Assembly (NCBI GenBank): GCA_026003195.1
Contig: BPGU01000001.1
Coordinates: 62,001 to 126,000 of the forward strand
Length of the DNA stretch: 64,000 nucleotides
Direction: 5' to 3'
Source of the DNA: Armatimonadota bacterium
GTDB taxonomy: Bacteria; Armatimonadota; HRBIN16
The notes beneath the pieces are model-generated. The model saw nothing but the letters and a program-made list of their open reading frames with translations. It ran no database searches and was not told the origin of the DNA. This document shows, in pieces, positions 1 through 64,000 of this stretch. The translations under genes and the position numbers were made by a program. How positions within the stretch are numbered: position 1 is the stretch's first letter; each line of letters opens with the position of its first letter.

Positions 1-198
1 GCTGGACAGCCGGGCGACTACCTGCTGATTTGGTGCAAACCCTACGGCAAGGGACGTGTATTCTACACCGGCCTGGGACACCGCGAGGATGTCATTGAGA
101 GCGAATGGTATAAGCAGCACATGCTCGGAGGCATCCGCTGGGCGCTGGGCATTATCAGGAACCCTCAGCCCCGCGTGGGGTCGCCCAAACCTCGATGA
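1..198 (+). CDS. ThuA-like domain protein, C-terminal end (5' truncated by window edge)
   Basis: The frame is open from base 1 to a TGA at 196-198 and gives the last 65 residues of a protein. The visible segment has the pattern of the end of ThuA/trehalose-utilisation-like (class I glutamine amidotransferase fold) proteins: a strand ending in GKGRVFYTGLGH, then HMLGGIRWALG. The last ATGA is shared with the start of the recombinase gene, so the two are translationally coupled. The family call rests on this short C-terminal pattern only; function and start lie outside the window. Confidence 0.6.
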   Translation, partial: AGQPGDYLLIWCKPYGKGRVFYTGLGHREDVIESEWYKQHMLGGIRWALGIIRNPQPRVGSPKPR

Positions 199-1082
199 AC
201 GAATACGTTACCCGGTTTCTGCACTACCTGCGTGTGGAGCGAGGAGCTTCTGCCCACACGCAGGACGCTTACTCGCGTGATCTGCGCCAGCTCGCTGAGT
301 TCGCCCGTCAGCGTGGCTACTCTTTGCACGACGCTCTGGGGGAAAATGGCTTGCTGAGTTTCGCCCAGCACCTGCGTCAACGGGGGTTGGCGGAGGTGAG
401 CATCGAACGCAAGCTGTGCGCGGCGCGCGCGCTTGCCCGCTTTTTGCGGCAGGAGGGTATGCTCCCTGAGGAAACGGTTCCCTCCGTCGCCACTTTCCGT
501 CTTCCCCGCAAGCTACCCAGCGCCCTTTCCCTCCAGGAGGTGGAAAGCCTTCTCGCACAACCCGATACCCGAACACCCCTCGGGCTGCGCGACAGGGCGA
601 TGCTGGAGCTGGCATATGCAGCGGGGTTGCGTGTGTCCGAGGTCGTGGGCTTGCGCCTGCAGGACATCGATCTGCACGAGGGCTTTGTGCGCGTGTTCGG
701 CAAGCGGGCGAAAGAGCGATGGGTGCCCTTTGGGGATGGAGCCCTATCCGCGTTGCAGGACTATCTGCGCCTCGCCCGTCCCAAACTGCTGGGCAAGCGT
801 AGCGAGGACTACCTTTTCCTCAGCGAGCGCGGCACTCCGCTCTCTCGCACGCAGTTCTGGCTGCGCCTGAAGCAGTATGCGCAGAAGGCAGGTATCTCCC
901 GACCCGTGAGCCCGCACACCCTGCGCCACTCGTTTGCGGTGCATCTGTTGCAGGGTGGGGCAGACCTGCGTGCGGTGCAGGAGATGCTGGGACATGCCAG
1001 CATCAACACCACTCAAATCTACACGCGGGTGAGCATCGACCACCTGCGCGAAGTGTACAGGAAGCACCACCCGAGGGCGTAG
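195..1082 (+). CDS. Tyrosine site-specific recombinase XerC/XerD
   Basis: At 295 residues this matches the usual length of XerC/XerD, which resolve chromosome dimers at dif with FtsK. The N-terminal SAM-like core-binding domain covers about residues 1-85 and the catalytic domain the rest. The catalytic set is complete: R146 in AGLRVSEV, H241 and R244 in HTLRH, H267 in LGHASI and the nucleophile Y276 in IYTRV. The start ATG overlaps the TGA of the upstream gene. No adjacent mobile element or attachment site is visible, so a housekeeping role is favoured. XerC and XerD cannot be told apart from the sequence alone. Confidence 0.92.
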   Translation: MNEYVTRFLHYLRVERGASAHTQDAYSRDLRQLAEFARQRGYSLHDALGENGLLSFAQHLRQRGLAEVSIERKLCAARALARFLRQEGMLPEETVPSVATFRLPRKLPSALSLQEVESLLAQPDTRTPLGLRDRAMLELAYAAGLRVSEVVGLRLQDIDLHEGFVRVFGKRAKERWVPFGDGALSALQDYLRLARPKLLGKRSEDYLFLSERGTPLSRTQFWLRLKQYAQKAGISRPVSPHTLRHSFAVHLLQGGADLRAVQEMLGHASINTTQIYTRVSIDHLREVYRKHHPRA

Positions 1083-1113
1083 TGGAACTGGCGTCCGCGG
1101 TAGTGGTTCCACT
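1081..1113. terminator. Possible hairpin between convergent genes
   Basis: AGTGGAAC (1081-1088) pairs perfectly with GTTCCACT (1106-1113) around a 17-nt loop. It lies at the convergent ends of the recombinase and HEAT-repeat genes. No T-tract follows on either strand, so intrinsic termination is not certain. Confidence 0.3.
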
Positions 1114-1143
1114 CGCCCCACGAGCGAGCGCACCTTCCTGCTT

Positions 1144-2544
1144 TTATCGCCTGCTCTGCTTCAGCGTGATAATTGCCCCCTCCAGATACTCTTGTACCAG
1201 CGGCGACCTCTCCACCATCCGCTGATACTCCAGTATCGGCACCAGCCACCGCATCCCCGATGACTCCAGAGCACGCACTGCATGGGTGCGGGTGGCTTCG
1301 TCAGGATGCTCACGAAGCACCTTCAATAAAGGAGGTATCGCCTCAGGGTGTTTCATCTCACCCAGTGCCATGATCGCCTCCGCTCGAGACGACAGGTCCT
1401 CCTCCCCCAATAGCACGACAAGGTCGGGTATGGCGCAAGGGTCTCCGATTTTGCCCAGAGCCCAGGCACACGCCATTCTGACGGCACGGGAAGGGGCTTC
1501 ACGAAGCAACTGGCGCAGCGGCTCTACCGCCTCTGCGGCGCGCAGGTTGCCCAACACTTCGATGACTTCGGATTGCGCGATGTCCACATCGGGTCCCGGA
1601 GGCTGAACCATCGCCTTGAGCAGATAGGGCACGACCGGTCTTCCCATGAGGGTCAGTATCTCCACCACACCCTGACGCGCGTCGTTGCCCGCCAGCGCGT
1701 TGACCATCGTGTTCACTGTCTGCTCCAGGTTCATCCCTTTCGTACGCATCTGCCAGTATGCCCACGCAGGGTCGACCTGCCCGGGCTCCAAGGGCAGGAG
1801 GTCTAGTGCTCTTGCAGGGTCCAGAGTGCGCAGCCCTCTGCCGATAACCTCCAGCGCACGCTTGTCGCCGATTTCCGCCAGAGCCTGATGTGCTCCCCAC
1901 CATACCTCCGCCTTCTCACACAGTTCCAGCAACGTGGGAACCGCCTCACGCGCTTTGAGCATGCCTAACACGCGCACAGCCATATCTTTGCGGTAGGGTG
2001 TCTCCACATTGGCTTGGATCTCCGATAACCGGTTCCACCGCGTCAGGCGCTGCTCCTGCCACGGGGTGAAATCGCCTCGTGCCCAACGGATCATCTCGGC
2101 GATGTACGCATCCCGCCCTTTCAGACGCGCCTGTATCCGCTCGATGGTTACCCGAGCGGCGATAGAGTCCCACAGCGCATACAGGTCACCCTGTTGCAAA
2201 CGGTGCTCCAGGAAACGCTGCAGCGCGGCGATGGCTTCCTCCCCGCCGATATCTCCCAGACGCATCAACACATACGCCCTGCGGGTGGGCCAGTCGTCTT
2301 CACCCCTCTGCTCAATCCATTCTAAGTATTCCCCTCTTTCACACGCCTGCAGATACTGTTCCAGCACGTCTAACAGGGGTTGTGGCGAGCGCTGGGAAAG
2401 ACGATACAGTTGTATCCAACTCTCGGGCGTCTTAAGCAGCACCATCGCGGGCATTCGCAGTTGTTGCTTGAGCGGAGGCAGGTCTGCACGCCCTGCGCAA
2501 GCTGCCATCAGCAAGAGACATACGAGTATCCACCGTACGTTCAT
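1144..2544 (-). CDS. Secreted HEAT-repeat protein (first of two paralogues)
   Basis: The 466-residue product begins with a hydrophobic stretch ending in MAACAG, a plausible lipoprotein or Sec signal. The rest is alpha-helical repeats of the HEAT/PBS-lyase type, clearest in the C-terminal half, where units such as ALGKIGDPCAIPDLVVLLG recur about every 31 residues. The ATG is preceded by AAGGAGG at good spacing. It lies 50 nt after a paralogue with the same N-terminal plan and the same DPxWAYWQMRT segment, so both probably arose by tandem duplication. HEAT arrays are protein-binding scaffolds; the partner is unknown. The upstream dockerin/HExxH protein in the same operon is one candidate. Confidence 0.8.
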   Translation of the reverse strand: MNVRWILVCLLLMAACAGRADLPPLKQQLRMPAMVLLKTPESWIQLYRLSQRSPQPLLDVLEQYLQACERGEYLEWIEQRGEDDWPTRRAYVLMRLGDIGGEEAIAALQRFLEHRLQQGDLYALWDSIAARVTIERIQARLKGRDAYIAEMIRWARGDFTPWQEQRLTRWNRLSEIQANVETPYRKDMAVRVLGMLKAREAVPTLLELCEKAEVWWGAHQALAEIGDKRALEVIGRGLRTLDPARALDLLPLEPGQVDPAWAYWQMRTKGMNLEQTVNTMVNALAGNDARQGVVEILTLMGRPVVPYLLKAMVQPPGPDVDIAQSEVIEVLGNLRAAEAVEPLRQLLREAPSRAVRMACAWALGKIGDPCAIPDLVVLLGEEDLSSRAEAIMALGEMKHPEAIPPLLKVLREHPDEATRTHAVRALESSGMRWLVPILEYQRMVERSPLVQEYLEGAIITLKQSRR

Positions 2545-2594
2545 GGTATCCTCCTTTTCTCCTCCCCTGGAACCTCATTGCAAGGGGTTATCTT

Positions 2595-4043
2595 TCACCG
2601 TGCCTTTCGCCGCAGCGCCTCAAGTGTTATTCGGATCCGAGCCTTGACCGCATCTACCGGCTCGCTCTGAAGTCTTTCTTCCAGCACGGGGATCGTGGCA
2701 GACGAACCCACCGTAGCCAGAGCATTAACGGCAACAAAGCGGATGTTTTCATCAGCATCCTCTGTTGCCATTGAGAGTAGCAGGGGCTCAGCGCGGGGGT
2801 CACCAATCTTCTCCAGAGCCTCAATCGCGGTCTGCTTAAACGAGGGTCTGCTGTCATGCTGAAGCACGGCTATCAAATCATCGACCGCTTCCCTTGCTCT
2901 TAGCGTCCCCAGAGCGGACGCGGCATCTGTCCTGAAGGGACTATGCAGCCATTTCCGTATCGCTTGTATCGCCTCTACTGCCTGCAGCCTGGGCAAAATC
3001 GCTAATGCCAGGCTGATCGCCTCTACAGAACTTTTCGGATCTTCTAGCACCCTGATGAGAGCTGGAACCGCAGGCTTGCCGATGTATTCCAGTATCTCAT
3101 CATAGTATAGTCTTGTTACAAAACGAGACTCGGAAGCCTGAGTCCCCCATGGTAGAGTGATCGGGGGGTCATGCCGAAAGACCTTCACCTCTCTCTCGCA
3201 GGTGCGGATAACCTCCCATATCGCCTGTTCCAGGCTCATCCCTTCGGTACGCATCTGCCAGTATGCCCAGACCGGGTCTGGCTCGCCCGGCTCCAGAGGC
3301 ATGATACTACACATATTAGGGGGCCACGGGATAAACTTCGCAAGGTACTCTTTCAGTACTTTCAAACTGCGCTGGTCACCAATGCGAGCCAGAGCACGTG
3401 CGTAGAAGCCGTCTATACCGATAAAACTGGCGACCTGCTGCTCACACCGCTCCGCTAACGCTGGTACTCCCTCGCGTGCTTGCAAGATACCCAAGGCACG
3501 CGCCCCATACCACATGCGTCGCCAAAGGAGCCCTTTCTCCCGCAAGGGCATCATCGGCAGCGGGTCGGGCGATTGCACCCACTCTATCATCGCACGCACA
3601 TAGTCATCCCTGCCCTTAGAGCGGAGGCGAATGCGCTCGATAGTCAGGCGGATATCGTCAGCTCTCTCCTCGAAAATTTGCCGCTCGTGTTCTACAGCTC
3701 GTGCAGCTCGCTCTTCGCACTCTGAGAGGTATTCCTCCAAACGAGGTATCCAGCCGGGAGGGGCTACGTCACCGATGCGTTGTAAAACGTACCAGCGAAA
3801 TTGCTCCGCTTCCGTGTCATTGCCCAGCACTTTCTGTGCCAGCAAATGATCGTCCAGATACAATAGCAGAGCAGAAGGGCTACTTTCGGAAAGATGGTAT
3901 ATCTCTATCCACTGCTTCGGGGTCGAGCGCAGGATGAAGGCTGGCAACGCCAGCTTATCCCGCACCTTAAGGGGAGACTGTGACGCGTGCATATCTGCGC
4001 ACATCAGTGCGACCGCAGGTACCCATACCCAATATGTCTTCAC
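2595..4043 (-). CDS. Secreted HEAT-repeat protein (second paralogue)
   Basis: I place the start at the GTG at 4043 because AGGAGG (4052-4057) sits 8 nt before it, and the protein then opens with a normal signal peptide (KTYWVWVPAVALMCADMHA). The frame is open a further 30 nt upstream. The 482-residue product shares its layout with the next gene: an N-terminal SPLK...LPAFIL...WIEIYHL block, a central DPVWAYWQMRTEGMSLEQ block, then HEAT repeats to the end. It follows the dockerin/HExxH gene by 36 nt, which suggests one transcript. No enzyme motif is visible, so a binding or scaffold role is inferred. Confidence 0.8.
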   Translation of the reverse strand: MKTYWVWVPAVALMCADMHASQSPLKVRDKLALPAFILRSTPKQWIEIYHLSESSPSALLLYLDDHLLAQKVLGNDTEAEQFRWYVLQRIGDVAPPGWIPRLEEYLSECEERAARAVEHERQIFEERADDIRLTIERIRLRSKGRDDYVRAMIEWVQSPDPLPMMPLREKGLLWRRMWYGARALGILQAREGVPALAERCEQQVASFIGIDGFYARALARIGDQRSLKVLKEYLAKFIPWPPNMCSIMPLEPGEPDPVWAYWQMRTEGMSLEQAIWEVIRTCEREVKVFRHDPPITLPWGTQASESRFVTRLYYDEILEYIGKPAVPALIRVLEDPKSSVEAISLALAILPRLQAVEAIQAIRKWLHSPFRTDAASALGTLRAREAVDDLIAVLQHDSRPSFKQTAIEALEKIGDPRAEPLLLSMATEDADENIRFVAVNALATVGSSATIPVLEERLQSEPVDAVKARIRITLEALRRKAR

Positions 4044-4079
4044 CTTCAGTCCCTCCTCGTGTGCATAATGCATGTTGAT

Positions 4080-6158
4080 CTAATAATCCTGCCGGCCGTT
4101 CTCCGACCAGTCCTGAACATCTAGACTGCCGATAGTGTAACCATTCCATTCTCCATACAGCTGTGCGAACATCTCTAAGTCGATAGTTGTACACACTTCT
4201 GGCCCTGGAGATTTCCTGCCATACAACCACCATCGCTCTATTGCATAGGGGTCTTCAGGATGAAAACCGAGGGAACGATGCGCGCTTTCGAAATCGCCAG
4301 GAACGCCATCTTCGTCCTTGTCATAGTACTCCCAAACTTTCCTGTTAGGATCCCAAAACCTTGCCCTCTTGTTAAAGGGGCGCCATTCCCCAAACCACTC
4401 GATGTGCTCTGCCGAGAAACCTCTCCATGAGGCAAGCCATAGGTCACGATGGGCAAATTCATGCGCCACCACAGTTGCCAGCCAGTCGATACCAGAGGCA
4501 ATCAAACCGTAGGCTGGCTTCTTGGTGGCTGCGGGAGCGTTTTCATGGGCTGCGAGTATGTTCAAACCAAAGAGGTAGATGCGACCGCGCCAGCTTTCTT
4601 GATATCGGCGCGATCCCGGTGCCCATTCTCCTTTCCAATCAAACACTGCCGACACACCCCCCAGACCCATAAATGGGACAGGTGCATAATAGACGATGTA
4701 GCCGTTCTCCAGGCTGGCGTCTATCTCGTTGAATCTGGGGATAACCGCTCCCCAATGCCCTGGTCGGTTGTCGAACCAGTTCGGTGGATTCCACAGACCG
4801 TCTGCCGAATAGCCTCGCGTGAAATCTTCTATCTCGTCATTGCGGTCGAGTGCAAAAGTGACTGCTCGTGAACGGGACTTGGTGTTTTGGAAACCAAGCC
4901 AGGGGTCTGGGTAGGGAGAGGCAAAGGTCGCTCTCACTTCTATCTCCACACGCCGATGCTCCTCGTCCGGCGATATGGGAAATGTGTCAAATAGTCTGCC
5001 CCTAGGGTCCCCCCACAACCTCCCATTCCACGGCATTTGCAGCCACTCCACATATCGCAGGTACCAAGGTAACGTAGGGGTTGTATCGACCACCCACGCA
5101 AAGTAAACAGAATCCCCAGGATGGAAACCGGAGGTCACCAGTGAAGCACTGGTAGTTCCCCCGACGCCAACCGAATGGCCTGCGATAGTGCGGATAGTTG
5201 GAACCTTCAGCAGGGTCAGGTCGATGGTTACGGACACAGGTGCATCGCGACGAGCCGGGACGTTACTCCAATCGAACACTGTACATTGGATGCGCACTTG
5301 CTGCGAAAATTCATCAAAGATATCAGGGTAGTAGTCTGCTATAAAGTCAGAGCTTGGGCGGGGGTCCACTTCGCCACCGCCTTCCAAGACGTGCCAGAAA
5401 ACACGAAAGTTATTTGACCGTTCACGTTCTTGGTTGACAAAACGCGCAGTGCCGTCGGCTGACACAATAAAAACCTCATCATAGTCAACGACTCTGAGGC
5501 GAAGGGTTATTGGTGTGTAAAAGAAGCTAAACAGCTCGTGCGTCGGCGGCTCGAGGACAGTAACCTGTATAGGACTGCCCTTTCCGTAGCCTCGAGGATG
5601 TACCGGTCTCAAGCGCAGGAAACCGCTATTTCCTGAGGTAACCTGCGCCAGTACATCCCATGGGCCGGTGTCTGGCAAGTGCAAAGTGAACAAGCTTTCT
5701 TCGTCTACTACAAACTCTCTGCAGTACACGACTGGTTGGAAGGCGCTTTGCTTGTAAGCCTCCAAGCGCACAGTGAGAGGTATTCCTCTCCATTCTTGTA
5801 GTTTGAGCATCCCTCGTATCTCATACCCCTCACTCGGTGCAGGCTGTCTGGGCAACGCGGGGTCAAACGGCTCCGCACCCACTGCACCGAAATTGCGCAC
5901 CACGATGCCGTAATCGTACAGCGTCACTTCCAAATCACCGTCCAAATCGGCGCGGGGGTCCCAGTTGGGGTCATTCGGTGTGCTCCCGAAAGCGTTCACC
6001 ACGATGCCGAAGTCCAAGAGGGTCACTTCGTTATCGCCGTCGCAGTCGCCGTTGAGCAGGGTGATGTGCAGGTCTTGCGCTTGCAGGGGAGACGGCAGCA
6101 AGCACAGACTGAAAACTGCCCAGGCGATAAGGGTGGGGTAGAAAAGCGCGATTTGCAA
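4080..6158 (-). CDS. Secreted protein with N-terminal dockerin-like pair and HExxH metallopeptidase-like motif
   Basis: The start is a TTG followed by a clear signal peptide (hydrophobic core, then PLQAQ). GGAGG lies 14 nt upstream, longer than usual, but there is no better in-frame start. Residues about 30-90 carry two dockerin-like EF-hand loops (DGDNEVTLLDFG and DGDLEVTLYDYG). A carboxypeptidase-regulatory-like beta domain follows. Near residue 570 there is HEFAH, the HExxH zinc-binding pattern of metallopeptidases, with further acidic residues downstream. It is the first gene of an apparent operon with two HEAT-repeat genes and has its own consensus promoter. Peptidase activity is inference, as the rest matches no family I recognise. 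Confidence 0.75.
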   Translation of the reverse strand: MQIALFYPTLIAWAVFSLCLLPSPLQAQDLHITLLNGDCDGDNEVTLLDFGIVVNAFGSTPNDPNWDPRADLDGDLEVTLYDYGIVVRNFGAVGAEPFDPALPRQPAPSEGYEIRGMLKLQEWRGIPLTVRLEAYKQSAFQPVVYCREFVVDEESLFTLHLPDTGPWDVLAQVTSGNSGFLRLRPVHPRGYGKGSPIQVTVLEPPTHELFSFFYTPITLRLRVVDYDEVFIVSADGTARFVNQERERSNNFRVFWHVLEGGGEVDPRPSSDFIADYYPDIFDEFSQQVRIQCTVFDWSNVPARRDAPVSVTIDLTLLKVPTIRTIAGHSVGVGGTTSASLVTSGFHPGDSVYFAWVVDTTPTLPWYLRYVEWLQMPWNGRLWGDPRGRLFDTFPISPDEEHRRVEIEVRATFASPYPDPWLGFQNTKSRSRAVTFALDRNDEIEDFTRGYSADGLWNPPNWFDNRPGHWGAVIPRFNEIDASLENGYIVYYAPVPFMGLGGVSAVFDWKGEWAPGSRRYQESWRGRIYLFGLNILAAHENAPAATKKPAYGLIASGIDWLATVVAHEFAHRDLWLASWRGFSAEHIEWFGEWRPFNKRARFWDPNRKVWEYYDKDEDGVPGDFESAHRSLGFHPEDPYAIERWWLYGRKSPGPEVCTTIDLEMFAQLYGEWNGYTIGSLDVQDWSENGRQDY

Positions 6159-6211
6159 GACATCTTGAAGAACCTCCCTTCGTGAATTGCTTGTTACATA
6201 AGCTTGTCTGT

Positions 6212-6241
6212 ATTATACGGCTTGGGTGCAGTATGTGTCAA
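6212..6241 (-). promoter_or_regulatory. Sigma70-type promoter for the dockerin/HExxH operon
   Basis: On the minus strand TTGACA (6241-6236) and TATAAT (6217-6212) are separated by 18 nt. Both hexamers match consensus perfectly. The site lies about 54 nt before the TTG start. Confidence 0.75.
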
Positions 6242-6292
6242 AAGTTTTTCGAGCCAGAAAGTTTTTTCTGAAATCAGGCGCTACCCACCCTC

Positions 6293-6910
6293 TTACAGCG
6301 GGCGCACCATGAAGTACTGTGCGCTGAAGCCCATCCAGCGTGAGGCAAACCACCCCAAGCGTTCGGTGCGCACCGTACGGAAGCCCATCCGTTCATACAG
6401 CTGCTTCGCGCGGGGATTGGTATCCACCACATGCAGGGATATCTCCCTTTTGCCCGCCTGGCGCGACTCCTCCAAGCAGCGTTCCAGCAACAGCGTGCCG
6501 ATACCCTGTCCGCGATAGCGTGCATCCACCGCCAGCGATTCCAGGTACGAACGGGTGGGCGTGCACAGGTTGCTGCACATCGCGCTCATGATAAACGTCG
6601 TCGTCAGCACTCGCCATCCCCGTACGTGACGCCGGGCAAGCCTCCACACCTTGCGCCAGCTTGGGCGGTGCGTGTGGTCGCGCCGTAGCACTGCCATACC
6701 CGCCACCTGACCTTCCACTTCCGCGACCAGCGTTTCACTCAGGCGCATCTGATCGTGCAGCAGCAGGTCAGCGACGAGGTCTGCCATCCTGTCCGCGTGT
6801 TTACCAAAAGCCCATGCGATTTTGGAGCCGAACGCCTCCACATAGAGCCGTGCCAGTGCCGGGGCGTCCTGCTGTCGCCCCGTTCGTATCGCTATCTGCA
6901 GGCAGGACAT
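6293..6910 (-). CDS. GNAT-family N-acetyltransferase
   Basis: The 205-residue product has the GNAT fold signature. An N-terminal IAIRTGRQQDAPALARLY strand-helix is followed by the acetyl-CoA pyrophosphate loop RYRGQGIGTLL near residue 137 and the motif B region TNPRAKQLYERMGFR near residue 166. Such enzymes transfer acetyl from acetyl-CoA to an amine; the substrate cannot be read from the sequence. The ATG at 6910 lies 44 nt from the divergent start of the repeat-protein gene, so the two may share a control region. The insert between the N-terminal half and motif A is longer than in minimal GNATs. Confidence 0.85.
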   Translation of the reverse strand: MSCLQIAIRTGRQQDAPALARLYVEAFGSKIAWAFGKHADRMADLVADLLLHDQMRLSETLVAEVEGQVAGMAVLRRDHTHRPSWRKVWRLARRHVRGWRVLTTTFIMSAMCSNLCTPTRSYLESLAVDARYRGQGIGTLLLERCLEESRQAGKREISLHVVDTNPRAKQLYERMGFRTVRTERLGWFASRWMGFSAQYFMVRPL

Positions 6911-6954
6911 TCTCCCCGTCTCCCAGAAAGAGGAACGCAGTGGTGAGGAAAACC

Positions 6955-9006
6955 ATGCGCGTTTTGGTGTATACCTTATTCGTTATCGTGTGTCTGTTCC
7001 TGCCTGCCTGGGGCGATGGTGATGCCTTCGAACAGGCTCTGGCGCAGGTCGGCTTGACCAAACACACGGCGCGTTTCAACCCGCTGGACCTGCAGCTGTA
7101 TGGCGGCGGCGAATACCGATTACCCTTCTTCGATAGTGTACACCTGGATCCCTGGCGCGTGCCGTTTGTGGTGCGAACGCTGCGGCAGGATTGTCTGCAA
7201 AACGCAGGCAACGTAGCCAGCCTGACCTCTACTGCCAGCCTGCGTCTGTCGGAAGGCACGCGCCGCACGCTGATTGGCGACCCGACCGAAGCGTTGAAAC
7301 GTGAAGCAGACGGGGTCCGTCAGCCTCTATATCAGGCAGTGGCGGCGATTTATCGCGCTGCGGGACAGAAGATGCCCGAAAAAGCGGCATGGGTAGGGCA
7401 GCTCGCCGCTGTGCCGATGCAGGTACAGAAGCCGGTGGCATACCTGCTGCTGGCAACGGTGGAGGCACGCCGCTGGCGCGACCTCGCCTTTCGGGATGCC
7501 TTTGCGCAAAGCGACGCGCAATCTCTTTTCGAAATGCTGTGTCCGCCCCCTTCTGAATCGGAGAAACTGCAGGATATATCCCACACCGCTTACTGGCGCC
7601 TGGTACGAACGGTGGATTTGAAAGCGTTGTTCGCAGGCGCGCACGACCTGATGCTGGTCTCGGAGCGGGTAGCGACGGAGCTGCGCAAAACCCCGATATC
7701 CGACGGCTTCCGCGTGGATATCCCCACCCCATACGGCATCGTCGCGCTCCATGACGGCAGGGCGGATACCTACAACCGTCAGAAGTATCTGCTCATTGTG
7801 GATACCAGTGGCAACGATACCTATCTGGAGGCAGGAGGCACACTTTCTGCTGACCATCCGATAACGGTAGTGATCGACCTGAAGGGCAACGACCGCTACC
7901 TGCAGGATTCTGCGATGGCTTCGCGCGGCGTCGCAGAAGTGTCCGACCGCAAAACGCGACGGGTGTCGCCCTGCATCGGCGGAGCGGTGATGGGCTATGC
8001 CTTCGTGCTGGACATGGAGGGTGACGACCTCTACCGCTCACTGGCGATCACGCAGGGCGGGGCGGTCTTCGGTGTGGGCGCACTCACCGACAACGCAGGC
8101 GATGACCGGTACGAATGTTACGTCAACGGTCAGGGTAGCGCGGACTGGGGCATCGGTCTGTGCGTGGACCGTGCGGGGAACGACCGTTACCACTGCTTCA
8201 GTACGTCACAGGGCTACGGCAGCACCAAGGGCTACGGGTTATTGCTGGATGTAGAAGGTGATGACACCTACATCGCTGATGACCAGACCCTCGATTTCCC
8301 CTCCCCCCAGACGGACAAACACAATGTGAGCCTCGCCCAGGGCACGGGCTACGGAAGGCGTGCGGACTACACCGATGGACACTCGCTGGCGGGGGGTATT
8401 GGCATACTGGTAGACGGCACGGGCAATGATCGCTATAGCTGTGGAGTGTTCGGGCAGGGTGTGGGATACTGGTACGGGCTGGGTATTCTCTCTGATGGCG
8501 GCGGCGACGATGTGTACGAGGGTATCTGGTATGTACAGGGGGCGTCGGCGCACTTCGCGGTAGGTGTTCTGGAAGACGCGGGCGGCAACGACCGTTACAC
8601 CGCGACGATGAACATGGCGCAGGGGGCAGGGCACGATTTCTCACTCGGCTGGCTGGTAGAACTCGGCGGTCATGATGTCTATCGCGCCCCGAACCTGAGC
8701 CTGGGTGGCGGCAATGCCAACGGCATCGGTATCTTCTGGGACGCTTCCGGGGATGACCGTTACGAGGTGCAGCCCTCCCTCACTCTGGGGCGCAGCAGCA
8801 TCGGCGCACGAGGTACTCTGCGCGAGCGAGCCATCTGTCTGGGACTGTTCTGTGATACGGGAGGCAAGGATACCTATCCGGAGGGGTTGCCTTTTGCCCG
8901 CGATAACTGCCGGTGGAGCCAGCCCGGTGCTTCGCAGCCCCCTTTGAAGCTGGAGTATGGTGTGGGTATCGACTGCGAGCAACCGTTGCAGCCAGAGGAT
9001 GTGTAG
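6955..9006 (+). CDS. Secreted GxDxY-repeat protein (beta-solenoid-like)
   Basis: I choose the ATG at 6955, with GGTGAGG just upstream; it opens a signal peptide (VLVYTLFVIVCLFLPAWG). The 683-residue protein has an alpha-rich N-terminal half to about residue 270. Twelve units with the core D-x-x-G-x-D-x-Y follow, for example DTSGNDTY, DNAGDDRY, DGGGDDVY and DASGDDRY, mostly spaced about 25-28 residues apart. Between cores there is a second conserved stretch of QG, five or so residues, then GxGxL. The regular spacing and Asp/Gly-rich turns suggest a calcium-binding beta-solenoid distantly reminiscent of RTX repeats, but the unit is not the RTX nonapeptide. I do not recognise a named family. Function unknown; exported. 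Confidence 0.75.
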   Translation: MRVLVYTLFVIVCLFLPAWGDGDAFEQALAQVGLTKHTARFNPLDLQLYGGGEYRLPFFDSVHLDPWRVPFVVRTLRQDCLQNAGNVASLTSTASLRLSEGTRRTLIGDPTEALKREADGVRQPLYQAVAAIYRAAGQKMPEKAAWVGQLAAVPMQVQKPVAYLLLATVEARRWRDLAFRDAFAQSDAQSLFEMLCPPPSESEKLQDISHTAYWRLVRTVDLKALFAGAHDLMLVSERVATELRKTPISDGFRVDIPTPYGIVALHDGRADTYNRQKYLLIVDTSGNDTYLEAGGTLSADHPITVVIDLKGNDRYLQDSAMASRGVAEVSDRKTRRVSPCIGGAVMGYAFVLDMEGDDLYRSLAITQGGAVFGVGALTDNAGDDRYECYVNGQGSADWGIGLCVDRAGNDRYHCFSTSQGYGSTKGYGLLLDVEGDDTYIADDQTLDFPSPQTDKHNVSLAQGTGYGRRADYTDGHSLAGGIGILVDGTGNDRYSCGVFGQGVGYWYGLGILSDGGGDDVYEGIWYVQGASAHFAVGVLEDAGGNDRYTATMNMAQGAGHDFSLGWLVELGGHDVYRAPNLSLGGGNANGIGIFWDASGDDRYEVQPSLTLGRSSIGARGTLRERAICLGLFCDTGGKDTYPEGLPFARDNCRWSQPGASQPPLKLEYGVGIDCEQPLQPEDV

Positions 9007-9026
9007 TCCCAGCCAGCGCAAGATGG

Positions 9027-9055
9027 TTGACTTCCGGAAACAAAAAATGTACAAT
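9027..9055 (+). promoter_or_regulatory. Promoter of the citrate synthase gene
   Basis: TTGACT (9027-9032) and TACAAT (9050-9055) are separated by 17 nt, each one base from consensus, in the short gap before the citrate synthase gene. Confidence 0.65.
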
Positions 9056-9122
9056 CCTCATAGTATTCATTGCCTCGCGAAATAAAATGCGTGAGGTACT
9101 ACGTGGACAGGAGATAGGCACC

Positions 9123-10244
9123 ATGATTGCTGCAAAAGGGTTGGAAGATGTCGTTGCCGGGGTCTCTTCCATTTGTGATGTCAATGGTCAGACGGGACAG
9201 TTAATTTACCGCGGCTATGACATCGATGACCTGGCACAGTATGCTACTTTCGAGGAAGTGATCTACCTGCTGTGGTATGGCAAGCTCCCCAATAAGACAG
9301 AGTATGAACAGTTGAGGGAGCAGCTGGTAGCCAACAGGGAGTTGCCGGTACAGGTGATGAAGTTGTTATTTGATTTGCCTCCGCGTGCCAATCCGATGCA
9401 TCTGTTGCGCACGGTCGTTTCCGCGCTGGCTTTGTATGACCCAGATGCGAGCGATAATTCGCCCGAAGCGAACCTGCGCAAAGCAATTCGTCTCGCGGCA
9501 CGCATCCCGACGATTATCACCTCCATCGAGCGCATTCGGAATGGTGAACTGCCTCTGAAGAACAATCCTGAACTGAGCCATGCGGCAAACTATCTCTACA
9601 CCCTGAAGGGCACGGTACCCGACGAGCTGAGCGTGCGTGCGATGGAGGTTGCGCTGATTCTGCAGGCAGACCATGAATTCAACGCTTCCACCTTCACCGC
9701 TCGCGTGATTACCTCCACGCTTTCGGACATGTATTCGGCGGTGGTCGGGGCAATCGGTGCCCTGGCGGGTCCCTTACATGGTGGGGCAAACGAACGCGTC
9801 ATGCGCATGCTGATTGACATCGGTGATGTCTCTCGTGCGGAGGACTATGTGAAGGGGTTGCTGATGCAAAAGCAGCGCGTGATGGGGTTCGGGCATCGGG
9901 TGTACAAGACGGAGGACCCACGCGCCAAACACCTGAAACGACTCTCACGCGAACTCGGCGAGCGTCAGAACAATCTCAAGTGGTACCTCATCTCCGAGAA
10001 AGTGGAAGAGGTGATGCTGCGCGAGAAAGGGCTCTACTGCAACGTGGATTTCTACTCCGCGTCGGTACAGTACATGCTGGGCATTCCTATTGACATGTTC
10101 ACACCCCTCTTCGCGAGCAGCCGCATTGTTGGCTGGACAGCGCACGTTATGGAGCAGATGGCGGACAACCGCCTGATTCGCCCGCGTGCGGAGTACGTGG
10201 GACCACGCAACCTGCTGTGGGTGCCGATGGAGGAACGCGAATAG
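9123..10244 (+). CDS. gltA: Citrate synthase
   Basis: The 373-residue product condenses oxaloacetate and acetyl-CoA to citrate. The start at 9123 is chosen because AGGAGA lies just before it; an ATG at 9087 is in frame but lacks a good ribosome site. The family signature is complete: N-terminal GLEDVVAGVSSICDVNG and YRGYDI, H219 in HGGANE, H258 in GFGHRVYKTEDPRA, and D309 in NVDFYSASVQYMLGIP. The length fits the short bacterial type rather than the NADH-regulated E. coli type. 2-methylcitrate synthases share these motifs, but no prp genes are near. The gene has its own promoter. Confidence 0.93.
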   Translation: MIAAKGLEDVVAGVSSICDVNGQTGQLIYRGYDIDDLAQYATFEEVIYLLWYGKLPNKTEYEQLREQLVANRELPVQVMKLLFDLPPRANPMHLLRTVVSALALYDPDASDNSPEANLRKAIRLAARIPTIITSIERIRNGELPLKNNPELSHAANYLYTLKGTVPDELSVRAMEVALILQADHEFNASTFTARVITSTLSDMYSAVVGAIGALAGPLHGGANERVMRMLIDIGDVSRAEDYVKGLLMQKQRVMGFGHRVYKTEDPRAKHLKRLSRELGERQNNLKWYLISEKVEEVMLREKGLYCNVDFYSASVQYMLGIPIDMFTPLFASSRIVGWTAHVMEQMADNRLIRPRAEYVGPRNLLWVPMEERE

Positions 10245-10274
10245 GCGCACAGTATCCACAGAGGAGAATGGACG

Positions 10275-11228
10275 ATGGCGTTCTTCCTGACAGAAGCCCA
10301 GGTGAGCAGTTTACTGACGATGCCTGAGGCGCTGGACGCGGTAGAGCGGGCTTTCGCTGCAGAAGGACAGGCGGAAGTGCTCAACAACCCGCGCCAGCGT
10401 CTCTATTTGCCTGATGGCGTGTTCCACATCATGAGCGCGGCGGTGCTCAGCGAAGGCGTGTTCGGCTTCAAGGCGTATGCCTCCTTTGCCCCCAAGACGC
10501 GCTTCCTCTTCTTCCTCTACGACGCCGACAACGGCAACCTGTTGTGCTTGATGGAAGCCGACCGGCTGGGACAAATGCGCACAGGAGCGGCATCGGGGGT
10601 GGCTACGCGGTATATGGCGAGACACGATGCCCGCACGCTGGGCATTCTCGGTGCAGGCTGGCAGGCTCAGACGCAGGTGGAAGCGATATGTGCGGTGCGC
10701 CCCATTGCCCGCGTGAAGGTATACTCGCGCCATCCGGAAAGGCGTGAGCAGTTCGCCGAGATGATGAGCCAGAGATTGGGCGTTTCGGTGGTGCCGGCGG
10801 ATACCGCCGAAGAGGCTACGCGGGGAAGTGCCGTTGTGGTGTGCGCCACCACAGCACGCGAACCTGTATTGTTCGGGGAGTGGCTGGACGACGGCACACA
10901 CGTCAACGCCATCGGGGCAAATGCTTTCTCGCGCCGGGAACTGGATGTGAGCGTGTTCTCACGATGCCAGACGGTGGCGGTGGACGACCGCGAGCAGGCG
11001 AAGGTGGAATCGGGCGAGATCATCACCGCCGTCGAGGCGCGCAAGCTGAACTGGCGACAGGTGCTGGAACTGGCGGACATCGTCGCCGGGCGTGCTCCGG
11101 GGCGCACTGACCCTGCTGAAGTGACGCTGTTTAAGAGCCTGGGCGTGGCTCTGGAGGACGTCGCGGTGGCGCACGTGGTATATCGCAAAGCGCTGGCACA
11201 GGGTGTGGGGCAAGCCTTACCTTTTTAG
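10275..11228 (+). CDS. Ornithine cyclodeaminase / mu-crystallin family NAD(P)-dependent enzyme
   Basis: The 317-residue product is the usual length of this family, which includes ornithine cyclodeaminase, alanine dehydrogenase of the archaeal type and imine reductases. The Rossmann dinucleotide loop is GILGAGWQAQTQVEA near residue 120, preceded by the family's MRTGAASGVATRYMA segment and followed by VKVYSRHPERREQF. The start ATG follows GAGGAG. It lies 30 nt behind citrate synthase and could be cotranscribed. Substrate cannot be assigned; arginine/proline metabolism genes are not adjacent. Confidence 0.85.
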   Translation: MAFFLTEAQVSSLLTMPEALDAVERAFAAEGQAEVLNNPRQRLYLPDGVFHIMSAAVLSEGVFGFKAYASFAPKTRFLFFLYDADNGNLLCLMEADRLGQMRTGAASGVATRYMARHDARTLGILGAGWQAQTQVEAICAVRPIARVKVYSRHPERREQFAEMMSQRLGVSVVPADTAEEATRGSAVVVCATTAREPVLFGEWLDDGTHVNAIGANAFSRRELDVSVFSRCQTVAVDDREQAKVESGEIITAVEARKLNWRQVLELADIVAGRAPGRTDPAEVTLFKSLGVALEDVAVAHVVYRKALAQGVGQALPF

Positions 11229-11279
11229 TTGCAAACGGAGGTATAATCTAGCTAAGCTTAGCAGCGAAGGAGTGCAACC

Positions 11280-11846
11280 ATGGCGAAGCGCATTGTGGAG
11301 ATATCCGCGCACGATTCCACCACCCCGCAGATGCCCGGTTTGCAGCAGCAGGGGAACATCCTGCTGGCGAAGCTGGAGGACCTGGTGCGCTGGGGGCGGG
11401 TGAACAGCCTGTGGCCGCTCACCTTTGGGCTGGCGTGCTGCGCGATTGAGATGATGTCTACCGTATCTGCACGATTCGACATCTCTCGCTTCGGCTCGGA
11501 GGTCTTTCGCCCCAGCCCAAGGCAGGCGGATGTGATGATTGTGGCGGGGCGAGTATCCAAGAAGATGGGACCTGTCCTGCGCCAGCTGTACGACCAGATG
11601 CCCAACCCCAAGTGGGTCATTTCGATGGGAGCGTGCGCCTCCTGTGGTGGCGTCTTCAATAACTACGCGATTCTGCAGGGGGTAGACCAGATTGTGCCGG
11701 TGGACGTCTACGTGCCCGGTTGTCCACCCTCGCCGGACGCCTTGCTCTATGGTCTGTTACAGCTGCAGCGCAAGATACGCCAGCAACACCGGGGGATGAT
11801 TCTCGAACTGATCCCCCGCAAGCAGGAGGAGGTGTCCGTCGAATGA
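11280..11846 (+). CDS. nuoB: NADH-quinone oxidoreductase subunit B
   Basis: The 188-residue product carries the ligands of the N2 [4Fe-4S] cluster: the tandem CC in [11 protein letters not shown], a Cys in [10 protein letters not shown], and the Cys in [34 protein letters not shown] is the family hallmark. The ATG at 11280 is preceded by AAGGAG, and a TATAAT at 11242-11247 could be the -10 of a promoter with a poor -35. The last base-pairs overlap nuoI in an ATGA. In the usual nuo operon nuoC and nuoD follow nuoB; here nuoI follows directly, and no other complex I gene lies in the window. Confidence 0.93.
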
Positions 11847-12319
11847 TTACCCAGGTGGCAAAGCGATTTGTGAAGACGGTGCTTCCCCTGGCGCAGGGGC
11901 TGAGCATCACCTTCCGGCACCAGCCTCCTTTCCAGGAGCCCATTACGGTGGAGTATCCGGAACAGAAGCGACCGATGTACCCCCGCACGCGCTGGCGGCA
12001 TGTCCTGCGTCGCTACGATAACGGGCTGGAGCGATGCATCGGCTGTTCTCTGTGCGCCGGTGCTTGTCCGGCACGCTGTATCTACGTGGAAGCGGCTGAG
12101 AACACCGATGAGAACCGATATTCACCCGGAGAGCGATACGCCACACGCTACGAAATCAACATGTTGCGCTGTATCTTCTGCGGCTACTGTCAGGAAGCGT
12201 GTCCAACAGGTGCGATTGTGCTGCGCGACGACTATGAACTTGCCGACTATCACCGCAGTGACTTCATTTACACCAAAGAGATGCTTCTGGAACCGATACC
12301 TGCGCCCCAAGAGGAATGA
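11843..12319 (+). CDS. nuoI: NADH-quinone oxidoreductase subunit I (2[4Fe-4S] ferredoxin-like)
   Basis: The start is the ATG at 11843 that overlaps the nuoB stop; the frame is open upstream but belongs to nuoB's shadow. The 158-residue product has two CxxCxxCxxxCP cluster motifs, [12 protein letters not shown] and [12 protein letters not shown], at about residues 66-77 and 111-122, which is the NuoI arrangement that passes electrons to NuoB's N2 cluster. An N-terminal amphipathic segment (GLSITFRHQ) fits membrane-arm contact. The C-terminal end is followed by a strong hairpin, so the pair is probably a two-gene unit. Confidence 0.92.
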
Positions 12320-12325
12320 AGACCA

Positions 12326-12356
12326 CACCGCCGCGGAAACGAAAACCGCGGCGGTG
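12326..12356 (+). terminator. Perfect 11-bp GC-rich hairpin after nuoI
   Basis: CACCGCCGCGG (12326-12336) pairs with CCGCGGCGGTG (12346-12356) around a 9-nt A-rich loop. No T-run follows, so it may be a factor-assisted terminator or an mRNA-end stabiliser between nuoI and the sigma-factor gene. Confidence 0.5.
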
Positions 12357-12421
12357 AGTCTAATGAATGGGAACCGACGTCAGCACCGCAAGCGTAATAA
12401 GCAACAGGAGGACAACCCGGA

Positions 12422-13021
12422 ATGGAATGGACGAAAGAGGCAGCCGCCGGCTGGCAAGATACGCGAGCAGAGTTTGAAACGCTTATGCGCCGTCACCATC
12501 GGACGGTGTTCAACATCGCCTACCGCCTGACCGGCAACAGAGACGATGCGGAAGACCTGACCCAGGAGGCGTTTATCCGGGCGTTCCGGTTCTTTGACCG
12601 GTACAATCGGGACATGCCTTTTGAAAACTGGATGTATCGCATCGTCAATAATGCCTTTATCGACATGCTGCGTCGGCGACCGAAGCTCCAAGTGCAGTCA
12701 TTGGACCAACCGCTCCATATTCAGGACTCAGACAGGGATGTACAGCTAGAGATACCCGACGCAGCCTCGAATCCCGAAACCATCGTGATGTCGGAGGAGT
12801 TGGAGGACTATATCCAGCGCGCTCTGGATGCTCTGCCGCCCGATTTTCGCACGACGGTGGTACTGGCAGACATCCAGGGGTTATCGTACGAGGAGATTGC
12901 CGAGGCGATGCGTTGCTCGTTGGGCACTGTACGCTCGCGCTTGCATCGCGGCAGGCGATTTCTTCGCCAACGCATCGAAGCGTACCAACAAGCCAAAGCG
13001 CGTGGAGAGGTGACCGAATGA
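12422..13021 (+). CDS. ECF-family RNA polymerase sigma factor
   Basis: The 199-residue product has sigma2 (YRLTGNRDDAEDLTQEAFIRAFRFFD, given here in part, near residues 38-65, then WMYRIVNNAFIDMLRRR) and sigma4 (LPPDFRTTVVLADIQGLSYEEIAEAM, with a helix-turn-helix ending in GTVRSRLHRGR). It lacks sigma1 and sigma3, as expected for group 4 (ECF/RpoE-like) factors. The ATG is preceded by AGGAGGA. The stop overlaps the anti-sigma gene in an ATGA, and an htrA gene follows; this is the order of envelope-stress regulons. Confidence 0.92.
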   Translation: MEWTKEAAAGWQDTRAEFETLMRRHHRTVFNIAYRLTGNRDDAEDLTQEAFIRAFRFFDRYNRDMPFENWMYRIVNNAFIDMLRRRPKLQVQSLDQPLHIQDSDRDVQLEIPDAASNPETIVMSEELEDYIQRALDALPPDFRTTVVLADIQGLSYEEIAEAMRCSLGTVRSRLHRGRRFLRQRIEAYQQAKARGEVTE

Positions 13022-13542
13022 TGAACTGCGGTAAAGTGCAGAATTTGCTCTCTTGTTACATCGATAGAGAGCTGCCGGGTGTCGATATGCTTGCTATCCA
13101 GAGGCACCTGGATGGATGCCCGGAGTGTCGACGTGAATATCTGACCCTTCTGCAGGTCAAGCGCCTGCTCAGTGAAATGCCTGTTGTGGCTCCGTCTGCT
13201 TCTCTCGAAGAACGTCTGGTGGAGAGTGTGCTGCGTACGACTGCCCCCGCGGACAGGTGGCGCTTCCTTCTGCCCAGGCAGCTGGTGCGTCCGCTGGCAC
13301 TGGCGGCTGCGCTGGGAGCGATGACTTTAGGGGTGTGGTACTTCGGCATACAAGCGCGTTCGTCGTCACAACAGGACATTGCTGCTGCGGCAGGAATAGC
13401 CAGCGAGATAGACCATGCTACGCTGGATGCTTACCTCTCTGGCAAACTGCATCTTCGTCAGCAACCCTACGTACCGGCAGAGATCCCGCTATACCCGTAC
13501 GATAACCGGGCTTCTCTGGTCTCCGTCCGATATTATCGGTGA
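13018..13542 (+). CDS. Zinc-finger anti-sigma factor, membrane-anchored
   Basis: The 174-residue product starts at the ATG overlapping the sigma-factor stop. An N-terminal anti-sigma zinc-finger (zf-HC2) is seen in about the first 45 residues: an early Cys, a Cys in LLSCYIDREL, and HLDGCPEC giving the HxxxCxxC pattern. One transmembrane segment follows (LALAAALGAMTLGVWYFGI, near residues 90-110), leaving about 60 residues outside. It should hold the partner sigma factor at the membrane until a stress signal releases it. The extracytoplasmic part is short and shows no known sensor domain. Confidence 0.88.
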   Translation: MMNCGKVQNLLSCYIDRELPGVDMLAIQRHLDGCPECRREYLTLLQVKRLLSEMPVVAPSASLEERLVESVLRTTAPADRWRFLLPRQLVRPLALAAALGAMTLGVWYFGIQARSSSQQDIAAAAGIASEIDHATLDAYLSGKLHLRQQPYVPAEIPLYPYDNRASLVSVRYYR

Positions 13543-13550
13543 GATAAAAC

Positions 13551-13578
13551 GGCGAGGGCGACCAGATACGCCTTCGCC
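13551..13578 (+). terminator. Imperfect hairpin between the anti-sigma and htrA genes
   Basis: GGCGAGGGCG and CGCCTTCGCC can pair with one mismatch around an 8-nt loop, followed by TTAA. It could be a weak terminator or attenuator that separates htrA expression from the sigma/anti-sigma pair. Confidence 0.3.
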
Positions 13579-13617
13579 TTAACCCCCATCTCAGAGAAAC
13601 AAGGAGGGATGTCAACA

Positions 13618-15141
13618 ATGAGGGCTCAGCCTCGTGCATGGGTCTTTACTCTGATGATTCTGTTCAGTGTGGCGTTGGGTGCGTTCCTCGGAACCGCTTT
13701 TCAGAAGCCGGTGATTACCCTGGCACAGGGTGGCATGCGCACCGTGTCTGCGACAGCCAGCGTCTCCAAAGCGGAGGCGCTCAGCGCGGCAGAGGCGATG
13801 GAAAGCGCGTTCGTGCGGGTGGCGGAAGAGGTGTCGCCGGCGGTGGTGACCATCTACGCCCGAAAGACCGTCACCCGGCCCAGCCTGCGCTTGGAGATAC
13901 CGGACGACATTCCGCTGCCATTTGGTTTCCGAAGGGATAGTCGTGCGCCCGAAACCGTGCCTATTCCCACGCGGGGTGTCGGTTCTGGCGTCATTGTGCG
14001 TAGCGACGGCTATATCCTGACCAATGACCACGTCGTTGCCGGAGCAGACCGCGTGGAGGTAGCGTTGAGCGATGGGCGCAGGCTGGAAGGCAAAGTGATG
14101 CGCGACTTCCGCAGCGACATCGCGGTTGTCAAAGTGAACGCGACGGGATTGCCCACCGCCAAGCTGGGCGACTCGGATTCGGTGCGCGTGGGACAGTGGG
14201 CGATTGCGCTGGGTAGCCCCTTTGACAAGCAAAACTCCATGACCGTTGGCGTGGTCAGCGCACTCGGCCGACGCGAGTCCATCGGCAGCCTCACGCAGGG
14301 ACAGCGCTACTACCCGAACCTGATCCAGACGGACGCCTCTATCAACCCGGGCAACTCGGGTGGTCCCCTGTTGAACATTCGCGGCGAGGTAATCGGCATC
14401 AACACCGCCATCGAGTCGCCGACCGGCAGCTTCGCGGGCATCGGCTTCGCTGTGCCCATCAATACCGCCCGCTTCGTGATGGAGCAGCTCATCACGCGCG
14501 GTAAAGTGGTGCGAGGATTCTTCGGCGTGATGCCTGCAGATGTCACGCCCGAGGACGCCCAGCGACTGAAGGTGAAGCAAGGTGCGCTGATTACCTCGGT
14601 CACCGAAGGCTCACCGGCGGCGCAGGCGGGCATCCAGGTTGAAGACGTGGTGGTGGAGTATAACGGCAAGCCGGTGCGGGGCGAGGTAGACTTCCGCGAT
14701 ATGGTCGCGCGCACCGAGCCGGGTACTGTGGTGCCAGTGAAAATCGTGCGTAACGGGCGCGAGATGACCGTGCGCGTGAAAGTGGGCGAAGCACCGGAGG
14801 TGGATGCGCAGACGCGCCAGCGGGAGCAGCCGCAGGAGAGCGGTCGCAAGCTGGGCATCAGTATCGAGAGGCTCACCCCAGAACTGGCGGAGCGTTACAA
14901 GCTGCCGCGCAATACGCAGGGCGTGGTGATTACCGAGGTGGTGCCCGGCAGCGCGGCGGACGATGCAGGGTTGGCTGCTGGCGATGTGATTCTGCAGGTG
15001 GACGGCCAGCGAGTAACCAGCGTAGACGAAGTACACCGCATCGTTTCCAGCCGCAAGTCGGGTGACACCATTATCTTCATCGTGCGCACCAACACCGATG
15101 AGGGCGCGATTACCCGTCGCGTGCGTGTAGAAATGCCTTGA
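13618..15141 (+). CDS. HtrA/DegP-like periplasmic serine protease with two PDZ domains
   Basis: The start is set at 13618, 10 nt after AAGGAGGGA; an ATG at 13609 overlaps that ribosome site. An N-terminal membrane anchor or signal (WVFTLMILFSVALGAFLGTAF) leads into a chymotrypsin-fold protease with the complete triad H138 (TNDHVV), D167 (SDIAVV) and S247 (GNSGGPL). Two PDZ domains follow at about residues 300-385 and 405-500, the second containing GVVITEVVPGSAADDAGL. The 507-residue length fits DegP/DegQ types. It degrades or refolds damaged envelope proteins. Its position right after the sigma/anti-sigma pair suggests that it is a target of that sigma factor. Confidence 0.93.
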   Translation: MRAQPRAWVFTLMILFSVALGAFLGTAFQKPVITLAQGGMRTVSATASVSKAEALSAAEAMESAFVRVAEEVSPAVVTIYARKTVTRPSLRLEIPDDIPLPFGFRRDSRAPETVPIPTRGVGSGVIVRSDGYILTNDHVVAGADRVEVALSDGRRLEGKVMRDFRSDIAVVKVNATGLPTAKLGDSDSVRVGQWAIALGSPFDKQNSMTVGVVSALGRRESIGSLTQGQRYYPNLIQTDASINPGNSGGPLLNIRGEVIGINTAIESPTGSFAGIGFAVPINTARFVMEQLITRGKVVRGFFGVMPADVTPEDAQRLKVKQGALITSVTEGSPAAQAGIQVEDVVVEYNGKPVRGEVDFRDMVARTEPGTVVPVKIVRNGREMTVRVKVGEAPEVDAQTRQREQPQESGRKLGISIERLTPELAERYKLPRNTQGVVITEVVPGSAADDAGLAAGDVILQVDGQRVTSVDEVHRIVSSRKSGDTIIFIVRTNTDEGAITRRVRVEMP

Positions 15142-15150
15142 GCGAGAACC

Positions 15151-16053
15151 TCACCCCGAACCCCTCTCCCACCGGGAGAGGGGTTTCTGTTTGGCTATCT
15201 CCTGGCGGCACTGCCACGCAATCTGCATCTTCTCCAGCAGACTGGTATGCGCTCTGTGTCGAAAAACGTCGTAGCGGTTGCTTTCGATCCGATCTAGAAT
15301 GCGGGCATAGAGACGACTGCCCAACAGCACGGGATAGCGGTATTCACAGGGAAGCAGGGGGATGCCTCTTTCCGCTTCCGCATACAGTTTCCGCGTGCGT
15401 TCTATCTCGAAGCGCAGGAGATGGAGAACCGGCTCAGAGAGCCTGCCTTCCGCGATGTCCTGCTCGGTCACGCCGAATCGCTGCATGTCTTCCTGCGGCA
15501 GGTAAATCCTGCCTCTGCGCCAGTCTTCACCGACATCGCGCAAGAAGTTCGTCATTTGCATCGCCTCGCCCATGCGCGTCGCAGGTGCTAAGACGGACTC
15601 CTGGTGGCAACGGAACAGGCACAGCATCATCGCCCCCACTACCGCCGCACTACCCCACATATACTCTTGCAGTTCGGAATAGGTGCGGTAGCGGGTGCGG
15701 TAGAGGTCCTGGCGCATGGAGTTCAGGAAGTCGTGCATATACCTTTCGGGGATCGCGAACCGTTTGGCGGTATGCGCGAAGGCGCGCAGCACCGGTTCCT
15801 CTACCCACTGCCCGGCAAGGGCGCGCTGCAGGGTTCGTTCGTATTGGTCGATGTAGCGGGCGATTTTCTCGGTGCTTGTACTGTTCGGTTCGTCCACCCC
15901 CTGGTCGGGCAGGCGTACGAATGCATAGAGCGCGTGCACATGAGGACGCAGGTCAGGTGGGAAGAAGCGAGTAGCAAAATAGTAGCTTTTGCCAAAGCGT
16001 CGCTGTACCGCCTGGCAGTAGCGATAATCTGCAACGAGATGAGATTCCATCAT
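15151..16053 (-). CDS. crtB: Phytoene/squalene synthase family enzyme (CrtB-like)
   Basis: The 300-residue product belongs to the trans-isoprenyl diphosphate synthase head-to-head family. Both Asp-rich substrate motifs are present: DQGVD near residue 50 and DVGED near residue 167, the latter in the typical NFLRDVGEDWRRGRIYLPQEDM setting. The start at 16053 overlaps the upstream stop in an ATGA and has AAGGA 8 nt before; a start at 16074 is possible. Being the last gene of a carotenoid operon with crtI and cruF, it most likely makes phytoene from two geranylgeranyl diphosphates. Its last codons are encoded inside a hairpin that also looks like a terminator. Confidence 0.9.
   Translation of the reverse strand: MMESHLVADYRYCQAVQRRFGKSYYFATRFFPPDLRPHVHALYAFVRLPDQGVDEPNSTSTEKIARYIDQYERTLQRALAGQWVEEPVLRAFAHTAKRFAIPERYMHDFLNSMRQDLYRTRYRTYSELQEYMWGSAAVVGAMMLCLFRCHQESVLAPATRMGEAMQMTNFLRDVGEDWRRGRIYLPQEDMQRFGVTEQDIAEGRLSEPVLHLLRFEIERTRKLYAEAERGIPLLPCEYRYPVLLGSRLYARILDRIESNRYDVFRHRAHTSLLEKMQIAWQCRQEIAKQKPLSRWERGSG
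15159..15186. terminator. Bidirectional terminator-like hairpin between htrA and crtB
   Basis: CCCCTCTCCC (15161-15170) and GGGAGAGGGG (15174-15183) form a perfect stem with a 3-nt loop, flanked by AA and TTT. It would serve htrA on the plus strand. On the minus strand it is read as the last codons of crtB. Confidence 0.6.
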
Positions 16054-16775
16054 GGCATCATCCTTGCCCACCATCGTTCGTTCACTGACGGCTTACCCCT
16101 TATCAGCAACTGGAACCCCGCCTGAAAAGCCTTCTCAGGGGTGTCGCAACATTCTGCCTCCTCACGCAGGGCATGGACTAATTGGGCGATGCGATTTTGC
16201 GCCTCTGCCAACCACCTGTCGGGCGCCCTTTCGGCACACTCGAAAGGGGTATCCACATGGATAAAAGCGCGAGGATACTGGTAGGTCGTCGCGGTGACGG
16301 CTATCGCTGCTGGCAATAACTGCACATCAGGTATCTTCTGAGCCAGCCAGTGTAACGACCTGCCAAAAGGCAATAAGTGGTATCCCGAGTGGATCACCCC
16401 TTCGGGAAACAACAGCAACACGTGCGGCGGATGCAGCATCCGCCGCAGGGTACGACGCAGGCTACTCGCCCGGGTCACCGTGTCACCCTTTGGGTAGGGC
16501 AGTGCACCCAGCGCCCAGAATGGCGGAAACCATCTCCATTCTTCCATCCACAGCGTCATGGGCAATCGCCATGTTTTGCCCAACAGATAGCATAAGTAGC
16601 CATCCCACCAGTAGTGGTGGTTCGCGAACAAGATGGTGGAACGACGCGCTTCAGGCGGATGGAGCACACGTGCATACACGGCTCGGAAGTGTGAACGCAC
16701 ACTCCAGCAGATGAGCCTGTCTACCACGACCTGACCTGTCCAGACTAACACACGCGGTAAGTGCGTCCTTTCCAT
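16050..16775 (-). CDS. PlsC-like lysophospholipid-type acyltransferase in carotenoid operon
   Basis: The start at 16775 is supported by GAGGAGAG seven nt upstream; the longer frame overlaps the preceding gene. The 241-residue product has the acyltransferase motif I as NHHYWWD near residue 46, the motif III block LLLFPEGVIHSG near residue 115, and a hydrophobic N-terminal region. Family members transfer acyl groups to glycerol phosphates, but the position between a carotenoid glycosyltransferase and crtB suggests acylation of a carotenoid glycoside, as the acyltransferase does in staphyloxanthin synthesis. It ends in an ATGA overlap with crtB. Confidence 0.8.
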   Translation of the reverse strand: MERTHLPRVLVWTGQVVVDRLICWSVRSHFRAVYARVLHPPEARRSTILFANHHYWWDGYLCYLLGKTWRLPMTLWMEEWRWFPPFWALGALPYPKGDTVTRASSLRRTLRRMLHPPHVLLLFPEGVIHSGYHLLPFGRSLHWLAQKIPDVQLLPAAIAVTATTYQYPRAFIHVDTPFECAERAPDRWLAEAQNRIAQLVHALREEAECCDTPEKAFQAGFQLLIRGKPSVNERWWARMMP

Positions 16776-17869
16776 CGTATCTCTCCTCGTTGGTACCACC
16801 CGATGGAACGCCAGAGCACCCCTTCCCCAATGCACACCCCGATGGGGAACAACAGCCCGTACCAGGGTGGCATTCCTGCCATCCAACCGGAGAGGCTGAA
16901 TAACACGCTCCCCAGTGTATAATGCGCTATGTGCCAAACCGTTACCCCTGTCAACAGTGCCTCCGCCAACGGCAGCAGATATGCTGCCGCCAGAGCAATG
17001 GATACGGCTATCGCTCCCGATACCGAGCCGCATATTGCCACGGCGTTTTTGGAAAAACCGTCTACGGCTTGTGCGAACGTGTCGTACATGCTGACCTCAA
17101 AGAGCCTGCGTCCATCCATAATCCAGACACTCCCGTTTGCGGCTTTCACCACGCGAGCCAGCTGCACATCCTCCAGGATGGCGGAGCGTACCTGCTGATG
17201 GGGTTGTATCTGCAAGTAGTAGGCTCGCGGAAAGGCAACAACCTGTCCATTCGCAAAGGCAAAGGCGGGATGGGGATGCCGCTCCGCAAAGTGTAGAGGG
17301 AGCAGAGTGAACACCGAAAAGGGCACCATCGCCTTCAACAAACCGATCGGCAGGTTGCGAGCACGCAAAGCAGGTATCGCGGTGAGCATACAGGATGGGT
17401 TCTCACCAATATCGGCTATGGTTTGTGCTATAGAGGCAAGGCTCTTTTCGTGCAACAGCAGGTCAGCATCCAGAAAAAGCAGCCAATCGCCCTCCGCCCG
17501 TGCTGCCAGCTGGTAGCATGCCCAGTTTTTGCCCACCCAGCCGTCGGGTTTCGGAGGGGCGGCGAACCAGCACATTTGGCCCTCAGGATACATGGGCAGA
17601 TTGTCGCGGAGCCATTCGGTGCTGCCGTCATCCGAGCCGTCGTCGCACAGGATAATCTGCAGCGGTGTATACTGCTGCTGGCGTAAACTGCATACCAGGC
17701 GGGGTAACCGATGCCGTTCGTTGCGTACGGGTATCAAGACACTCAACTTGGGTAAATGGTGCGTTGAACCCGCAATGGGTAGCACTCTTCGCCGTTTCCA
17801 GTGCCACAGGTTTGCCAGCAAGATGACACATTGAACCAGCAGGATGGGCATTACCCATTGCGCTATCAT
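16745..17869 (-). CDS. GT2-family glycosyltransferase, CruG/CrtQ-like
   Basis: The 374-residue product has an N-terminal membrane helix (MPILLVQCVILLANLW), a GT-A domain beginning LSVLIPVRNERHRLPRLV, the DDGSDDGS nucleotide-sugar motif and a DADLLL metal-binding motif. VGKNWAC and the LEDVQLARVVKAAN acceptor motif follow, then two or more C-terminal membrane spans. This plan is shared by CruG, the myxol 2'-O-glycosyltransferase of cyanobacteria, and CrtQ of staphylococci. It sits one base after crtI, and its end overlaps the acyltransferase gene. Carotenoid glycosylation is therefore the likely job; the sugar cannot be predicted. Confidence 0.85.
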   Translation of the reverse strand: MIAQWVMPILLVQCVILLANLWHWKRRRVLPIAGSTHHLPKLSVLIPVRNERHRLPRLVCSLRQQQYTPLQIILCDDGSDDGSTEWLRDNLPMYPEGQMCWFAAPPKPDGWVGKNWACYQLAARAEGDWLLFLDADLLLHEKSLASIAQTIADIGENPSCMLTAIPALRARNLPIGLLKAMVPFSVFTLLPLHFAERHPHPAFAFANGQVVAFPRAYYLQIQPHQQVRSAILEDVQLARVVKAANGSVWIMDGRRLFEVSMYDTFAQAVDGFSKNAVAICGSVSGAIAVSIALAAAYLLPLAEALLTGVTVWHIAHYTLGSVLFSLSGWMAGMPPWYGLLFPIGVCIGEGVLWRSIGWYQRGEIRWKGRTYRVC

Positions 17870-17870
17870 G

Positions 17871-19343
17871 TTATGCCTTGCCTCGCAGAGTACCGGTCTC
17901 CTGCTCTATCCGCTGCTGGAGCAGTTCCGCCGAGATAAGCACCATCGGGATGCCGTTACCCGGTACGGTGCTTGCGCCCACGAAGTACACGCCCTCAAAA
18001 GGCGCACGGTTCGACGGACGGAAGCAGGTGGACTGGAAAAAGTCATGGCTCAATCCGAATGCCGCGCCCTGCCAAAGCCCCATCGCCTCCCAATCGGCGG
18101 GGGAGACGGTGTGCACAAAACGGATACCGTCCCTGCGCAGCCCTGCTTCTCGCTCCAGTCGGCTGAGCACCTTTTCCAGTACTTCGTTCTTCATCCCAGA
18201 GGCGTCCTGCCCCGAACGGTTGGGCACAGGCACCAGCACGTACAGGTTTTCACTGCCCTCGGGGGCATCGGACGGCTCGGTGCGCACGGACAGGCAGGTG
18301 TAGAAAGAGGGTTCCTGCGGAACCACCTTTTGCACAAAAATCTCGTGCAGATTGCGCTCGAAATCCGCGCTAAAGTGCACGTTATGGTGCAGCAGAGAGG
18401 GCAGCTTGCCCTCGTATCCGATGCAAAACACCAGTGCACTGCAGGAGTTGCGCCACCTGCGGCGGGATGGCTTCGTATTGGGTAGCAGGTTCGCGTAGGC
18501 GGTTGGTACGTCTGTGTTCAGCACAACTATCTCCGCGTGCAGGCTTTCTCCCGAATTCAGGCGCACCCCTTTGGCTTGACCCGCCTGCACAAGGACCTCT
18601 TCCACGCGCTCACCCCTGCGAATCTGCACACCTTCCTCCTGCGCAATGGTCTCCAGCGCACGCACCAGCTGATACATACCACCGCGCGGGAACCACACGC
18701 CTTCCCCCGACTCCATGTAAGTGAGGATACTATACACCCAGGGCGCCTGCAAGGGCGATAGCCCCAGATACATGGTCTGAAAGGTGAAGAGCATCTGCAG
18801 GCGAGGGTCACGGGTGTAATGGCGGATACGGCGGTACAGGTTCGCCAGCAAGCGATGCTTCACCAGCAGACCGATTTGCCTGGCGCCAAGCAGGTCCAGA
18901 GGAGAGCGGTAGTTGCGGCGCACGAACGCGGGCACTACGTCGTGTAGCATCGCAGACAGGTCAGCCATCAGACGCAGGTAGCCGGGCACTTCCGCGGGCG
19001 ACATCTTCTGAGCAATTTCGCGCACCATGCTGGCGATGCAGGGCGAGGAATCGAAGCGCGTGCCATCCGCATAGAAGACGCGATACGACGGGAGGAGCAG
19101 CACCGGTTGTAGGTAGTCCTCTAGACGACGGTGCAGGTCGCGGAACAGCTTCTCTAGCGGGTCCAGCATCATCAACAGGGTAGGTCCCGTATCGAAGCGA
19201 AAGCCTTCGCATTCCAGCAAGCCGACGCGCCCACCCAGCTGCTGACGCTGTTCCAGCAGAGTGACCCGATAGCCTGCATGCGCTAATCGGGCTGCTGCCG
19301 CCAGACCTCCGATACCCCCACCCACGATCGCCACTTGTTTCAC
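17871..19343 (-). CDS. crtI: Phytoene desaturase-type carotenoid oxidoreductase (CrtI-like)
   Basis: I start the gene at a GTG at 19343 that overlaps the cruF stop (GTGA) and has AAGGAG seven nt upstream. The protein then opens directly with the FAD-binding VAIVGGGIGGLAAAARL. At 490 residues it has CrtI size. EQRQQLGGRV, FDTGPTLLMM and the C-terminal FVGASTVPGNGIPMVLISA are the bacterial phytoene desaturase signatures. It introduces double bonds into phytoene; some relatives instead desaturate diapophytoene or oxidise later intermediates. Neighbours crtB and cruF favour a C40 route toward lycopene or gamma-carotene derivatives. Confidence 0.92.
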   Translation of the reverse strand: MKQVAIVGGGIGGLAAAARLAHAGYRVTLLEQRQQLGGRVGLLECEGFRFDTGPTLLMMLDPLEKLFRDLHRRLEDYLQPVLLLPSYRVFYADGTRFDSSPCIASMVREIAQKMSPAEVPGYLRLMADLSAMLHDVVPAFVRRNYRSPLDLLGARQIGLLVKHRLLANLYRRIRHYTRDPRLQMLFTFQTMYLGLSPLQAPWVYSILTYMESGEGVWFPRGGMYQLVRALETIAQEEGVQIRRGERVEEVLVQAGQAKGVRLNSGESLHAEIVVLNTDVPTAYANLLPNTKPSRRRWRNSCSALVFCIGYEGKLPSLLHHNVHFSADFERNLHEIFVQKVVPQEPSFYTCLSVRTEPSDAPEGSENLYVLVPVPNRSGQDASGMKNEVLEKVLSRLEREAGLRRDGIRFVHTVSPADWEAMGLWQGAAFGLSHDFFQSTCFRPSNRAPFEGVYFVGASTVPGNGIPMVLISAELLQQRIEQETGTLRGKA

Positions 19344-20140
19344 GCAGCTGCTCCTTGCCACATGAGTTCTCGAGAGGCGCGCCTCCAGACCAGCCACATC
19401 AGCACCGCCACTGCTATCAGCCAGAGCAGGCTCGCCATCGGGCGCATATACAGCCACGCCAGCCCTGCCATGAAACCGCCCTGTATCAGATAGAGCGCGA
19501 GGGCAAGAGGTTCCCACCGCACTTTCCCGTTGGGGAACACTTTCCAGAAAGCCGCCGCCACCAGCGTACCCGTCAGCCACCACCCCAGCCAGTTAATATA
19601 GGGCATGCCGTAGAAGCCGCCTTCTGTATGCCACTGCCAGTAAGCGTAGCCCGTGGTCATCGCCGGGTCCATCGCGAAGTCCCATATCGTCAGGATAGCT
19701 CCTGCCACTACCGATCGCCAGCGGCCCTGCTTCAGCAAGATTTCGGTCAGCATCATGGCGGGATAGAGCATCATCATCCACGAGAGAGGGATCAGATAGG
19801 GAACGTGCCCCAACAGCTTCGGGCCGAGCAGGTCGGTGTAGGAGTAGGAACCAAACGGGATGCCGGTCGTTGTGCCCAGCAGTTCCATGCCTCCTGCCAG
19901 CACGATGCACAGCACCAGCAGAGTCAGGGTGAGTTTCCAGCCTTCGCGATACCCCATCAAAAAGAGTGCAGTGAGCACCCCTGTCAGCACATTGACAATG
20001 CCCAGCCAGAAAGTGAGGGCAGTGTAATCCCAGTCTGGTATCTGCGACAGGTTATACATCGCCCAGGTACCGGTCAGGCTAAAAGCGGCAACCAGAGCAT
20101 GCAGCACCAGCAACCAGAGAGCTAGTTTGCGTAAATGCAT
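19340..20140 (-). CDS. cruF: CruF-like carotenoid 1',2'-hydratase, integral membrane
   Basis: The 266-residue product has about seven hydrophobic segments and belongs to the carotenoid-biosynthesis membrane protein family typified by CruF (the GTTTGIPFGSYSYTDLLGPKL block, PLSWMMMLYPAMM, WDFAMDPAM and YGMPYINWLGW are characteristic). CruF adds water across the end double bond of gamma-carotene or lycopene. It is the first gene of the five-gene carotenoid operon and overlaps crtI by four bases. No good Shine-Dalgarno is seen before its ATG, so it may be translated from a leader-poor mRNA. Confidence 0.85.
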   Translation of the reverse strand: MHLRKLALWLLVLHALVAAFSLTGTWAMYNLSQIPDWDYTALTFWLGIVNVLTGVLTALFLMGYREGWKLTLTLLVLCIVLAGGMELLGTTTGIPFGSYSYTDLLGPKLLGHVPYLIPLSWMMMLYPAMMLTEILLKQGRWRSVVAGAILTIWDFAMDPAMTTGYAYWQWHTEGGFYGMPYINWLGWWLTGTLVAAAFWKVFPNGKVRWEPLALALYLIQGGFMAGLAWLYMRPMASLLWLIAVAVLMWLVWRRASRELMWQGAAA

Positions 20141-20195
20141 CGCTTTTTGCGTCCAAGCCTCCCACCCTATTTGCCCGATTATACCTCGAAACAGA

Positions 20196-20807
20196 CTATC
20201 TGCGCTGCAATCGGACGATGTGCAGTCGTCGCCTGTCGGGGGGCAGGTCGTGATAGTACGCCTCTCCGACGCTCATAAAGCGAAAGTCAGGGGGGAATAC
20301 TTCGAAGAACTCTTCCAGTTTCAGACGATAGGGACCGCCTTCGGGCGGCTGGGGTTGGTCAGCGTGAAACTCACGCATAAACAAAATGCCACCCGGCTTC
20401 AGCACCCGTGCTACCGAACGGGCATACATGGGGCGTATCTCGGGCGCAAACGAGTGGAAGCAGCCGGAGTCGCAAATCAGGTCGATAGTGGCGTCGCGGA
20501 AGGGCAGGGAACGAGCGTCCGCCTGAAGGAGCGGAATGTCCAACCCCGCCTGGCGGATGCGCTCACGCGCGAAGCGCAGCGGTTCGATGGCGATGTCCAC
20601 GCCGATGACACGATAGCCCTGCTGTGCCAGATATATCAGGTCGGTGCCGGTGCCACACCCGAGGTCTATCGTGATGCCTTTGGGCAGCAGTCCACGCCGC
20701 ACGGCTTCCACCAGCGTCTCTGCCGGTTGCTCGCGGTGCCAGGGCATCTGCTGTGGAGGGGATTCCCGATACCGTTGTTGCCAGCGTTGCGTGTGTTCGT
20801 CCCTCAT
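20196..20807 (-). CDS. Class I SAM-dependent methyltransferase
   Basis: The 203-residue product has motif I as TIDLGCGTGTDLIYLAQQG near residue 48, the acidic motif II end VIGVDI, motif III LLQADARSLPF and motif IV DLICDSGCFHSF. The N-terminal HTQRWQQRYRESPPQQMPW and overall size recall the thiopurine S-methyltransferase / tellurite-resistance subgroup. Substrate unknown. Its ATG overlaps the stop of the universal stress gene, so the two form an operon. Confidence 0.85.
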   Translation of the reverse strand: MRDEHTQRWQQRYRESPPQQMPWHREQPAETLVEAVRRGLLPKGITIDLGCGTGTDLIYLAQQGYRVIGVDIAIEPLRFARERIRQAGLDIPLLQADARSLPFRDATIDLICDSGCFHSFAPEIRPMYARSVARVLKPGGILFMREFHADQPQPPEGGPYRLKLEEFFEVFPPDFRFMSVGEAYYHDLPPDRRRLHIVRLQRR

Positions 20808-21247
20808 CGCACAACCAGAACGGGTATGTCGTGCACGGCGTGGAGCACTTTGTGCGAGACACTGCCCAGCAACAGTGCCGAGGCGTCGGTAAGCCCGCGC
20901 GAACCCATCACGATAAGTTCTGCCTGCTCCTCTTTGGCAACCCGTACGATGGTGTCGGCGGTGTGGCCATACTCGATGCGCGTGCTATATTCTACTTGTG
21001 CCTCTTCCAGCAGGGGTGTCGTGATCATAATCACCCCCTCCGCCGCCTGCTCCATCAGGCGTGTCACCACTGCCACATCGGTGGCGCCACCAGGCAACAC
21101 GGTAGAACCTGCCAGCGCGGCCGGAATATGTACCACATGGAGCACGGTCACTTTCGCCCCGTATGTTTTTGCCAGCTCCGCCGCCCAGCGTGTTGCCTTC
21201 AGCGCGGTCTCTGAGCCATCGGTTGCCAGAAGGATACGTTGAATCAT
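20804..21247 (-). CDS. Universal stress protein (UspA family)
   Basis: Start at 21247 is supported by GGGAGGAG; the frame is open further upstream but without a ribosome site and across the divergent promoter. The 147-residue product has the Usp opening ILLATDGSETALKATRWAAELA and the C-terminal ATP-binding pattern GSRGLTDASALLLGSVS (G-x2-G-x9-G-S), so it is of the ATP-binding kind. Role in stress survival is known for the family in general only. Confidence 0.9.
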   Translation of the reverse strand: MIQRILLATDGSETALKATRWAAELAKTYGAKVTVLHVVHIPAALAGSTVLPGGATDVAVVTRLMEQAAEGVIMITTPLLEEAQVEYSTRIEYGHTADTIVRVAKEEQAELIVMGSRGLTDASALLLGSVSHKVLHAVHDIPVLVVR

Positions 21248-21317
21248 AAGCACTCCTCCCATTATGGAATACGCGCTCTCCACCCTCTTTTCCTTTTGGG
21301 CAGGGATGGGAACATGC

Positions 21318-21346
21318 TTGACATGCGAGTATTGCTTTGCTAAACT
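21318..21346 (+). promoter_or_regulatory. Promoter of the PhyH-family gene
   Basis: TTGACA (21318-21323) and TAAACT (21341-21346) are separated by 17 nt. It sits in the divergent gap between the universal stress gene and the PhyH gene. Confidence 0.65.
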
Positions 21347-21389
21347 AAGTGTGTATACTAAGCATATCCGTCTCAGGAGGGAAGCAACA

Positions 21390-22196
21390 ATGAGCCTGTC
21401 TCCCGAACAGAAGGCGCAGTACGAGCGCGATGGTTTCTTGGCGGTACGCGGCGTGCTTACCGAATCGGAGGTACAATCCATCAAAAACACTCTGGCAGAG
21501 TATCTGCGTGCCGGTCTGGACATGCTTCGCTCTGGCGAATTACCCGAAACCGACACGGTGCACTATAAAGGCGTCGGTATCCAGCTGGAGCCGGCGGTGC
21601 TTTCAGGTAAGGTGCGTGTACCCGACCCTCTCTACGCCGCCCGCAAGATATGGAACCTGTACGGCAACAACCCCCTGGTCACAGCCTTCGTCCGCGACGA
21701 GCGCATCCTGTCGCTGGTCACCAGCATTCTGGGCGAGGAGGTGTGGTTCTTTGCGGACAAGGCGTTGCTGAAGCCTCCACATATCGGCGTGGAGAAGCCC
21801 TGGCATCAGGACATTCCCTACTTTCCCTTCGAGCCAAAAGCGTCGTACCTCCATGTGGCGGTGTGGATTGCTCTGGACGACGCCAGTGCCCAAAACGGGT
21901 GCATGCAGTACATCCCGGGTAGCCATCAATGGGGCAACCTGACTACCGAAACCACATGGACAGAGAGCGTATCGCATCTGGCGGTGGATGAGTCACGCAT
22001 AGACCCTTCGAAAGCGGTAGTGGTGGAGGCAAAAGCGGGAGACCTGGTGCTGCATGACGGGATGGTGTTGCACTACTCCGCGCCCAATCGCTCGCCACAT
22101 CCTCGCTGGGCGTTTGTTCTGGACTTTATCAGCACGCAGGCACAGTATACCGGCGCAGGAGAGCCCAATTACCCACTGCTACGCCGATCGAGATAA
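21390..22196 (+). CDS. Phytanoyl-CoA dioxygenase (PhyH) family protein
   Basis: The 268-residue product starts at an ATG 8 nt after CAGGAGGG. It is a non-haem Fe(II)/2-oxoglutarate dioxygenase: the iron ligands are H139 and D141 in the HQDIPYF motif and H228 in LHYSAPNRS, with an Arg a few residues later for 2-oxoglutarate. QYIPGSHQWG is another family block. Family members hydroxylate varied small molecules and lipids; no neighbour narrows the substrate, although the hydroxylated-carotenoid operon is only a few kb away. Confidence 0.88.
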   Translation: MSLSPEQKAQYERDGFLAVRGVLTESEVQSIKNTLAEYLRAGLDMLRSGELPETDTVHYKGVGIQLEPAVLSGKVRVPDPLYAARKIWNLYGNNPLVTAFVRDERILSLVTSILGEEVWFFADKALLKPPHIGVEKPWHQDIPYFPFEPKASYLHVAVWIALDDASAQNGCMQYIPGSHQWGNLTTETTWTESVSHLAVDESRIDPSKAVVVEAKAGDLVLHDGMVLHYSAPNRSPHPRWAFVLDFISTQAQYTGAGEPNYPLLRRSR

Positions 22197-22221
22197 AACA
22201 GGGTACAATCATCACCGGGTG

Positions 22222-22953
22222 ATGGAGATGATTGGCGACGCTGCCTTCTGGCGACGCTGGGAAGACGAGCTTTGCCGCAGTCAGAAAGCAGACTATGAAC
22301 GGAACCTGCAGCTGGTAGAGTCGCTGTGGGAAGAGGCGAGGCTGCTGGGGGTGTTGTCACAGGAGAACGCACTGGATAACATCCCTGCTCAGAGCGCACG
22401 GGAGAGGTTTCGTGACTTGCTGGTAGCCGTGGCGGGTGAGTTCGCTCGCCGGAGCATCCCCTACATGCTGATTGATGGGCAGGCGGTGCTGCTTTATGGC
22501 GAGCCGCGTTGAACCGCTGACGTGGAGGTGACGGTCGGTTTGCCACCGGAGGAGTTGCCTTTGGTGGTGGAAGCGGTGGGAGCTTTAGGCTGGCAGGTGC
22601 TGGTGCAAAACCCCGACGATTTCGTGCGACGCACCCTCGTGTTGCCCTGTCGTGAGGCAACCACAGGGATACGCATCGATATCATCTTCGCCCAGAGCGA
22701 GTACGAACAACAGGCGCTGCAACGGGTGCGCCGCGTGCCGATGGGCGATGTACAGGTTTGTTTCGCTTCCGTCGAGGATGTGGTGGTACAGAAGCTGGTG
22801 GCGGGGCGTGCTCGCGACCTCGAAGATGTGCGCCGAATCTGGCTGAAGAATCCGGACATCGACGAGGCGTATATCCGTCACTGGCTGCAGCAGTTCGAGG
22901 AAGCATTAGGCGAGCCCTATCTGGCTCGCCAGGAGGAGATCCAGCGTGGTTAG
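22222..22953 (+). pseudogene. Nucleotidyltransferase-like gene interrupted by one in-frame TGA
   Basis: Two open segments, 22222-22509 and 22513-22953, are in the same frame and separated only by the TGA at 22510-22512. Read through, they give about 243 residues. The N-terminal helical part is followed by IPYMLIDGQAVLLYGEPR, the stop, then TADVEVTV, which is the GxPRxTxDVD-type active-site strand of minimal nucleotidyltransferases (AbiEii/DUF6036-like). The C-terminal part has ASVEDVVVQKLVAGRARDLEDV, also family-like. A single base change would restore it. It could be a recent pseudogene, a sequencing error or, less likely, recoding. Confidence 0.65.
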
Positions 22954-22959
22954 CGCCGG

Positions 22960-23261
22960 CTACGGGTGCTTCTCCACGCGCAGGGCGATGTCTTCGGCGT
23001 ACAGAAGGGTTCGCAGGGTCAGATATTGTACCTTTTCCTCCCGAATCAGGCGGTATGTTCCGGCGGGAATGCCCAGCAGAATCGTGGTCTGCGGCGCGCC
23101 TTCGGCGATATGCAGCACATACCGCTTACTTGGCGCACCCATCGCCCGAACGTGTACATCTCCTGAATACCGAAGGAGCCGGAAATCTCGCGGTAGATGC
23201 CAGAGAAGGTGCGTGTGCGGAACTGCAGGTAACGCGGGTTCTGGGTATAGAGTTGTAACAT
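22960..23261 (-). pseudogene. Short frameshifted gene of unknown family
   Basis: Starting at 23261 one frame reads MLQLYTQNPRYLQFRTRTF and continues to about 23145. The neighbouring frame then reads SKRYVLHIAEGAPQTTILLG and GIPAGTYRLIREEKV to the stop at 22960. The two parts join sensibly if one base is lost or gained near 23145-23160. The product would be about 100 residues. I do not recognise it. It may be a degraded remnant or an assembly error; either open frame alone looks less convincing than the joined one. Confidence 0.35.
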
Positions 23262-23429
23262 GTTTTCTCCTCTGCTCTCTGTGTGGTATCCAGCACAGCC
23301 GGAAGGCAGTGCTCCGACCGAAAGGTTTGTCTGTCACCCCATACGCCAGGCAGAGGAGAGTTTACTTGTCTCGGAGAAGAGGTACTCCATACAAAACGGC
23401 GCACCACTTCGGGAGGGAGGAGGATAGAA

Positions 23430-25391
23430 ATGCGCCTCTGGTTGCGCTGTGTGGCGTTCTGTGCTCTGAGCATGATAACCACTTTCTCACTCGCCTCTTC
23501 GCCTCTGGAGGATGACTCACGCCTGCAGCTGCCTATAAACCTTCGCGCAAAGATGCTACCCATACCGCAGATTCTCCGCGAGATCGGCAAGCAGACGGAA
23601 GTGCCACTGGAATGCACGAAGAGCATTTCTGAGGATAAGATGACCGTGCTGGTGCGCGACTGCCCGGCATGGAAAGTACTGCAGAAGATGGCAGAGGTCA
23701 TGGGCTACTCCTGGCAGCAGACAAAGACGGGTTATCGGCTGACACAGTCCGCGCGAAGCGCACAGGAGGAAGCGCAGGCATTGCTGGAGGAACAGTCTGC
23801 TCTGCGCGAGGAAGTGCAACAGTTCATCCGTGAAGCAGAGCTCATAGCGCAGCGGGATTACCCGGAGATTGTTAGAGAGTATGTCCAGCTGGATAAGGAG
23901 ATAGGCTCTCTTTGGGCACGTTCACAGGAGGTGCCGGAGGACCTATCTCGGCGCAGGAACCTACTACATAATGTCGCACAGCCCCAGCGATACCTGTTCG
24001 CCAGAGTGTGCCAGCGTTTTTCCCCTCAAGATTGGCGGAGGTTCTGGAACGGCGAGGTGCTTATCGCCAGCACGATACGGGGTGAGCAGTGGCTGCCTAT
24101 CACCGAAAACATCCCATCATGGCGCGAAGCCCGCGAGGAACTGAGTAACCATATTCTTTCCCAATGGGCTTATCCAGGTGGAACACCTGTGTTGCGTGAA
24201 GGACAACGCTATACGCTGCCCGAGGTCAGCCCCTCGACACAATATCTCTTTGCCTTCTACCTGGATTGGGAGGCAGGGCGTATACGAACGAACCTGATGC
24301 AGAGCGAGGATGGTAGAAGTTATGCGAGTGACCAGATGGACGTGTTCTGGTCGGAAATGAAGCGAAAAGAAGCGCACCTCGGCGCACTCTGGCGGCGCTG
24401 GGAGGAGTGGCAGACGCCGAAGGAGGCTCGGAAAGATTCCCCCCTGTGCCGCGAGCCCATCCAGAGACAAGGAGGCGAAAAAGATAACAGAACTACACCC
24501 TCGCCCTTTGTGGACAACCGAAAGACGATGGCGGACTATCTGGGGTGGCTGTTTGACCACGCACAGGTCCATATCGTGGCGGATGCGTTTCGGTATCCGG
24601 TCGGCGGTGGGCAGATGTGCGCGGATGCTGAAGACAAGACTGTTGGCGACTGGATAGACCGCCTGACGAAAGATGCTGATAGCGCGTATCTGTTCGGCTG
24701 GTGGCGTATAGACGATGACTTTTTGATGTTCCGCCATCATCGTTACTGGTGGTTGCGCCAGAGCGAGCCTGCCGAGAGCCTGTTGAAGACTCTGGAGGAA
24801 CGTACCGCAAAGCGAAGTATCTCTTTAGACGACTATGCCCGTCTGGCAAGAAGTATGACCCCAGCACAGGAGGGACGGCTGAAATGTGACTTGCTGGTGG
24901 TACGGTTCGATAAGGCACCGTTCGGAGAGATATTGCAAAGCAACCTCCCAGCCCTGCGCTTTTGGGCAAGCCTGACTCCCGTGCAACAACACAATCTGCT
25001 GTCAGGCAAGCCTTTGCATGTGGACACACTGCCGCTGGCGTTACAACAGCTCTTCTGGCAGGCAGTGGGCTACGGGCTAGTACATGCCTCCGAGATTACC
25101 TCTCTGTCGGAACCGGCTTTATTGTTCCCGCAGTTGAGCGCTTCGTTCACTCAGAGGGAGCGGTATCGCTTTGTCGGTCAGGGATGGACCGACGAGACGG
25201 ATAGTATAGAGCAGTTCTGGAATGAACATTTTCCTCTGAGGATGGCGATAACAGGCAGTTTTACCCCGCCAACTGCTATCACAAAGTTCCTGAGTGCGGA
25301 CTACCAGATGCATTTCGTGTTCTCACCGACGAACGTGGTACGCTACTTCATTCGCCTGCGCATTCCTGAGGAGGTGGGCGATCGGCTTTGA
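23430..25391 (+). CDS. Secreted protein with N-terminal STN-like (secretin short) domain
   Basis: The ATG at 23430 follows GGGAGGAGG and opens a signal peptide (CVAFCALSMITTFSLA). Residues about 35-105 resemble the STN domain of secretins and TonB receptors: IPQILREIGKQTEVPLE, then VRDCPAWKVLQKMAEVMGYSW. A predicted coiled coil rich in E, A and Q follows (about 108-155). The remaining 500 residues match nothing I know, with a second STN-like stretch near residue 365 (MADYLGWLFDHAQVHIVADAF). No secretin beta-domain or TonB barrel is present, so this is a periplasmic protein using STN modules in an unknown setting. The 653-residue gene is monocistronic. Confidence 0.7.
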   Translation: MRLWLRCVAFCALSMITTFSLASSPLEDDSRLQLPINLRAKMLPIPQILREIGKQTEVPLECTKSISEDKMTVLVRDCPAWKVLQKMAEVMGYSWQQTKTGYRLTQSARSAQEEAQALLEEQSALREEVQQFIREAELIAQRDYPEIVREYVQLDKEIGSLWARSQEVPEDLSRRRNLLHNVAQPQRYLFARVCQRFSPQDWRRFWNGEVLIASTIRGEQWLPITENIPSWREAREELSNHILSQWAYPGGTPVLREGQRYTLPEVSPSTQYLFAFYLDWEAGRIRTNLMQSEDGRSYASDQMDVFWSEMKRKEAHLGALWRRWEEWQTPKEARKDSPLCREPIQRQGGEKDNRTTPSPFVDNRKTMADYLGWLFDHAQVHIVADAFRYPVGGGQMCADAEDKTVGDWIDRLTKDADSAYLFGWWRIDDDFLMFRHHRYWWLRQSEPAESLLKTLEERTAKRSISLDDYARLARSMTPAQEGRLKCDLLVVRFDKAPFGEILQSNLPALRFWASLTPVQQHNLLSGKPLHVDTLPLALQQLFWQAVGYGLVHASEITSLSEPALLFPQLSASFTQRERYRFVGQGWTDETDSIEQFWNEHFPLRMAITGSFTPPTAITKFLSADYQMHFVFSPTNVVRYFIRLRIPEEVGDRL

Positions 25392-25444
25392 CGATAATCC
25401 TGGGGCTGCTGTAGAATCCACAGAAAAAATCTTGTGGCGTACCC

Positions 25445-25472
25445 TTGCCTCTTGCGAAAACTGTGGTATAAT
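25445..25472 (+). promoter_or_regulatory. rRNA operon promoter P1
   Basis: TTGCCT (25445-25450) and TATAAT (25467-25472) are separated by 16 nt. The -10 is embedded in CTGTGGTATAAT, which recurs at the internal promoter before 23S. Confidence 0.6.
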
Positions 25473-25548
25473 ACTGTGTGGCAAGCGCAGAGGGCGCGAA
25501 GAGCCTCTGCGAGGGGAAAAATTTTCCCCAAAAATCTTGCTGGAACCG

Positions 25549-25578
25549 TTGACAAATCGCGGAGATGTGGTGTATATT
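25549..25578 (+). promoter_or_regulatory. rRNA operon promoter P2
   Basis: TTGACA (25549-25554) and TATATT (25573-25578) are separated by 18 nt, about 130 nt before mature 16S. Tandem promoters are normal for rRNA operons. Confidence 0.7.
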
Positions 25579-25611
25579 ATTATCCGCGAGTCAGAGAAAG
25601 GCAGCACCTTG

Positions 25612-25625
25612 AAAACTAGGCAGAG
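25612..25625 (+). other. Pre-16S processing stem, 5' arm
   Basis: AAAACTAGGCAGAG pairs perfectly over 14 bp with CTCTGCCTAGTTTT at 27308-27321, downstream of 16S. This is the long stem that encloses pre-16S RNA and is normally cut by RNase III. It shows that the 16S gene is intact and normally processed. Confidence 0.75.
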
Positions 25626-25705
25626 GGCAGAAGCCTTGAGGTCGGACGCCAGGCGAAGACTTTACGCCATCGCAAATCCCTGCCCGTATGGGTAGTGGTA
25701 TAGAT

Positions 25706-27276
<1,571 letters not shown>

Positions 27277-27408
27277 GGTCGAGCGTCTGGCAGGACCACA
27301 AGGCGCTCTCTGCCTAGTTTTGAAGGGGTTGCCACTGCGTCTGTATGAGAGAGGTTGCTCGACATACCGTCCGAAGTGGCTGAAGCTCCTTGACAAAGAG
27401 TGTGGCGT

Positions 27409-27437
27409 CAAGGGGAGGCCTCAGCCTCCCCTTTGTG
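27409..27437 (+). other. Strong GC hairpin in the 16S-tRNA spacer
   Basis: CAAGGGGAGG and CCTCCCCTTTG form a nearly perfect stem around CCTCAG, followed by TGTG. It resembles an intrinsic terminator inside the operon. It could reduce read-through into the tRNA/23S part unless antitermination acts. Confidence 0.4.
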
Positions 27438-27446
27438 TCGCGAAGC

Positions 27447-27523
27447 GGGCCTATAGCTCAGGTGGCTAGAGCGCACCCCTGATAAGGGTGAGGTCGATGG
27501 TTCGAGTCCATCTAGGCCCACCA
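27447..27523 (+). tRNA. tRNA-Ile (GAT anticodon), CCA encoded
   Basis: A 77-nt cloverleaf with acceptor GGGCCTA/TAGGCCC, anticodon loop CTGATAA and TTCGAGTCC T-arm. CCA is encoded. It occupies the usual place in the 16S-23S spacer. Confidence 0.95.
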
Positions 27524-27529
27524 TCGCGC

Positions 27530-27605
27530 GGGGGCTTAGCTCAGCTGGGAGAGCGTCTGCTTTGCACGCAGAAGGTCAGCGGTTCGAATCCGCTAGCCTC
27601 CACCA
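27530..27605 (+). tRNA. tRNA-Ala (TGC anticodon), CCA encoded
   Basis: A 76-nt cloverleaf with acceptor GGGGGCT/AGCCTCC (one G-T pair), anticodon loop TTTGCAC and TTCGAATCC T-arm. CCA is encoded. It follows tRNA-Ile by six nt. Confidence 0.95.
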
Positions 27606-27616
27606 CACCGAAGGCA

Positions 27617-27645
27617 TTGACAGGCAACACCTACTGTGGTATAAT
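27617..27645 (+). promoter_or_regulatory. Perfect consensus promoter between tRNA-Ala and 23S
   Basis: TTGACA (27617-27622) and TATAAT (27640-27645) are separated by exactly 17 nt. The -10 context CTGTGGTATAAT is the same 12 bases as at promoter P1 of this operon. It would let 23S and 5S be transcribed independently of 16S. Confidence 0.75.
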
Positions 27646-27702
27646 AGATGCCTGCAGGCGGGGGACAGCGTGAACCCGCCCAAGATGTGAGCACCTTGAA
27701 AG

Positions 27703-27739
27703 TTGCATAGGGGTTCGGCATCAAAACCGGGCAAAGCGT
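27703..27739 (+). other. Pre-23S processing stem, 5' arm
   Basis: CGGGCAAAGCGT (27728-27739) pairs perfectly with ACGCTTTGCCCG (32351-32362), and TTGCATAGGGGTTCGGCATC pairs nearly perfectly with the segment at 32364-32381. Together they form the long stem that brings the ends of pre-23S together for cleavage. Confidence 0.75.
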
Positions 27740-28887
27740 CTGAGTATGCCGGTCAAGCTACAAAGGGCGCACGGTGGATGCCTTGGGGCAAAGGGCCGAT
27801 GAAGGACGCGGTCAGCGGCGAAACGCCTCGGGGAGCCGCAAACAGGCTGTGATCCGAGGGTCTCCGAATGGGGTAACCCGGCCGTCGTAATGGACGGTCA
27901 CCCACCGCTGAATCCATAGGCGGTGTGGAGGGCACCCGGGGAACTGAAACATCTTAGTACCCGGAGGAAAAGAAAGCAGATGCGATTCCCTTAGTAGCGG
28001 CGAGCGAACGGGGAACAGCCCAAACCGATAGGGTGTCCAAGCGGGCAGCGTTGCCCTATCGGGGTAGTGGGACCCACCAGCGGGATGGCACCGTCCCGCA
28101 GGGAGTTACCAAATCGCCCGTTAGCAGAAGTGCCTGGAACGGCACGCCATAGAGGGTGACAGCCCCGTACGCGAAAACGGAGCGATCTCCCGGTGGGCAT
28201 CCCAAGTAGCACGGAGCACGAGGAACTCTGTGCGAATCTGCGCCGACCACGGCGTAAGGCTAAATACCCTTTGCCACCGATAGCGCACTAGTACCGTGAG
28301 GGAAAGGTGAAAAGCACCCCGGGAGGGGAGTGAAAGAGAACCTGAAACCGTGTGCCTACAAACAGTCGGAGCCCTATCCGTAGGGTGACGGCGTACCTTT
28401 TGCAGAATGAGCTGGCGAGTTACCGTACGCGGCAAGGTTAAGGCACTCCGTGCCGGAGCCGCAGGGAAACCGAGTCCGAAGAGGGCGTTGAGTCGCGTGC
28501 GGTAGACCCGAAACCGCGCGATCTACCCATGGCCAGGGTGAAGCGGGGGTAAGACCTCGTGGAGGCCCGAACCGGTGTCGGTTGAAGACGGCTCGGATGA
28601 GCTGTGGGTAGTGTGGTGAAATGCCAATCGAGCGCGGAGATAGCTGGTTCTCCCCGAAATGCATTTAGGTGCAGCGTTGCGTGTTTTCTGCCGCAGGTAG
28701 AGCACTGGATGGGCTAGGGGCCTCACCAGGTTACCAAACCCAACCAAACTCCGAATGGCGGCAGATGAAGCGCAGCAGTGAGACTGCGGGGGATAAGCTT
28801 CGCAGTCGAGAGGGAAACAGCCCAGACCGCCCGCTAAGGTCCCCAAATGCACGCTAAGTGTGAAAGGATGTGGAGCCACATAGACAA

Positions 28888-28918
<31 letters not shown>

Positions 28919-29719
28919 TAAACAGTGCGTAACAGCTGACTGGTCGACGTGGCTCTGCGCCGATAATGTAAGGGGGCTCAAGCGTGCTACCGAAGCGGCG
29001 GGCTCTCCTGGTCACAGGAGAGCGGTAGGGGAGCGTTCTGCACGCAGCGAAGCCAGAGCGAAAGCACTGGTGGAGCGTGCAGAAGTGCGAATGCCAGCAT
29101 GAGTAGCGAGAAGACGGGTGAGAATCCCGTCCGCCGAAAGCCTAAGGGTTCTCAAGGAAGGCTCGTCCTCTTGAGGTCAGTCGGGCCTAAGCCGAGGGCG
29201 AACGCCGTAGGCGATGGACACACGGTTGATATTCCGTGACCAGGCAGGCGCGTTTGTACGATGGGGTGACGCCGGGGAAAGCTCCAAGCGCGGGGTTGGT
29301 TGACCGCGTTCCCTGGCTGGAGGTGTGCGGTAGGCAAATCCGCCGCACGTTAGCCTCTGACCAGGGACGAGCCGCGGCTACGGCCAAGGCGAAGTGGGGC
29401 AGACTCCGGACGAGAAAAACCTCTAAGGAGTGCCTGTCCTGCCCGTACCGCAAACCGACACAGGTAGGCGAGTAGAGGATACTCAGGCGCGCGAGAGAAC
29501 TCCCGTTAAGGAACTAGGCAAAATGGCCCCGTAACTTCGGGAGAAGGGGCGCCACCGCAAGGTGGCCGCAGTGAAAGGGCCCAGGCGACTGTTTACCAAA
29601 AACACAGCTCTCTGCGAAGCCGAAAGGCGACGTATAGGGGGTGACACCTGCCCAATGCCCGTAGGTTAAGGGGAGGGGTTCGGCGCAAGCCAAAGCCCCA
29701 AACCGAAGCCCGGGTGAAT

Positions 29720-29760
<41 letters not shown>

Positions 29761-29768
29761 AGTCGGGT

Positions 29769-30503
29769 AAGTCTGGACTTGCCCCGCTGACGTCGCAAGG
29801 CGCAGCGCTAAACCGGCTCATATCGGGGAAGCCCTCGCCCCAACAGGCAGGGTAATCCCGAGGGAAGTTCCCGCACAGGGAACCCCGTAACGACTGACCC
29901 GAAAGGGGAGGCGCGCCCCACCGGGTGCGCAAAATGCCGGTTCCTCGCCCCTTGCACCAGCAAGGAAGTGGGGCCTATGGAGACGCGGGATGACGCTAAA
30001 CACGCACGAACTGGACGGCTGGTACGTGACGGGCTTGAGCGAAGGAGAAGCGTGCTTCCACGTTACCTTTACCCTGCGTAAGCGGGTGAAGGTAGGCATC
30101 GAAACCCGACCTTCCTTCAGCCTGTCGCTCAACCAGAAAGACCTGCACCTGCTGCAAAGCGTGCAGAAGTTCTTCGGATGTGGCGGTATCCGCTACAGCC
30201 GAGCCGACCGAACCTATAAATACGAAGTTCGGTCTATTCGCGACCTGATGCGGAAAATTATCCCGCACTTCGAGCGGTATCCGCTGCAGGGCGCCAAACG
30301 CGAAGACTTCGAACGCTTTGCCAGCATCTGCCAAAAGGTGCACGCGAACCTGCACCTGAACCGACAACATCTGCGCGAGATTATCGAACTCGCTTACGCG
30401 ATGAACAGTTCGGGCGTGCACAAGCGCAGTAAGCGCGATCTCCTAAGGGTACTCGGCGAGGAAAAGGGATAGTCTACCCCCTCTGGAAACAGAGGATGTG
30501 GTG
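29769..30503 (+). mobile_element. Group I intron at 23S position 1951 (L1951), 735 nt
   Basis: The 5' exon end GGGT and first intron bases AAGT pair with ACTTGCCC (29777-29784) around a CTGG loop to form P1, with the required T29768-G29781 wobble at the splice site. The intron ends in G30503. Joining GTCGGGT to AAGTTCCGACC gives the E. coli sequence. P7 strands are GACT (29892-29895, in GTAACGACTGA) and AGTC (30471-30474, in GATAGTCT). An endonuclease gene fills the space between the two P7 strands. By my count the site is after U1951, a site where I recall a Coxiella group I intron. Self-splicing is inferred, not shown. Confidence 0.88.
29990..30472 (+). CDS. LAGLIDADG homing endonuclease in the L1951 intron (single motif)
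   Basis: The 160-residue product has one LAGLIDADG motif, LDGWYVTGLSEGEACF, near residues 8-23, with the catalytic acid in the SEGE segment, followed by the beta-strands typical of the I-CreI class (FTLRKRVKVGIETRPSFSLS). One motif and about 160 residues predict a homodimer. The likely target is the intronless 23S sequence around position 1951. The ribosome site before the ATG is weak. The TAG stop (30470-30472) overlaps the 3' strand of the intron's P7, so coding and ribozyme sequence are fused there. Confidence 0.88.
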   Translation: MTLNTHELDGWYVTGLSEGEACFHVTFTLRKRVKVGIETRPSFSLSLNQKDLHLLQSVQKFFGCGGIRYSRADRTYKYEVRSIRDLMRKIIPHFERYPLQGAKREDFERFASICQKVHANLHLNRQHLREIIELAYAMNSSGVHKRSKRDLLRVLGEEKG

Positions 30504-30754
30504 AAGTTCCGACCCGCACGAATGGTGTAACGATCTGGGCGCTGTCTCAACGGGAGACTCGGTGAAATTGTAGCACCGGTGAAGATGCCGGTTACCCACC
30601 GCAGGACGGAAAGACCCCGTGGAGCTTTACTACACCCTGGTATTGCGTTCTGGAGTAGTCTGTAGAGCGTAGGTGGGAGCCGCAAGGCGCCAATGGAACA
30701 CCACCCTGACTATTCTGGGACGCTAACCCGAGCCGTTATCCGGCGAGGAGACAG

Positions 30755-31707
<953 letters not shown>

Positions 31708-31871
31708 CCTAAAAGGTAACGGAGGCGCCCAAAGCTTCCCTCAGCGTGGTCGGAAATCACGCGTCGAGTGTAAGGGCATAAGGGAGGCTGACTGTGAGAC
31801 CGACTGGTCGAGCAGGGGCGAAAGCCGGGCCTAATGACCCTCTGGTGGCGTGTGGACGCGCCAGGGTTCAC

Positions 31872-31902
<31 letters not shown>

Positions 31903-31932
31903 GATCTTGCCCAAGCGCTCACAGCGACGGCA

Positions 31933-31974
<42 letters not shown>

Positions 31975-31981
31975 GAGCAGG

Positions 31982-32064
<83 letters not shown>

Positions 32065-32407
32065 GGTGGGCGCAGGAGGTCTGAGGGGGGCTGTCCCTAG
32101 TACGAGAGGACCGGGACGGACCGACCTCTGGTGTACCAGTTGTCCCGCCAGGGGCAGACGCTGGGTAGCTATGTCGGGTCGTGATAAGCGCTGAAAGCAT
32201 CTAAGTGCGAAGCACGCCCCAAGATGAGACCTCCCACGGGGATAACCCGGTAAGGACCCCGGAAGAGAACCGGGTGGATAGGCCGCAGGTGTAAGCACGG
32301 TAACGTGTTCAGCCTAGCGGTACTAATAGTCCGAGGGCTTGACCATATTCACGCTTTGCCCGAGATGCCAACCCCTGTGCAGCTCTCCAGTGGCTTACAT
32401 CAGACGT

Positions 32408-32526
32408 TTCCTGGTGACCATGGCGGAGGGGAAACACCCGTTCCCATCCCGAACACGGCCGTTAAGCCCTCCAGCGCCGATGGTACTGGCGGGGCAACCC
32501 GCTGGGAGAGTAGGACGTCGCCAGGA
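32408..32526 (+). rRNA. rrf: 5S ribosomal RNA
   Basis: The terminal stem TCCTGGTGA/TCGCCAGGA, the loop CCCATCCCGAACACGG and the final AGTAGGACGTCGCCAGG are typical. About 119 nt; it follows 23S closely and is followed by a terminator. Confidence 0.95.
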
Positions 32527-32533
32527 GCTAATG

Positions 32534-32566
32534 AAACCCCCTGACCAATCGGTCAGGGGGTTTTCT
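32534..32566. terminator. Intrinsic terminator of the rRNA operon
   Basis: AAACCCCCTGACC pairs with GGTCAGGGGGTTT over 13 bp around an AATC loop, followed by TTTT. The A-rich 5' flank would make it act on the opposing SLBB gene as well. Confidence 0.88.
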
Positions 32567-32568
32567 GT

Positions 32569-35500
32569 TTACTTCACCAGCGTCTCGATAAGGCGGAATA
32601 CAATCGCGCCGGTGGTGATAGAGCGTATTGCCGCGTCAATCTCCGCTTGCCGGTCATGCAACCGCTCCGCCATCACCCGCGTGGGCACGAAGATAATGTC
32701 TCCCAGTTCCACCGTGCGCACTTTTTGTGCGGGGAGCACCTCTCCGTTCGCCCGGATAACAAGCGTCTTGTCGCGCGCAGCATCAGAGGTAAATCCACCG
32801 GCGTACTCTATGTAGTATCCAACGCTCTTGCCCGGCACATGCAGTACCGCAGAGGGCACGACCACCGCTCCTGTAACCGCTACCGTAGTCGGTTTCTCGG
32901 GGACGTAAATGATGTCCCCATCGCGCACTTCCACGTCTGCCGTGCTACCCGGCTTCTGTAGCGCGGTCACCAGGTCAATACGCACGTTGCCCGCAGGCAG
33001 CAAGTCTTCTTCTTTCAGAGGACGCGCTTGTGAAACCAGATCGCGCGTGAACAGTGAGGCGGCTTCAGCGATTTTACCAGGGGAGGTCGTGCTTGACGCT
33101 GATTGCCCCAGCAACGCCGTTGCGCTCGAAGGTATTGCAAGGGTGGGTTGTGTTAGTCCCGCGGCGAAACGCACACGCTCCACATCGGAACGGGCTAAAG
33201 CACGTCGGTACTCCTCTTCATTCACAATTTTCAGAACTTGCAGGATACGCCCTGTTAACGTCTTCTGCAAATCACTTATCACCTGATCCGGTCGCCGCAT
33301 CAGGCGAGCAGCTTGCGGATAGGCGGTATCCAGTAACCCTCCTGCCCGCTTCACAATATCGCTGAGCCGCTCCACAGGTGCTTGCAGCGTGTAGGGACCG
33401 GGCTCCTTGACCGCGCCGCGCAAGTAGACAGTCAACGGCTTCAGGCGGAAGTCACCGCGTGCTCGCACGGTGACCACGTCCCCATCTTCCAGTAAGGGGT
33501 TCTGCGATTCCACCCCCTGTAGTGCTTCTGCCAGCCTAACTTCTATCGGAGGAGTGCCGATTGGCTTGCGCGCTTTGGCTATCTCCACTCGAGTTGCAGC
33601 TTCGGGAAGGGGACCACCTGCCAGCCTGATGAGGTCGGCAAGGCGCATGTTCTCCGCGCGCGGATAGGTGCCCGGCGACTGCACCGCGCCATCTATGGTC
33701 ACGACGTTTTCAGGAGTAAACTGCGCCTGCTCCCTGGTATACACCATCAGCATGTCCCTGTCTTGCAGGGGCACGTTGTGCTCAGGGTCGTTGAGCATCG
33801 CCTTGCGCAGGTCAATGGCAAGCAGGGGACCGTAGCTGCCGTCCGGGTTGCGTCGCTGCAAGAAAGCACGCTCGATATAAGCGTTTGGCAACACGCCGCC
33901 CGCCTGCAGCAGCAAATCCTGCACACGCATGTTGTCCGCGCGATAGTAAGTGCCCTGTTTCTGCACTGCCCCTCTGATCTGCACGCGCCTGTCGCCCATC
34001 CATTCCACGTCTTTGATGGCATACACCACGAGCCGGTCGCGCCGTTGCAGCGGGACGTTCGCCTGCGGATCACGTTGCAGCGCCTGCGCCAGGGCTACCG
34101 GGATGAGCGTCTGCGTATTGTCCGGGTTGGTACGGAAGAGGTCAGCGCGGTCGGTATAGGCATCTTCCAGTAAACCCCGCGCCCGTTCTACCAGGTCGGC
34201 GACCGTCATACCCGGCGTCAGTGCGTAGTTGCCGGGCTGGTCTACCGCGCCGTCAATGGTCACGATATTGGCGAAGACAGGGCGAATGCTGTACACCTCT
34301 ACGCTATCGCCATCATACAGTGGAGGGTTGTTCTGCTCACCCGATTCCAGCAGGTTGGCGTCAATGAGCTGGCGTGCCTCGCCGGGGCGTACGGAGGTGA
34401 CCGCCACCCGCTGCGCCACGCCGGAGGGCTTCACTCCTCCCGCGAAGCCAATAGCATCGCGCAGCCTCTCTTCGGGTAGCAGTTCATATATCGCCGGACG
34501 ATGTACCTCGCCGGATACGCTCACCTGCACCTCCACAGGAGGGATGAAGATAACGTCGCCTGGCTGAAGCGGTACATCCTGACTACCGTCGCCGTATAAC
34601 AGGAAGCGGTAGAAGTCAAAAGTATGCACCGAGCCATCGGCGCGTTTCAACTGGATGCGTCTCAAGGAGCCATTGTCGCTGGGTCCGCCGCAGGCATAGA
34701 GGGCATTGAACAGGTTAGCGACGGCGGGCATCTGGTAGCTGCCGGGTGCATACGCTTCACCGGCGATGATGACGGTCATCGTGCGCAGCTCGCGCAGAGT
34801 CAGTGTGACCTGAACGTTGCGGATGACGCGCGAGAGCGCTTTGCGCACCGTTTCTTCCAGCTGCTGCAGGGTTTGACCCCGAGCGACCACCCTGCCACCC
34901 ATCGGCAGGTTCACCGCTCCTTGCTGGTCAATGCGCAGAGTAACCTCGCGAGGTTCCAGTGTTTCGCTCCAGTAGCGCAGGGTCAGCAGGTCGCCCGGCC
35001 CCAGCTGATAGCGTTCGGGCGCAGGCATCATGACGTTCATCCACAGCATGGCATCGGGTCCCACAAAGTTCTTCAGTGCGTCCGCCGGAGGCAGTACGAA
35101 AGGCGTGCTGGTTGCGGATGGCAGCTGGTACGGCATGTTGAGATAGGGTGAACCTGGGATCTGCTGCCACAGGAAGCCGGGCTGTGGAATGCCTCCGGGC
35201 GGTGTCGCACCTGCCGTTTCCGCAGGCGTGGCTGGTGTGCCCGTGCGCGGTTGTGGAGTCACGCTGCCTGGAGTGGTCACACCTGCTTGCCCGGGTGGAG
35301 AGGCTTGCTGCGTAGTCGTTCCTGCGGGTGCAGCAGATTTGGCTTGCGGTGTCGCACCCTGTGCAGAGGTGCTTTCGGTTGCTCCCTGCGCCTCGGTTTG
35401 ACCTGCGACTTTTTGCTGTTCCGATAAAGCGGTCTGCTCAGGACGCTGGGTAGGTAGCGGGCTCACTTGCAGGGTACCCTGCAGCAACATCTGGAAATAG

Positions 35501-35766
35501 AGCCTTCGCAGGTCAACGGCTTCTCGCGCTTGCTTGAAGTAGCTGTAGCCAAACCTTTCCAGGGGCGCTACCTGCCGAGGACGCCTCTCCAACGACATCA
35601 CGTCAGCAGTGTTGTTGGTTGCAGCTGGTTTGACCTCCTGCTCCTGCGTTTGGTTGCTGGAAGGCAGTTGTGCGGGGGAAACCGGTGGTGCAAGCTGTCC
35701 ATTTTGTGCCGGGCATAGTGCACCCAGCAGAAACCAGAAGCCTAGGAACACTCCAACGTTGCGCAC
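32569..35766 (-). CDS. Large polysaccharide export protein with multiple SLBB domains (Wza-like)
   Basis: I use the GTG at 35766, seven nt after AGGAGGAG. It opens a signal peptide (VGVFLGFWFLLGALCPAQ). The 1,065-residue protein has a Pro/Ala/Gln/Thr-rich region at about 80-200 and a Poly_export domain near 250-340 (YQLGPGDLLTLRYW). About seven SLBB-type units with the pattern I-x-G-x-V-x-x-P-G-x-Y follow, for example IDGAVDQPGNY, IRGAVQKQGTY, IDGAVQSPGTY and LRGAVKEPGPY. Wza itself is about 380 residues, so this is a much extended version. It should span the periplasm and outer membrane for exopolysaccharide export, and glycosyltransferase genes lie just across the promoter region. Confidence 0.88.
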   Translation of the reverse strand: MRNVGVFLGFWFLLGALCPAQNGQLAPPVSPAQLPSSNQTQEQEVKPAATNNTADVMSLERRPRQVAPLERFGYSYFKQAREAVDLRRLYFQMLLQGTLQVSPLPTQRPEQTALSEQQKVAGQTEAQGATESTSAQGATPQAKSAAPAGTTTQQASPPGQAGVTTPGSVTPQPRTGTPATPAETAGATPPGGIPQPGFLWQQIPGSPYLNMPYQLPSATSTPFVLPPADALKNFVGPDAMLWMNVMMPAPERYQLGPGDLLTLRYWSETLEPREVTLRIDQQGAVNLPMGGRVVARGQTLQQLEETVRKALSRVIRNVQVTLTLRELRTMTVIIAGEAYAPGSYQMPAVANLFNALYACGGPSDNGSLRRIQLKRADGSVHTFDFYRFLLYGDGSQDVPLQPGDVIFIPPVEVQVSVSGEVHRPAIYELLPEERLRDAIGFAGGVKPSGVAQRVAVTSVRPGEARQLIDANLLESGEQNNPPLYDGDSVEVYSIRPVFANIVTIDGAVDQPGNYALTPGMTVADLVERARGLLEDAYTDRADLFRTNPDNTQTLIPVALAQALQRDPQANVPLQRRDRLVVYAIKDVEWMGDRRVQIRGAVQKQGTYYRADNMRVQDLLLQAGGVLPNAYIERAFLQRRNPDGSYGPLLAIDLRKAMLNDPEHNVPLQDRDMLMVYTREQAQFTPENVVTIDGAVQSPGTYPRAENMRLADLIRLAGGPLPEAATRVEIAKARKPIGTPPIEVRLAEALQGVESQNPLLEDGDVVTVRARGDFRLKPLTVYLRGAVKEPGPYTLQAPVERLSDIVKRAGGLLDTAYPQAARLMRRPDQVISDLQKTLTGRILQVLKIVNEEEYRRALARSDVERVRFAAGLTQPTLAIPSSATALLGQSASSTTSPGKIAEAASLFTRDLVSQARPLKEEDLLPAGNVRIDLVTALQKPGSTADVEVRDGDIIYVPEKPTTVAVTGAVVVPSAVLHVPGKSVGYYIEYAGGFTSDAARDKTLVIRANGEVLPAQKVRTVELGDIIFVPTRVMAERLHDRQAEIDAAIRSITTGAIVFRLIETLVK

Positions 35767-35807
35767 GCTGCTTCTCCTCCTGTAACGATGTTCAGGTTTG
35801 CCTTCAC

Positions 35808-35837
35808 AGTATATCACGCCGCTGCGGGGTTCGTCAA
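35808..35837 (-). promoter_or_regulatory. Promoter of the SLBB export gene
   Basis: On the minus strand TTGACG (35837-35832) and TATACT (35813-35808) are separated by 18 nt, about 40 nt before the GTG start. Confidence 0.65.
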
Positions 35838-35941
35838 AACCTCACAGGGCACTACAGATTGCTGGGGGGCTTGCCGATAATCTGCGTGGAGGCACCTCGC
35901 AGGATGGCGAGGGAAGAACATCATTCTCATGGAGGAGAACG

Positions 35942-36226
35942 ATGCGACGGTCGCCATTGTACAACGGAGGGTCCATGTCGATAGGCGCGGTCAGCGCGCT
36001 CACCGGAGTAGAAGTGCACACTCTGCGCTACTGGGAGAAGGAGTTCAGCGAGTTCCTCAGACCCAAGCGCACCGGCGGCAAGCAACGCCGTTATTCGGCA
36101 GATGACGTGACGCTGATTCTGGAGATTAAACGGCTACTCAAGCAGGAGATGTACAGCATCGCCGGAGCGCGACGGGTACTGGCGCAGAGCTACCACGATC
36201 ATACCTCTGCACGCACTGCTGCGTAG
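35942..36226 (+). CDS. MerR-family transcriptional regulator, DNA-binding domain only
   Basis: The ATG at 35942 has GGAGGAG just before it. The 94-residue product is almost only a MerR winged helix: MSIGAVSALTGVEVHTLRYWEKEF, then PKRTGGKQRRYSADDVTLIL and a short dimerisation helix. It lacks an effector domain, as do several regulators of this subgroup (compare HspR or BldC-like). It lies between the divergent SLBB export gene and the glycosyltransferases and may control them. Confidence 0.85.
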   Translation: MRRSPLYNGGSMSIGAVSALTGVEVHTLRYWEKEFSEFLRPKRTGGKQRRYSADDVTLILEIKRLLKQEMYSIAGARRVLAQSYHDHTSARTAA

Positions 36227-36267
36227 CCAGCCGGCGTGGGGAATATCTCAGAACAGGAGCACAGCTA

Positions 36268-39200
36268 ATGCCCACCACTCCATGGGATGACTTTATCCCT
36301 TACTCGGCACGCGATATGCAAGAGTTCACTTCTGCCGGTGCCGACGGCGCTGTGATTCAGCGGATACGCCTGGAGCGTGACCGGCAGGCGTTGTATACGG
36401 CAGATGTATTCCTATACCACTGGCGGCTGAAGCGCCGTATGGTGTGGCAGTTCATCGCCGTCCATATCCGTGATGGGCATCTCCATCTGGATTTCCCCAC
36501 GCCATTTCAGTGCCTGGATGAAGGATGGAAGGGGCTGGTTACCCATGCTTTCCTCACCGGGTTGCAGGCAATGATGGCAAAAGCGGAGGCAGCGCAAAGT
36601 CTTATCCTCCATGTGGACTTTCCGGTGCCGGAGGACGTGCCCCCGCTGGGTGGTGGTGGTGAAAACAGGGTGGCGCCGGGCTTTGCCTGGAACGAGTTGT
36701 ACATCCATAGTGCGAAACGCTATCTCTTCGCTGCCGAAAGGACGCAGGGACTGCGGGTGCTGGACCTGGGCTGTGGAACCGGCTACGGTGCGAAGATACT
36801 GGCTCGGCAGGCTGCACAGGTCGTGGCAGCAGACGTCGACGACTACCCCCTGCACTACGGCGAGGAGACCTATCCAGATGAAAAGATCCAGCGCGTGCGT
36901 ATCGCACCGATTAGCAACATACAGGGGTTGCCCTTTAAGGACGGTTCCTTCGATGCGGTGGTGAGTTTTGAAGTCATTGAGCACGTGCCAGTGGCGCAGA
37001 TGGAGGCCTTCTTTGCCGAGATCGCCCGCGTGCTCCAGCCGGAGGGCGTGGTGGTTCTCTCTACGCCCAACAAGCATGTGTACATCCACTACCCCGACCC
37101 TTACCACGTCTCGCTGATGACGTTAGAGGAGTTCCGTCGGCTGCTGGAGAGCCGATTTCGTCACGTGCAGCTTTGGGGGCAGGTGCGCTCGCGGCAACTA
37201 CCGCATACATCGATGGAGTTCGACATCGTTCCAGAGACGGATGACGGGCAGGAGATTTACCTCGCGGTATGCCGGGAGTATGTCGGGGACGCGCGAGCGA
37301 TCGCTCTGCCACCACCTACGGTCTGGGAGACCTCGTCGCCTGAAGAGACGCTTGCGCAGGGACGACTGCCTGTTAGCGTGATCGTGCATACGCGCAATGA
37401 GGAGCGCAACATCGCCGAGTGTCTGGAGTGCGTCAAGGATTGGGCGGGCGAGATTATCGTGATGGACATGGAAAGCACTGACCGCACGGTAGAGATTGCC
37501 CGGCGCTATACCGACAGGGTCTATCATCACCCGCTCCTCCACGACTTTGACCTCGCGCGCAATGCCAGCGCATCACATGCCCATTATGACTGGATTCTTT
37601 ATGTAGACGCTGACGAGCGCGTGCCACGTGCGCTGGTAGATGCACTGGAACAGATGTTGCCCCAGCTGGACAGCGAGGTGGCAGCGGTTCAGCTCACCTA
37701 TAAGAACTACTTCTTGGGCAAGTGGATACGCCATGCAGGGCAGTGGTACCCGGGTTATAAAGCACCGATGTTGTTGCGCAAGGGCAGATTTGAGTGGCTG
37801 GGAGCGGCACATGAGGGAGTGAGAGTTTGGGGCAAAGTCGTTCTCTTTCCGCCTGACAACCCCGACTGTGCTATCGAACACCACTCGATGCCTACGCTGG
37901 AACACTACATGCGTAAGCTGAACCACTATTCGCAGAGCGCAGCGCAGCAGATGCGGGATGAACGTGCTCCCTGCTCGTGGCAGACGCTTGCCGCAGCAAT
38001 GGGCTGTGCTTTCCGCTTCTATTACGACGAGACGCAGGGCTATCGGGACGGTGCGCACGGTTTTCTGCTTTCTGTCTGTGCGGCGATGAGTGCGCTCGCT
38101 GACCAGATCCGCTACGCCGAACTGCGCCTGCGCGAAGGTTGGGAAGGAAATAACCTGTTGCCTACCAGCGCAGAAGAGTTTTTCCGGTTCGCTGCAGACG
38201 TGGCGGCGGGCAGGGTGCAGGTGGTGCAGAAGAAACTATCCCACATCCTGTCTTTTTCCGATGGCGAAACGGCAATGTCACCTCCGCCTTTGTGGTGGAG
38301 CCGCTTGTGGCAACGACTTCAGCGGGAGCCGGCAGGGACGATAGCGCTCCTCGGCATGGCAGGGGACGAATTGCCCGGTGACGGCTGGAGCAGGGCATCG
38401 GAAGACGAACAGGCAGACGCGCTGATTGTGTTTGGCGCGGGGTGGCGCGAGGCGGTACACAGGCTCCGTGATGGAGGCAGCTTCTTCATCGGTGTGCCGG
38501 CTTTCCCGCAAAACCCGCAGGCGTGGCGCGAAGAGATAGAACACGCCTTTGGCGCAACAGTACATCTGATGGACCCAGAGAGCAGCTGCCAGTGGCTGTT
38601 CGCCTTTGGCTGGAAAGGGCAGCGGGTAGAGCCGGTGCGTCGCCGGGTGCTCATGACTACCCACCAGCGTGCGTTCGAGATGCTGGGCGGTGGCGAAACG
38701 CAGCTTTTCGAAACGCTGCTGGCGCTTAGAGAGCAAGGGATAGTGGCAGATGTGTCGGTATCCCTGCGCCTGCCGGAAGAGCCTTACGACCTGATTCACG
38801 CCTTCAGCCTGTATCATGCGGACAAAATAGAGCATCTGGAGCACACCGAAAAGCCTCTGGTTGTTTCCACCATCTTCCGCGATAACGCGGCGTTCTATCC
38901 AGTAACTGTAGGCGCGGCGGTCTTCCGGCAGCGGGAGCCATCGCAGGTAGAGGAGGCTTTGCGAGCGTGGAAAGCGGGGCGGTTGCACGTGCAGGGCGTA
39001 GACCCTGCGTCGCTGGATGAACCGGAAGACTTGAAGCGCATCAAGCAACGTGTGGTGCAGCGAGCGCAGATATTGTTGCCCAACTGCCGATGGGAGCTCT
39101 CGGCGTTGCGCAGGTACTTCCGGCTGGGCTACAAACCAGCTCAGTTAGTACCCAACGCGGTCCACCCGGAGAAATTCATCCGGGCGACCCCAGATGCCTT

Positions 39201-40068
39201 TGTCCAGCGTTTCGGCTTGCGCGATTTTGTGCTCTGTGCCGCACGCATCGAGCCGTTCAAGAACCAGCTCATGTTGATCTGGGCGCTGCGAGGCACGAGA
39301 GTGCCTCTGGTGCTGGCGGGCAAAGTCTCCGAGCCGGAATACGGTGCACTGTGCCAGCGATGGGCAGGGGAGAACGTGCACTTCGTGGGCGAGCTCTCGC
39401 CCGATCTGTTAGCCAGCGCGTACGCAGCGGCGCGAGTACACGCCATGCCCTCGTGGGCGGAGACGCCCGGCTTGACGAGCATGGAAGCCGCGCTTGCCGG
39501 TTGTGCGGTTGTAGTGGGCAATCAGGGGGCGGAGCGGGAATACTTTGGGGATTTCGCTTACTACTGCAACCCCGCCGATGTGGATTCGGTGCGTGAGGCG
39601 GTGCTGAAAGCGTGGGAGGACCGTGACCTTGCAAAGCGTGAGGCGTTCCGCGAGTACATCCTGAAGCACTACACATGGTCCGAGACGGCACGGGTAACCG
39701 CACAGGCGTACGACCAGGTGCTACAGGCACAAAAAACTGTTCTGTCTGTGCCTGACTGGAACGAACCACCAACATGGCAACCCGTAGTGTACGAGTATCT
39801 TCGGGAGCATCAGCCGGGTGATGGCGCGCTACTGCAGTTGTACGCGGGCACACTGAACGACTTCAGCGCGGAAGACGCATACGCATTGCTGGCGCAGTAC
39901 ATAGTGTCGCTGGGCTACGACCCCGAACATTGTGCAGATATCGAGATTATCGACCATTTACCCGAAAACTTTTTGGGACGGGTGCTGCTGACGGGTAGCC
40001 GCTACGATACCATCGTGCTCACCCGATACGGCAGTCAGTGCGAGCATTTGCAGAAAAGGGCAGCTTGA
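36268..40068 (+). CDS. Giant methyltransferase - GT2 - GT4 fusion protein
   Basis: The 1,266-residue protein has no signal or membrane segment. Residues about 1-120 are unassigned. A class I methyltransferase covers about 125-345 (VLDLGCGTGYGAKIL at 163, FDAVVSFEVIEHV, LQPEGVVVLSTPNKH). A GT2 domain covers about 366-590 (VSVIVHTRNEERNIAECLE, MDMESTDRT, LYVDADERVP). A degenerate, possibly methyltransferase-like segment lies at 690-790. A GT4 domain covers about 791-1150 (RIEPFKNQLMLIWAL, HAMPSWAETPGLTSMEAALAG). About 100 unassigned residues end the protein. It likely builds part of the polysaccharide exported by the SLBB protein. AGGAGCAC precedes the ATG. Confidence 0.85.
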   Translation: MPTTPWDDFIPYSARDMQEFTSAGADGAVIQRIRLERDRQALYTADVFLYHWRLKRRMVWQFIAVHIRDGHLHLDFPTPFQCLDEGWKGLVTHAFLTGLQAMMAKAEAAQSLILHVDFPVPEDVPPLGGGGENRVAPGFAWNELYIHSAKRYLFAAERTQGLRVLDLGCGTGYGAKILARQAAQVVAADVDDYPLHYGEETYPDEKIQRVRIAPISNIQGLPFKDGSFDAVVSFEVIEHVPVAQMEAFFAEIARVLQPEGVVVLSTPNKHVYIHYPDPYHVSLMTLEEFRRLLESRFRHVQLWGQVRSRQLPHTSMEFDIVPETDDGQEIYLAVCREYVGDARAIALPPPTVWETSSPEETLAQGRLPVSVIVHTRNEERNIAECLECVKDWAGEIIVMDMESTDRTVEIARRYTDRVYHHPLLHDFDLARNASASHAHYDWILYVDADERVPRALVDALEQMLPQLDSEVAAVQLTYKNYFLGKWIRHAGQWYPGYKAPMLLRKGRFEWLGAAHEGVRVWGKVVLFPPDNPDCAIEHHSMPTLEHYMRKLNHYSQSAAQQMRDERAPCSWQTLAAAMGCAFRFYYDETQGYRDGAHGFLLSVCAAMSALADQIRYAELRLREGWEGNNLLPTSAEEFFRFAADVAAGRVQVVQKKLSHILSFSDGETAMSPPPLWWSRLWQRLQREPAGTIALLGMAGDELPGDGWSRASEDEQADALIVFGAGWREAVHRLRDGGSFFIGVPAFPQNPQAWREEIEHAFGATVHLMDPESSCQWLFAFGWKGQRVEPVRRRVLMTTHQRAFEMLGGGETQLFETLLALREQGIVADVSVSLRLPEEPYDLIHAFSLYHADKIEHLEHTEKPLVVSTIFRDNAAFYPVTVGAAVFRQREPSQVEEALRAWKAGRLHVQGVDPASLDEPEDLKRIKQRVVQRAQILLPNCRWELSALRRYFRLGYKPAQLVPNAVHPEKFIRATPDAFVQRFGLRDFVLCAARIEPFKNQLMLIWALRGTRVPLVLAGKVSEPEYGALCQRWAGENVHFVGELSPDLLASAYAAARVHAMPSWAETPGLTSMEAALAGCAVVVGNQGAEREYFGDFAYYCNPADVDSVREAVLKAWEDRDLAKREAFREYILKHYTWSETARVTAQAYDQVLQAQKTVLSVPDWNEPPTWQPVVYEYLREHQPGDGALLQLYAGTLNDFSAEDAYALLAQYIVSLGYDPEHCADIEIIDHLPENFLGRVLLTGSRYDTIVLTRYGSQCEHLQKRAA

Positions 40069-40110
40069 GCCGTTCGTGGGAGCAGACTATCTGCAGGGAG
40101 GCTGAGAACA

Positions 40111-43100
40111 ATGAAACAGGCAGAACGTGAACCGCTTCATATCGTCTGGGAAGGGGCTTTTCTGGCGAGGCACAGCCTTGCGCTGGTGAACAGAGAACTG
40201 GTCACCGCACTGCATCGGCTGGTACCGGAGTGGCAGTTCTATCTGGTGCCGCATCCCACGGATGACGGCGTGCTGCGCGGCGATCCTCGCTGGAAGTTTA
40301 TCGAGGAGCGCATGCGCCGTCTGCCCAGCCATGTCGACGTATGGGTGCGCCACCACTGGCCGCCCAACTGGCAACGCCCGAACACCGAGCGGTTCATCGT
40401 GATTCAGCCCTGGGAGTTCGGTTCTGTTCCCGCAGAATGGGTGGATGCGATCAACCGTAATGTGGATGAGCTGTGGGTGCCCTCTACCTTCGTGCGGGAG
40501 TGCTACGTGCGCGATGGCGTGCAGCCGGAAAAAGTGGTGGTGGTTCCGAATGGCGTTTCCGAGAGCTTCTTCGAACCCGTTGCGCCGATGGAACTGCCCA
40601 CTCAGAAGCGTTTTCGCTTCCTGTACGTCGGGGGCACGATACCCCGGAAGGGCATCGATATCCTGCTGGACGGCTACACACGCACCTTCACCCGTTCCGA
40701 TGATGTGGTTCTGGTCATCAAAGATTTCGGCACGAACACCTTCTATCGCGGGCAGAACTATGTGGAGCAAATCCGCTGGTTCCAGCAGCAACCAGACGTA
40801 CCTGAAATTATCTACATCGCCGACGAGCTGGACGAAGGGCAGATGAACGCGCTGTACCGCGCCTGCCATGCACTGGTGCATCCTTATCGCGGTGAGGGCT
40901 TCGGTTTGCCGATTGCGGAGGCGATGGCGTGTGGTCTGCCGGTCATTGTCACCGGCTTCGGCGCGGCGATGGACTTTTGTAACGAGGAACGAGCCTTCCT
41001 CATCCCTGCAGGCGTGGAGTATTTCCCGGATAACTTGATTGGCGATATGGAGACGGTGAACCGCCCGTTCTGGGCAAAGCCCGAACGCAACGCGATGGAA
41101 GCGCTGATGGAGCAGGTGTACCGCGACAACGAAGGCGCGAAAGCGGTTGCCGAGCGCGCTGCCCAATGGGTACGCGAGAACCTCACCTGGGATCGCGCTG
41201 CGCAGATAGCGCTGGAAAGGCTGTCTCATAGTATCCAAAGCTCTTCCAGTGAGGATGCGGAGTCCGTTATCTATCGCGCCGCCGAGTGTGTGGCGCAGGA
41301 AGATTATGACGAGGCGATCGTGCTGCTGGAGAGGCTGATTCGTGAACAGCCACAACAGCTCAAGGCATATTGTGGACTGGGCGTGGCTTACTTTCAGGCA
41401 GGCAGCATCGCCCGGGCGGAGGGCGTTCTGCGGCAGGGGCTACAGGTGGGCGAAGATTTTGAACTGCACTATCACCTGGCATACATTCTTCTGCAAACCG
41501 GTCGCTCGCAAGAGGCGCTCCGTCATGCCATCCGCGCAGTGGAGCTGAATCCGGAATGCGAGGAGGCGATAGGCCTGCTGCGTGGGCTATATACCAAGCT
41601 GCAAAAGCGTTCTCTGAAGCGCGGCAAACACGCTTTGCACAACGAGTTACAGCGGGCAAGTCGCCTGCTGCAACAAGGCGGTACTGCCGCATCACCTGCG
41701 CCCTCTATCAGCCAGGCTGCGGCATCCCGTGCCACAGGCGCAAAGAAAGCGCATCCTGCGATCTCTCTGTGCATGATTGCCAGAGATGAAGAGGCGTTCA
41801 TCGAGGATTGCCTCCAGAGTGTGCAGGGGCTGGTAGATGAGATTGTGCTGGTGGACACTGGCTCCACCGACCGCACGGTGGAAATCGCTCAGCGGTATGG
41901 TGCGAAGGTCATACATCACCCCTGGCGAGATGACTTCTCGGAAGCCCGCAACGTGTCGCTGCAGCACGCTACCGGAGACTGGGTGCTGTGGCTGGACGCC
42001 GATGAACGGCTGGATCGGGGAAGCGCGGAAGCTATCCGAAACGCCATTCGCGACCCGCAGTTTGCCGGTTACCTCGTGGAGATTGTGAACGAGGTGGGCG
42101 ACCAGCAGAGCAGTAGCACCTTCGTGCACCGCGCCTGTCGTCTGTTCCGTCGTCTGCCGGTCACACGCTTTGAGGGGCGTATCCACGAACAGGTAGTGCC
42201 CTCGCTGGAGCACAACGGCTATGAGGTTGCGTATCTGAAGGGGGTGCGTATTCGGCACCTCGGTTACCGACAGGACATCGTTGCCCAACGGCGCAAGCAC
42301 GACCGCACTATCCGTATGCTGCGTGAGGAGGTGCAAAAGAACCCCGAGGACCTGTTCCAGAGGTTCAATCTGGGCAACGCCTACTACGTCGCCGGGCAGT
42401 ATGAGCAGGCGGTGCGTGAGCTGGAACCGATTGTGGACCGGATAGAGCCTCACGCCGACCACGCCTCCGTCGGCTACGTGTTGCTGGCGAACGCCCTGTA
42501 TCCTCTGGGGCAGTACGAGAAGATACTGCAGGTGCACGAGCGCGCCCTGCGTCGTGGCATTGACCACCCGGGCTTGTACTTCGCAGACGGTTATGCCTAT
42601 CTCTCCCTGCGCCGCTACGCCGAATCGGTAGAAGCCTTCCAGAAGGCGATAGCGGCACGCGATGACGACCGATTTGTCAGCGGGGACACCAGCATCAGCG
42701 GCTTTAAGGCATATTACGGGCTGGCTCAGGCTTATCTGGGGCTAGAGCAGCTGGAGCAAAGCGAAGCGGAGTGCCGTCGTGCGCTGGCGGAGCTGCCGAC
42801 CTTCGCGGAGGCACGCTATCTGCTGGCGCAGTTGTTGTTTGCCAGGGGCGAAACCGCGCTCGCACTGAAAGAGCTGGAGCAGGCGCATTGGGACGCACCG
42901 CACCATCCTGAAATTGCCCGTGAGCTGGCGGTGCGCTACGAGGAGGCGGAGCGCTGGGCGGATGCCTATGCGATATGGCGCAGGCTGGTGAGCGCGTCTC
43001 AGAACAACGCAGAGTACCGCTGGCACAGTGCAACCTGCGCGGAGAAGCTGAACCTGTGGCACGAGGCGCAGGCAGATTACACCGAGCTGACGGTGGTGCA

Positions 43101-43476
43101 CCCACAGTTCGCGCCGGCGTGGGTGAATCTGGGCAGGGTGCATCTGGCACAGGGCGATTACGAGGGCGCGCTCTCTTGCTTCACCCGCGCCATTGAGCTG
43201 AACCCTGAAGACGCCAACGCCTTCTTCAACGCAGGAGACGTACTGTACCAGCTGGGCGCATACGAAGCCGCCGCAGAGACCTATACCGCCGGATTACAGC
43301 GCGACCCGCATAATGCGCAGGGGTTCTTCACGCTGGGCAACGCCTACTTCCAGATGGGCGCGTACGAAGCGGCAATGATGGCGTTCCAGCAAGCGCTCGC
43401 ACTGCAGCCTGACCACTACCCCGCTCGCCACAACCTGGAGCTGGTCAAAGAGCAGATGAAAGGGCGGGTGGCTTAG
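40111..43476 (+). CDS. GT4 - TPR - GT2 - TPR multidomain glycosyltransferase
   Basis: The 1,121-residue protein follows the previous giant gene by 42 nt with a GGGAGG-type ribosome site. A GT4 glycosyltransferase fills about residues 8-385 (VVVVPNGVSESFF, LYVGGTIPRKGIDILL, HPYRGEGFGLPIAEAMACGLPVI, the last block given in part). A TPR stretch covers about 385-490 and a linker reaches to 545. A GT2 domain lies at about 549-740 (SLCMIARDEEAFIEDCL, VDTGSTDRTVEIA, WLDADERL). TPR repeats then run to the end (AWVNLGRVHLAQGDYEGAL, AFFNAGDVLYQLGAYEAA). TPRs probably hold partners or organise the two catalytic modules. Likely same pathway as the preceding gene. Confidence 0.87.
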   Translation: MKQAEREPLHIVWEGAFLARHSLALVNRELVTALHRLVPEWQFYLVPHPTDDGVLRGDPRWKFIEERMRRLPSHVDVWVRHHWPPNWQRPNTERFIVIQPWEFGSVPAEWVDAINRNVDELWVPSTFVRECYVRDGVQPEKVVVVPNGVSESFFEPVAPMELPTQKRFRFLYVGGTIPRKGIDILLDGYTRTFTRSDDVVLVIKDFGTNTFYRGQNYVEQIRWFQQQPDVPEIIYIADELDEGQMNALYRACHALVHPYRGEGFGLPIAEAMACGLPVIVTGFGAAMDFCNEERAFLIPAGVEYFPDNLIGDMETVNRPFWAKPERNAMEALMEQVYRDNEGAKAVAERAAQWVRENLTWDRAAQIALERLSHSIQSSSSEDAESVIYRAAECVAQEDYDEAIVLLERLIREQPQQLKAYCGLGVAYFQAGSIARAEGVLRQGLQVGEDFELHYHLAYILLQTGRSQEALRHAIRAVELNPECEEAIGLLRGLYTKLQKRSLKRGKHALHNELQRASRLLQQGGTAASPAPSISQAAASRATGAKKAHPAISLCMIARDEEAFIEDCLQSVQGLVDEIVLVDTGSTDRTVEIAQRYGAKVIHHPWRDDFSEARNVSLQHATGDWVLWLDADERLDRGSAEAIRNAIRDPQFAGYLVEIVNEVGDQQSSSTFVHRACRLFRRLPVTRFEGRIHEQVVPSLEHNGYEVAYLKGVRIRHLGYRQDIVAQRRKHDRTIRMLREEVQKNPEDLFQRFNLGNAYYVAGQYEQAVRELEPIVDRIEPHADHASVGYVLLANALYPLGQYEKILQVHERALRRGIDHPGLYFADGYAYLSLRRYAESVEAFQKAIAARDDDRFVSGDTSISGFKAYYGLAQAYLGLEQLEQSEAECRRALAELPTFAEARYLLAQLLFARGETALALKELEQAHWDAPHHPEIARELAVRYEEAERWADAYAIWRRLVSASQNNAEYRWHSATCAEKLNLWHEAQADYTELTVVHPQFAPAWVNLGRVHLAQGDYEGALSCFTRAIELNPEDANAFFNAGDVLYQLGAYEAAAETYTAGLQRDPHNAQGFFTLGNAYFQMGAYEAAMMAFQQALALQPDHYPARHNLELVKEQMKGRVA

Positions 43477-43482
43477 CGCCCA

Positions 43483-43512
43483 TTGCGCATCAGATTGCCC
43501 CAGTGCTATAAT
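43483..43512 (+). promoter_or_regulatory. Promoter of the MNT/HEPN pair
   Basis: TTGCGC (43483-43488) and TATAAT (43507-43512) are separated by 18 nt, in the short gap after the giant glycosyltransferase gene. Confidence 0.55.
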
Positions 43513-43529
43513 GAGCTGGGGTGAGCAGA

Positions 43530-43901
43530 ATGCGCACTTTAGAGACTTTCCCGCCCGAAGAGCAGGAGCTGCTACGCAAAGCAACGGAGGTTATCTGCTC
43601 GGTAGCCCGGCAGCACGGGGTGGAAGTGGTGCAAATCCACCTGTTCGGCAGTCGGGCACGCGGCGATGCTCAGCGCGACAGCGACTGGGATTTTTATGTG
43701 GTTATTGACAAAGAGACGAGTTTTGCCCAGCGTCAGCAAATAGCCTCTCGGATACGACGCTCCCTCGCTCAACAGCGCATGGCTTGTGATGTGCTGGTGC
43801 AGGGAGAGCAAACGGTGAGCCAAAGGCATAGTGATACGGGATATCTCACGTACTATGCCTTGAGAGAAGGGGTCCCTTTGTATGAACATAGACACGGTTA
43901 G
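43530..43901 (+). CDS. MNT-type minimal nucleotidyltransferase (probable antitoxin of a HEPN/MNT pair)
   Basis: The ATG at 43530 follows GGGGTGA. The 123-residue product has the nucleotidyltransferase signature GSRARGDAQRDSDWDF (GS-x10-DxD) near residue 38, so the metal-binding acids are present. In known HEPN/MNT toxin-antitoxin modules the MNT protein inactivates the HEPN ribonuclease by transferring nucleotides to it. Here it precedes and overlaps a HEPN gene by 20 nt, which is the expected context, but the HEPN partner is frameshifted. Confidence 0.85.
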   Translation: MRTLETFPPEEQELLRKATEVICSVARQHGVEVVQIHLFGSRARGDAQRDSDWDFYVVIDKETSFAQRQQIASRIRRSLAQQRMACDVLVQGEQTVSQRHSDTGYLTYYALREGVPLYEHRHG

Positions 43902-44287
43902 TAACTGGCTGCGCAAAGCAGAGAACGACTTACAGACCGGCAACAATGAGCTGGGCAGGGACGACCCCATCACGGATACGGTGTGTTTTCACATGCAGCA
44001 GTGCTGTGAAAAGTACTTGAAGGGCTTCCTTATCTTTCACGGCAAGGAGGTTCCTTGCACCCACTCCCTCGCAGCACTGATAGCAAGGTGTGCTGGAGAT
44101 CGATGTGGATTTTCTCAGCTTGCATCAGCTGGACGTAGATCATCTCACTGACTACGCGGTAACCATTCGTTACGGTGATGACTTTTACATGCCTTCTGTA
44201 GAAGAAGCTGAACGTGCTTTGCAGATTGCTGAACAGGTTCGTGAGTTCGTGCGCTCCAAACTGGCGCAGTCCGGTTTCGAAGGATGA
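43882..44287 (+). pseudogene. HEPN-domain gene with a frameshift
   Basis: The first frame starts at 43882 and gives NIDTVSNWLRKAENDLQTG, then CFHMQQCCEKYLKGFL and THSLAALIARC. The second frame carries VLEIDVDFLSLHQLDVDHL, then DYAVTIRYGDDFYMPS to the stop at 44287. Together they are a normal HEPN protein of about 133 residues, with the break near 44085-44095 (two bases missing or one extra). In the HEPN family the RxxxxH motif forms the RNase site; no such motif is obvious here, and the RYGDDFY block is the usual C-terminal hallmark. The defect may be real decay or a sequence error. The stop overlaps the queG start. Confidence 0.72.
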
Positions 44288-45336
44288 ATCAGCACAGTAT
44301 CAGCAACGCCATCCGCGCCCATGCCCTCTCGCTCGGTTTTGACCTGGTGGGCTTCGCGCCAATACTCCCCCCTGCGCACGCGCTCTTCTTCCGCAAATGG
44401 CTGGAGCAGGGATTTCACGGCGAGATGGCATACCTTGCCCGCACTGCCGACGCCCGATGTGACCCGCAACAGGTACTGCCCGGCGCGAAAAGTGCGGTGG
44501 TGGTCGGTCTGAACTATGCACCCGCTGTCTCACCTGGGACCGACGACCCTTCTCGCGGTGTGTTCGCCCGCTATGCGCTGGGGGAGGACTACCATCCGGT
44601 GATGGAGCAAAAGTTGGGGCAACTGCTGCAGTTTATCCGTCAGCACTATCCCGAGTGCCGCGCGAAGATTTACGTGGACGCCGGACCGGTGTTGGAGCGT
44701 GACCTTGCCTGGCGAGCGGGGCTGGGCTGGTTCGGCAAGAATACCATGTTGATCAACACCTATCGTGGTTCGTATTTCTTGCTGGGCGAAATCCTGCTGG
44801 ACGTGGAGCTGGAGTACGACCATCCGGCGTTCGGTGGCTGTGGCAAGTGCAACCGGTGTATCGAGGCGTGCCCAACGGGAGCGATTGTCGCCCCGTACGT
44901 GCTGGATGCGAGGCGATGCATCAGCTATCTCACCATCGAGCTGCGCGGCTCCATCCCGGAAGAGATGCGCTCGAAGATGGGCAACCGTATCTTTGGCTGT
45001 GACATCTGCCAGGAGGTGTGTCCCTTCAACCAGCCTCGTCCCCATGCCCCACTGCGTTCCGCCCCCACTGCTGAACCCCGCTTCGCCCCGCGCGAGGTGA
45101 CTCTGACACCGAAGTTGGTAGACCTGTTGCGCATGAGCGAAGAGGAGTTTCGCGTCGCTTTTCGCAACAGCCCTGTCAAACGCGCCAAATGGCGAGGCTT
45201 CCGGCGTAACGTCGCGGTCGCGCTGGGCAACAGCAAAAACCCTGAGGTGTTACCCGTGCTCCAGCAAGAACTGCAGCGCGAAACCGACCCAACAGTGCAC
45301 GAGCACCTGCAGTGGGCGATAGAGCGGTGTCGCTAA
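44284..45336 (+). CDS. queG: Epoxyqueuosine reductase QueG
   Basis: QueG reduces epoxyqueuosine to queuosine in tRNA, using cobalamin and two [4Fe-4S] clusters. The 350-residue product has the N-terminal GFDLVGFAP, the cobalamin-domain block DAGPVLERDLAWRAGLGWFG (in part), a first cluster motif [16 protein letters not shown] and a second CDICQEVCPFN. A HEAT-like C-terminal part follows, including RAKWRGFRRNVAVALGN. The length is typical. The ATG overlaps the HEPN stop, so expression may have been coupled to that pair; the gene ends in a 4-nt convergent overlap with the PA14 protein gene. Confidence 0.93.
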   Translation: MNQHSISNAIRAHALSLGFDLVGFAPILPPAHALFFRKWLEQGFHGEMAYLARTADARCDPQQVLPGAKSAVVVGLNYAPAVSPGTDDPSRGVFARYALGEDYHPVMEQKLGQLLQFIRQHYPECRAKIYVDAGPVLERDLAWRAGLGWFGKNTMLINTYRGSYFLLGEILLDVELEYDHPAFGGCGKCNRCIEACPTGAIVAPYVLDARRCISYLTIELRGSIPEEMRSKMGNRIFGCDICQEVCPFNQPRPHAPLRSAPTAEPRFAPREVTLTPKLVDLLRMSEEEFRVAFRNSPVKRAKWRGFRRNVAVALGNSKNPEVLPVLQQELQRETDPTVHEHLQWAIERCR

Positions 45337-48056
45337 TCCTCTCCAACCTTCCCGAAGTTCCGGACCAGGATGCCGAAGTCAAATAGCGTGACCTCTTCAT
45401 CACCGTCCAAATCGGCATTGGGGTTCCAATTGGGATCGCCAGGCACAGAGCCGAAGGCAGCGACCAGCGCCCCAAAGTCGAAGAGACTGACTTCGTTGTC
45501 ATCATCGATATCGCCGTTGGTGAGGCTCAAGCGCAAGGGAGCGGTGAGCGGAAAACGCACGCCATGAAGCGTCTTCCTCAGCCAGTGAGAACCTTTCAGG
45601 CTCACCTCATACACACCCGGCGGGATAGAGACGGGTATACGGAAACGTCCCTGCTCATCCAGCACCACGTTGAAGCTGCTGGTACCCACACGCATCTGCA
45701 GAACGACGTTCTGAGGAGAGGCTATCCAGTCTTCCAGGGTGACCTCGCCATCGTAGAGCAGACTCAATAGTTGCCAGTTCAGCCGGGCAGTAGCGGTGTC
45801 GCCCTCCTCGAAGTATTCCACCACGATACGGTGCACCCCTTCGCTGAGGGTACGCTCCAAGGTGTAAGTGGTATCCGCTTGTGCGAACCATTTATCCAGC
45901 ACGCTCACGCCGTCTATCCAGATTCGCATTCCATCATTCGTGGTGGCGGTGAATCGGTAAGTGCCGGGCGCGAAGTACCAGTCTCCTGTCCAGCGCGCGC
46001 TGAAGCCATCACCGGGCAGGGCAGGGTCAGGCGAGCCATGCTGGTAAGCATAGTCTATGCGGGTCTCCAGACGACTGGTCAGGTAGCCTTGCAGGTCTCT
46101 GGTGGTATAGTAATCTGCTCTCCATGCGTTCAGCGGCACCTCGGCAGGAGGGGGTTCATCTGCCCAGCTTACCTGCACCCGCGCGGTACCCGTGCGGTGT
46201 CGGTAGCGCACCTGCACGCGGTGGTACTCTCCTTGCGGAGCCGATTGCCCAGGCACGACGTAAGGTGCGTCTCGGGTGGTATAGATAATCGGCGTCCACG
46301 TTTGCAGCTCTGTGTTCTCCCAGGCGTCGAAGACGAGCCTGTCATCGATAATCAGCTGTATTCCACCGTCGGCGGTGATAGTCCATTTCTTCCAGCCTTC
46401 GGTAAAGCGGAAATTGCCCAGCCAGTACACGCTGAAGTGATCGGCATCGACACCGGGGGCGGGCGAGCCGCTCCAAGTAAACTGGATAGTGTTGTCCGTT
46501 CGGTAGCGCACAAAGGTCTGGAAGTTATCGCCGTTGAAGTAATTGCCTCGCCAGCGGTCGCGGGGCACGGTCACGGGATTGTCGCGCAGGTCTATCTGGC
46601 GGAGATAATAACCGTGCACGGGCGACTGTCCGGGTGGCGCCATCCAACGCTGCAGGTTAAAGTCGGTGACCTCCTGAAAGAGGAAGTAGGTTTGCCCGCG
46701 ATGCCGCAGACGCAGGATGAGGACACCATTGGAGATACCGTATGTATGGCGAATGCGGTCGCCAAACGCATCGGGTGCCAGGTGAATGAAGCCGTTATCG
46801 TCGGTGACAAGGCTGAGGTCGGGCACGTTGTCGTAGAACTTACCGTACCAGGTGGGGTAGTTCGTTGCCCGAAAGATGTCCACCTGTGCCCCGACGATGG
46901 GCACACCGTTCTGGTCCACGAACTGGATATGGTTGACATCAGGCAGGTCATTCAGAAAAACGCCGATGTCGGGCGGCGCGTTCATGTTGCCCCTGCCGCG
47001 CTTGTGGTGCTTCCAGTTCCACGCGGCGGTGCTGTAGGCATTGTAGAAAGGCGCGCCTCCCATGATGTCGCCCCACTTGTTGTAATAGACCGCTTCCCAG
47101 GCGATAAAGGGCATCAGTGCGGTACCCGCCACAAGGTTGCCGCTCTCGTCGGTAATCTGAATGGGCAGCGGCTGTCCGGTGGCGGCTGCTTGATGGACAT
47201 CGAAACCATAGAGGTCTATGTGATAGCGTGCGTGGTTCATTTCGTGGATGCTACCGAAGTCGATGAAGAAGGGTCCATTCCAGCGGAAGCCATAGAAGCC
47301 GTCTGGCTGGATGTCTTCAGGATGATAAGGATAGCCCCACTGCATGTCCACCGTGCGGTCACGGGCGTCCGGGTTATTGGTCGGTAATCCGCCTGCAAGG
47401 GGCAGTGCGCCATCGGGCACAACCACTACCTTATCCAGCGCCACTCTGTCCAGTGCGCCGTGGGGAGAGACGGGGTAGACCGCTTTGGCGAGCCACTCGT
47501 TCCAGCGGCGAATCATACGCTGTCCCCAGTCCTCAAAGCTGTTTGCACCGTCATTCAGCAGATACTGGTTGTTGTGGAAGTAGTTGTACAGACTCTGTTC
47601 CACCCACAAGCCTACCAGCAGGGCGTTGGTGCGAATGGACACGCGATTGTTCAGCCTCGAAATTTCCTCCAGCGTGCCCGCAGGATCGGCGCGGAACTCC
47701 AGCGTGTGGTCTGCATTCTCCCAGTACCACTCGTAGGGTACTGTGACCTCTTGTCCCGGCTGGATCGTGACCACCCCGGATGCCGCCAGCGCGCCGTCGA
47801 ACCACCACTCGTAAGGCACGGACACAGGCTCCGTGCCCCAGTTTTTGACGTGGGCGAAGTAGGTAACCTGCTGCCCGGGAGCCGGAAGTCCGCTGGTGTA
47901 ACTCATGTCGTTAGGGTCAAAGGCAAGACGCGGCGTGCGCTCAATGTAGAGCACGTCCACATCGGGCAGGAAGTTGGTTATCGGAACCTGTGCGTATATA
48001 GGATAGACGAGGACAAGCCATACGGCACAGACGATGAGAAATTGCAAGAGTCGCAT
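45333..48056 (-). CDS. Secreted CARDB - HExxH - PA14 x2 - dockerin-like protein
   Basis: The ATG at 48056 opens a signal peptide (LLQFLIVCAVWLVLVYPIYA). Within 907 residues there is a CARDB-like domain at about 50-150 (VTYFAHVKNWGTEPVSVPYE). A region with HEMNH near residue 275 (HExxH, followed by ARYHID) looks like a zinc-peptidase site. Two PA14 domains lie at about 500-600 and 640-770 (WRGNYF..., WRADYY...). A carboxypeptidase-regulatory-like strand domain comes next, and a C-terminal pair of dockerin-like loops (DDDNEVSLFDFG, DGDEEVTLFDFG) ends the protein. PA14 domains bind carbohydrate. Peptidase activity is inferred from one motif. Confidence 0.8.
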   Translation of the reverse strand: MRLLQFLIVCAVWLVLVYPIYAQVPITNFLPDVDVLYIERTPRLAFDPNDMSYTSGLPAPGQQVTYFAHVKNWGTEPVSVPYEWWFDGALAASGVVTIQPGQEVTVPYEWYWENADHTLEFRADPAGTLEEISRLNNRVSIRTNALLVGLWVEQSLYNYFHNNQYLLNDGANSFEDWGQRMIRRWNEWLAKAVYPVSPHGALDRVALDKVVVVPDGALPLAGGLPTNNPDARDRTVDMQWGYPYHPEDIQPDGFYGFRWNGPFFIDFGSIHEMNHARYHIDLYGFDVHQAAATGQPLPIQITDESGNLVAGTALMPFIAWEAVYYNKWGDIMGGAPFYNAYSTAAWNWKHHKRGRGNMNAPPDIGVFLNDLPDVNHIQFVDQNGVPIVGAQVDIFRATNYPTWYGKFYDNVPDLSLVTDDNGFIHLAPDAFGDRIRHTYGISNGVLILRLRHRGQTYFLFQEVTDFNLQRWMAPPGQSPVHGYYLRQIDLRDNPVTVPRDRWRGNYFNGDNFQTFVRYRTDNTIQFTWSGSPAPGVDADHFSVYWLGNFRFTEGWKKWTITADGGIQLIIDDRLVFDAWENTELQTWTPIIYTTRDAPYVVPGQSAPQGEYHRVQVRYRHRTGTARVQVSWADEPPPAEVPLNAWRADYYTTRDLQGYLTSRLETRIDYAYQHGSPDPALPGDGFSARWTGDWYFAPGTYRFTATTNDGMRIWIDGVSVLDKWFAQADTTYTLERTLSEGVHRIVVEYFEEGDTATARLNWQLLSLLYDGEVTLEDWIASPQNVVLQMRVGTSSFNVVLDEQGRFRIPVSIPPGVYEVSLKGSHWLRKTLHGVRFPLTAPLRLSLTNGDIDDDNEVSLFDFGALVAAFGSVPGDPNWNPNADLDGDEEVTLFDFGILVRNFGKVGED

Positions 48057-48155
48057 TAGGGTTACCCCCTTTCTATATGATGACGCTGGCAAAGAGCCTT
48101 AATAGCACCTCCATCAAGGTTCACCGCGCTTCTTATCCCTTGCTTCACCTTGCCC

Positions 48156-48184
48156 ATTATACTACTATCGGCAGAGCAGGGCAA
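48156..48184 (-). promoter_or_regulatory. Promoter of the PA14/dockerin gene
   Basis: On the minus strand TTGCCC (48184-48179) and TATAAT (48161-48156) are separated by 17 nt, leaving a leader of about 95 nt. Confidence 0.6.
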
Positions 48185-48291
48185 TCAAACCGGAGCGCTG
48201 TTGGGTGGGTTCCTCTCTCCCATGATAAGGTGGCAACAGCAGGATTCCCCCAGCCTGTAACGAACACAAAATCGCCGGAGGAAAGACGACG

Positions 48292-48969
48292 ATGGAGCGC
48301 GTTCCAAAAGGACTATGGACCGTCGGTGCGCTGGTGGCAGTTACCTGCGGCATTGTGCTGTGGCAGGGGATGTTTTCTGGCAGCGATGTGCCCGCACCCA
48401 CTGCAGTGATCGGCGACACTCGGCAGCAATCGCCGCCCGCGCTTTCCACCCCTGCACCACCCCCTGCAACCGGTGACGCCGTTCCTTCTCAGCAGACACC
48501 GCCTGCCGACAGCGATGAAATCGTGGTGCATGTGGCGGGTGCGGTCAAAAAACCGGGTCTCGTGCGAATACCGCGTGGCAGTCGGGTGGACGACGCGGTA
48601 AGGGCAGCGGGTGGCTTCAGCAGTCAGGCAGACCCCGACTCGGTGAATCTGGCACAACCGTTGGAGGACGGCGTGCAGGTATACGTGCCCCGCAAAGGCG
48701 AAGCGGCGCAGGTGGAAGGACGTGTGGGACCGGCTTGGCAGGGCGAAGTACCACGGCGCAAGGAGGCCCCTTCGGGCAAAATCAATATCAACACTGCGAG
48801 TGCTGAACAGCTGGAGAGCCTGCCCGGCGTAGGACCCGCTACCGCCCGCGCGATTATCGAATACCGCAAGCAGAACGGGGGCTTTAGCTCCATCGACGAG
48901 CTGTTGGATGTACGCGGTATTGGACCCAAGAAGCTGGAGCAGATACGACCTTATGTGACGGTACGATAA
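48292..48969 (+). CDS. comEA: ComEA-like DNA-binding protein
   Basis: The 225-residue product has an N-terminal membrane anchor (GLWTVGALVAVTCGIVLW), a Pro/Ala-rich linker and an SLBB domain (VVHVAGAVKKPGLVRIPRG) near residues 75-135. The C-terminal helix-hairpin-helix module has ININTASAEQLESLPGVGP, then IDELLDVRGIGPKKLEQIR. This is the ComEA plan: binding incoming double-stranded DNA on the outer face of the inner membrane for transformation. No comEC is in the window. It faces the pseudopilin gene, which may or may not belong to the same uptake machinery. Confidence 0.92.
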   Translation: MERVPKGLWTVGALVAVTCGIVLWQGMFSGSDVPAPTAVIGDTRQQSPPALSTPAPPPATGDAVPSQQTPPADSDEIVVHVAGAVKKPGLVRIPRGSRVDDAVRAAGGFSSQADPDSVNLAQPLEDGVQVYVPRKGEAAQVEGRVGPAWQGEVPRRKEAPSGKININTASAEQLESLPGVGPATARAIIEYRKQNGGFSSIDELLDVRGIGPKKLEQIRPYVTVR

Positions 48970-48972
48970 AAG

Positions 48973-48997
48973 GGTGCTGGGCAGAACGCCCAGCACC
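48973..48997. terminator. Hairpin between convergent comEA and pseudopilin genes
   Basis: GGTGCTGGGC (48973-48982) pairs perfectly with GCCCAGCACC (48988-48997) around AGAAC. There is no T-run on the plus strand; on the minus strand the following bases include TTTTATCG, which gives a better intrinsic terminator for the pseudopilin gene. Confidence 0.6.
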
Positions 48998-49015
48998 TGT
49001 ACTGCGTGTGAGGGG

Positions 49016-49885
<870 letters not shown>

Positions 49886-49917
49886 GGAAAAACACCTCCT
49901 GATAATGTTTTGTATCC

Positions 49918-49947
49918 ATTATATCTGTCATAAGATATGTACGTCAA
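49918..49947 (-). promoter_or_regulatory. Promoter of the pseudopilin gene
   Basis: On the minus strand TTGACG (49947-49942) and TATAAT (49923-49918) are separated by 18 nt, about 35 nt before the coding start, and AGGAGGTG follows. Confidence 0.7.
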
Positions 49948-50068
49948 CAGGAAGTATCGGCTACAATATTAAAAAAAGCTTACAGCCTGCATCTCCGAGT
50001 GAGCGGCAGGTAGGACGTCGGTCGGCAGTGAATCTGAAATTGGAAAACGAGCACAGGTGGGAAGAGAG

Positions 50069-51169
50069 ATGTGGCGACACGTGCCGGTAAAAAATCCTCA
50101 GCCCGACGTGCAGGAGTTCATTGATATCCTGCTGGGACGGATACCGCAGCAACGAACTCCTCTGGTGGAATACATCGTGGACGACGTGGTGATGCGTCCG
50201 ATAGTGACCGAGCTCCTGGACAAGGAATGGATCGTGCCACAAGGCGACCGCGAGTCGCTGAAGGCTTTTCTCGATATGGTAATCGATTTCTGGTATCGCA
50301 TGGGCTACGACTTCGTGCGCCTCGAAATCGGTTTGCCCTTTCAGGAGAGGCATCTGGTCACCGCCGACACCGCTTCCAGCAAGCAGCGTGCGTGGGCGGA
50401 CGAGCATCAGGGCGCGATTAGCAGCTGGGAGGACTTCGAGAAGTATCCCTGGCCGCGCATCGAAGATGTGGACTTCTTCGTGCTGGAGTATATCAACGAC
50501 CATCTTCCAGAGGGGATGGGCTTTATCTCCTCGCACGCGGCAGGTATCTTTGAACACCTCTCGTGGGTGATGTCACTGGAGGGGCTGTGCCTCGCCCTGT
50601 ATGACGACCCCGCGCTGGTGCAGGCGGTGAGTGAGCGCATCGGCACGCTCATCACGCAGTTCTACGAGCACCTGTTGCAGCTGGATAACCTGGTGGCGGT
50701 CTTCCCGGGCGACGATATGGGCTTTCGCTCCGGCACGCTGATTGCCCCCGACGCCCTGCGCGAATACTGTCTGCCCTGGCACAAGCGGTGGGCGCAGATG
50801 GCGCATGAGCGCGGCTTGCCTTACTTCCTGCACTCCTGCGGCAACCTGCAAGCCATTATGGAAGACCTGGTGAGCGAGGTGCGCATCGACGGCAAACACT
50901 CGTTTGAAGACGCCATTATTCCCGTGCAGGAGTTTCAGAAGCTATACGGCGACCGCATCGCGGTGCTGGGCGGGATGGACCTGAATATCCTCTCGGCAGG
51001 CACGCCCGAAGAGGTGCGCCGGCATACCCGCGAGCTGATAGAGACCTGCGGTGCGCGCGGCAGATATGCCATCGGTTCGGGCAACTCTATCCCCAGCTAC
51101 GTGCCGGTGGAGAACTACCTGTCGATGGTAGACGAGGCGCTGGACTGTATGGCAGCGCAAGGAGCATAA
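50069..51169 (+). CDS. Uroporphyrinogen decarboxylase (URO-D) family protein
   Basis: The start is taken at the ATG at 50069; a GTG 12 nt earlier is also possible. The 366-residue product follows the URO-D barrel plan with IISHAAGIFEHLSWVM-like central segments, FPGDDMGFRSGTLIAPDALREY, the FLHSCGNLQAIM block and an NSIPSYVPVENYLSMVDEA ending. The HSCGN pattern is that of the MtaA/CmuA/MtbA-like branch (methyl transfer to corrinoid or coenzyme M) and related proteins of unknown substrate, rather than true haem-pathway HemE, which has different N-terminal motifs. It is separated by a single base from a radical SAM gene. Confidence 0.82.
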   Translation: MWRHVPVKNPQPDVQEFIDILLGRIPQQRTPLVEYIVDDVVMRPIVTELLDKEWIVPQGDRESLKAFLDMVIDFWYRMGYDFVRLEIGLPFQERHLVTADTASSKQRAWADEHQGAISSWEDFEKYPWPRIEDVDFFVLEYINDHLPEGMGFISSHAAGIFEHLSWVMSLEGLCLALYDDPALVQAVSERIGTLITQFYEHLLQLDNLVAVFPGDDMGFRSGTLIAPDALREYCLPWHKRWAQMAHERGLPYFLHSCGNLQAIMEDLVSEVRIDGKHSFEDAIIPVQEFQKLYGDRIAVLGGMDLNILSAGTPEEVRRHTRELIETCGARGRYAIGSGNSIPSYVPVENYLSMVDEALDCMAAQGA

Positions 51170-51170
51170 C

Positions 51171-52073
51171 ATGTTAACAGGCATCCACTTCTTGCTCACC
51201 TACAAATGCCCTTACGAGTGCGACCACTGCTTTGTGTACGGCGGTCCGAAGGCGAGAGGCACGTTCACGCTGGAGCAGATGGTCGCCGTGCTTCAGGAGG
51301 CGCAGAAGCTGAGCACGGTACGGACGGTTTTCTTTGAGGGTGGCGAACCGTTCTTGTACTATCCTCTGCTGCTGGAGGGGGTGCGCATCGCCCGTGAGAT
51401 GGGTTTCCACACGGGTATCGTGACCAACGGCTATTTCGCTACCAGTGTAGAGGACGCCATACTCTGGCTGAAGCCTTTACAGGAGGCGGGTATCGGCTCC
51501 ATCAGCTTCAGCGACGACCTCTTCCACAGCGGTTCGGAGGAGGATACTGCGGCAAAACGTGCGATGTCGGCGGCTCAGCAGCTCGGCATCTCCTGCGGAA
51601 TGATTTCCATCGCTCCGCCGACGGTGACCTTTCCCGAGGAGGGCGAAGGCACAAAGGGTGCCCCCATCGTAGGAGGCGGCGTGCGTTTTCGGGGGCGGGC
51701 AGTGGAGAAGCTCTCGCAAGGGCTGCCGACGCGCCCCTGGCAGACCTTCACCGAGTGTCCTTTCGAGAACCTGCGCGACCCCGGACGGGTACACGTGGAC
51801 GCCTACGGTAACGTGCACCTGTGTCAGGGGCTATGCATGGGCAACCTGTGGAAGACCCCGCTTTCGCAGCTGGTGGAGCGATATCGGGCAGAGGAACATC
51901 CGATATGCGCTCCGCTCGTGGAAGGCGGTCCCGCCGAACTCGCCCGACGGTTTGGGTATCCTGTGGAGTCAGGCTATGTGGAAGCATGTCATCTGTGTTA
52001 CCTCGTGCGCCGTGCGCTGAGGGAACGATTCCCCGAATATCTCGCTCCGCCGCAGGTGTATGGGATAGGATAA
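51171..52073 (+). CDS. Radical SAM protein paired with the URO-D-family gene
   Basis: The 300-residue product has the cluster motif CPYECDHC (CxxxCxxC) near residue 13, the FFEGGEPFLYYPLLL motif for SAM binding, and a C-terminal Cys group (ECPFEN, HLCQGLCMGN, CHLCYLV) that looks like an auxiliary SPASM-type cluster site. AAGGAG precedes the ATG. The gene follows the URO-D-family gene by one base, so the two likely act together, perhaps on a corrinoid, tetrapyrrole or peptide. Substrate not identifiable. Confidence 0.85.
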   Translation: MLTGIHFLLTYKCPYECDHCFVYGGPKARGTFTLEQMVAVLQEAQKLSTVRTVFFEGGEPFLYYPLLLEGVRIAREMGFHTGIVTNGYFATSVEDAILWLKPLQEAGIGSISFSDDLFHSGSEEDTAAKRAMSAAQQLGISCGMISIAPPTVTFPEEGEGTKGAPIVGGGVRFRGRAVEKLSQGLPTRPWQTFTECPFENLRDPGRVHVDAYGNVHLCQGLCMGNLWKTPLSQLVERYRAEEHPICAPLVEGGPAELARRFGYPVESGYVEACHLCYLVRRALRERFPEYLAPPQVYGIG

Positions 52074-52095
52074 GGAGAGGACGAGCAAAGAATGC

Positions 52096-52187
52096 GGGAA
52101 ACGGAACGGCTTGGCGGGAGCTTCGCCCTTCAGGGAGATGGTGGCATGAACAGGTCTGGAGGGCGAACCTCCGCGTGAGCCAAACGT
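52096..52187 (+). repeat. Dispersed intergenic hairpin repeat, copy 1 (order A-B)
   Basis: Element A (AACGGCTTGGCGGGAGCTTC then GCCC) has a GGCG...CGCC hairpin. It is followed by element B (GGTCTGGAGGGCGAACCTCC then GCGTGAGCC), which has a GGAGG...CCTCC hairpin. Closely similar A and B elements occur in the opposite order at 59369-59455. Both lie in non-coding gaps. Confidence 0.6.
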
Positions 52188-52235
52188 TACCTCCTCCGCT
52201 TGCAGGAGTCTCGGATTTTATGCCACAATATGATA

Positions 52236-52331
52236 CGCGGCGAGCGTTGCACAGCGCCCGCCGCGATGATGTGTGTACGGGCGGCTATTCCTCTCCGTAC
52301 ACCACTCGAGCGTCGGCACACATCTGACGCT
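52236..52331 (+). promoter_or_regulatory. Structured leader of the 2-oxoacid dehydrogenase operon (three hairpins)
   Basis: Three stems follow one another: CGCGGCG/CGCCGCG (52236-52265), GTGTACGG/CCGTACAC (52273-52302, 8 bp) and AGCGTC/GACGCT (52309-52331). The last ends about 10 nt before GAGGAGGA of the E1-alpha gene. It may be a cis-regulatory leader. It matches no riboswitch that I recognise, and no alternative pairing or T-run is evident. Confidence 0.4.
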
Positions 52332-52357
52332 GGACAGAAATTGAGGAGGAACATATC

Positions 52358-53389
52358 GTGAAGGCTGAGGTACCTGTAAAAAAGGCGCTGCCAGGTTCTT
52401 TGACCCCGCAACGCCTGGTGGAGCTGTACCGCACCATGCTGCTGATTCGCCACTTCGAAGAGCAATGTGCTCCTGCCTACCGACAGGGTAAAATGGGCGG
52501 GTATATGCACGTGTATATCGGACAGGAAGCGGTTGCCACCGGTTTTATCGCCCACATGCGCGACGACGACTATATGCTTTGTTCCTACCGGGACCACGGT
52601 CACGCTCTCGCGCGAGGCACCGACCCACGCCGGGTTATGGCGGAGCTGTTCGGGCGTTATACGGGCGTCGCCAAGGGGAAAGGTGGCTCCATGCATCTGG
52701 TGGATGTGGAGCGGGGCTTCCTGGGCGGATACGGCATTGTGGGCGGCATGGTTCCGCTGGCGGTCGGGGTGGGATACGGAATCCGCTATCGCGGCACCGA
52801 TCAGGTATGCCTGTGCTTCTTCGGCGACGGCGCCATGAACATCGGACCGGTGCACGAGGCGTTGAACATGGCAGCCATCTACAAGGTACCGGTGGTTTTT
52901 ATCTGCGAGAACAACCGCTATGCGATGGCAACGCCCATAGAGTTCGCCTCTGCCGTGCCAAACCTCGCCGAGCGGGCGAAGCAATACGGAATGCCCACGA
53001 AACAGATTGGCGGTATGGACCTGCTGGAAGTGTATCGCGAGGCAGAGGAGATTATCCGCCATGTGCGTACCACCCCTGAACCCTTCTTTGTGGAGGTGCT
53101 GACCTATCGTTTTGAAGGGCACGGCATCGCCGATAACCCTACCAACCAGGCGCTGTACCGTACGAAAGAGGAGATAGAATACTGGCGCCAGCGCGACCCC
53201 ATCGTGAACACCGCGCGATTCCTGCTGGAGAGCGGTTTCGCTACCGAAAGCGAGCTGCTGGAGTGGGATACATACGCCAAACAGCAGGCTCTGGAAGCGG
53301 TCGCCTATGCCGATGCCAGTCCCGAACCGTCTATAGAAGAACTTTATCGTGACGTGTACACCGACATGGAGGTGCAGGAGTGGCGGTAA
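52358..53389 (+). CDS. pdhA: Pyruvate/2-oxoacid dehydrogenase E1 component, alpha subunit
   Basis: The GTG start has GAGGAGGA upstream. The 343-residue product has the ThDP motif GDGAMNIG...ICENN (GDG to NN) at about residues 155-188, the IGQEAVATGF entrance motif, YRDHGHALARG and GKGGSMHL, and a phosphorylation-loop-like region without eukaryotic features. It forms the alpha2beta2 E1 with the next gene and decarboxylates a 2-oxoacid, transferring the acyl group to lipoyl-E2. Pyruvate is the default guess; acetoin and branched-chain versions share these motifs. Confidence 0.92.
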   Translation: MKAEVPVKKALPGSLTPQRLVELYRTMLLIRHFEEQCAPAYRQGKMGGYMHVYIGQEAVATGFIAHMRDDDYMLCSYRDHGHALARGTDPRRVMAELFGRYTGVAKGKGGSMHLVDVERGFLGGYGIVGGMVPLAVGVGYGIRYRGTDQVCLCFFGDGAMNIGPVHEALNMAAIYKVPVVFICENNRYAMATPIEFASAVPNLAERAKQYGMPTKQIGGMDLLEVYREAEEIIRHVRTTPEPFFVEVLTYRFEGHGIADNPTNQALYRTKEEIEYWRQRDPIVNTARFLLESGFATESELLEWDTYAKQQALEAVAYADASPEPSIEELYRDVYTDMEVQEWR

Positions 53390-54357
53390 TGACCTACCGT
53401 GAGGCGCTGCGACAGGCGCTCACTGAGGAGATGGAGCGCGACCCCGGTGTGTTCATCCTCGGTGAAGAGGTGGGGCGGTACCAGGGCACGTTCCGTGTGA
53501 CCGAGGGGCTGCTACAGCGGTTTGGTGAGATGCGCGTGGTGGATACACCCATCTCTGAGTCGGGCATCGCGGGCATGGCAATTGGCGCCGCGATGATCGG
53601 CTTGCGCCCGGTGGCGGAGTTCATGACCTTCAGCTTCGCGCTGATTGCCGCCGACCAGCTGGTCAACCATGCTGCGAAGATATTGTATATGTTCGGCGGG
53701 CAGATTGCGGTACCGGTGGTGTTCCGTGGACCGGCAGGCGGTGGGGCGCAGCTCTCTGCCCAACATTCGCATAGCCTCGAATCGTGGTATGCGCACATTC
53801 CGGGGCTGAAAGTGGTTACCCCCGCCACCCCTGCCGATGCCAAAGGGATGCTCAAAACCGCTATCCGCGATAACAACCCGGTTATCTTTATGGAACACGC
53901 CAAGCTGTACTCTACGCGCGGAGAGGTGCCAGAGGGCGATTATACTGTTCCGTTCGGTGTAGCCGATGTGAAACGTGAGGGGAGCGATGTGACCCTTATC
54001 TCGTACTCGCAACCGGTTCTGCTGGCTTTACAGGCAGCGGCGAAGCTGGCGGAAACTGAAGGCATCGAATGTGAAGTGATCGATTTGCGCTCCCTGCAAC
54101 CGCTGGATATGGAAACGATATTGCGCTCCATCCGCAAGACGCATCGAGCGGTAGTGGTGCACGAGGACCACCGCAATGTGGGCTTTGGGGCAGAGGTGAT
54201 AGCGCGTGTTCAGGAGCTCGCCTTCGACGAACTGGACGCTCCCGTGCTGCGGGTAGCCAGTGCGGACGTGCCTATCCCGTACGCCCGCAATCTGGAGCGT
54301 GCTGCTTTCCCCAGCGAGGAAGACATTATCCGCGCGGTGAAGCGTGTACTGGCTTAA
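53389..54357 (+). CDS. pdhB: Pyruvate/2-oxoacid dehydrogenase E1 component, beta subunit
   Basis: The ATG at 53389 overlaps the E1-alpha TAA (TAATG) with AGGAG 8 nt upstream; a GTG at 53380 is an alternative. The 322-residue product begins MTYREALRQAL and has the E1-beta blocks ILGEEVGRYQGTFRVTEGL, DTPISESGIAGMAIGAA and EFMTFSFALIAADQLVNHAAK, quoted in part. It completes the ThDP site together with the alpha subunit. The three genes are tightly spaced and form one operon. Confidence 0.92.
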   Translation: MTYREALRQALTEEMERDPGVFILGEEVGRYQGTFRVTEGLLQRFGEMRVVDTPISESGIAGMAIGAAMIGLRPVAEFMTFSFALIAADQLVNHAAKILYMFGGQIAVPVVFRGPAGGGAQLSAQHSHSLESWYAHIPGLKVVTPATPADAKGMLKTAIRDNNPVIFMEHAKLYSTRGEVPEGDYTVPFGVADVKREGSDVTLISYSQPVLLALQAAAKLAETEGIECEVIDLRSLQPLDMETILRSIRKTHRAVVVHEDHRNVGFGAEVIARVQELAFDELDAPVLRVASADVPIPYARNLERAAFPSEEDIIRAVKRVLA

Positions 54358-54369
54358 GGAGGAGGACAG

Positions 54370-55608
54370 ATGGCACAGGTGATTATGCCCAAAATGGGCG
54401 ATGGGATGACCGAGGGAACTATCCTGCGCTGGCTGAAGAAAGAGGGTGATAGCGTAGAGACTGGCGATATCCTTGCGGAGATAGAGACCGATAAAGCCAG
54501 CGTGGAGCTGCCTGCAGAAGCATCGGGCAAGCTGGCGAACATCCTGGTCAAAGAGGGTGATACCGTGCCCGTTGGCGCGGTGATTGCGGAGATACTGGGC
54601 GAGGGCGAGCAGCCCCAGGTGCTCCCAACCGCCGAGGCACCCACAACAGCAAAGGAAACGGTGACTCCTGTTGCCGAACCGGTGGCGGAAGCACTGCGCG
54701 AGGAATCTCCGACGCAAGAGCGGGTGAAAGCCTCTCCGCTGGCGCGACGCATCGCGCAGGAAGCGGGTGTTGACCTCGCCATGGTGAAGGGCACAGGACC
54801 CGGCGGGCGTATTGTGGAGCGTGATGTGCAACAGTTCATTGCCTCTCGGGGAGCGACGGCTCGCCCACCGCTGACGGAGCCGGCACGTCCCGCCGCTGCG
54901 GTAGCCGAATCGCCTGCTCTGGTGGGGGGGGAACCGCTCAGCCGGATGCGCCGCCTTATTGCCGAGCGCACCACACTCACCAAGCAAACGGTTCCGCACT
55001 TCTACGTGACGATGGACATCGACATGGCCGAGGCGATGGCGCTGCGCGAACGGCTGAATACGGCGTTGCCCGAAGATGCACCGAAGATTTCGGTCAACGA
55101 TTTTGTCACGAAGGCGTGTGCGCTGGCTCTGGCACGCTATCCACAGGTCAACTCGCTGTACCAGAACGACCGAATCTACCCCAGCAGCGAAATACACATC
55201 GGCATCGCGGTGGCGTTGCCCGACGGTTTGATTGTGCCCGTGCTACGCCATTGCGAGCGCAAAACGCTTCGTCAGATTGCGGCAGAGACGCGCCAGCTGG
55301 TGGAGAAAGCGCGAGCGGGACGTCTGACCCCCGAGGAGTACACCGGTGCCACCTTCAGCATTTCCAATCTGGGCATGTATGGGGTGGACGAGTTTATCGC
55401 CATTATCAACCCGCCTGCGGTGGCGATACTGGCAGTGGGCGCGGTGCAAAAACAGCCTGTTGTTCTGGACGACGACACGGTGGCGGTACGCCCGCGGATG
55501 AAGGTGACCATCTCCGCAGACCACCGTGCGCTGGACGGTGCGGTTGCCGCCGAGTTCCTGCGCGAACTGAAGCGCATCCTGGAAAATCCATACGCGATGG
55601 TGGAGTAA
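54370..55608 (+). CDS. pdhC: Dihydrolipoyl acyltransferase (E2) of the 2-oxoacid dehydrogenase complex
   Basis: AAGGAGGAGG precedes the ATG. The 412-residue protein has one lipoyl domain (residues 1-80) with the lipoylated K42 in ETDKAS. An Ala/Pro/Glu linker follows, then a peripheral-subunit-binding domain at about 120-158 (ASPLARRIAQEAGVDL) and a catalytic domain to the end. The active-site H385 and D389 are in the ADHRALDGA motif. NLGMYGVDEFIAIINPP is characteristic. No E3 (lipoamide dehydrogenase) gene follows, so E3 must come from elsewhere in the genome. Confidence 0.93.
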   Translation: MAQVIMPKMGDGMTEGTILRWLKKEGDSVETGDILAEIETDKASVELPAEASGKLANILVKEGDTVPVGAVIAEILGEGEQPQVLPTAEAPTTAKETVTPVAEPVAEALREESPTQERVKASPLARRIAQEAGVDLAMVKGTGPGGRIVERDVQQFIASRGATARPPLTEPARPAAAVAESPALVGGEPLSRMRRLIAERTTLTKQTVPHFYVTMDIDMAEAMALRERLNTALPEDAPKISVNDFVTKACALALARYPQVNSLYQNDRIYPSSEIHIGIAVALPDGLIVPVLRHCERKTLRQIAAETRQLVEKARAGRLTPEEYTGATFSISNLGMYGVDEFIAIINPPAVAILAVGAVQKQPVVLDDDTVAVRPRMKVTISADHRALDGAVAAEFLRELKRILENPYAMVE

Positions 55609-55622
55609 ACACCCGGAAACTC

Positions 55623-55663
55623 TTGACAAGTAGACCAATTGTAGTATATACTTCGTATAGTAT
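55623..55663 (+). promoter_or_regulatory. lexA promoter with overlapping inverted repeat (candidate LexA operator)
   Basis: TTGACA (55623-55628) is followed after 18 nt by TATACT (55647-55652). The -10 lies inside TATACTTCGTATA (55647-55659), a 5-bp perfect inverted repeat with a 3-nt spacer. AGTAT also occurs twice, 16 nt apart. The position over the -10 is where an autoregulatory LexA box would be expected. It matches neither the E. coli CTG-N10-CAG nor the Bacillus GAAC-N4-GTTC operator. Confidence 0.55.
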
Positions 55664-55681
55664 TTTGGGGGAGGGAGAGCC

Positions 55682-56326
55682 ATGACACGAGGACTGACCC
55701 ATAAACAGGAGATGATTTTGCGCTTCATCCTGCACTACACACGGGAGAACGGCTATCCGCCTACCATTCGCGAGATTGGCAACCAGTTTGGTATCTCCAG
55801 TCTGCGTGGGGTGACCGTGCATCTGGATGCTCTGCAGCGCAAGGGCTATATCGAGCGCGAGCACAAGAGCCGCAGTATCCGTGTGGTACATCCGGAGTTT
55901 GTGCAGCACCTGGAGAGTTCACCCGATGTGGCGATGCTACCGCTGGTGGGGACCATTGCAGCGGGCACGCCGGTGCTGGCATCGCAGAATATCGAAGCGC
56001 TGATTCCTGTGCCGCGCGAGATGGTGCACAACATCGAGGGCGCGTTCCTGCTCCGCGTGCGGGGCGATTCCATGGTGGGCGAGCATATTCTACCTCGTGA
56101 CCTGGTGATTATCAAACCGCAAAGCACCGCCGAAAACGGCGAGCTGGTCGCAGTGCTGATTGGAGATGAAGCCACGATTAAACGCATCCAGTACGACAAC
56201 GGCAAAGTGCGTCTGCTCCCTGCAAACCCGGCATACGAGCCGATTGAAGTGCGCCCTGAGGAGACGCGCGTGATTGGCAAGGTGATCGGGCTGTTGCGTT
56301 CGTACGACAGAGGGTTGGCGTATTGA
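55682..56326 (+). CDS. lexA: LexA repressor
   Basis: The 214-residue product has an N-terminal winged helix (QEMILRFILHYTRENGYPPT, IREIGNQFGISS) and a C-terminal S24 self-cleavage domain. The cleavage site A94-G95 (IAAGTP), the nucleophile S130 (GDSMVG) and K167 (TIKRI) are all present, with the 37-residue Ser-Lys spacing of E. coli LexA. It represses DNA-damage genes and cleaves itself when RecA is activated. GGGAGGGAGAG precedes the ATG. Some recognition-helix residues differ from E. coli, in keeping with a different operator. Confidence 0.94.
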   Translation: MTRGLTHKQEMILRFILHYTRENGYPPTIREIGNQFGISSLRGVTVHLDALQRKGYIEREHKSRSIRVVHPEFVQHLESSPDVAMLPLVGTIAAGTPVLASQNIEALIPVPREMVHNIEGAFLLRVRGDSMVGEHILPRDLVIIKPQSTAENGELVAVLIGDEATIKRIQYDNGKVRLLPANPAYEPIEVRPEETRVIGKVIGLLRSYDRGLAY

Positions 56327-56333
56327 GTTGGTT

Positions 56334-57185
56334 TTACGCGGCAACCGCCTGTTGAACCAGAGAGCGATATGCCTCCTGTAACGTGGTGACTATCGGAGGC
56401 ACCTCAAGCGGCTCGTCGTTAAGACGGATGACCGGCACTATCTCGCGCACCGAGTTGGTAAGGAATACTCCCTGCGCGCTGGGTAAAAGGCTGGCAGGGA
56501 TATGCTCTTCATGACACTGAAACCCCAAACTTTGGGCAATTTCTATCACAATCTGCCTTGTTATCCCCGCCAGAATGCCGTCTTCTACTGGCGGCGTCAG
56601 CAGCTGGTTGTGATCCCACACGAAGATGTTGCTGACAGTGCTTTCGGTGACACAACCGTTGCGGTTGAACCATATGGCTTCGTCTGCACCATGCGCCTTT
56701 GCCCGCAGGAGATGCTCTATATGCCACGCAAAACTGCCCCATTTGGGATATTCTCCCGCGCCACCGTGTGGCTCTGGCAATAGTACCGCGGCGACGCCTG
56801 TCCGCCACTTCGCGATTTGCTCCGGGTTGATGCGCTCCGCCAGTATGAAGCAGGACGGTGCAACCTGTTCCGAGCCGGCGGTCACCGTGATACGCAGGCG
56901 AGCATCTTCCTCCAGCAAGCCGTTCGCCTCCAGCAGATTAGCGATGGCGTGCCGGACTGCGGGTGTACTGATGGCGACCATCTGTCGGGTGCGTGCGAAC
57001 AGAGACAGTCGTTCCATCCAGCGACGAAGGCGCTGAAGGTGCTGTTCCAGGCGGAAGGGATGTCCGTTGTAGCAGCGCAGGCTCTCGAACAGTGAAGCGC
57101 CGTACAGCACCGCCTCATCCCGCACCGGCAGACGAAGTTCGTTCTCAGCGCACAGTTGACCGTTGCACCATGCCCAACTCGTCAC
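56334..57185 (-). CDS. pabC: Aminotransferase class IV, probable aminodeoxychorismate lyase PabC
   Basis: The GTG start has GGAGGAG upstream and overlaps the pabB end by 41 nt. The 283-residue product is a fold-type IV PLP enzyme: LFESLRCYNGHPFRLEQHL near residue 33, a Lys in PKWGSF at the place of the PLP-binding lysine, then DEAIWFNRNGCVTESTVSNIF and a C-terminal GITRQIVIE. Branched-chain and D-amino acid aminotransferases share these motifs. The overlap with pabB makes 4-amino-4-deoxychorismate lyase (p-aminobenzoate for folate) the best call. Confidence 0.82.
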   Translation of the reverse strand: MTSWAWCNGQLCAENELRLPVRDEAVLYGASLFESLRCYNGHPFRLEQHLQRLRRWMERLSLFARTRQMVAISTPAVRHAIANLLEANGLLEEDARLRITVTAGSEQVAPSCFILAERINPEQIAKWRTGVAAVLLPEPHGGAGEYPKWGSFAWHIEHLLRAKAHGADEAIWFNRNGCVTESTVSNIFVWDHNQLLTPPVEDGILAGITRQIVIEIAQSLGFQCHEEHIPASLLPSAQGVFLTNSVREIVPVIRLNDEPLEVPPIVTTLQEAYRSLVQQAVAA

Positions 57186-58656
57186 GTCTCACTCCTCCCT
57201 GCGACGTGCGGATAGCCTGAAACCAACCCGATGCTTTGGCCAGCGTTTCTTCATACTCCCGCTCGGCTTCCGAGTCGGCGACAATGCCGCCGCCTGCGTA
57301 GAAAGTGAATTTGCCGCGCCTCACCACAGCGGTGCGGATGGCGATGTTCATATCGATACCCCCGTGAAACCCGATGTAGCCGATGGAGCCGGTGTATACC
57401 TCACGCGCGACGGGTTCCACCTCTTCGATAATCTGCATCGCGCGTATCTTGGGTGCGCCAGTGATACTGCCACCGGGGAAAGTTGCCTGAAGCAAAGCGG
57501 CGACATCTATCTCAGGGCGCAGGGTGGCTTCTATCGTGCTGGTCAGATGGTACACCTGCGCGAAGCCCTCCAGTAGCATGAGTTCTGTGACCTCCACACT
57601 ACCCGTTTGCGCCACGCGCCCCAGGTCATTGCGCTCCAGGTCCACAATCATTATGTGCTCTGCGCGCTCCTTACTGCTGTGCAGCAATTCGCTGGCGTAT
57701 CGTATGCGCTCGCTTGCGCTGCGTCCCCGCGGGCGTGTGCCTTTGATGGGGCGAGTTTGTACACGGCGGGTGAATGGACATACCCTCAGAAAACGCTCTG
57801 GCGATAGGCTGATGATAGTGAAATCTCCTGTCTGCAGGTAAGCCCCGAAGGGCACAGGGCTGATAGCACGTGCGCGCAGGAACAGTCCGACAGGAGAGCC
57901 CTCAAAGCGCGCTTGAAACATCTGCGCGAGGTTGACCTGATACACATCACCTGCTGCAATGTACTTCTGGATGCGCTGATGAGCCTGTACATACTCGTGC
58001 TGGCTCCAGTACGCCCGTGCCTCCTGGCAAAGGAAGGGTGGCACAGCAGTGACAAAGTCTGCGTTCAGGATGTTCTGCCACTGTGTCGCGAATCGCAGCA
58101 GCCTTTCCCACGCTCGCCGATGCCGGGCTTTTCCCTCTTCAGGAAAACCTGTGGATGTGAGAATAACCTCGCGTCGATAGAGGTCTATAGTGGCAACCGT
58201 ATCATAAAAGCCAAACCAGTACAGTGGCAGCCTGTTGGGTGCAGGCAGAGAGTTCAAGCATGATTCCACCACCGCCTTGATCCCGTAGTTCAGAAAGCCA
58301 ATGCAGCCGGCAGGTAGAGGGGTGGGGTAGTCTATAACCGGCAGAGCATATCTGTTCAGGAACATCTGCAGCAACTGCAAGGGGTTACCCTCTTCCAATC
58401 GGCTCCTCTCATCTGCCGAGTGCCACCATACACCGTCCATCGTGCCTTCCAGGATGCCGAAAGGTTCCTGCGCTACGATGCAGTAACGTGCCAGGGGCGT
58501 TTGGCCTGCAGGGGAGGGCTCCGCAGCACTATCCAGCACCACTACGCCCGGTTGTTGTAGCGGCAAACGGGCGTATATCTCCTGCAACGATAGCTCTGCT
58601 GGTAGCGACATCGTTGCCATCGCCAGGTGTTCGGGATGTGTCGGTGTCAGCACTTC
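57145..58656 (-). CDS. pabB: Aminodeoxychorismate synthase component I (PabB)
   Basis: The 503-residue product belongs to the chorismate-binding family. PIKGTRPRG carries the lysine that separates PabB from anthranilate synthase (PIAGT); DLERNDLGRV and FPGGSITGAPKIRAMQII (in part) are the other family blocks. It aminates chorismate together with a glutamine amidotransferase (PabA) that is not in the window. I start at a GTG with GGGAG ten nt upstream. An in-frame ATG at 58692 is part of a TATAATG that looks like a -10 element, so it would lie upstream of the transcript. Confidence 0.85.
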   Translation of the reverse strand, partial: EVLTPTHPEHLAMATMSLPAELSLQEIYARLPLQQPGVVVLDSAAEPSPAGQTPLARYCIVAQEPFGILEGTMDGVWWHSADERSRLEEGNPLQLLQMFLNRYALPVIDYPTPLPAGCIGFLNYGIKAVVESCLNSLPAPNRLPLYWFGFYDTVATIDLYRREVILTSTGFPEEGKARHRRAWERLLRFATQWQNILNADFVTAVPPFLCQEARAYWSQHEYVQAHQRIQKYIAAGDVYQVNLAQMFQARFEGSPVGLFLRARAISPVPFGAYLQTGDFTIISLSPERFLRVCPFTRRVQTRPIKGTRPRGRSASERIRYASELLHSSKERAEHIMIVDLERNDLGRVAQTGSVEVTELMLLEGFAQVYHLTSTIEATLRPEIDVAALLQATFPGGSITGAPKIRAMQIIEEVEPVAREVYTGSIGYIGFHGGIDMNIAIRTAVVRRGKFTFYAGGGIVADSEAEREYEETLAKASGWFQAIRTSQGGVRRDELGMVQRSTVR

Positions 58657-58826
58657 AAATCTACTCCCTGCATACTGTTCTGGGTGACTCATTATAGCAC
58701 AGGACAGCAGCCGATGGACAGGATACATGATATAGGAGAAGCAGGTGAAACTGTAGGAGGCGCTATGCTACACTCAGTCTTCTGAGCAGGTGGGCAGTCA
58801 TCGGCACAGGCTATCCATGTGCTCCA
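58657..58826. other. Non-coding gap before the priA remnant
   Basis: Apart from a TATAAT-like -10 for pabB on the minus strand (about 58692-58697), I see no gene, repeat or RNA here. Confidence 0.4.
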
Positions 58827-59075
58827 ATGGAGCAGGGTGCACGGCGAGGTTACCATCCATGTATCGAACGTTCCGGGGAACATATCGATGCGGAGGTGCT
58901 GGGACCGGTGCAGGCGCCCATCCCCCGTTTGCGCGGCTTATGGAGATGGCATTGTCTGGTGAAGTGTTATCAGCCGGAGGTACTGCCCGATTTGCTGCGC
59001 GATGCACTGGATGGAGTGTCCTGCCCGCAGGGAGGCACCCTACAGGTGGATATCGACCCCTATAGCCTGTTATGA
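58827..59075 (+). pseudogene. Orphan 3' fragment resembling the C-terminus of PriA helicase
   Basis: The last 65 or so codons read HIDAEVLGPVQAPIPRLRGL, then WRWHCLVKCYQPEVLPDLLR and VDIDPYSLL. This is the pattern of the very end of primosomal helicase PriA (VLGPxPAPIxRLxxxYRW, then xVDVDPxxLL). The preceding 20 residues are unlike PriA, and no helicase motifs or zinc site lie upstream in any frame. The fragment is therefore a remnant left by deletion, or the end of a duplicated copy. Confidence 0.55.
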
Positions 59076-59359
59076 ACGGCGACTCCTGGGACGTCGCCGT
59101 TCGCGAGGCAGAAGTTGAGGAACGGTTCTACCTCACGAGCCAGCTCGGGGTCCACGTGCGCCAGCTGCCGCCATATCTGGCGGTTGCGACGGGAAACGTG
59201 CTCCAGCTGGTCGGCGGGCACTTCTACCACCACCACCTGCCAGCTGCGCGGAAACAATAAGGGTGTCCATTTTCGGCTTGCCATCCTGCAGACTCCATCC
59301 CCGATATGCGGGTACACTCTATATTCTGGTAAGCTGGCAGGAGATGTACACTTGTGCAT
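59060..59359 (-). CDS. Small open frame of unknown function, doubtful
   Basis: A 99-codon frame runs antisense to the end of the priA remnant and beyond. The segment RSWQVVVVEVPADQLEHVSR, then LAHVDPELAREVEPFLNF, reads like real protein, but there is no family match, no clear ribosome site and the region looks decayed. The true start, if any, may be internal. It may be another remnant. Confidence 0.25.
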   Translation of the reverse strand: MHKCTSPASLPEYRVYPHIGDGVCRMASRKWTPLLFPRSWQVVVVEVPADQLEHVSRRNRQIWRQLAHVDPELAREVEPFLNFCLANGDVPGVAVHNRL

Positions 59360-59368
59360 TGTACGGGG

Positions 59369-59455
59369 AAACGGTCTGGAGGGCGAACCTGCCGGTGAGC
59401 CGAACGCACATCCCGAAACGGCTCGGCAGGAGCCTCGCCCCCCAGATGGGAACTG
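59369..59455 (+). repeat. Dispersed intergenic hairpin repeat, copy 2 (order B-A)
   Basis: Element B (CGGTCTGGAGGGCGAACCTG, then GGTGAGCCGAACG) is followed by element A (GAAACGGCTCGGCAGGAGCC then TCGCCC). The same two elements occur in order A-B at 52096-52187. Confidence 0.6.
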
Positions 59456-59461
59456 CGCAGG

Positions 59462-62293
59462 CTAATCGTCCCCTATCTCGCCGAAGTTGCGCACCAGCAC
59501 GCCAAAGTCAAATAGCGTCACCTCGCCGTCACCGTCCAGGTCCGCACGAGCATCCCAGTTCCCATCACCAGATGTACTGCCGAACGACGCCACCAGCCTG
59601 CCGAAATCAAACAGCGTCACCTCGTTGTCGCCGTCAATGTCGCCGTTGGTGAGCCCAACCATCAACCCCAGCACACTGCCCCCGCTGGTGTCCACCTCCA
59701 CCGTACGACGCAGGTAACTCAACGGCTTCACCGACAGCGCAAACTGCCCCACCGGCACTCCCGGCACCACGAAACCGCCGTCGGGGTCCAGCAGCAGCGA
59801 GCGCTTGTGCACATCACCCGCACGTATCTCCCAGTCCACGAACAGCGGCAGGCTTGCCCCAAAATCGTTGAACAGCAGGTAGCCCTGCACGATGGGCGGG
59901 TGAAACTCGTCCGCGCCGATGTCCACCGTGCCGTTGCCGATGCGCGCCTCGCCGTCCATGTCGGTGTCGGTGCTCACCACGCTGTTGTCTCCCCTGTCGA
60001 TGCAGGGCGAGCCGGGCAGCAGGTGTCCCGCCACCAGCAGCGGGTCTGCGAAGATATTGCCGTCCCTGCCGATGGGGTTGCTGATGTTTCCCTGGAAGTT
60101 ATAGGGCATGTTTCCCCACACGCAGTTGTGGCGGAAATCGGACAGGGCAGGGGCGGAGATACCGCCTCCTGCATTGAAGGCAAGGATAGTGTTGCGCACC
60201 CGCGTGCTGGTGCTGCTCGTCCAGATGCCTCCGGCATTATCCGCCATGTTGTCAATGACCGTGCACCCTGTCAACGTCGGGGAGGAGGACCACCAGCAAT
60301 ACACCCCGCCACCGTCTCCGGAAGCGCGGTTGCCCGAGAGGGTGCACCCTGTCAACGTCGGGGAGGAGTTGTACGAGCAAGACACCCCGCCACCGCCGGA
60401 GGCGCGGTTGTAGGCGATAGTGCACCCTGTCAACGTCGGGGAGGAGTTGTACGAGCAAGACACCCCGCCACCGTCGTAAGTAGCGCTGTTGTAGGCGATA
60501 GTGCACCCTGTCAACGTCGGGGAGGAGTTGTCCCTGCAATACACCCCGCCACCGGAGGAAGCGCTGTTGCCCGAGAGGGTGCACCCGCTCAACGTCGGAG
60601 AGGAGTTATACCAGCAAGACACCCCGCCACCGGAGGAAGCGCTGTTGCCCGAGAGGGTGCACCCGCTCAACGTCGGGGAGGAGAACGAGCAACACACCCC
60701 GCCACCGTCTCCGGAAGCGCTGTTGCCCGAGAGGGTGCACCCGCTCAACGTCGGGGAGGAGGACGAGCAATACACCCCGCCACCGGAGGAAGCGCTGTTG
60801 CCCGAGAGGGTGCACCCGCTCAACGTCGGGGAGGAGGACGAGCAACACACCCCGCCACCGTAGGAAGCGCGGTTGCCCGAGAGGGTGCACCCGCTCAACG
60901 TCGGAGAGGAGGACGAGCAATACACCCCGCCACCGTAGTTGGAAGCACTGTTGCCCGAGAGGGTGCACCCTGTCAACGTCGGGGAGGAGTTATACCAGCA
61001 AGACACCCCGCCACCGTAGGAAGCGCTGTTGCCCGAGAAGGTGCACCCGCTCAACGTCGGAGAGGAGTGGTCGTAGCAAGACACCCCGCCACCGTAGTTG
61101 GAAGCACTGTTGCCCGAGAGGGTGCACCCTGTCAACGTCGGGGAGGAGTTATACCAGCAAGACACCCCGCCACCGTAGGAAGCGCTGTTGCCCGAGAGGG
61201 TGCAATCTGTCAACGTCGGGGAGGAGTAGTCGTAGCAAGACACCCCGCCACCGCTGTTGTTGGCAATGGTGCACCCTGTCAACGTCGGGGAGGAGGAGTA
61301 GCAATACACCCCGCCACCGGAGGAAGCGCTGTTGCCCGAGAGGGTGCACCCTGTCAACCTCGGGGAGGAGTTGTAGCAATACACCCCGCCACCGGAGGAA
61401 GCGCTGTTGCCCGAGAGGGTGCACCCGCTCAACGTCGGGGAGGAGTAGTCGTAGCAAGACACCCCGCCACCGTAGCGAGCGCTGTTGCCCGAGAGGGTGC
61501 ACCCGCTCAACGTCGGGGAGGAGGACGAGCAATACACCCCGCCACCGTCGTCGGAAGCGCGGTTGTCCGAGAGGGTGCACCCGCTCAACGTCGGGGAGGA
61601 GTTGTAGCAAAACAACCCTCCACCATAGCGAGCGCTGTTGCCCGAGAGGGTGCATCCGCTCAACGTCGGGGAGGAGTTGTAGCAATACACCCCGCCACCG
61701 TAGCGAGCGCGGTTGCCCGAGAGGGTGCACCCTGTCAACGTCGGGGAGGAGTTGTTGCAATACACCCCGCCACCGTCTTTGGAAGTGCTGTTGTTGGAAA
61801 TGGTGCAGTTTGCCACCGTGAGCAGGTTCGCACTGGAGGTCAGGTATAATCCCCCACCATACTCTGCACTGCCGTTGCGGATGGTGAAACCATCCAGCCG
61901 ATAGGCGCGGTTGGCGGTAGTGGGCGAGGTGACCACACTGCCCCCCTGACCACCGTCCAGAACGGTCTCATACGGGTCAAAATATGGACGAGGGAAAGTG
62001 GGACGTTCCGAGAGGCTGCTCTCAGTGCCCCGGAAGCCGCCATACAGCGCAACGCCGTTCTGGAGGGTGATGCGCTCCTGATACAACCCATAGCGCACCC
62101 ATATCTGGTCGCCGGGCAATGTCGTCCGTAACGCAGCGGTCACCGTGCGCTTCGCCGTCGCCCAGGAGAGACCGTCCTGCAGGTCATCGCCCTGGGGGGA
62201 GACATACACCACTTTCGCGAACAGGGGACTGCTCATGCCCAGCAGGATGAGGCACAACATGCTTATCCATCCGTAGTGCCCAGACCTTTTCAC
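59462..62293 (-). CDS. Secreted Pmp-like beta-helix protein with C-terminal dockerin-like pair
   Basis: Of two close GTG codons I choose 62293, 8 nt after AGGAGG; it opens a signal peptide (ISMLCLILLGMSSPLFA). Residues about 25-130 begin the parallel beta-helix (VVYVSPQGDD, DGLSWATA, YGGFRGTESS). Then about 21 units of roughly 23 residues run to about residue 690, with the consensus SSPTLSGCTLSGNSAS-x-GGGVYC. These contain the GG[AG]-hydrophobic and S-x-N elements of Chlamydia-type polymorphic membrane proteins. A regulatory-like beta domain and two dockerin-like loops (DGDNEVTLFDFG, DGDGEVTLFDFG) end the 943-residue protein. It is probably a surface adhesin or polysaccharide-binding protein. 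Confidence 0.85.
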   Translation of the reverse strand: MKRSGHYGWISMLCLILLGMSSPLFAKVVYVSPQGDDLQDGLSWATAKRTVTAALRTTLPGDQIWVRYGLYQERITLQNGVALYGGFRGTESSLSERPTFPRPYFDPYETVLDGGQGGSVVTSPTTANRAYRLDGFTIRNGSAEYGGGLYLTSSANLLTVANCTISNNSTSKDGGGVYCNNSSPTLTGCTLSGNRARYGGGVYCYNSSPTLSGCTLSGNSARYGGGLFCYNSSPTLSGCTLSDNRASDDGGGVYCSSSSPTLSGCTLSGNSARYGGGVSCYDYSSPTLSGCTLSGNSASSGGGVYCYNSSPRLTGCTLSGNSASSGGGVYCYSSSPTLTGCTIANNSGGGVSCYDYSSPTLTDCTLSGNSASYGGGVSCWYNSSPTLTGCTLSGNSASNYGGGVSCYDHSSPTLSGCTFSGNSASYGGGVSCWYNSSPTLTGCTLSGNSASNYGGGVYCSSSSPTLSGCTLSGNRASYGGGVCCSSSSPTLSGCTLSGNSASSGGGVYCSSSSPTLSGCTLSGNSASGDGGGVCCSFSSPTLSGCTLSGNSASSGGGVSCWYNSSPTLSGCTLSGNSASSGGGVYCRDNSSPTLTGCTIAYNSATYDGGGVSCSYNSSPTLTGCTIAYNRASGGGGVSCSYNSSPTLTGCTLSGNRASGDGGGVYCWWSSSPTLTGCTVIDNMADNAGGIWTSSTSTRVRNTILAFNAGGGISAPALSDFRHNCVWGNMPYNFQGNISNPIGRDGNIFADPLLVAGHLLPGSPCIDRGDNSVVSTDTDMDGEARIGNGTVDIGADEFHPPIVQGYLLFNDFGASLPLFVDWEIRAGDVHKRSLLLDPDGGFVVPGVPVGQFALSVKPLSYLRRTVEVDTSGGSVLGLMVGLTNGDIDGDNEVTLFDFGRLVASFGSTSGDGNWDARADLDGDGEVTLFDFGVLVRNFGEIGDD
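60245..61790. repeat. Tandem DNA repeat coding for the beta-helix units
   Basis: About 20 copies of a 63-75 nt unit, many almost identical. On the plus strand each has the core TGCACCCGCTCAACGTCGGG, or the TGTCAACGTC variant, and ACACCCCGCCACCG. Copy lengths are multiples of three, so copy number can change without breaking the frame. Confidence 0.85.
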
Positions 62294-62363
62294 TATCACC
62301 GCCTCCTTTCATCCAATCTCTTTTCCCTTTGGGCTACGGAAAGACAACATGAGCTTTCACTTC

Positions 62364-62386
62364 ATTATATATGCAAGATTCGTACC
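62364..62386 (-). promoter_or_regulatory. Possible promoter of the beta-helix gene
   Basis: TATAAT (62369-62364) on the minus strand with a weak -35 (TTCTGT, 17 nt upstream). The -35 match is only three of six bases. Confidence 0.4.
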
Positions 62387-62447
62387 ACAGAAGGGCATTT
62401 GGGGGTTTTTAGCAACATTTTTTGAAAAATGGCGGAGGAGCACGCGC

Positions 62448-64000
62448 CTATTGACCACCGTGCACCAGCCGCGTCCCTCCAGCCAGCCCACCCATCCGCG
62501 CTTCGAGGATTAACGTCAGCCCTCCCGTCGCCGGCGTGTATTGAGCATCCATCGGGTTGTACAGGCGAGGCAGGCGGAGGGTGATGGCATACCTGCCCTT
62601 ACCCTGCGGCTGCATGTCCCACCAGCGGAAGGCATCGGGTACCAGACGCACACGCACCTGCGCGCCGTCGGCGGGTTTGCCGTCGGGTTGCCACACGGAG
62701 GCTTCCACATGCAGGTTTTCGCCCGCCCGATGCACTGCCGCCCTGATTGCCAGGGCGTGTGTCACGCTGCGTGCCAGAGCGAGCGATTTCGCCAGCCGCT
62801 GTGCCTGCAGGTGAGCGCGTGCCGACTGCGTGCACCACTGCAGTAGGGAGGTATCCACACCGGCGTTCCTCCAGAGAGCGCACGTCCTCTCCGCCTCGGC
62901 TATCGCCCTTTCGCACTCCGAAGGCGTCGTGTGGCGTTCTATCACCAGCAGGCGTGTGCCGTATGCCTCCAGTGTGACCCGAACGGGCAGATTCGGGCTG
63001 AGCACCTCTCCGGTCAGCGCGTCACGCACCCTGTACTCCCCTTGCGCAGCTTCCGACAGGCGGGCGGAGAGCGAAAGGTGCAGATCACGGGCAAAATCTA
63101 CCCGGTGTAACAGCAGTACCACCAGATTCGTGCCGTCGGTGAGGAACAGACACTCCACCCCCTTTGCCCAGCCTGTGTTTGGCGAGGAGGTGACCTCTAT
63201 CGGGCGCAACAGCGCGAACTGTTCCACTTGTCGTTCCATCTCCTCCACCGGCAACGGACGTACCTTCGCCGACCATGTGGCGGCTCCGCGGTCGGTGGAG
63301 GTCTGGTGGATCACGGTTACGGGCGCGCCCGGCGCGTCATCAGGCAGGCGGATGACGCCTTCCGGCAACGGCGGCAGGCTGTTCCCCCTCTCGTCTCGCT
63401 CGGCGAGTGCACCTACCGCCAGCACCTTCCCCCCTGCCCGCAGGTATTCGCTCAACGCGCGGTGCGCTTGCCGGGATAGCACGGGGTCATCCACACTCAG
63501 CAACACGGGCACCGCCTGCGCGAGAGAGGCATCGCACTGCGCATCGTGCACAAACAGGGTGTTCCAGCCGCGCGAGCAGGAGAGGTCGTAGAGCAGACTC
63601 CATCGGTCCTGCCACCAGCGTTGCCACGTGGCGTCCGAGAGGAAGATGCCCACCTGCGGGTGCAGACGCGAACAGCCCTCCAGCCAGGGTGCCGCCCGTT
63701 TCAGCTCCTCAAAGAGCCTCTTACACTCCGCCTCAGCGGGCGTGCCCTGAATGCCCCACTCGCCGTCAGGCAGGGAGCCGCGCCACTGCACCAGCCCGAT
63801 GTGCCATACGCCCAAGCCCAGCGCCTCGTACACCGCCCGACGTGCGGACTGTGGGGAAAAACTTCTGCCGCCGCCTCGCGCGGTAGGAGAGAGCTGCTTG
63901 TTGGCGAGGCGAGGTGCCACTACCGGCATACCGAACCCCGTTTGCATGTCCAGGGTGAGACGGTGGATACGCTCAGCGTCCTCATCGATGGAGATGGGAC
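62448..64000 (-). CDS. Glycoside hydrolase, GH42/beta-galactosidase-like, 3' part (runs off window)
   Basis: The frame is open from the right edge to a TAG at 62448-62450, at least 517 codons, so the 5' end lies outside. The visible N-terminal part, LTLDMQTGFGMPVV, then ALGLGVWHIGLVQWRGSLPDGEWGIQG (quoted in part), resembles the end of a GH42-type catalytic barrel. A Rossmann-like trimerisation domain follows (PVLLSVDDPVLSRQAHRALS, YLRAGGKVLAVGALA), then an Ig-like C-terminal domain. This is the layout of GH42 beta-galactosidases and relatives. The catalytic acids cannot be checked here. Confidence 0.6.
   Translation of the reverse strand, partial: PISIDEDAERIHRLTLDMQTGFGMPVVAPRLANKQLSPTARGGGRSFSPQSARRAVYEALGLGVWHIGLVQWRGSLPDGEWGIQGTPAEAECKRLFEELKRAAPWLEGCSRLHPQVGIFLSDATWQRWWQDRWSLLYDLSCSRGWNTLFVHDAQCDASLAQAVPVLLSVDDPVLSRQAHRALSEYLRAGGKVLAVGALAERDERGNSLPPLPEGVIRLPDDAPGAPVTVIHQTSTDRGAATWSAKVRPLPVEEMERQVEQFALLRPIEVTSSPNTGWAKGVECLFLTDGTNLVVLLLHRVDFARDLHLSLSARLSEAAQGEYRVRDALTGEVLSPNLPVRVTLEAYGTRLLVIERHTTPSECERAIAEAERTCALWRNAGVDTSLLQWCTQSARAHLQAQRLAKSLALARSVTHALAIRAAVHRAGENLHVEASVWQPDGKPADGAQVRVRLVPDAFRWWDMQPQGKGRYAITLRLPRLYNPMDAQYTPATGGLTLILEARMGGLAGGTRLVHGGQ

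Follow-up and report, generated by a model that had tools for sequence, protein, structure and literature searches.

Secreted proteins throughout the genome of this Armatimonadota bacterium probably take part in a non-cellulosomal surface-docking system, in which an X-module/type II dockerin (X-Doc) dyad would serve as the anchoring tag. A wider proposal, which we put forward more tentatively as a possibility, is that several Armatimonadota lineages practise genome-wide non-covalent surface display, with 15–95 X-Doc plugs per genome, a receptor not recognisable as a cohesin, and a docking code that differs by lineage and is written in each dockerin repeat.

Three tagged proteins in the window

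The preliminary description had reported one motif in three secreted proteins of the window (the whole stretch of 64,000 nucleotides analysed), and it is present in all three, each encoded on the minus strand. Their features are as follows.

45333..48056, minus strand: secreted PA14/CARDB protein, 907 aa (open reading frame, Pfam matches)
45768..46112, minus strand: top-scoring PA14 domain of this protein, residues 649-763 (Pfam PF07691)
45516..45764, minus strand: X-module of its tag (own HMM, 87.5 bits; AF2 strands)
45336..45515, minus strand: type II-like dockerin at its C-terminus (own HMM, 110.7 bits)
59462..62299, minus strand: secreted right-handed beta-helix protein with a C-terminal X-Doc tag (Pfam Beta_helix, 224 bits)
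59903..60025, minus strand: choice-of-anchor Q domain, residues 759-799 of the beta-helix protein (NCBIfam NF041518, 35.9 bits)
59645..59899, minus strand: X-module of its tag (own HMM, 56.4 bits)
59465..59644, minus strand: dockerin of its tag (own HMM, 102.6 bits)
4080..6158, minus strand: secreted protein with an N-terminal dockerin, in reversed order (open reading frame, HMM match)
5871..6050, minus strand: N-terminal dockerin of this protein (own HMM, 95.7 bits)
5556..5825, minus strand: tentative X-module-like beta domain after the N-terminal dockerin (hhalign)

The PA14/CARDB protein runs from a signal peptide (MRLLQF...YAQ) to a C-terminal X-Doc tag. Its Pfam matches are PA14 (84 bits), Dockerin_1, CarboxypepD_reg and CARDB, and a phmmer search of the PDB matched it to the XDoc of CipB (5k39_B, E 2.6e-4) with both modules covered. 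The X-module is a carboxypeptidase-regulatory-like beta sandwich with an SHWLR motif, and the dockerin consists of two Ca-loop/helix repeats, with the Ca-ligand positions (1, 3, 5 and 12) intact in both loops. In the beta-helix protein, the choice-of-anchor Q domain lies immediately upstream of the tag, and such a domain adjoins the tag in the genome's tagged beta-helix proteins. The protein at 4080-6158 is one of six N-terminally tagged proteins of the genome; here the signal peptide is followed directly by the dockerin (...SPLQAQ-DLHITLLNGDCDGDNEV...), which is common to three near paralogues (63-65% identity across the 173 residues that follow the signal peptide).

Against the Pfam Dockerin_1 model (cut-off 22.9 bits), the beta-helix protein and the protein at 4080-6158 scored 24.9 and 27.2 bits, and the PA14 protein copy fell slightly under with 20.1 bits. 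An HMM made from the genome's own dockerin copies (40 rows, including the PA14 and beta-helix copies and excluding that of 4080-6158) gave 96-111 bits for all three, and the recurrence of the tag is therefore not due to chance. The small beta domain said to lie beside each copy is clear in the PA14 and beta-helix proteins, but the case is moderate for 4080-6158, where the domain is without an HMM match and aligned to the X-module profile with an hhalign probability of 70 (E 4e-5). For this reversed dockerin-X unit, the AF2 model reached a pLDDT of about 80 for the beta strands only (59.9 for the whole model, from a shallow alignment).

Homology to the X-Doc dyads of scaffoldins

Homology and predicted structure identify the tag as an X-module/type II dockerin dyad. 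The AF2 model of the 152-residue tag of the PA14 protein (pLDDT 94.2, pTM 0.84) has seven X-module strands (residues 13-90) followed by the dockerin helices. When this model was compared with the PDB using Foldseek, the best ten matches were X-Doc type II dyads of cellulosomal scaffoldins, with TM scores of 0.71-0.81 over the whole tag, and the type II X-dockerins of scaffoldins (Clostridium thermocellum CipA/ScaA and CipB; Acetivibrio cellulolyticus ScaA) are like the tag in their modules, the order of these and their relative arrangement. Sequence homology likewise extends over both modules: a profile search of the PDB recovered the X-Doc of A. cellulolyticus ScaA (E 1e-13), CipA (1.5e-13) and CipB (2.3e-13), and the matches 4wi0, 2b59 and 5k39 span both modules (query residues 37-149).

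Asp/Asn ligands occupy positions 1, 3, 5 and 12 of both F-hand loops in 40/40 copies of this genome and are also kept in nearly all copies of seven other genomes. From these conserved ligands and the homology, we infer that the tag probably binds calcium and is surface exposed. In the X-Doc of CipB, Leu147/Phe148 and Phe124 are essential (PMC5141474); in the profile alignment they correspond to L136/F137 and F113 of the tag, which are conserved in 40/40, 36/40 and 40/40 copies, respectively. Both the Leu-Phe pair and the Phe-Gly of the CipB contact positions recur in the tag.

Spread of the tag in the genome and its relatives

An HMM search of the genome identified 51 tag loci, so the tag is far from absent among its other secreted proteins. 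These comprise 40 C-terminal X-Docs, which have 6-10 residues beyond the dockerin match, 6 N-terminal dockerins, 2 half-dockerins, 1 diverged copy and 2 fragments. A Sec signal peptide was recognised at 43/51 loci by a heuristic and at 6 of the other 8 by eye, the last 2 being the fragments; all tag proteins except the fragments appear to be Sec-secreted. The carriers are unrelated to one another and include beta-helices, HAF-repeat proteins, propellers, subtilases and PA14 proteins. In relatives, 15-95 copies per genome were found.

Exchange with PEP-CTERM signals

Two paralogue pairs in this genome have one member ending in PEP-CTERM and the other in the tag. The HAF protein at C1:733.9k, which has the PEP-CTERM end, shares 66% identity over 347 aa with a HAF protein that carries the tag, and the identity ceases precisely at the junction YLLDT. 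The second pair, tandem genes at C3:74134-75786, sets PEP-CTERM against a diverged tag (31% identity, E 4e-15). Judged from these sequences, the tag appears to be interchangeable with the PEP-CTERM surface-sorting signal on otherwise similar proteins. PEP-CTERM proteins and two exosortases are present in this genome. The PEP-CTERM proteins are presumably the substrates of both exosortases; a sorting enzyme specific to the tag was not found. In the literature searched, we found no text that combines dockerins with PEP-CTERM or with choice-of-anchor domains; the four papers there that mention both dockerins and Armatimonadetes seem, from their titles and term counts, to be surveys of metagenomes or holobionts.

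Partner-facing positions

The dockerin positions known to contact cohesin (10, 11, 14, 17 and 21) were compared across eight genomes. Their residues are lineage-specific, nearly fixed within a genome and identical in both dockerin repeats, with a match of 0.77 within genomes versus 0.19 between them (exact permutation p = 2.5e-5). Tag types of different lineages include LFGVG, IGASG, VLDID and SSDVG. Whole-repeat gene conversion was rejected as the source of this symmetry, because in the sampled lineages each repeat retains its own residues at the interleaved positions 2, 6, 15 and 19. The core positions 8, 13, 16 and 20 change symmetrically as well, so a share of the symmetry may be structural. 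The partner-facing positions seem to behave like a docking surface, and the symmetric contact residues would fit a partner that is specific to the lineage and binds in two orientations.

Search for a receptor

No cohesin above the PF00963 cut-off was found in this genome, in any of the 10 genus members or in the 18 tag-rich genomes; cohesin is present in 30/201 sampled Armatimonadota. An Armatimonadota cohesin profile, which picks up type II cohesins in the PDB, had no match at all in this genome. A partial PF00963 match at C2:32043 (16.7 bits) was rejected as a DUF11 domain, and other tag-rich genomes gave weak matches to the cohesin profile that were unconvincing by eye (among them G098:C9:270001, E 0.0016). 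SLH-anchored cohesin proteins were also considered: by eye, the genome's SLH proteins are OmpM-type porins, small SLH proteins and a FAD-dependent-looking enzyme, and no cohesin-like part was recognised in them. The receptor may be a strongly diverged cohesin or a functional equivalent.

The preliminary description had suggested a sorting, anchoring or cohesin-like docking system outside cellulosomes and had named cohesin domains or a dedicated sorting enzyme as things to look for. Its reading has the best support of those considered, from the X-Doc identity, the exchange with PEP-CTERM and the docking-like contact positions; no cohesin above the PF00963 cut-off was found in this or the other tag-rich genomes, and no dedicated enzyme was identified.

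Proposed mechanism and alternative explanations

We infer calcium binding, a receptor, two-way binding and surface anchoring, which could operate as follows. Tagged proteins would be exported by Sec, and the dockerin, once both of its loops hold calcium, would fold against its own X-module. The dyad would then plug non-covalently into a receptor outside the cell, either way round, the two orientations being related by a turn of 180 degrees. This receptor would be specific to the lineage, a strongly diverged cohesin or something doing the same job. Dozens of unrelated proteins would thereby be displayed at the cell surface or within the extracellular matrix, alongside the covalent PEP-CTERM/exosortase route that this genome also has.

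Alternatively, the dyad could be a calcium-stabilised end cap that protects the C-terminus or helps it fold and has no partner. The failure to find a cohesin, the preservation of the Ca ligands in almost every copy and the symmetric change of the core positions would all agree with this, but a cap needs no contact residues that are near-fixed per genome, vary from one genome to another and change in concert in the two repeats. As the tag also takes the place of PEP-CTERM on a protein of 66% identity and can be N-terminal, we consider a cap unlikely. N-terminal copies also count against a secretion signal read by a T2SS- or T9SS-like outer-membrane export machine and giving no lasting anchoring, as does the X-Doc fold, the known T9SS C-terminal domains being absent from the leading PDB matches. 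Although almost every copy lies at the very end of the C-terminus like T9SS signals, the tag is highly uniform in sequence, and the cell seems from its SLH-type outer-membrane porins to be diderm and would therefore need an export step, such a signal is, in our view, rather improbable.

A true cellulosome-like complex, in which a cohesin scaffoldin that escaped detection would assemble the tagged proteins into a single particle, would account for X-Doc dyads of the scaffoldin type and for dual-mode symmetry, which is typical of several cellulosomes (PMC8063739). However, a multi-cohesin protein was not detectable in this genome with PF00963 or the cohesin profile, and glycoside hydrolases account for 0 of the 25 most shared among the 90 Pfam families of the tagged proteins. 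Propellers, beta-helices and HAF-repeat proteins make up most of the tagged set. We regard such a particle as unlikely too, slightly more so than the other two.

Relation to known systems

The main known role of X-Doc dyads is to attach cellulosomes to Gram-positive cells. In that setting, the dyad is found on one or two proteins, the scaffoldins, whereas here it is carried by dozens of unrelated small secreted proteins of a diderm phylum, and the SLH-cohesin anchoring protein was not found. The two dockerin repeats of C. thermocellum differ in their contact residues, in contrast to the identical ones observed here. Like PEP-CTERM, the tag is a short, genome-wide and mostly C-terminal addition to diverse Sec-secreted proteins, and the same protein bodies carry either. 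Unlike PEP-CTERM, it is predicted to be a folded calcium-binding dyad; it lacks both a transmembrane helix and a cleavage motif and would therefore have to act non-covalently. The binding of cohesin to dockerin ranks with the strongest protein-protein interactions known (PMC8063739).

The 'planctosome' proposed for Nemodlikiaceae, a non-cellulosomal cohesin-dockerin system (PMC6461901), similarly has dockerins outside cellulose degradation and a proposed role in anchoring secreted proteins. It includes cohesins, however, whereas none were detectable here, and the present dockerins come with an X-module and in far more copies. If the docking reading is correct, cohesin-dockerin-type docking would be a general means of dressing cell surfaces, a generality based on the mass surface tag in a diderm phylum, the exchange with PEP-CTERM and the lineage-specific symmetric contact residues. 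The long-standing question of dockerins without cohesins would become directly testable through the tag's partner, and several naturally distinct plug variants, which might be orthogonal, would be on offer.

Half-dockerins are known in Ruminococcus flavefaciens (PMC8063739), and two proteins here (C3:329701 and C3:427968) likewise end in a single EF-hand repeat; these may be decaying copies.

Census of the tag

The motif NGD-x-D-x-DNEV-x-L-x-DFG ... D-L-DGD-x-EVTL-x-D-x-G ... VRNFG occurs in the window in exactly the three proteins that the preliminary description had named:

45333-48056, minus strand: PA14 protein
59462-62299, minus strand: beta-helix protein
4080-6158, minus strand: ORF with an N-terminal dockerin

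In all three, the Pfam family of the motif is Dockerin_1, with the PA14 protein copy falling slightly below the cut-off. A model built from the genome's own copies (its rows include those of the PA14 and beta-helix proteins) scored the three at 95.7–110.7 bits. A genome-wide count, proposed earlier as a check, was made in this 4.58-Mb genome of the phylum Armatimonadota (G000, where the window occupies C1:62001-126000; HRbin16, Chthonomonadia bacterium Ch118 and Armatimonadetes bacterium RSWS16 are the relatives that bear names). PF00404 gave 54 matches, and 51 were retained as genuine tag loci after reading. A simple heuristic found a Sec signal in 43/51; for the other eight, the signal was obvious by eye in six and two were fragments. 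Apart from the tag, these proteins show no relationship to one another; their bodies include beta-helix, HAF-repeat, propeller, subtilase and PA14 types, among others.

Classes of tag locus in the genome
C-terminal tags, 40/51: beta module of ~85 residues immediately before the dockerin; end GDE or similar, 6–10 residues past the dockerin match
N-terminal dockerins, 6/51: immediately behind the signal peptide; includes ORF 4080-6158
Single EF-hand repeat at the protein end, 2/51: C3:329701 and C3:427968
Diverged copy, 1/51: C3:74830
Fragments, 2/51

The genes of the two half-dockerin proteins, L073 (C3:329701-329766) and L071 (C3:427968-428033), each lie ~1 kb from the gene of a fully tagged protein.

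Identity of the tag

Searching the PDB with a profile of the 40 C-terminal tags (alignment A1) returned X-module/type II dockerin (X-Doc) dyads of cellulosomal scaffoldins across both modules (E 1e-13 to 3e-12), and the PA14 protein alone as query already matched the CipB X-Doc (5k39_B, E 2.6e-4). The AlphaFold2 model of the tag (pLDDT 94.2, pTM 0.84) agreed, as its best ten PDB folds were X-Doc dyads without exception (TM 0.71–0.81 across the whole tag). Because the profile and fold matches extend over both modules, the "regulatory-like beta domain" of the preliminary description can be identified as the X-module, and its SHWLR motif aligns with NYLKR/NYLTR/TYLDR of known X-modules. The tag is thus almost certainly an X-Doc dyad, and all the features tested place it in that domain family.

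The dockerin lies at the mature N-terminus in six proteins (ORF 4080-6158, L042, L059, L060, L062 and L066). In ORF 4080-6158 it precedes its putative X-module, a domain whose likeness to the X-module has moderate support (hhalign probability 70, E 4e-5; AF2 59.9 overall). In L042, the X-module behind the dockerin is clearly readable and carries the same SHWLR motif, i.e., the order of the dyad is reversed.

Search for a receptor

The cohesin search that had also been suggested found none in the genome. The only PF00963 match was below threshold and was rejected as a DUF11 domain. Across the phylum sample, cohesin was above cut-off in 30/201 genomes, and in 0/18 of those with 15 or more tags. 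An Armatimonadota cohesin profile, which recovers PDB type II cohesins (e.g., 2bm3 and 2b59 chain A), had no match in this genome and no convincing match in other tag-rich genomes. The socket is therefore either a cohesin diverged past recognition or a different receptor in its place. Since the genome yielded no recognisable cohesin, the tag is placed in the X-Doc domain family and not in a complete cohesin–dockerin system.

Exchange with PEP-CTERM

PEP-CTERM proteins are encoded in the genome as well, with 26 matches at E <= 0.1, together with two exosortases. One HAF-repeat protein with a PEP-CTERM end (C1:733.9-734.7 kb) aligns with a tagged HAF protein over 347 residues at 66% identity. 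The alignment ends at YLLDT; from there the first protein runs on into VVPEPASW, the second into the X-module. Two homologous tandem genes at C3:74134-75786 (31%, E 4e-15) end in a PEP-CTERM and a diverged dockerin, respectively. Four tagged proteins match the NCBI choice-of-anchor Q domain, choice-of-anchor being the NCBIfam name for bodies found with differing anchors. Together, the two pairs and the domain matches mark the tag as functionally equivalent to a sorting signal, with the cell surface as the putative location.

Contact positions

In the CipB X-Doc, changing Phe124, Leu147 and Phe148 to alanine abolishes binding to the type II cohesin ScaE6, and specificity is set by a Gly/Asn position at the end of the helix (PMC5141474). 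By alignment, these correspond to F113, L136, F137 and G114/G147 of the tag, conserved in 40/40, 40/40, 36/40, 40/40 and 40/40 tags. Other tag-rich Armatimonadota (15–95 tags per genome) have different residues at these contact positions.

In 176 tags from eight genomes, the two repeats were set against each other, position by position, over 22 dockerin positions. At positions 9, 10, 11, 14 and 17, the repeats of one genome have a residue in common, and this residue varies from genome to genome (exact permutation p 2.5e-5 to 5e-5); positions 13, 16, 18 and 21 show the same symmetry more weakly, and repeat 1 and repeat 2 disagree within a genome at 2, 6, 15, 19 and 22. For contact positions 10, 11, 14, 17 and 21 combined, the match was 0.77 within and 0.19 between genomes (p 2.5e-5), with p again the lowest possible when using one genome per family or five genera of one family.

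Consensus faces by genome
G000: LFGVG
G098: IGASG
G104: IALRG
G156: IFLSD
G119: VLDID
G147: SSDVG
G040: N-x-S-A-G
G190: variable at position 11

Repeat-to-repeat conversion was rejected as the cause of this symmetry, since symmetric and repeat-specific positions interleave. Dual-mode binding is considered to depend crucially on helix-to-helix sequence symmetry (PMC8063739). Dockerin core positions are symmetric between repeats too, so a structural contribution is possible, and the sample of eight genomes is small. On balance, the tag is best explained, with moderate confidence, as an anchor that attaches proteins non-covalently to the surface or matrix and is bound in two orientations by a lineage-specific receptor. 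As far as our searches of the literature reached, no description of such a tag was found.

Other observations

The PA14 protein and ORF 4080-6158 carry HExxH zinc-peptidase-like motifs by eye (HEMNH and HEFAH), with no Pfam peptidase match. The PA14 protein gene (minus strand) and the convergent ORF 44284-45336 (plus strand) overlap at their stop codons by 4 bases (45333-45336). Elsewhere in the genome, two adjacent OmpM-type proteins (C2:1168969 and C2:1171041, L201) combining SLH, coiled-coil and beta-barrel suggest a diderm envelope with SLH domains as its tethers.

Within the rRNA operon (25708-32526, plus strand), the 23S gene spans 4596 bases. Inside it lie two ORFs for LAGLIDADG endonucleases (29990-30472 and 31084-31719) and a group I intron (30779-31045), which makes two introns carrying homing endonucleases probable. 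A 7-SLBB polysaccharide export protein (32569-35817) adjoins two giant fusion proteins (36268-43476, plus strand), one joining a methyltransferase to two glycosyltransferase types and the other glycosyltransferases to TPR repeats.

Follow-up and report, generated by a model that had tools for sequence, protein, structure and literature searches.

Introduction

Few repeats in bacterial genomes are as abundant as repetitive extragenic palindromic sequences (REPs). In the cited sections on the REP/BIME/REPIN-RAYT system, or 'REPtron', more than 100 short, mostly extragenic imperfect palindromes are described together with alternating inverted arrays and with a REP-associated tyrosine transposase (RAYT) gene that is flanked by inverted copies and has its own specific REP type (PMC2817692, PMC8266576); RAYT genes bounded by two inverted REPs and alternating BIMEs are described in particular in PMC2817692. 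The REP tag is given as GT[AG]G (PMC3686654; for canonical REPs, PMC6006769). For TnpAREP of E. coli, the pertinent part of PMC8266576 states that single-stranded REP and not its complement is recognised, that the GTAG tag and a mismatched bulge are needed, and that cleavage occurs at a CT either 5' or 3' of the REP. In the model proposed there, A3G4 of the tag selects the CT; the tag mutants stem from another system, and experimental support in E. coli is lacking. Residues W94, Q95, E100 (D in some subclasses), and R104 were linked with tag recognition in the cited part of PMC6006769, which also lists REP-like motifs without GT[AG]G for RAYT classes 2.6 and 3; one of these may be the class described here.

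Two further systems are close to the one described here. The cited part of PMC3733652 presents the GTAG super-family, i.e., tagged stem-loops of 20-40 nt with head-head and tail-tail dimers, a transposase association, and an occurrence in the PVC group; the tags named there are GYAG, GYRG, GTRG, GTMG, and GTGG, with no GGAG. Elements of the IS200/IS605 type, as far as covered in PMC8266576 and PMC6006769, carry subterminal hairpins that are recognised by HUH/Y1 transposases, which are related proteins.

Here, we analysed a 64,000-nt stretch of DNA (the window; C1:62001-126000) from a 4.58-Mb Armatimonadota genome in 29 contigs. Two hairpins, A and B, had been predicted from the window in swapped order at 52096-52187 (A-B) and 59369-59455 (B-A). 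We consider it very likely (probability of about 93%) that they represent a GGAG-tagged REP/BIME-like element, i.e., the non-autonomous partner of a RAYT (HUH/Y1), which is orphaned in this genome. The element is ordinary in kind (REP/BIME plus RAYT) and a variant in tag and breadth. It resembles the REPtron in number, extragenic placement, alternating arrays, RAYT flanking, and RAYT-specific REP type, and the E. coli REP in a mismatch within the stem and a CT beside the tag. In contrast to the REPtron as described in the sections cited above, it has GGAG in place of GT[AG]G, a tandem GA/GA mismatch, and a TCC loop; moreover, the 24-mer is nearly the same across several phyla, and no RAYT was found in its own genome. 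Copies of this genome mostly carry GGAG and not the 5' GT[AG]G of GTRG-type REP/BIME. Because of this tag, the element falls outside the strict GT[AG]G definition, and we class it as REP-like, with a mode of action like that of REPs. CGTC palindromic repeats, which have a CGTC tag and no dedicated transposase, were rejected as a match on account of the GGAG tag and the RAYT association.

Results

The two loci in the window

Both loci read as predicted. A scan of the window with up to three mismatches returned exactly two B and two A units, while 100 dinucleotide shuffles of the window gave no B places and a mean of 0.01 A places. The B copies of the two loci are alike at 21 of 24 bases and the A copies at 19 of 24, confirming the near-identity that had been noted, and the non-coding position was likewise borne out, with locus 1 in an intergenic gap and locus 2 beyond the 3' end of a gene. 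The gap of locus 1 (52074-52357) separates a radical-SAM gene (PF04055) from a dehydrogenase E1 gene (PF00676). It contains an A-type unit on the minus strand at 52108..52131 (5'-GAAGGGCGAAGCTCCCGCCAAGCC-3' on that strand), a spacer of 26 nt between the facing tag ends (52132..52157), and a B-type unit on the plus strand at 52158..52181 (GGAGGGCGAACCTCCGCGTGAGCC), preceded by CT. This A-type unit is degenerate: the tag is GAAG, the internal mismatch is GA/AA, and the inner pair 10-19 is unformed. Locus 2 closely follows a beta-helix/dockerin gene, whose 3' end is at 59462, and comprises a B-type unit on the plus strand at 59378..59401 (GGAGGGCGAACCTGCCGGTGAGCC), again with CT before it, an 18-nt spacer between the hairpin (tail) ends at 59402..59419, and an A-type unit on the minus strand at 59420..59443 (GGGGGGCGAGGCTCCTGCCGAGCC on that strand).

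Some observations were made on the surroundings. The 3' end of the beta-helix/dockerin gene (59418-60000) is 96% identical to C4:393931-394513 and 83% identical to C3:402046-402633, and since an A copy stands just after all three gene ends of this type, duplication of the gene end probably took the REP with it. The segment 58884-59367 is 88% identical to C1:232070-232548 of the same genome, where it begins inside the 3'-terminal part of a helicase-like gene (putatively PriA); the segment looks like a stray 3' gene fragment, and the similarity stops about 10 nt before the B copy. Just downstream of the locus-1 pair and upstream of the E1 gene (52200-52229), TTGCAG and CACAAT boxes were noticed by eye; by eye, too, they are similar in several congeners, with the REP pair present or absent, and they could be the promoter of the E1 operon.

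One 24-nt element in two orientations

A and B had been taken for two elements. Read backwards, the A form is GGAGGGCGAGGCTCCTGCCGAGCC (consensus 5' to 3': GGAGGGCGAGGCTCCYGCCGAGCC), and the B form is GGAGGGCGAACCTCCCGGTGAGCC. As A corresponds to a close variant of B in reverse complement, the two are a single 24-nt element in opposite orientations, and the notion that they are unrelated is ruled out by this relationship and by the occurrence of both in alternating arrays. The element consists of the tetranucleotide GGAG and, directly 3' of this tag, a 20-nt imperfect hairpin of the form GGC.GA.NNN-TCCY-NNN.GA.GCC with a conserved tandem GA/GA as internal mismatch.

The imperfect palindrome expected of REP/BIME was evident from pairing counts, with the six pairs intact in 39-46 of 47 distinct copies: pairs 5-7/22-24 were intact in 44-46 and pairs 10-12/17-19 in 39-44, and positions 8-9/20-21 were GA/GA in 43-45. 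Pair 11-18 was G-C in 23 and C-G in 19 of these copies, and pair 10-19 was G-C in 20 and A-T in 15. These changes count as few events because they mostly reflect the A/B difference, and the pairing evidence is inflated by this two-type structure and by shared ancestry. In other species, GA/GA is retained together with further complementary inner stems (ATC/GAT, AGC/GCT, GCC/GGC, GCG/CGC, and GTG/CAC).

The hairpin originally drawn for B, GGAGG/CCTCC (1-5/11-15), holds in part, as a fold that the element may alternatively adopt: two of three B sequences have it as their lowest-energy structure, and four of its five pairs are intact in 38-46 of the 47 distinct copies, but the fifth is broken in 26 of 47. 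Five 24-mers folded as single-stranded DNA reached z-scores of −0.3 to −1.4, no better than shuffles, and the proposed fold was the lowest-energy one in two of the five; energies of single 24-mers are hence uninformative on the hairpin. As a whole, the locus-2 pair gives a favourable long hairpin (z-scores of −3.0 and −4.3 on its two strands). CT immediately precedes 64 of 89 copies of this genome, which are not independent of each other, versus a background of 6%, and the preference may have been inherited with amplified flanks.

Copy number and genomic placement

The original proposal was to be given up if the genome held these two copies alone, which it does not. A genome-wide search yielded 34 B-like places (up to two mismatches) and 135 A-like places (up to three mismatches), compared to 0 and 1 for the respective reversed-pattern controls, which rules out chance hairpins. 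At least two places are common to both lists, so that the total at this stringency is at most 167. When up to six mismatches were allowed, 107 places were located in 60 three-kilobase loci of the genome (L001-L060), for which genes were called by a codon-usage gene finder trained on 28 ORFs of the window. Considering the 89 copies with up to three mismatches in these loci, 84 were outside predicted genes, compared to 579 of 6000 positions drawn at random from these loci. Convergent genes enclosed 25 of the 84 extragenic copies, codirectional genes 50, and divergent genes nine; the 501 control positions were distributed as 90, 255, and 156. High copy number (>100) and extragenic location, as known from REP/BIME, were therefore both found. 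Within the genus, copy numbers ranged from 15 to 145 (up to one mismatch; genomes 77-100% complete). Two of the loci, L001 (C1:3369-6392) and L015 (C9:18062-21085), contain three copies in the same surroundings, reflecting either a duplication or a redundant contig.

Doublets, arrays, and composites

Copies occurred singly or as inverted pairs, and singles were common. Among neighbours less than 400 nt apart, counted with inclusion of weak copies (up to six mismatches), tail-to-tail ('+-') pairs had a spacer of 18-20 nt in 17 of 31 cases and tag-to-tag ('-+') pairs one of 25-27 nt in four of eight; nine more neighbours were in the same orientation. The common doublet geometries thus have either the hairpin ends inside with a spacer of about 19 nt or the tags inside with about 26 nt, and 14 of the 31 tail-to-tail doublets enclose 45-193 nt. 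An A-B-A triple with spacers of 27 and 19 nt is located 4.5 kb past the window (C1:130515(-)/130566(+)/130609(-)). This triple and the arrays at L074 and L077 consist of alternating inverted copies with regular spacing, as is typical of REP/BIME. The swapped order of the two window loci is explained by A-B and B-A both being pieces of one alternating array type. The locus-1 pair with its spacer (80 nt) matches C2:83899-83978 at 89%, and two spacer types were seen by eye to recur among tail-to-tail doublets; given the recurrence of the 80-nt pair and of spacers, whole doublets seem to have been copied with their spacers.

Other repeats were observed next to the element. Same-orientation A copies 74 nt apart are present in L001, L015, L018, L029, and L060 of this genome; in L001, L015, L029, and L060, they enclose or adjoin a different palindromic repeat, GGCATTCACGGCTAAAGCCGTTCCC... 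(GCCAGC...GCTGGC). Hairpins rich in G+C are found inside some B...A doublets. It seems that further dispersed repeats form composites with the REP. Past the A copy, a similar sequence near AGAAGATKGAGCCTTGACARAGTACTA is common to copies of several loci (L031, L034, L037, L043, L045, L053, and L060), so that some longer units move, or were duplicated, whole.

Presence and absence in related genomes

The locus-1 pair stands between the same two genes in this genome and in the congener G005. In G009, these two genes are about 120 nt closer and the element is absent; the alignment leaves the ends of this difference around the pair unfixed, and no target duplication was identified. The other seven congeners have a different sequence upstream of the E1 gene, with no copy in the 190-350 nt inspected there in six of them, while the contig of G004 begins at this point. 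For locus 2, no congener keeps both flanks and no clean empty site was seen; the left flank, which is the repeated segment from the 3' end of the helicase-like gene, occurs without a copy in L143 of this genome and in L146-L150, whereas L144 and L145 of this genome have the right flank together with one A unit.

A further gap differs with respect to the RAYT itself. In G003, a RAYT gene lies between inverted copies and upstream of a gene with an orthologue in the genome analysed here, which has an A/B pair (C3:145836, 145879) and no RAYT in the orthologous gap. In G005, this gap holds a B copy, while it is free of copies in G009, G002, and G007. Loss of the RAYT from between two REPs and its arrival at a site already occupied by a REP would both explain the difference, and the data favour neither.

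RAYT genes in Armatimonadota

A RAYT-type transposase, suggested at the outset as something to look for, was found in relatives and not in the genome that holds the window. No PF01797 protein was detected there in a profile search that gave matches in six of 14 control genomes, nor was a match to the RAYT protein of G003, so that copies and enzyme do not share a cell here. The G003 gene (L071:2225-2692, 155 aa) is the one intact gene of its clade that was put to the REP-transposase model, NCBIfam NF047646 (REP-associated tyrosine transposase), which its product passes with 92.4 versus a cut-off of 80. The protein matches the TnpArep chain 4er8 at 1e-9 and, unlike a transposase of the IS200/IS605 type, remains below the cut-off of the respective model NF033573 (30.1 versus 55). 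H67, H69, Y126, W105, Q106, D111, and R115 are invariant in eight RAYTs, comprising an HUH motif and a conserved Tyr; judging by the 4er8 alignment, Y126 is the catalytic Tyr. According to the same alignment, W105, Q106, D111, and R115 appear to correspond to the tag-linked residues W94, Q95, E100, and R104.

In total, 42 of 101 genomes matched the G003 protein. RAYTs with at least 53% identity to it are encoded in G018, G040, G068, G075, and G009, the latter being broken by one TAG. The nearest copies are inverted at the RAYTs of G003, G040, and G009, and arrays with both orientations stand on both sides in G018 and G075; the RAYT of G068 lies 55 nt from a contig end and has copies on the other, sole visible side. 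A cognate RAYT flanked by inverted copies, as in REP/BIME, is therefore found in relatives and not in this genome. The A form (up to one mismatch) occurs in 22 of 101 genomes, including all six with such a RAYT, and none of these six belongs to the 79 genomes that lack it (Fisher p = 6e-5, uncorrected for relatedness). A strict one-to-one rule is contradicted by copies without a detected RAYT in G059 (63) and in this genome (82; A form, up to one mismatch). Regarding the other nine congeners, this RAYT is restricted to G003 and, in broken form, G009. RAYTs of the phylum with about 40-48% identity (G038, G043, G053, G054, G062, and G078) reside in genomes without the element. A second Y1 protein of G009 (L072), 31% identical to the G003 protein, passes the REP model at 92.7, and no copy of the element lies within its 5.5-kb locus.

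Association of RAYT and REP across phyla

For comparison across phyla, we used the best 80 of 253 RAYT loci retrieved by means of eight aligned Armatimonadota RAYTs, a sample that leans to this lineage. A copy (up to six mismatches) was present within 300 nt at 28 of these 80 loci, and inverted copies on both sides at 15 of 80, versus 0 of 80 in the reversed-sequence control. In a tree of 84 RAYTs (six of 90 rows were dropped), a single clade of 15 rows with 99/94 support, in which one gene appears twice (L227 and L077), spans Armatimonadota, Planctomycetota, Acidobacteriota, Hydrogenedentota, and one further bacterium. Fourteen of its rows have a REP within three mismatches of A or B and one has a further variant; five of the 19 rows with a REP within three mismatches fall outside the clade. 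When the 35 rows with a REP within six mismatches were considered and the 49 rows without one excluded, the label 'within three' needed six changes on the tree versus 12.0 in shuffles, none of 500 being as low. We also counted copies in 26 selected genomes. All eight clade members with a near-A REP hold 31 to 445 copies, and the genome of the clade member with the variant REP (L198) holds none; among the 17 others, three hold 3-7 copies and fourteen none. The REP type follows the RAYT clade, and one clade keeps nearly the same REP across phyla.

Every possible tag was counted on both sides of the RAYT with a fixed tag-8-4-8 hairpin. GGAG was found on both sides at 44 of 84 RAYT loci, whereas the next tag reached two, GTAG one (L211), and GTGG none; the remaining 40 loci had no GGAG pair by this fixed test. 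An outward-reading control also returned GGAG in 34 loci and is not clean because REPs come in inverted pairs. With stems of variable length, a tagged hairpin was seen on both sides at 44 of 85 loci, 28 of them with GGAG; since the tag was partly register-shifted here, the fixed architecture was preferred. Among 86 RAYT-flanking GGAG REPs (43 loci), 66 have the loop TCC, which is the complement of the tag's GGA; the GTAG-tagged REP of L211 keeps this loop as well. CT precedes 18 of 86 RAYT-flanking REPs of many species versus 5% expected, with CG (14) and AT (13) following. At L230 and L079, RAYTs lie between hairpins with very different tags (GTAA and GCGG, script-read), and these phyla may harbour additional REP-like classes.

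Discussion

The small non-autonomous mobile or REP-like family of the original prediction is supported by up to 167 dispersed copies, of which 84 of 89 are extragenic, by their geometry and pairing pattern, by presence and absence at the same site between species, by copies flanking the RAYT genes of relatives, and by the match of REP type and RAYT clade. By analogy with TnpAREP of E. coli, a RAYT would bind the hairpin as single-stranded DNA, read the GGAG tag as a guide, cut at the CT dinucleotide beside the tag, and rejoin the ends elsewhere. GGAG retains A3G4. Singles and inverted doublets (REPINs/BIMEs) would have spread in this way and accumulated in intergenic DNA, and we infer that the RAYT was lost from this lineage following amplification.

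The hairpins could instead be functional RNA or DNA signals with a host role, such as terminators, mRNA stabilisers, or a small RNA, with mobility being incidental. The excess of copies between convergent genes and their scarcity between divergent ones (25 versus nine of 84) fit 3'-end elements, and the strong fold of the locus-2 pair as a long hairpin points in the same direction. However, copies are present in both orientations, the orthologous site is empty in some congeners, copy number varies widely within the genus (15 to 145), and RAYT genes are flanked by copies. Moreover, Rfam returned nothing above the gathering score for the two window loci and five other element-bearing loci, with matches far below it only, and the transcribed structural RNA that had been considered originally thus found no support. 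We regard a host signal as an improbable explanation of the family, while a secondary host role after insertion is possible. Still less credible, to the point of being very improbable, is a MITE that is moved by an unrelated transposase (e.g., a DDE enzyme), with the 24-mer as its ends and some copies in longer composites. It would account for the tail-to-tail doublets that enclose 45-193 nt (14 of 31), for doublets copied whole, as indicated by shared spacers and the recurrent 80-nt locus-1 pair, and for some flanks being repeated past the 24-mer; but REPINs, too, copy doublets with their spacer, single copies are common, the 24-mers flank RAYT genes in many genomes, and no target duplication was identified.

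The REP/BIME-like reading could be extended to a separate GGAG-tagged REP super-family served by a RAYT lineage of its own (Planctomycetota, Verrucomicrobiota, Kiritimatiellota, Armatimonadota, and others), a guide changed to GGAG, and a loop-tag complementarity serving as a regulatory fold switch. As a whole, we consider this extension doubtful, and its parts differ in strength. A separate GGAG class is well supported by the RAYT-flanking tags. The data are only compatible with a tag-loop switch, in which a single strand would toggle between a cleavable tag-plus-hairpin form and a hairpin with masked GGAG/CTCC, thereby regulating mobilisation: the alternative fold is favoured in two of three B sequences, covariation gave no support, and a TCC loop also occurs in the GTAG-tagged REP of L211.

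A GGAG class may already have been described somewhere. In the main texts of PMC2817692, PMC3733652, PMC3686654, PMC8266576, and PMC6006769, 'GGAG' at the start of a word is absent, and a search whose scope left aside subscription papers and supplements found no paper with the whole words 'RAYT' and 'GGAG'. Likewise, no paper was found that pairs 'Armatimonadetes' with 'repetitive extragenic palindromic'. Searches based on GT[AG]G miss this GGAG-tagged class, which is tied to one RAYT lineage across several phyla. As a natural change of the guide sequence, GGAG is useful for understanding how RAYTs choose their cleavage site. With RAYT identities of only about half to 60%, the 24-nt REP is near-identical across phyla and makes a good object for gauging how strongly a REP is constrained by its RAYT, and the orphan copies, together with the difference between RAYT and REP pair at one orthologous gap, offer a route to studying RAYT gain or loss.

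Elsewhere in the window, the 23S rRNA gene (27751-32346) spans about 4.6 kb and includes a group I intron at 30779-31045 (Rfam). Two inner ORFs (29990-30472 and 31084-31719) have, by eye, the look of LAGLIDADG-type homing endonucleases, and the gene perhaps carries two introns.
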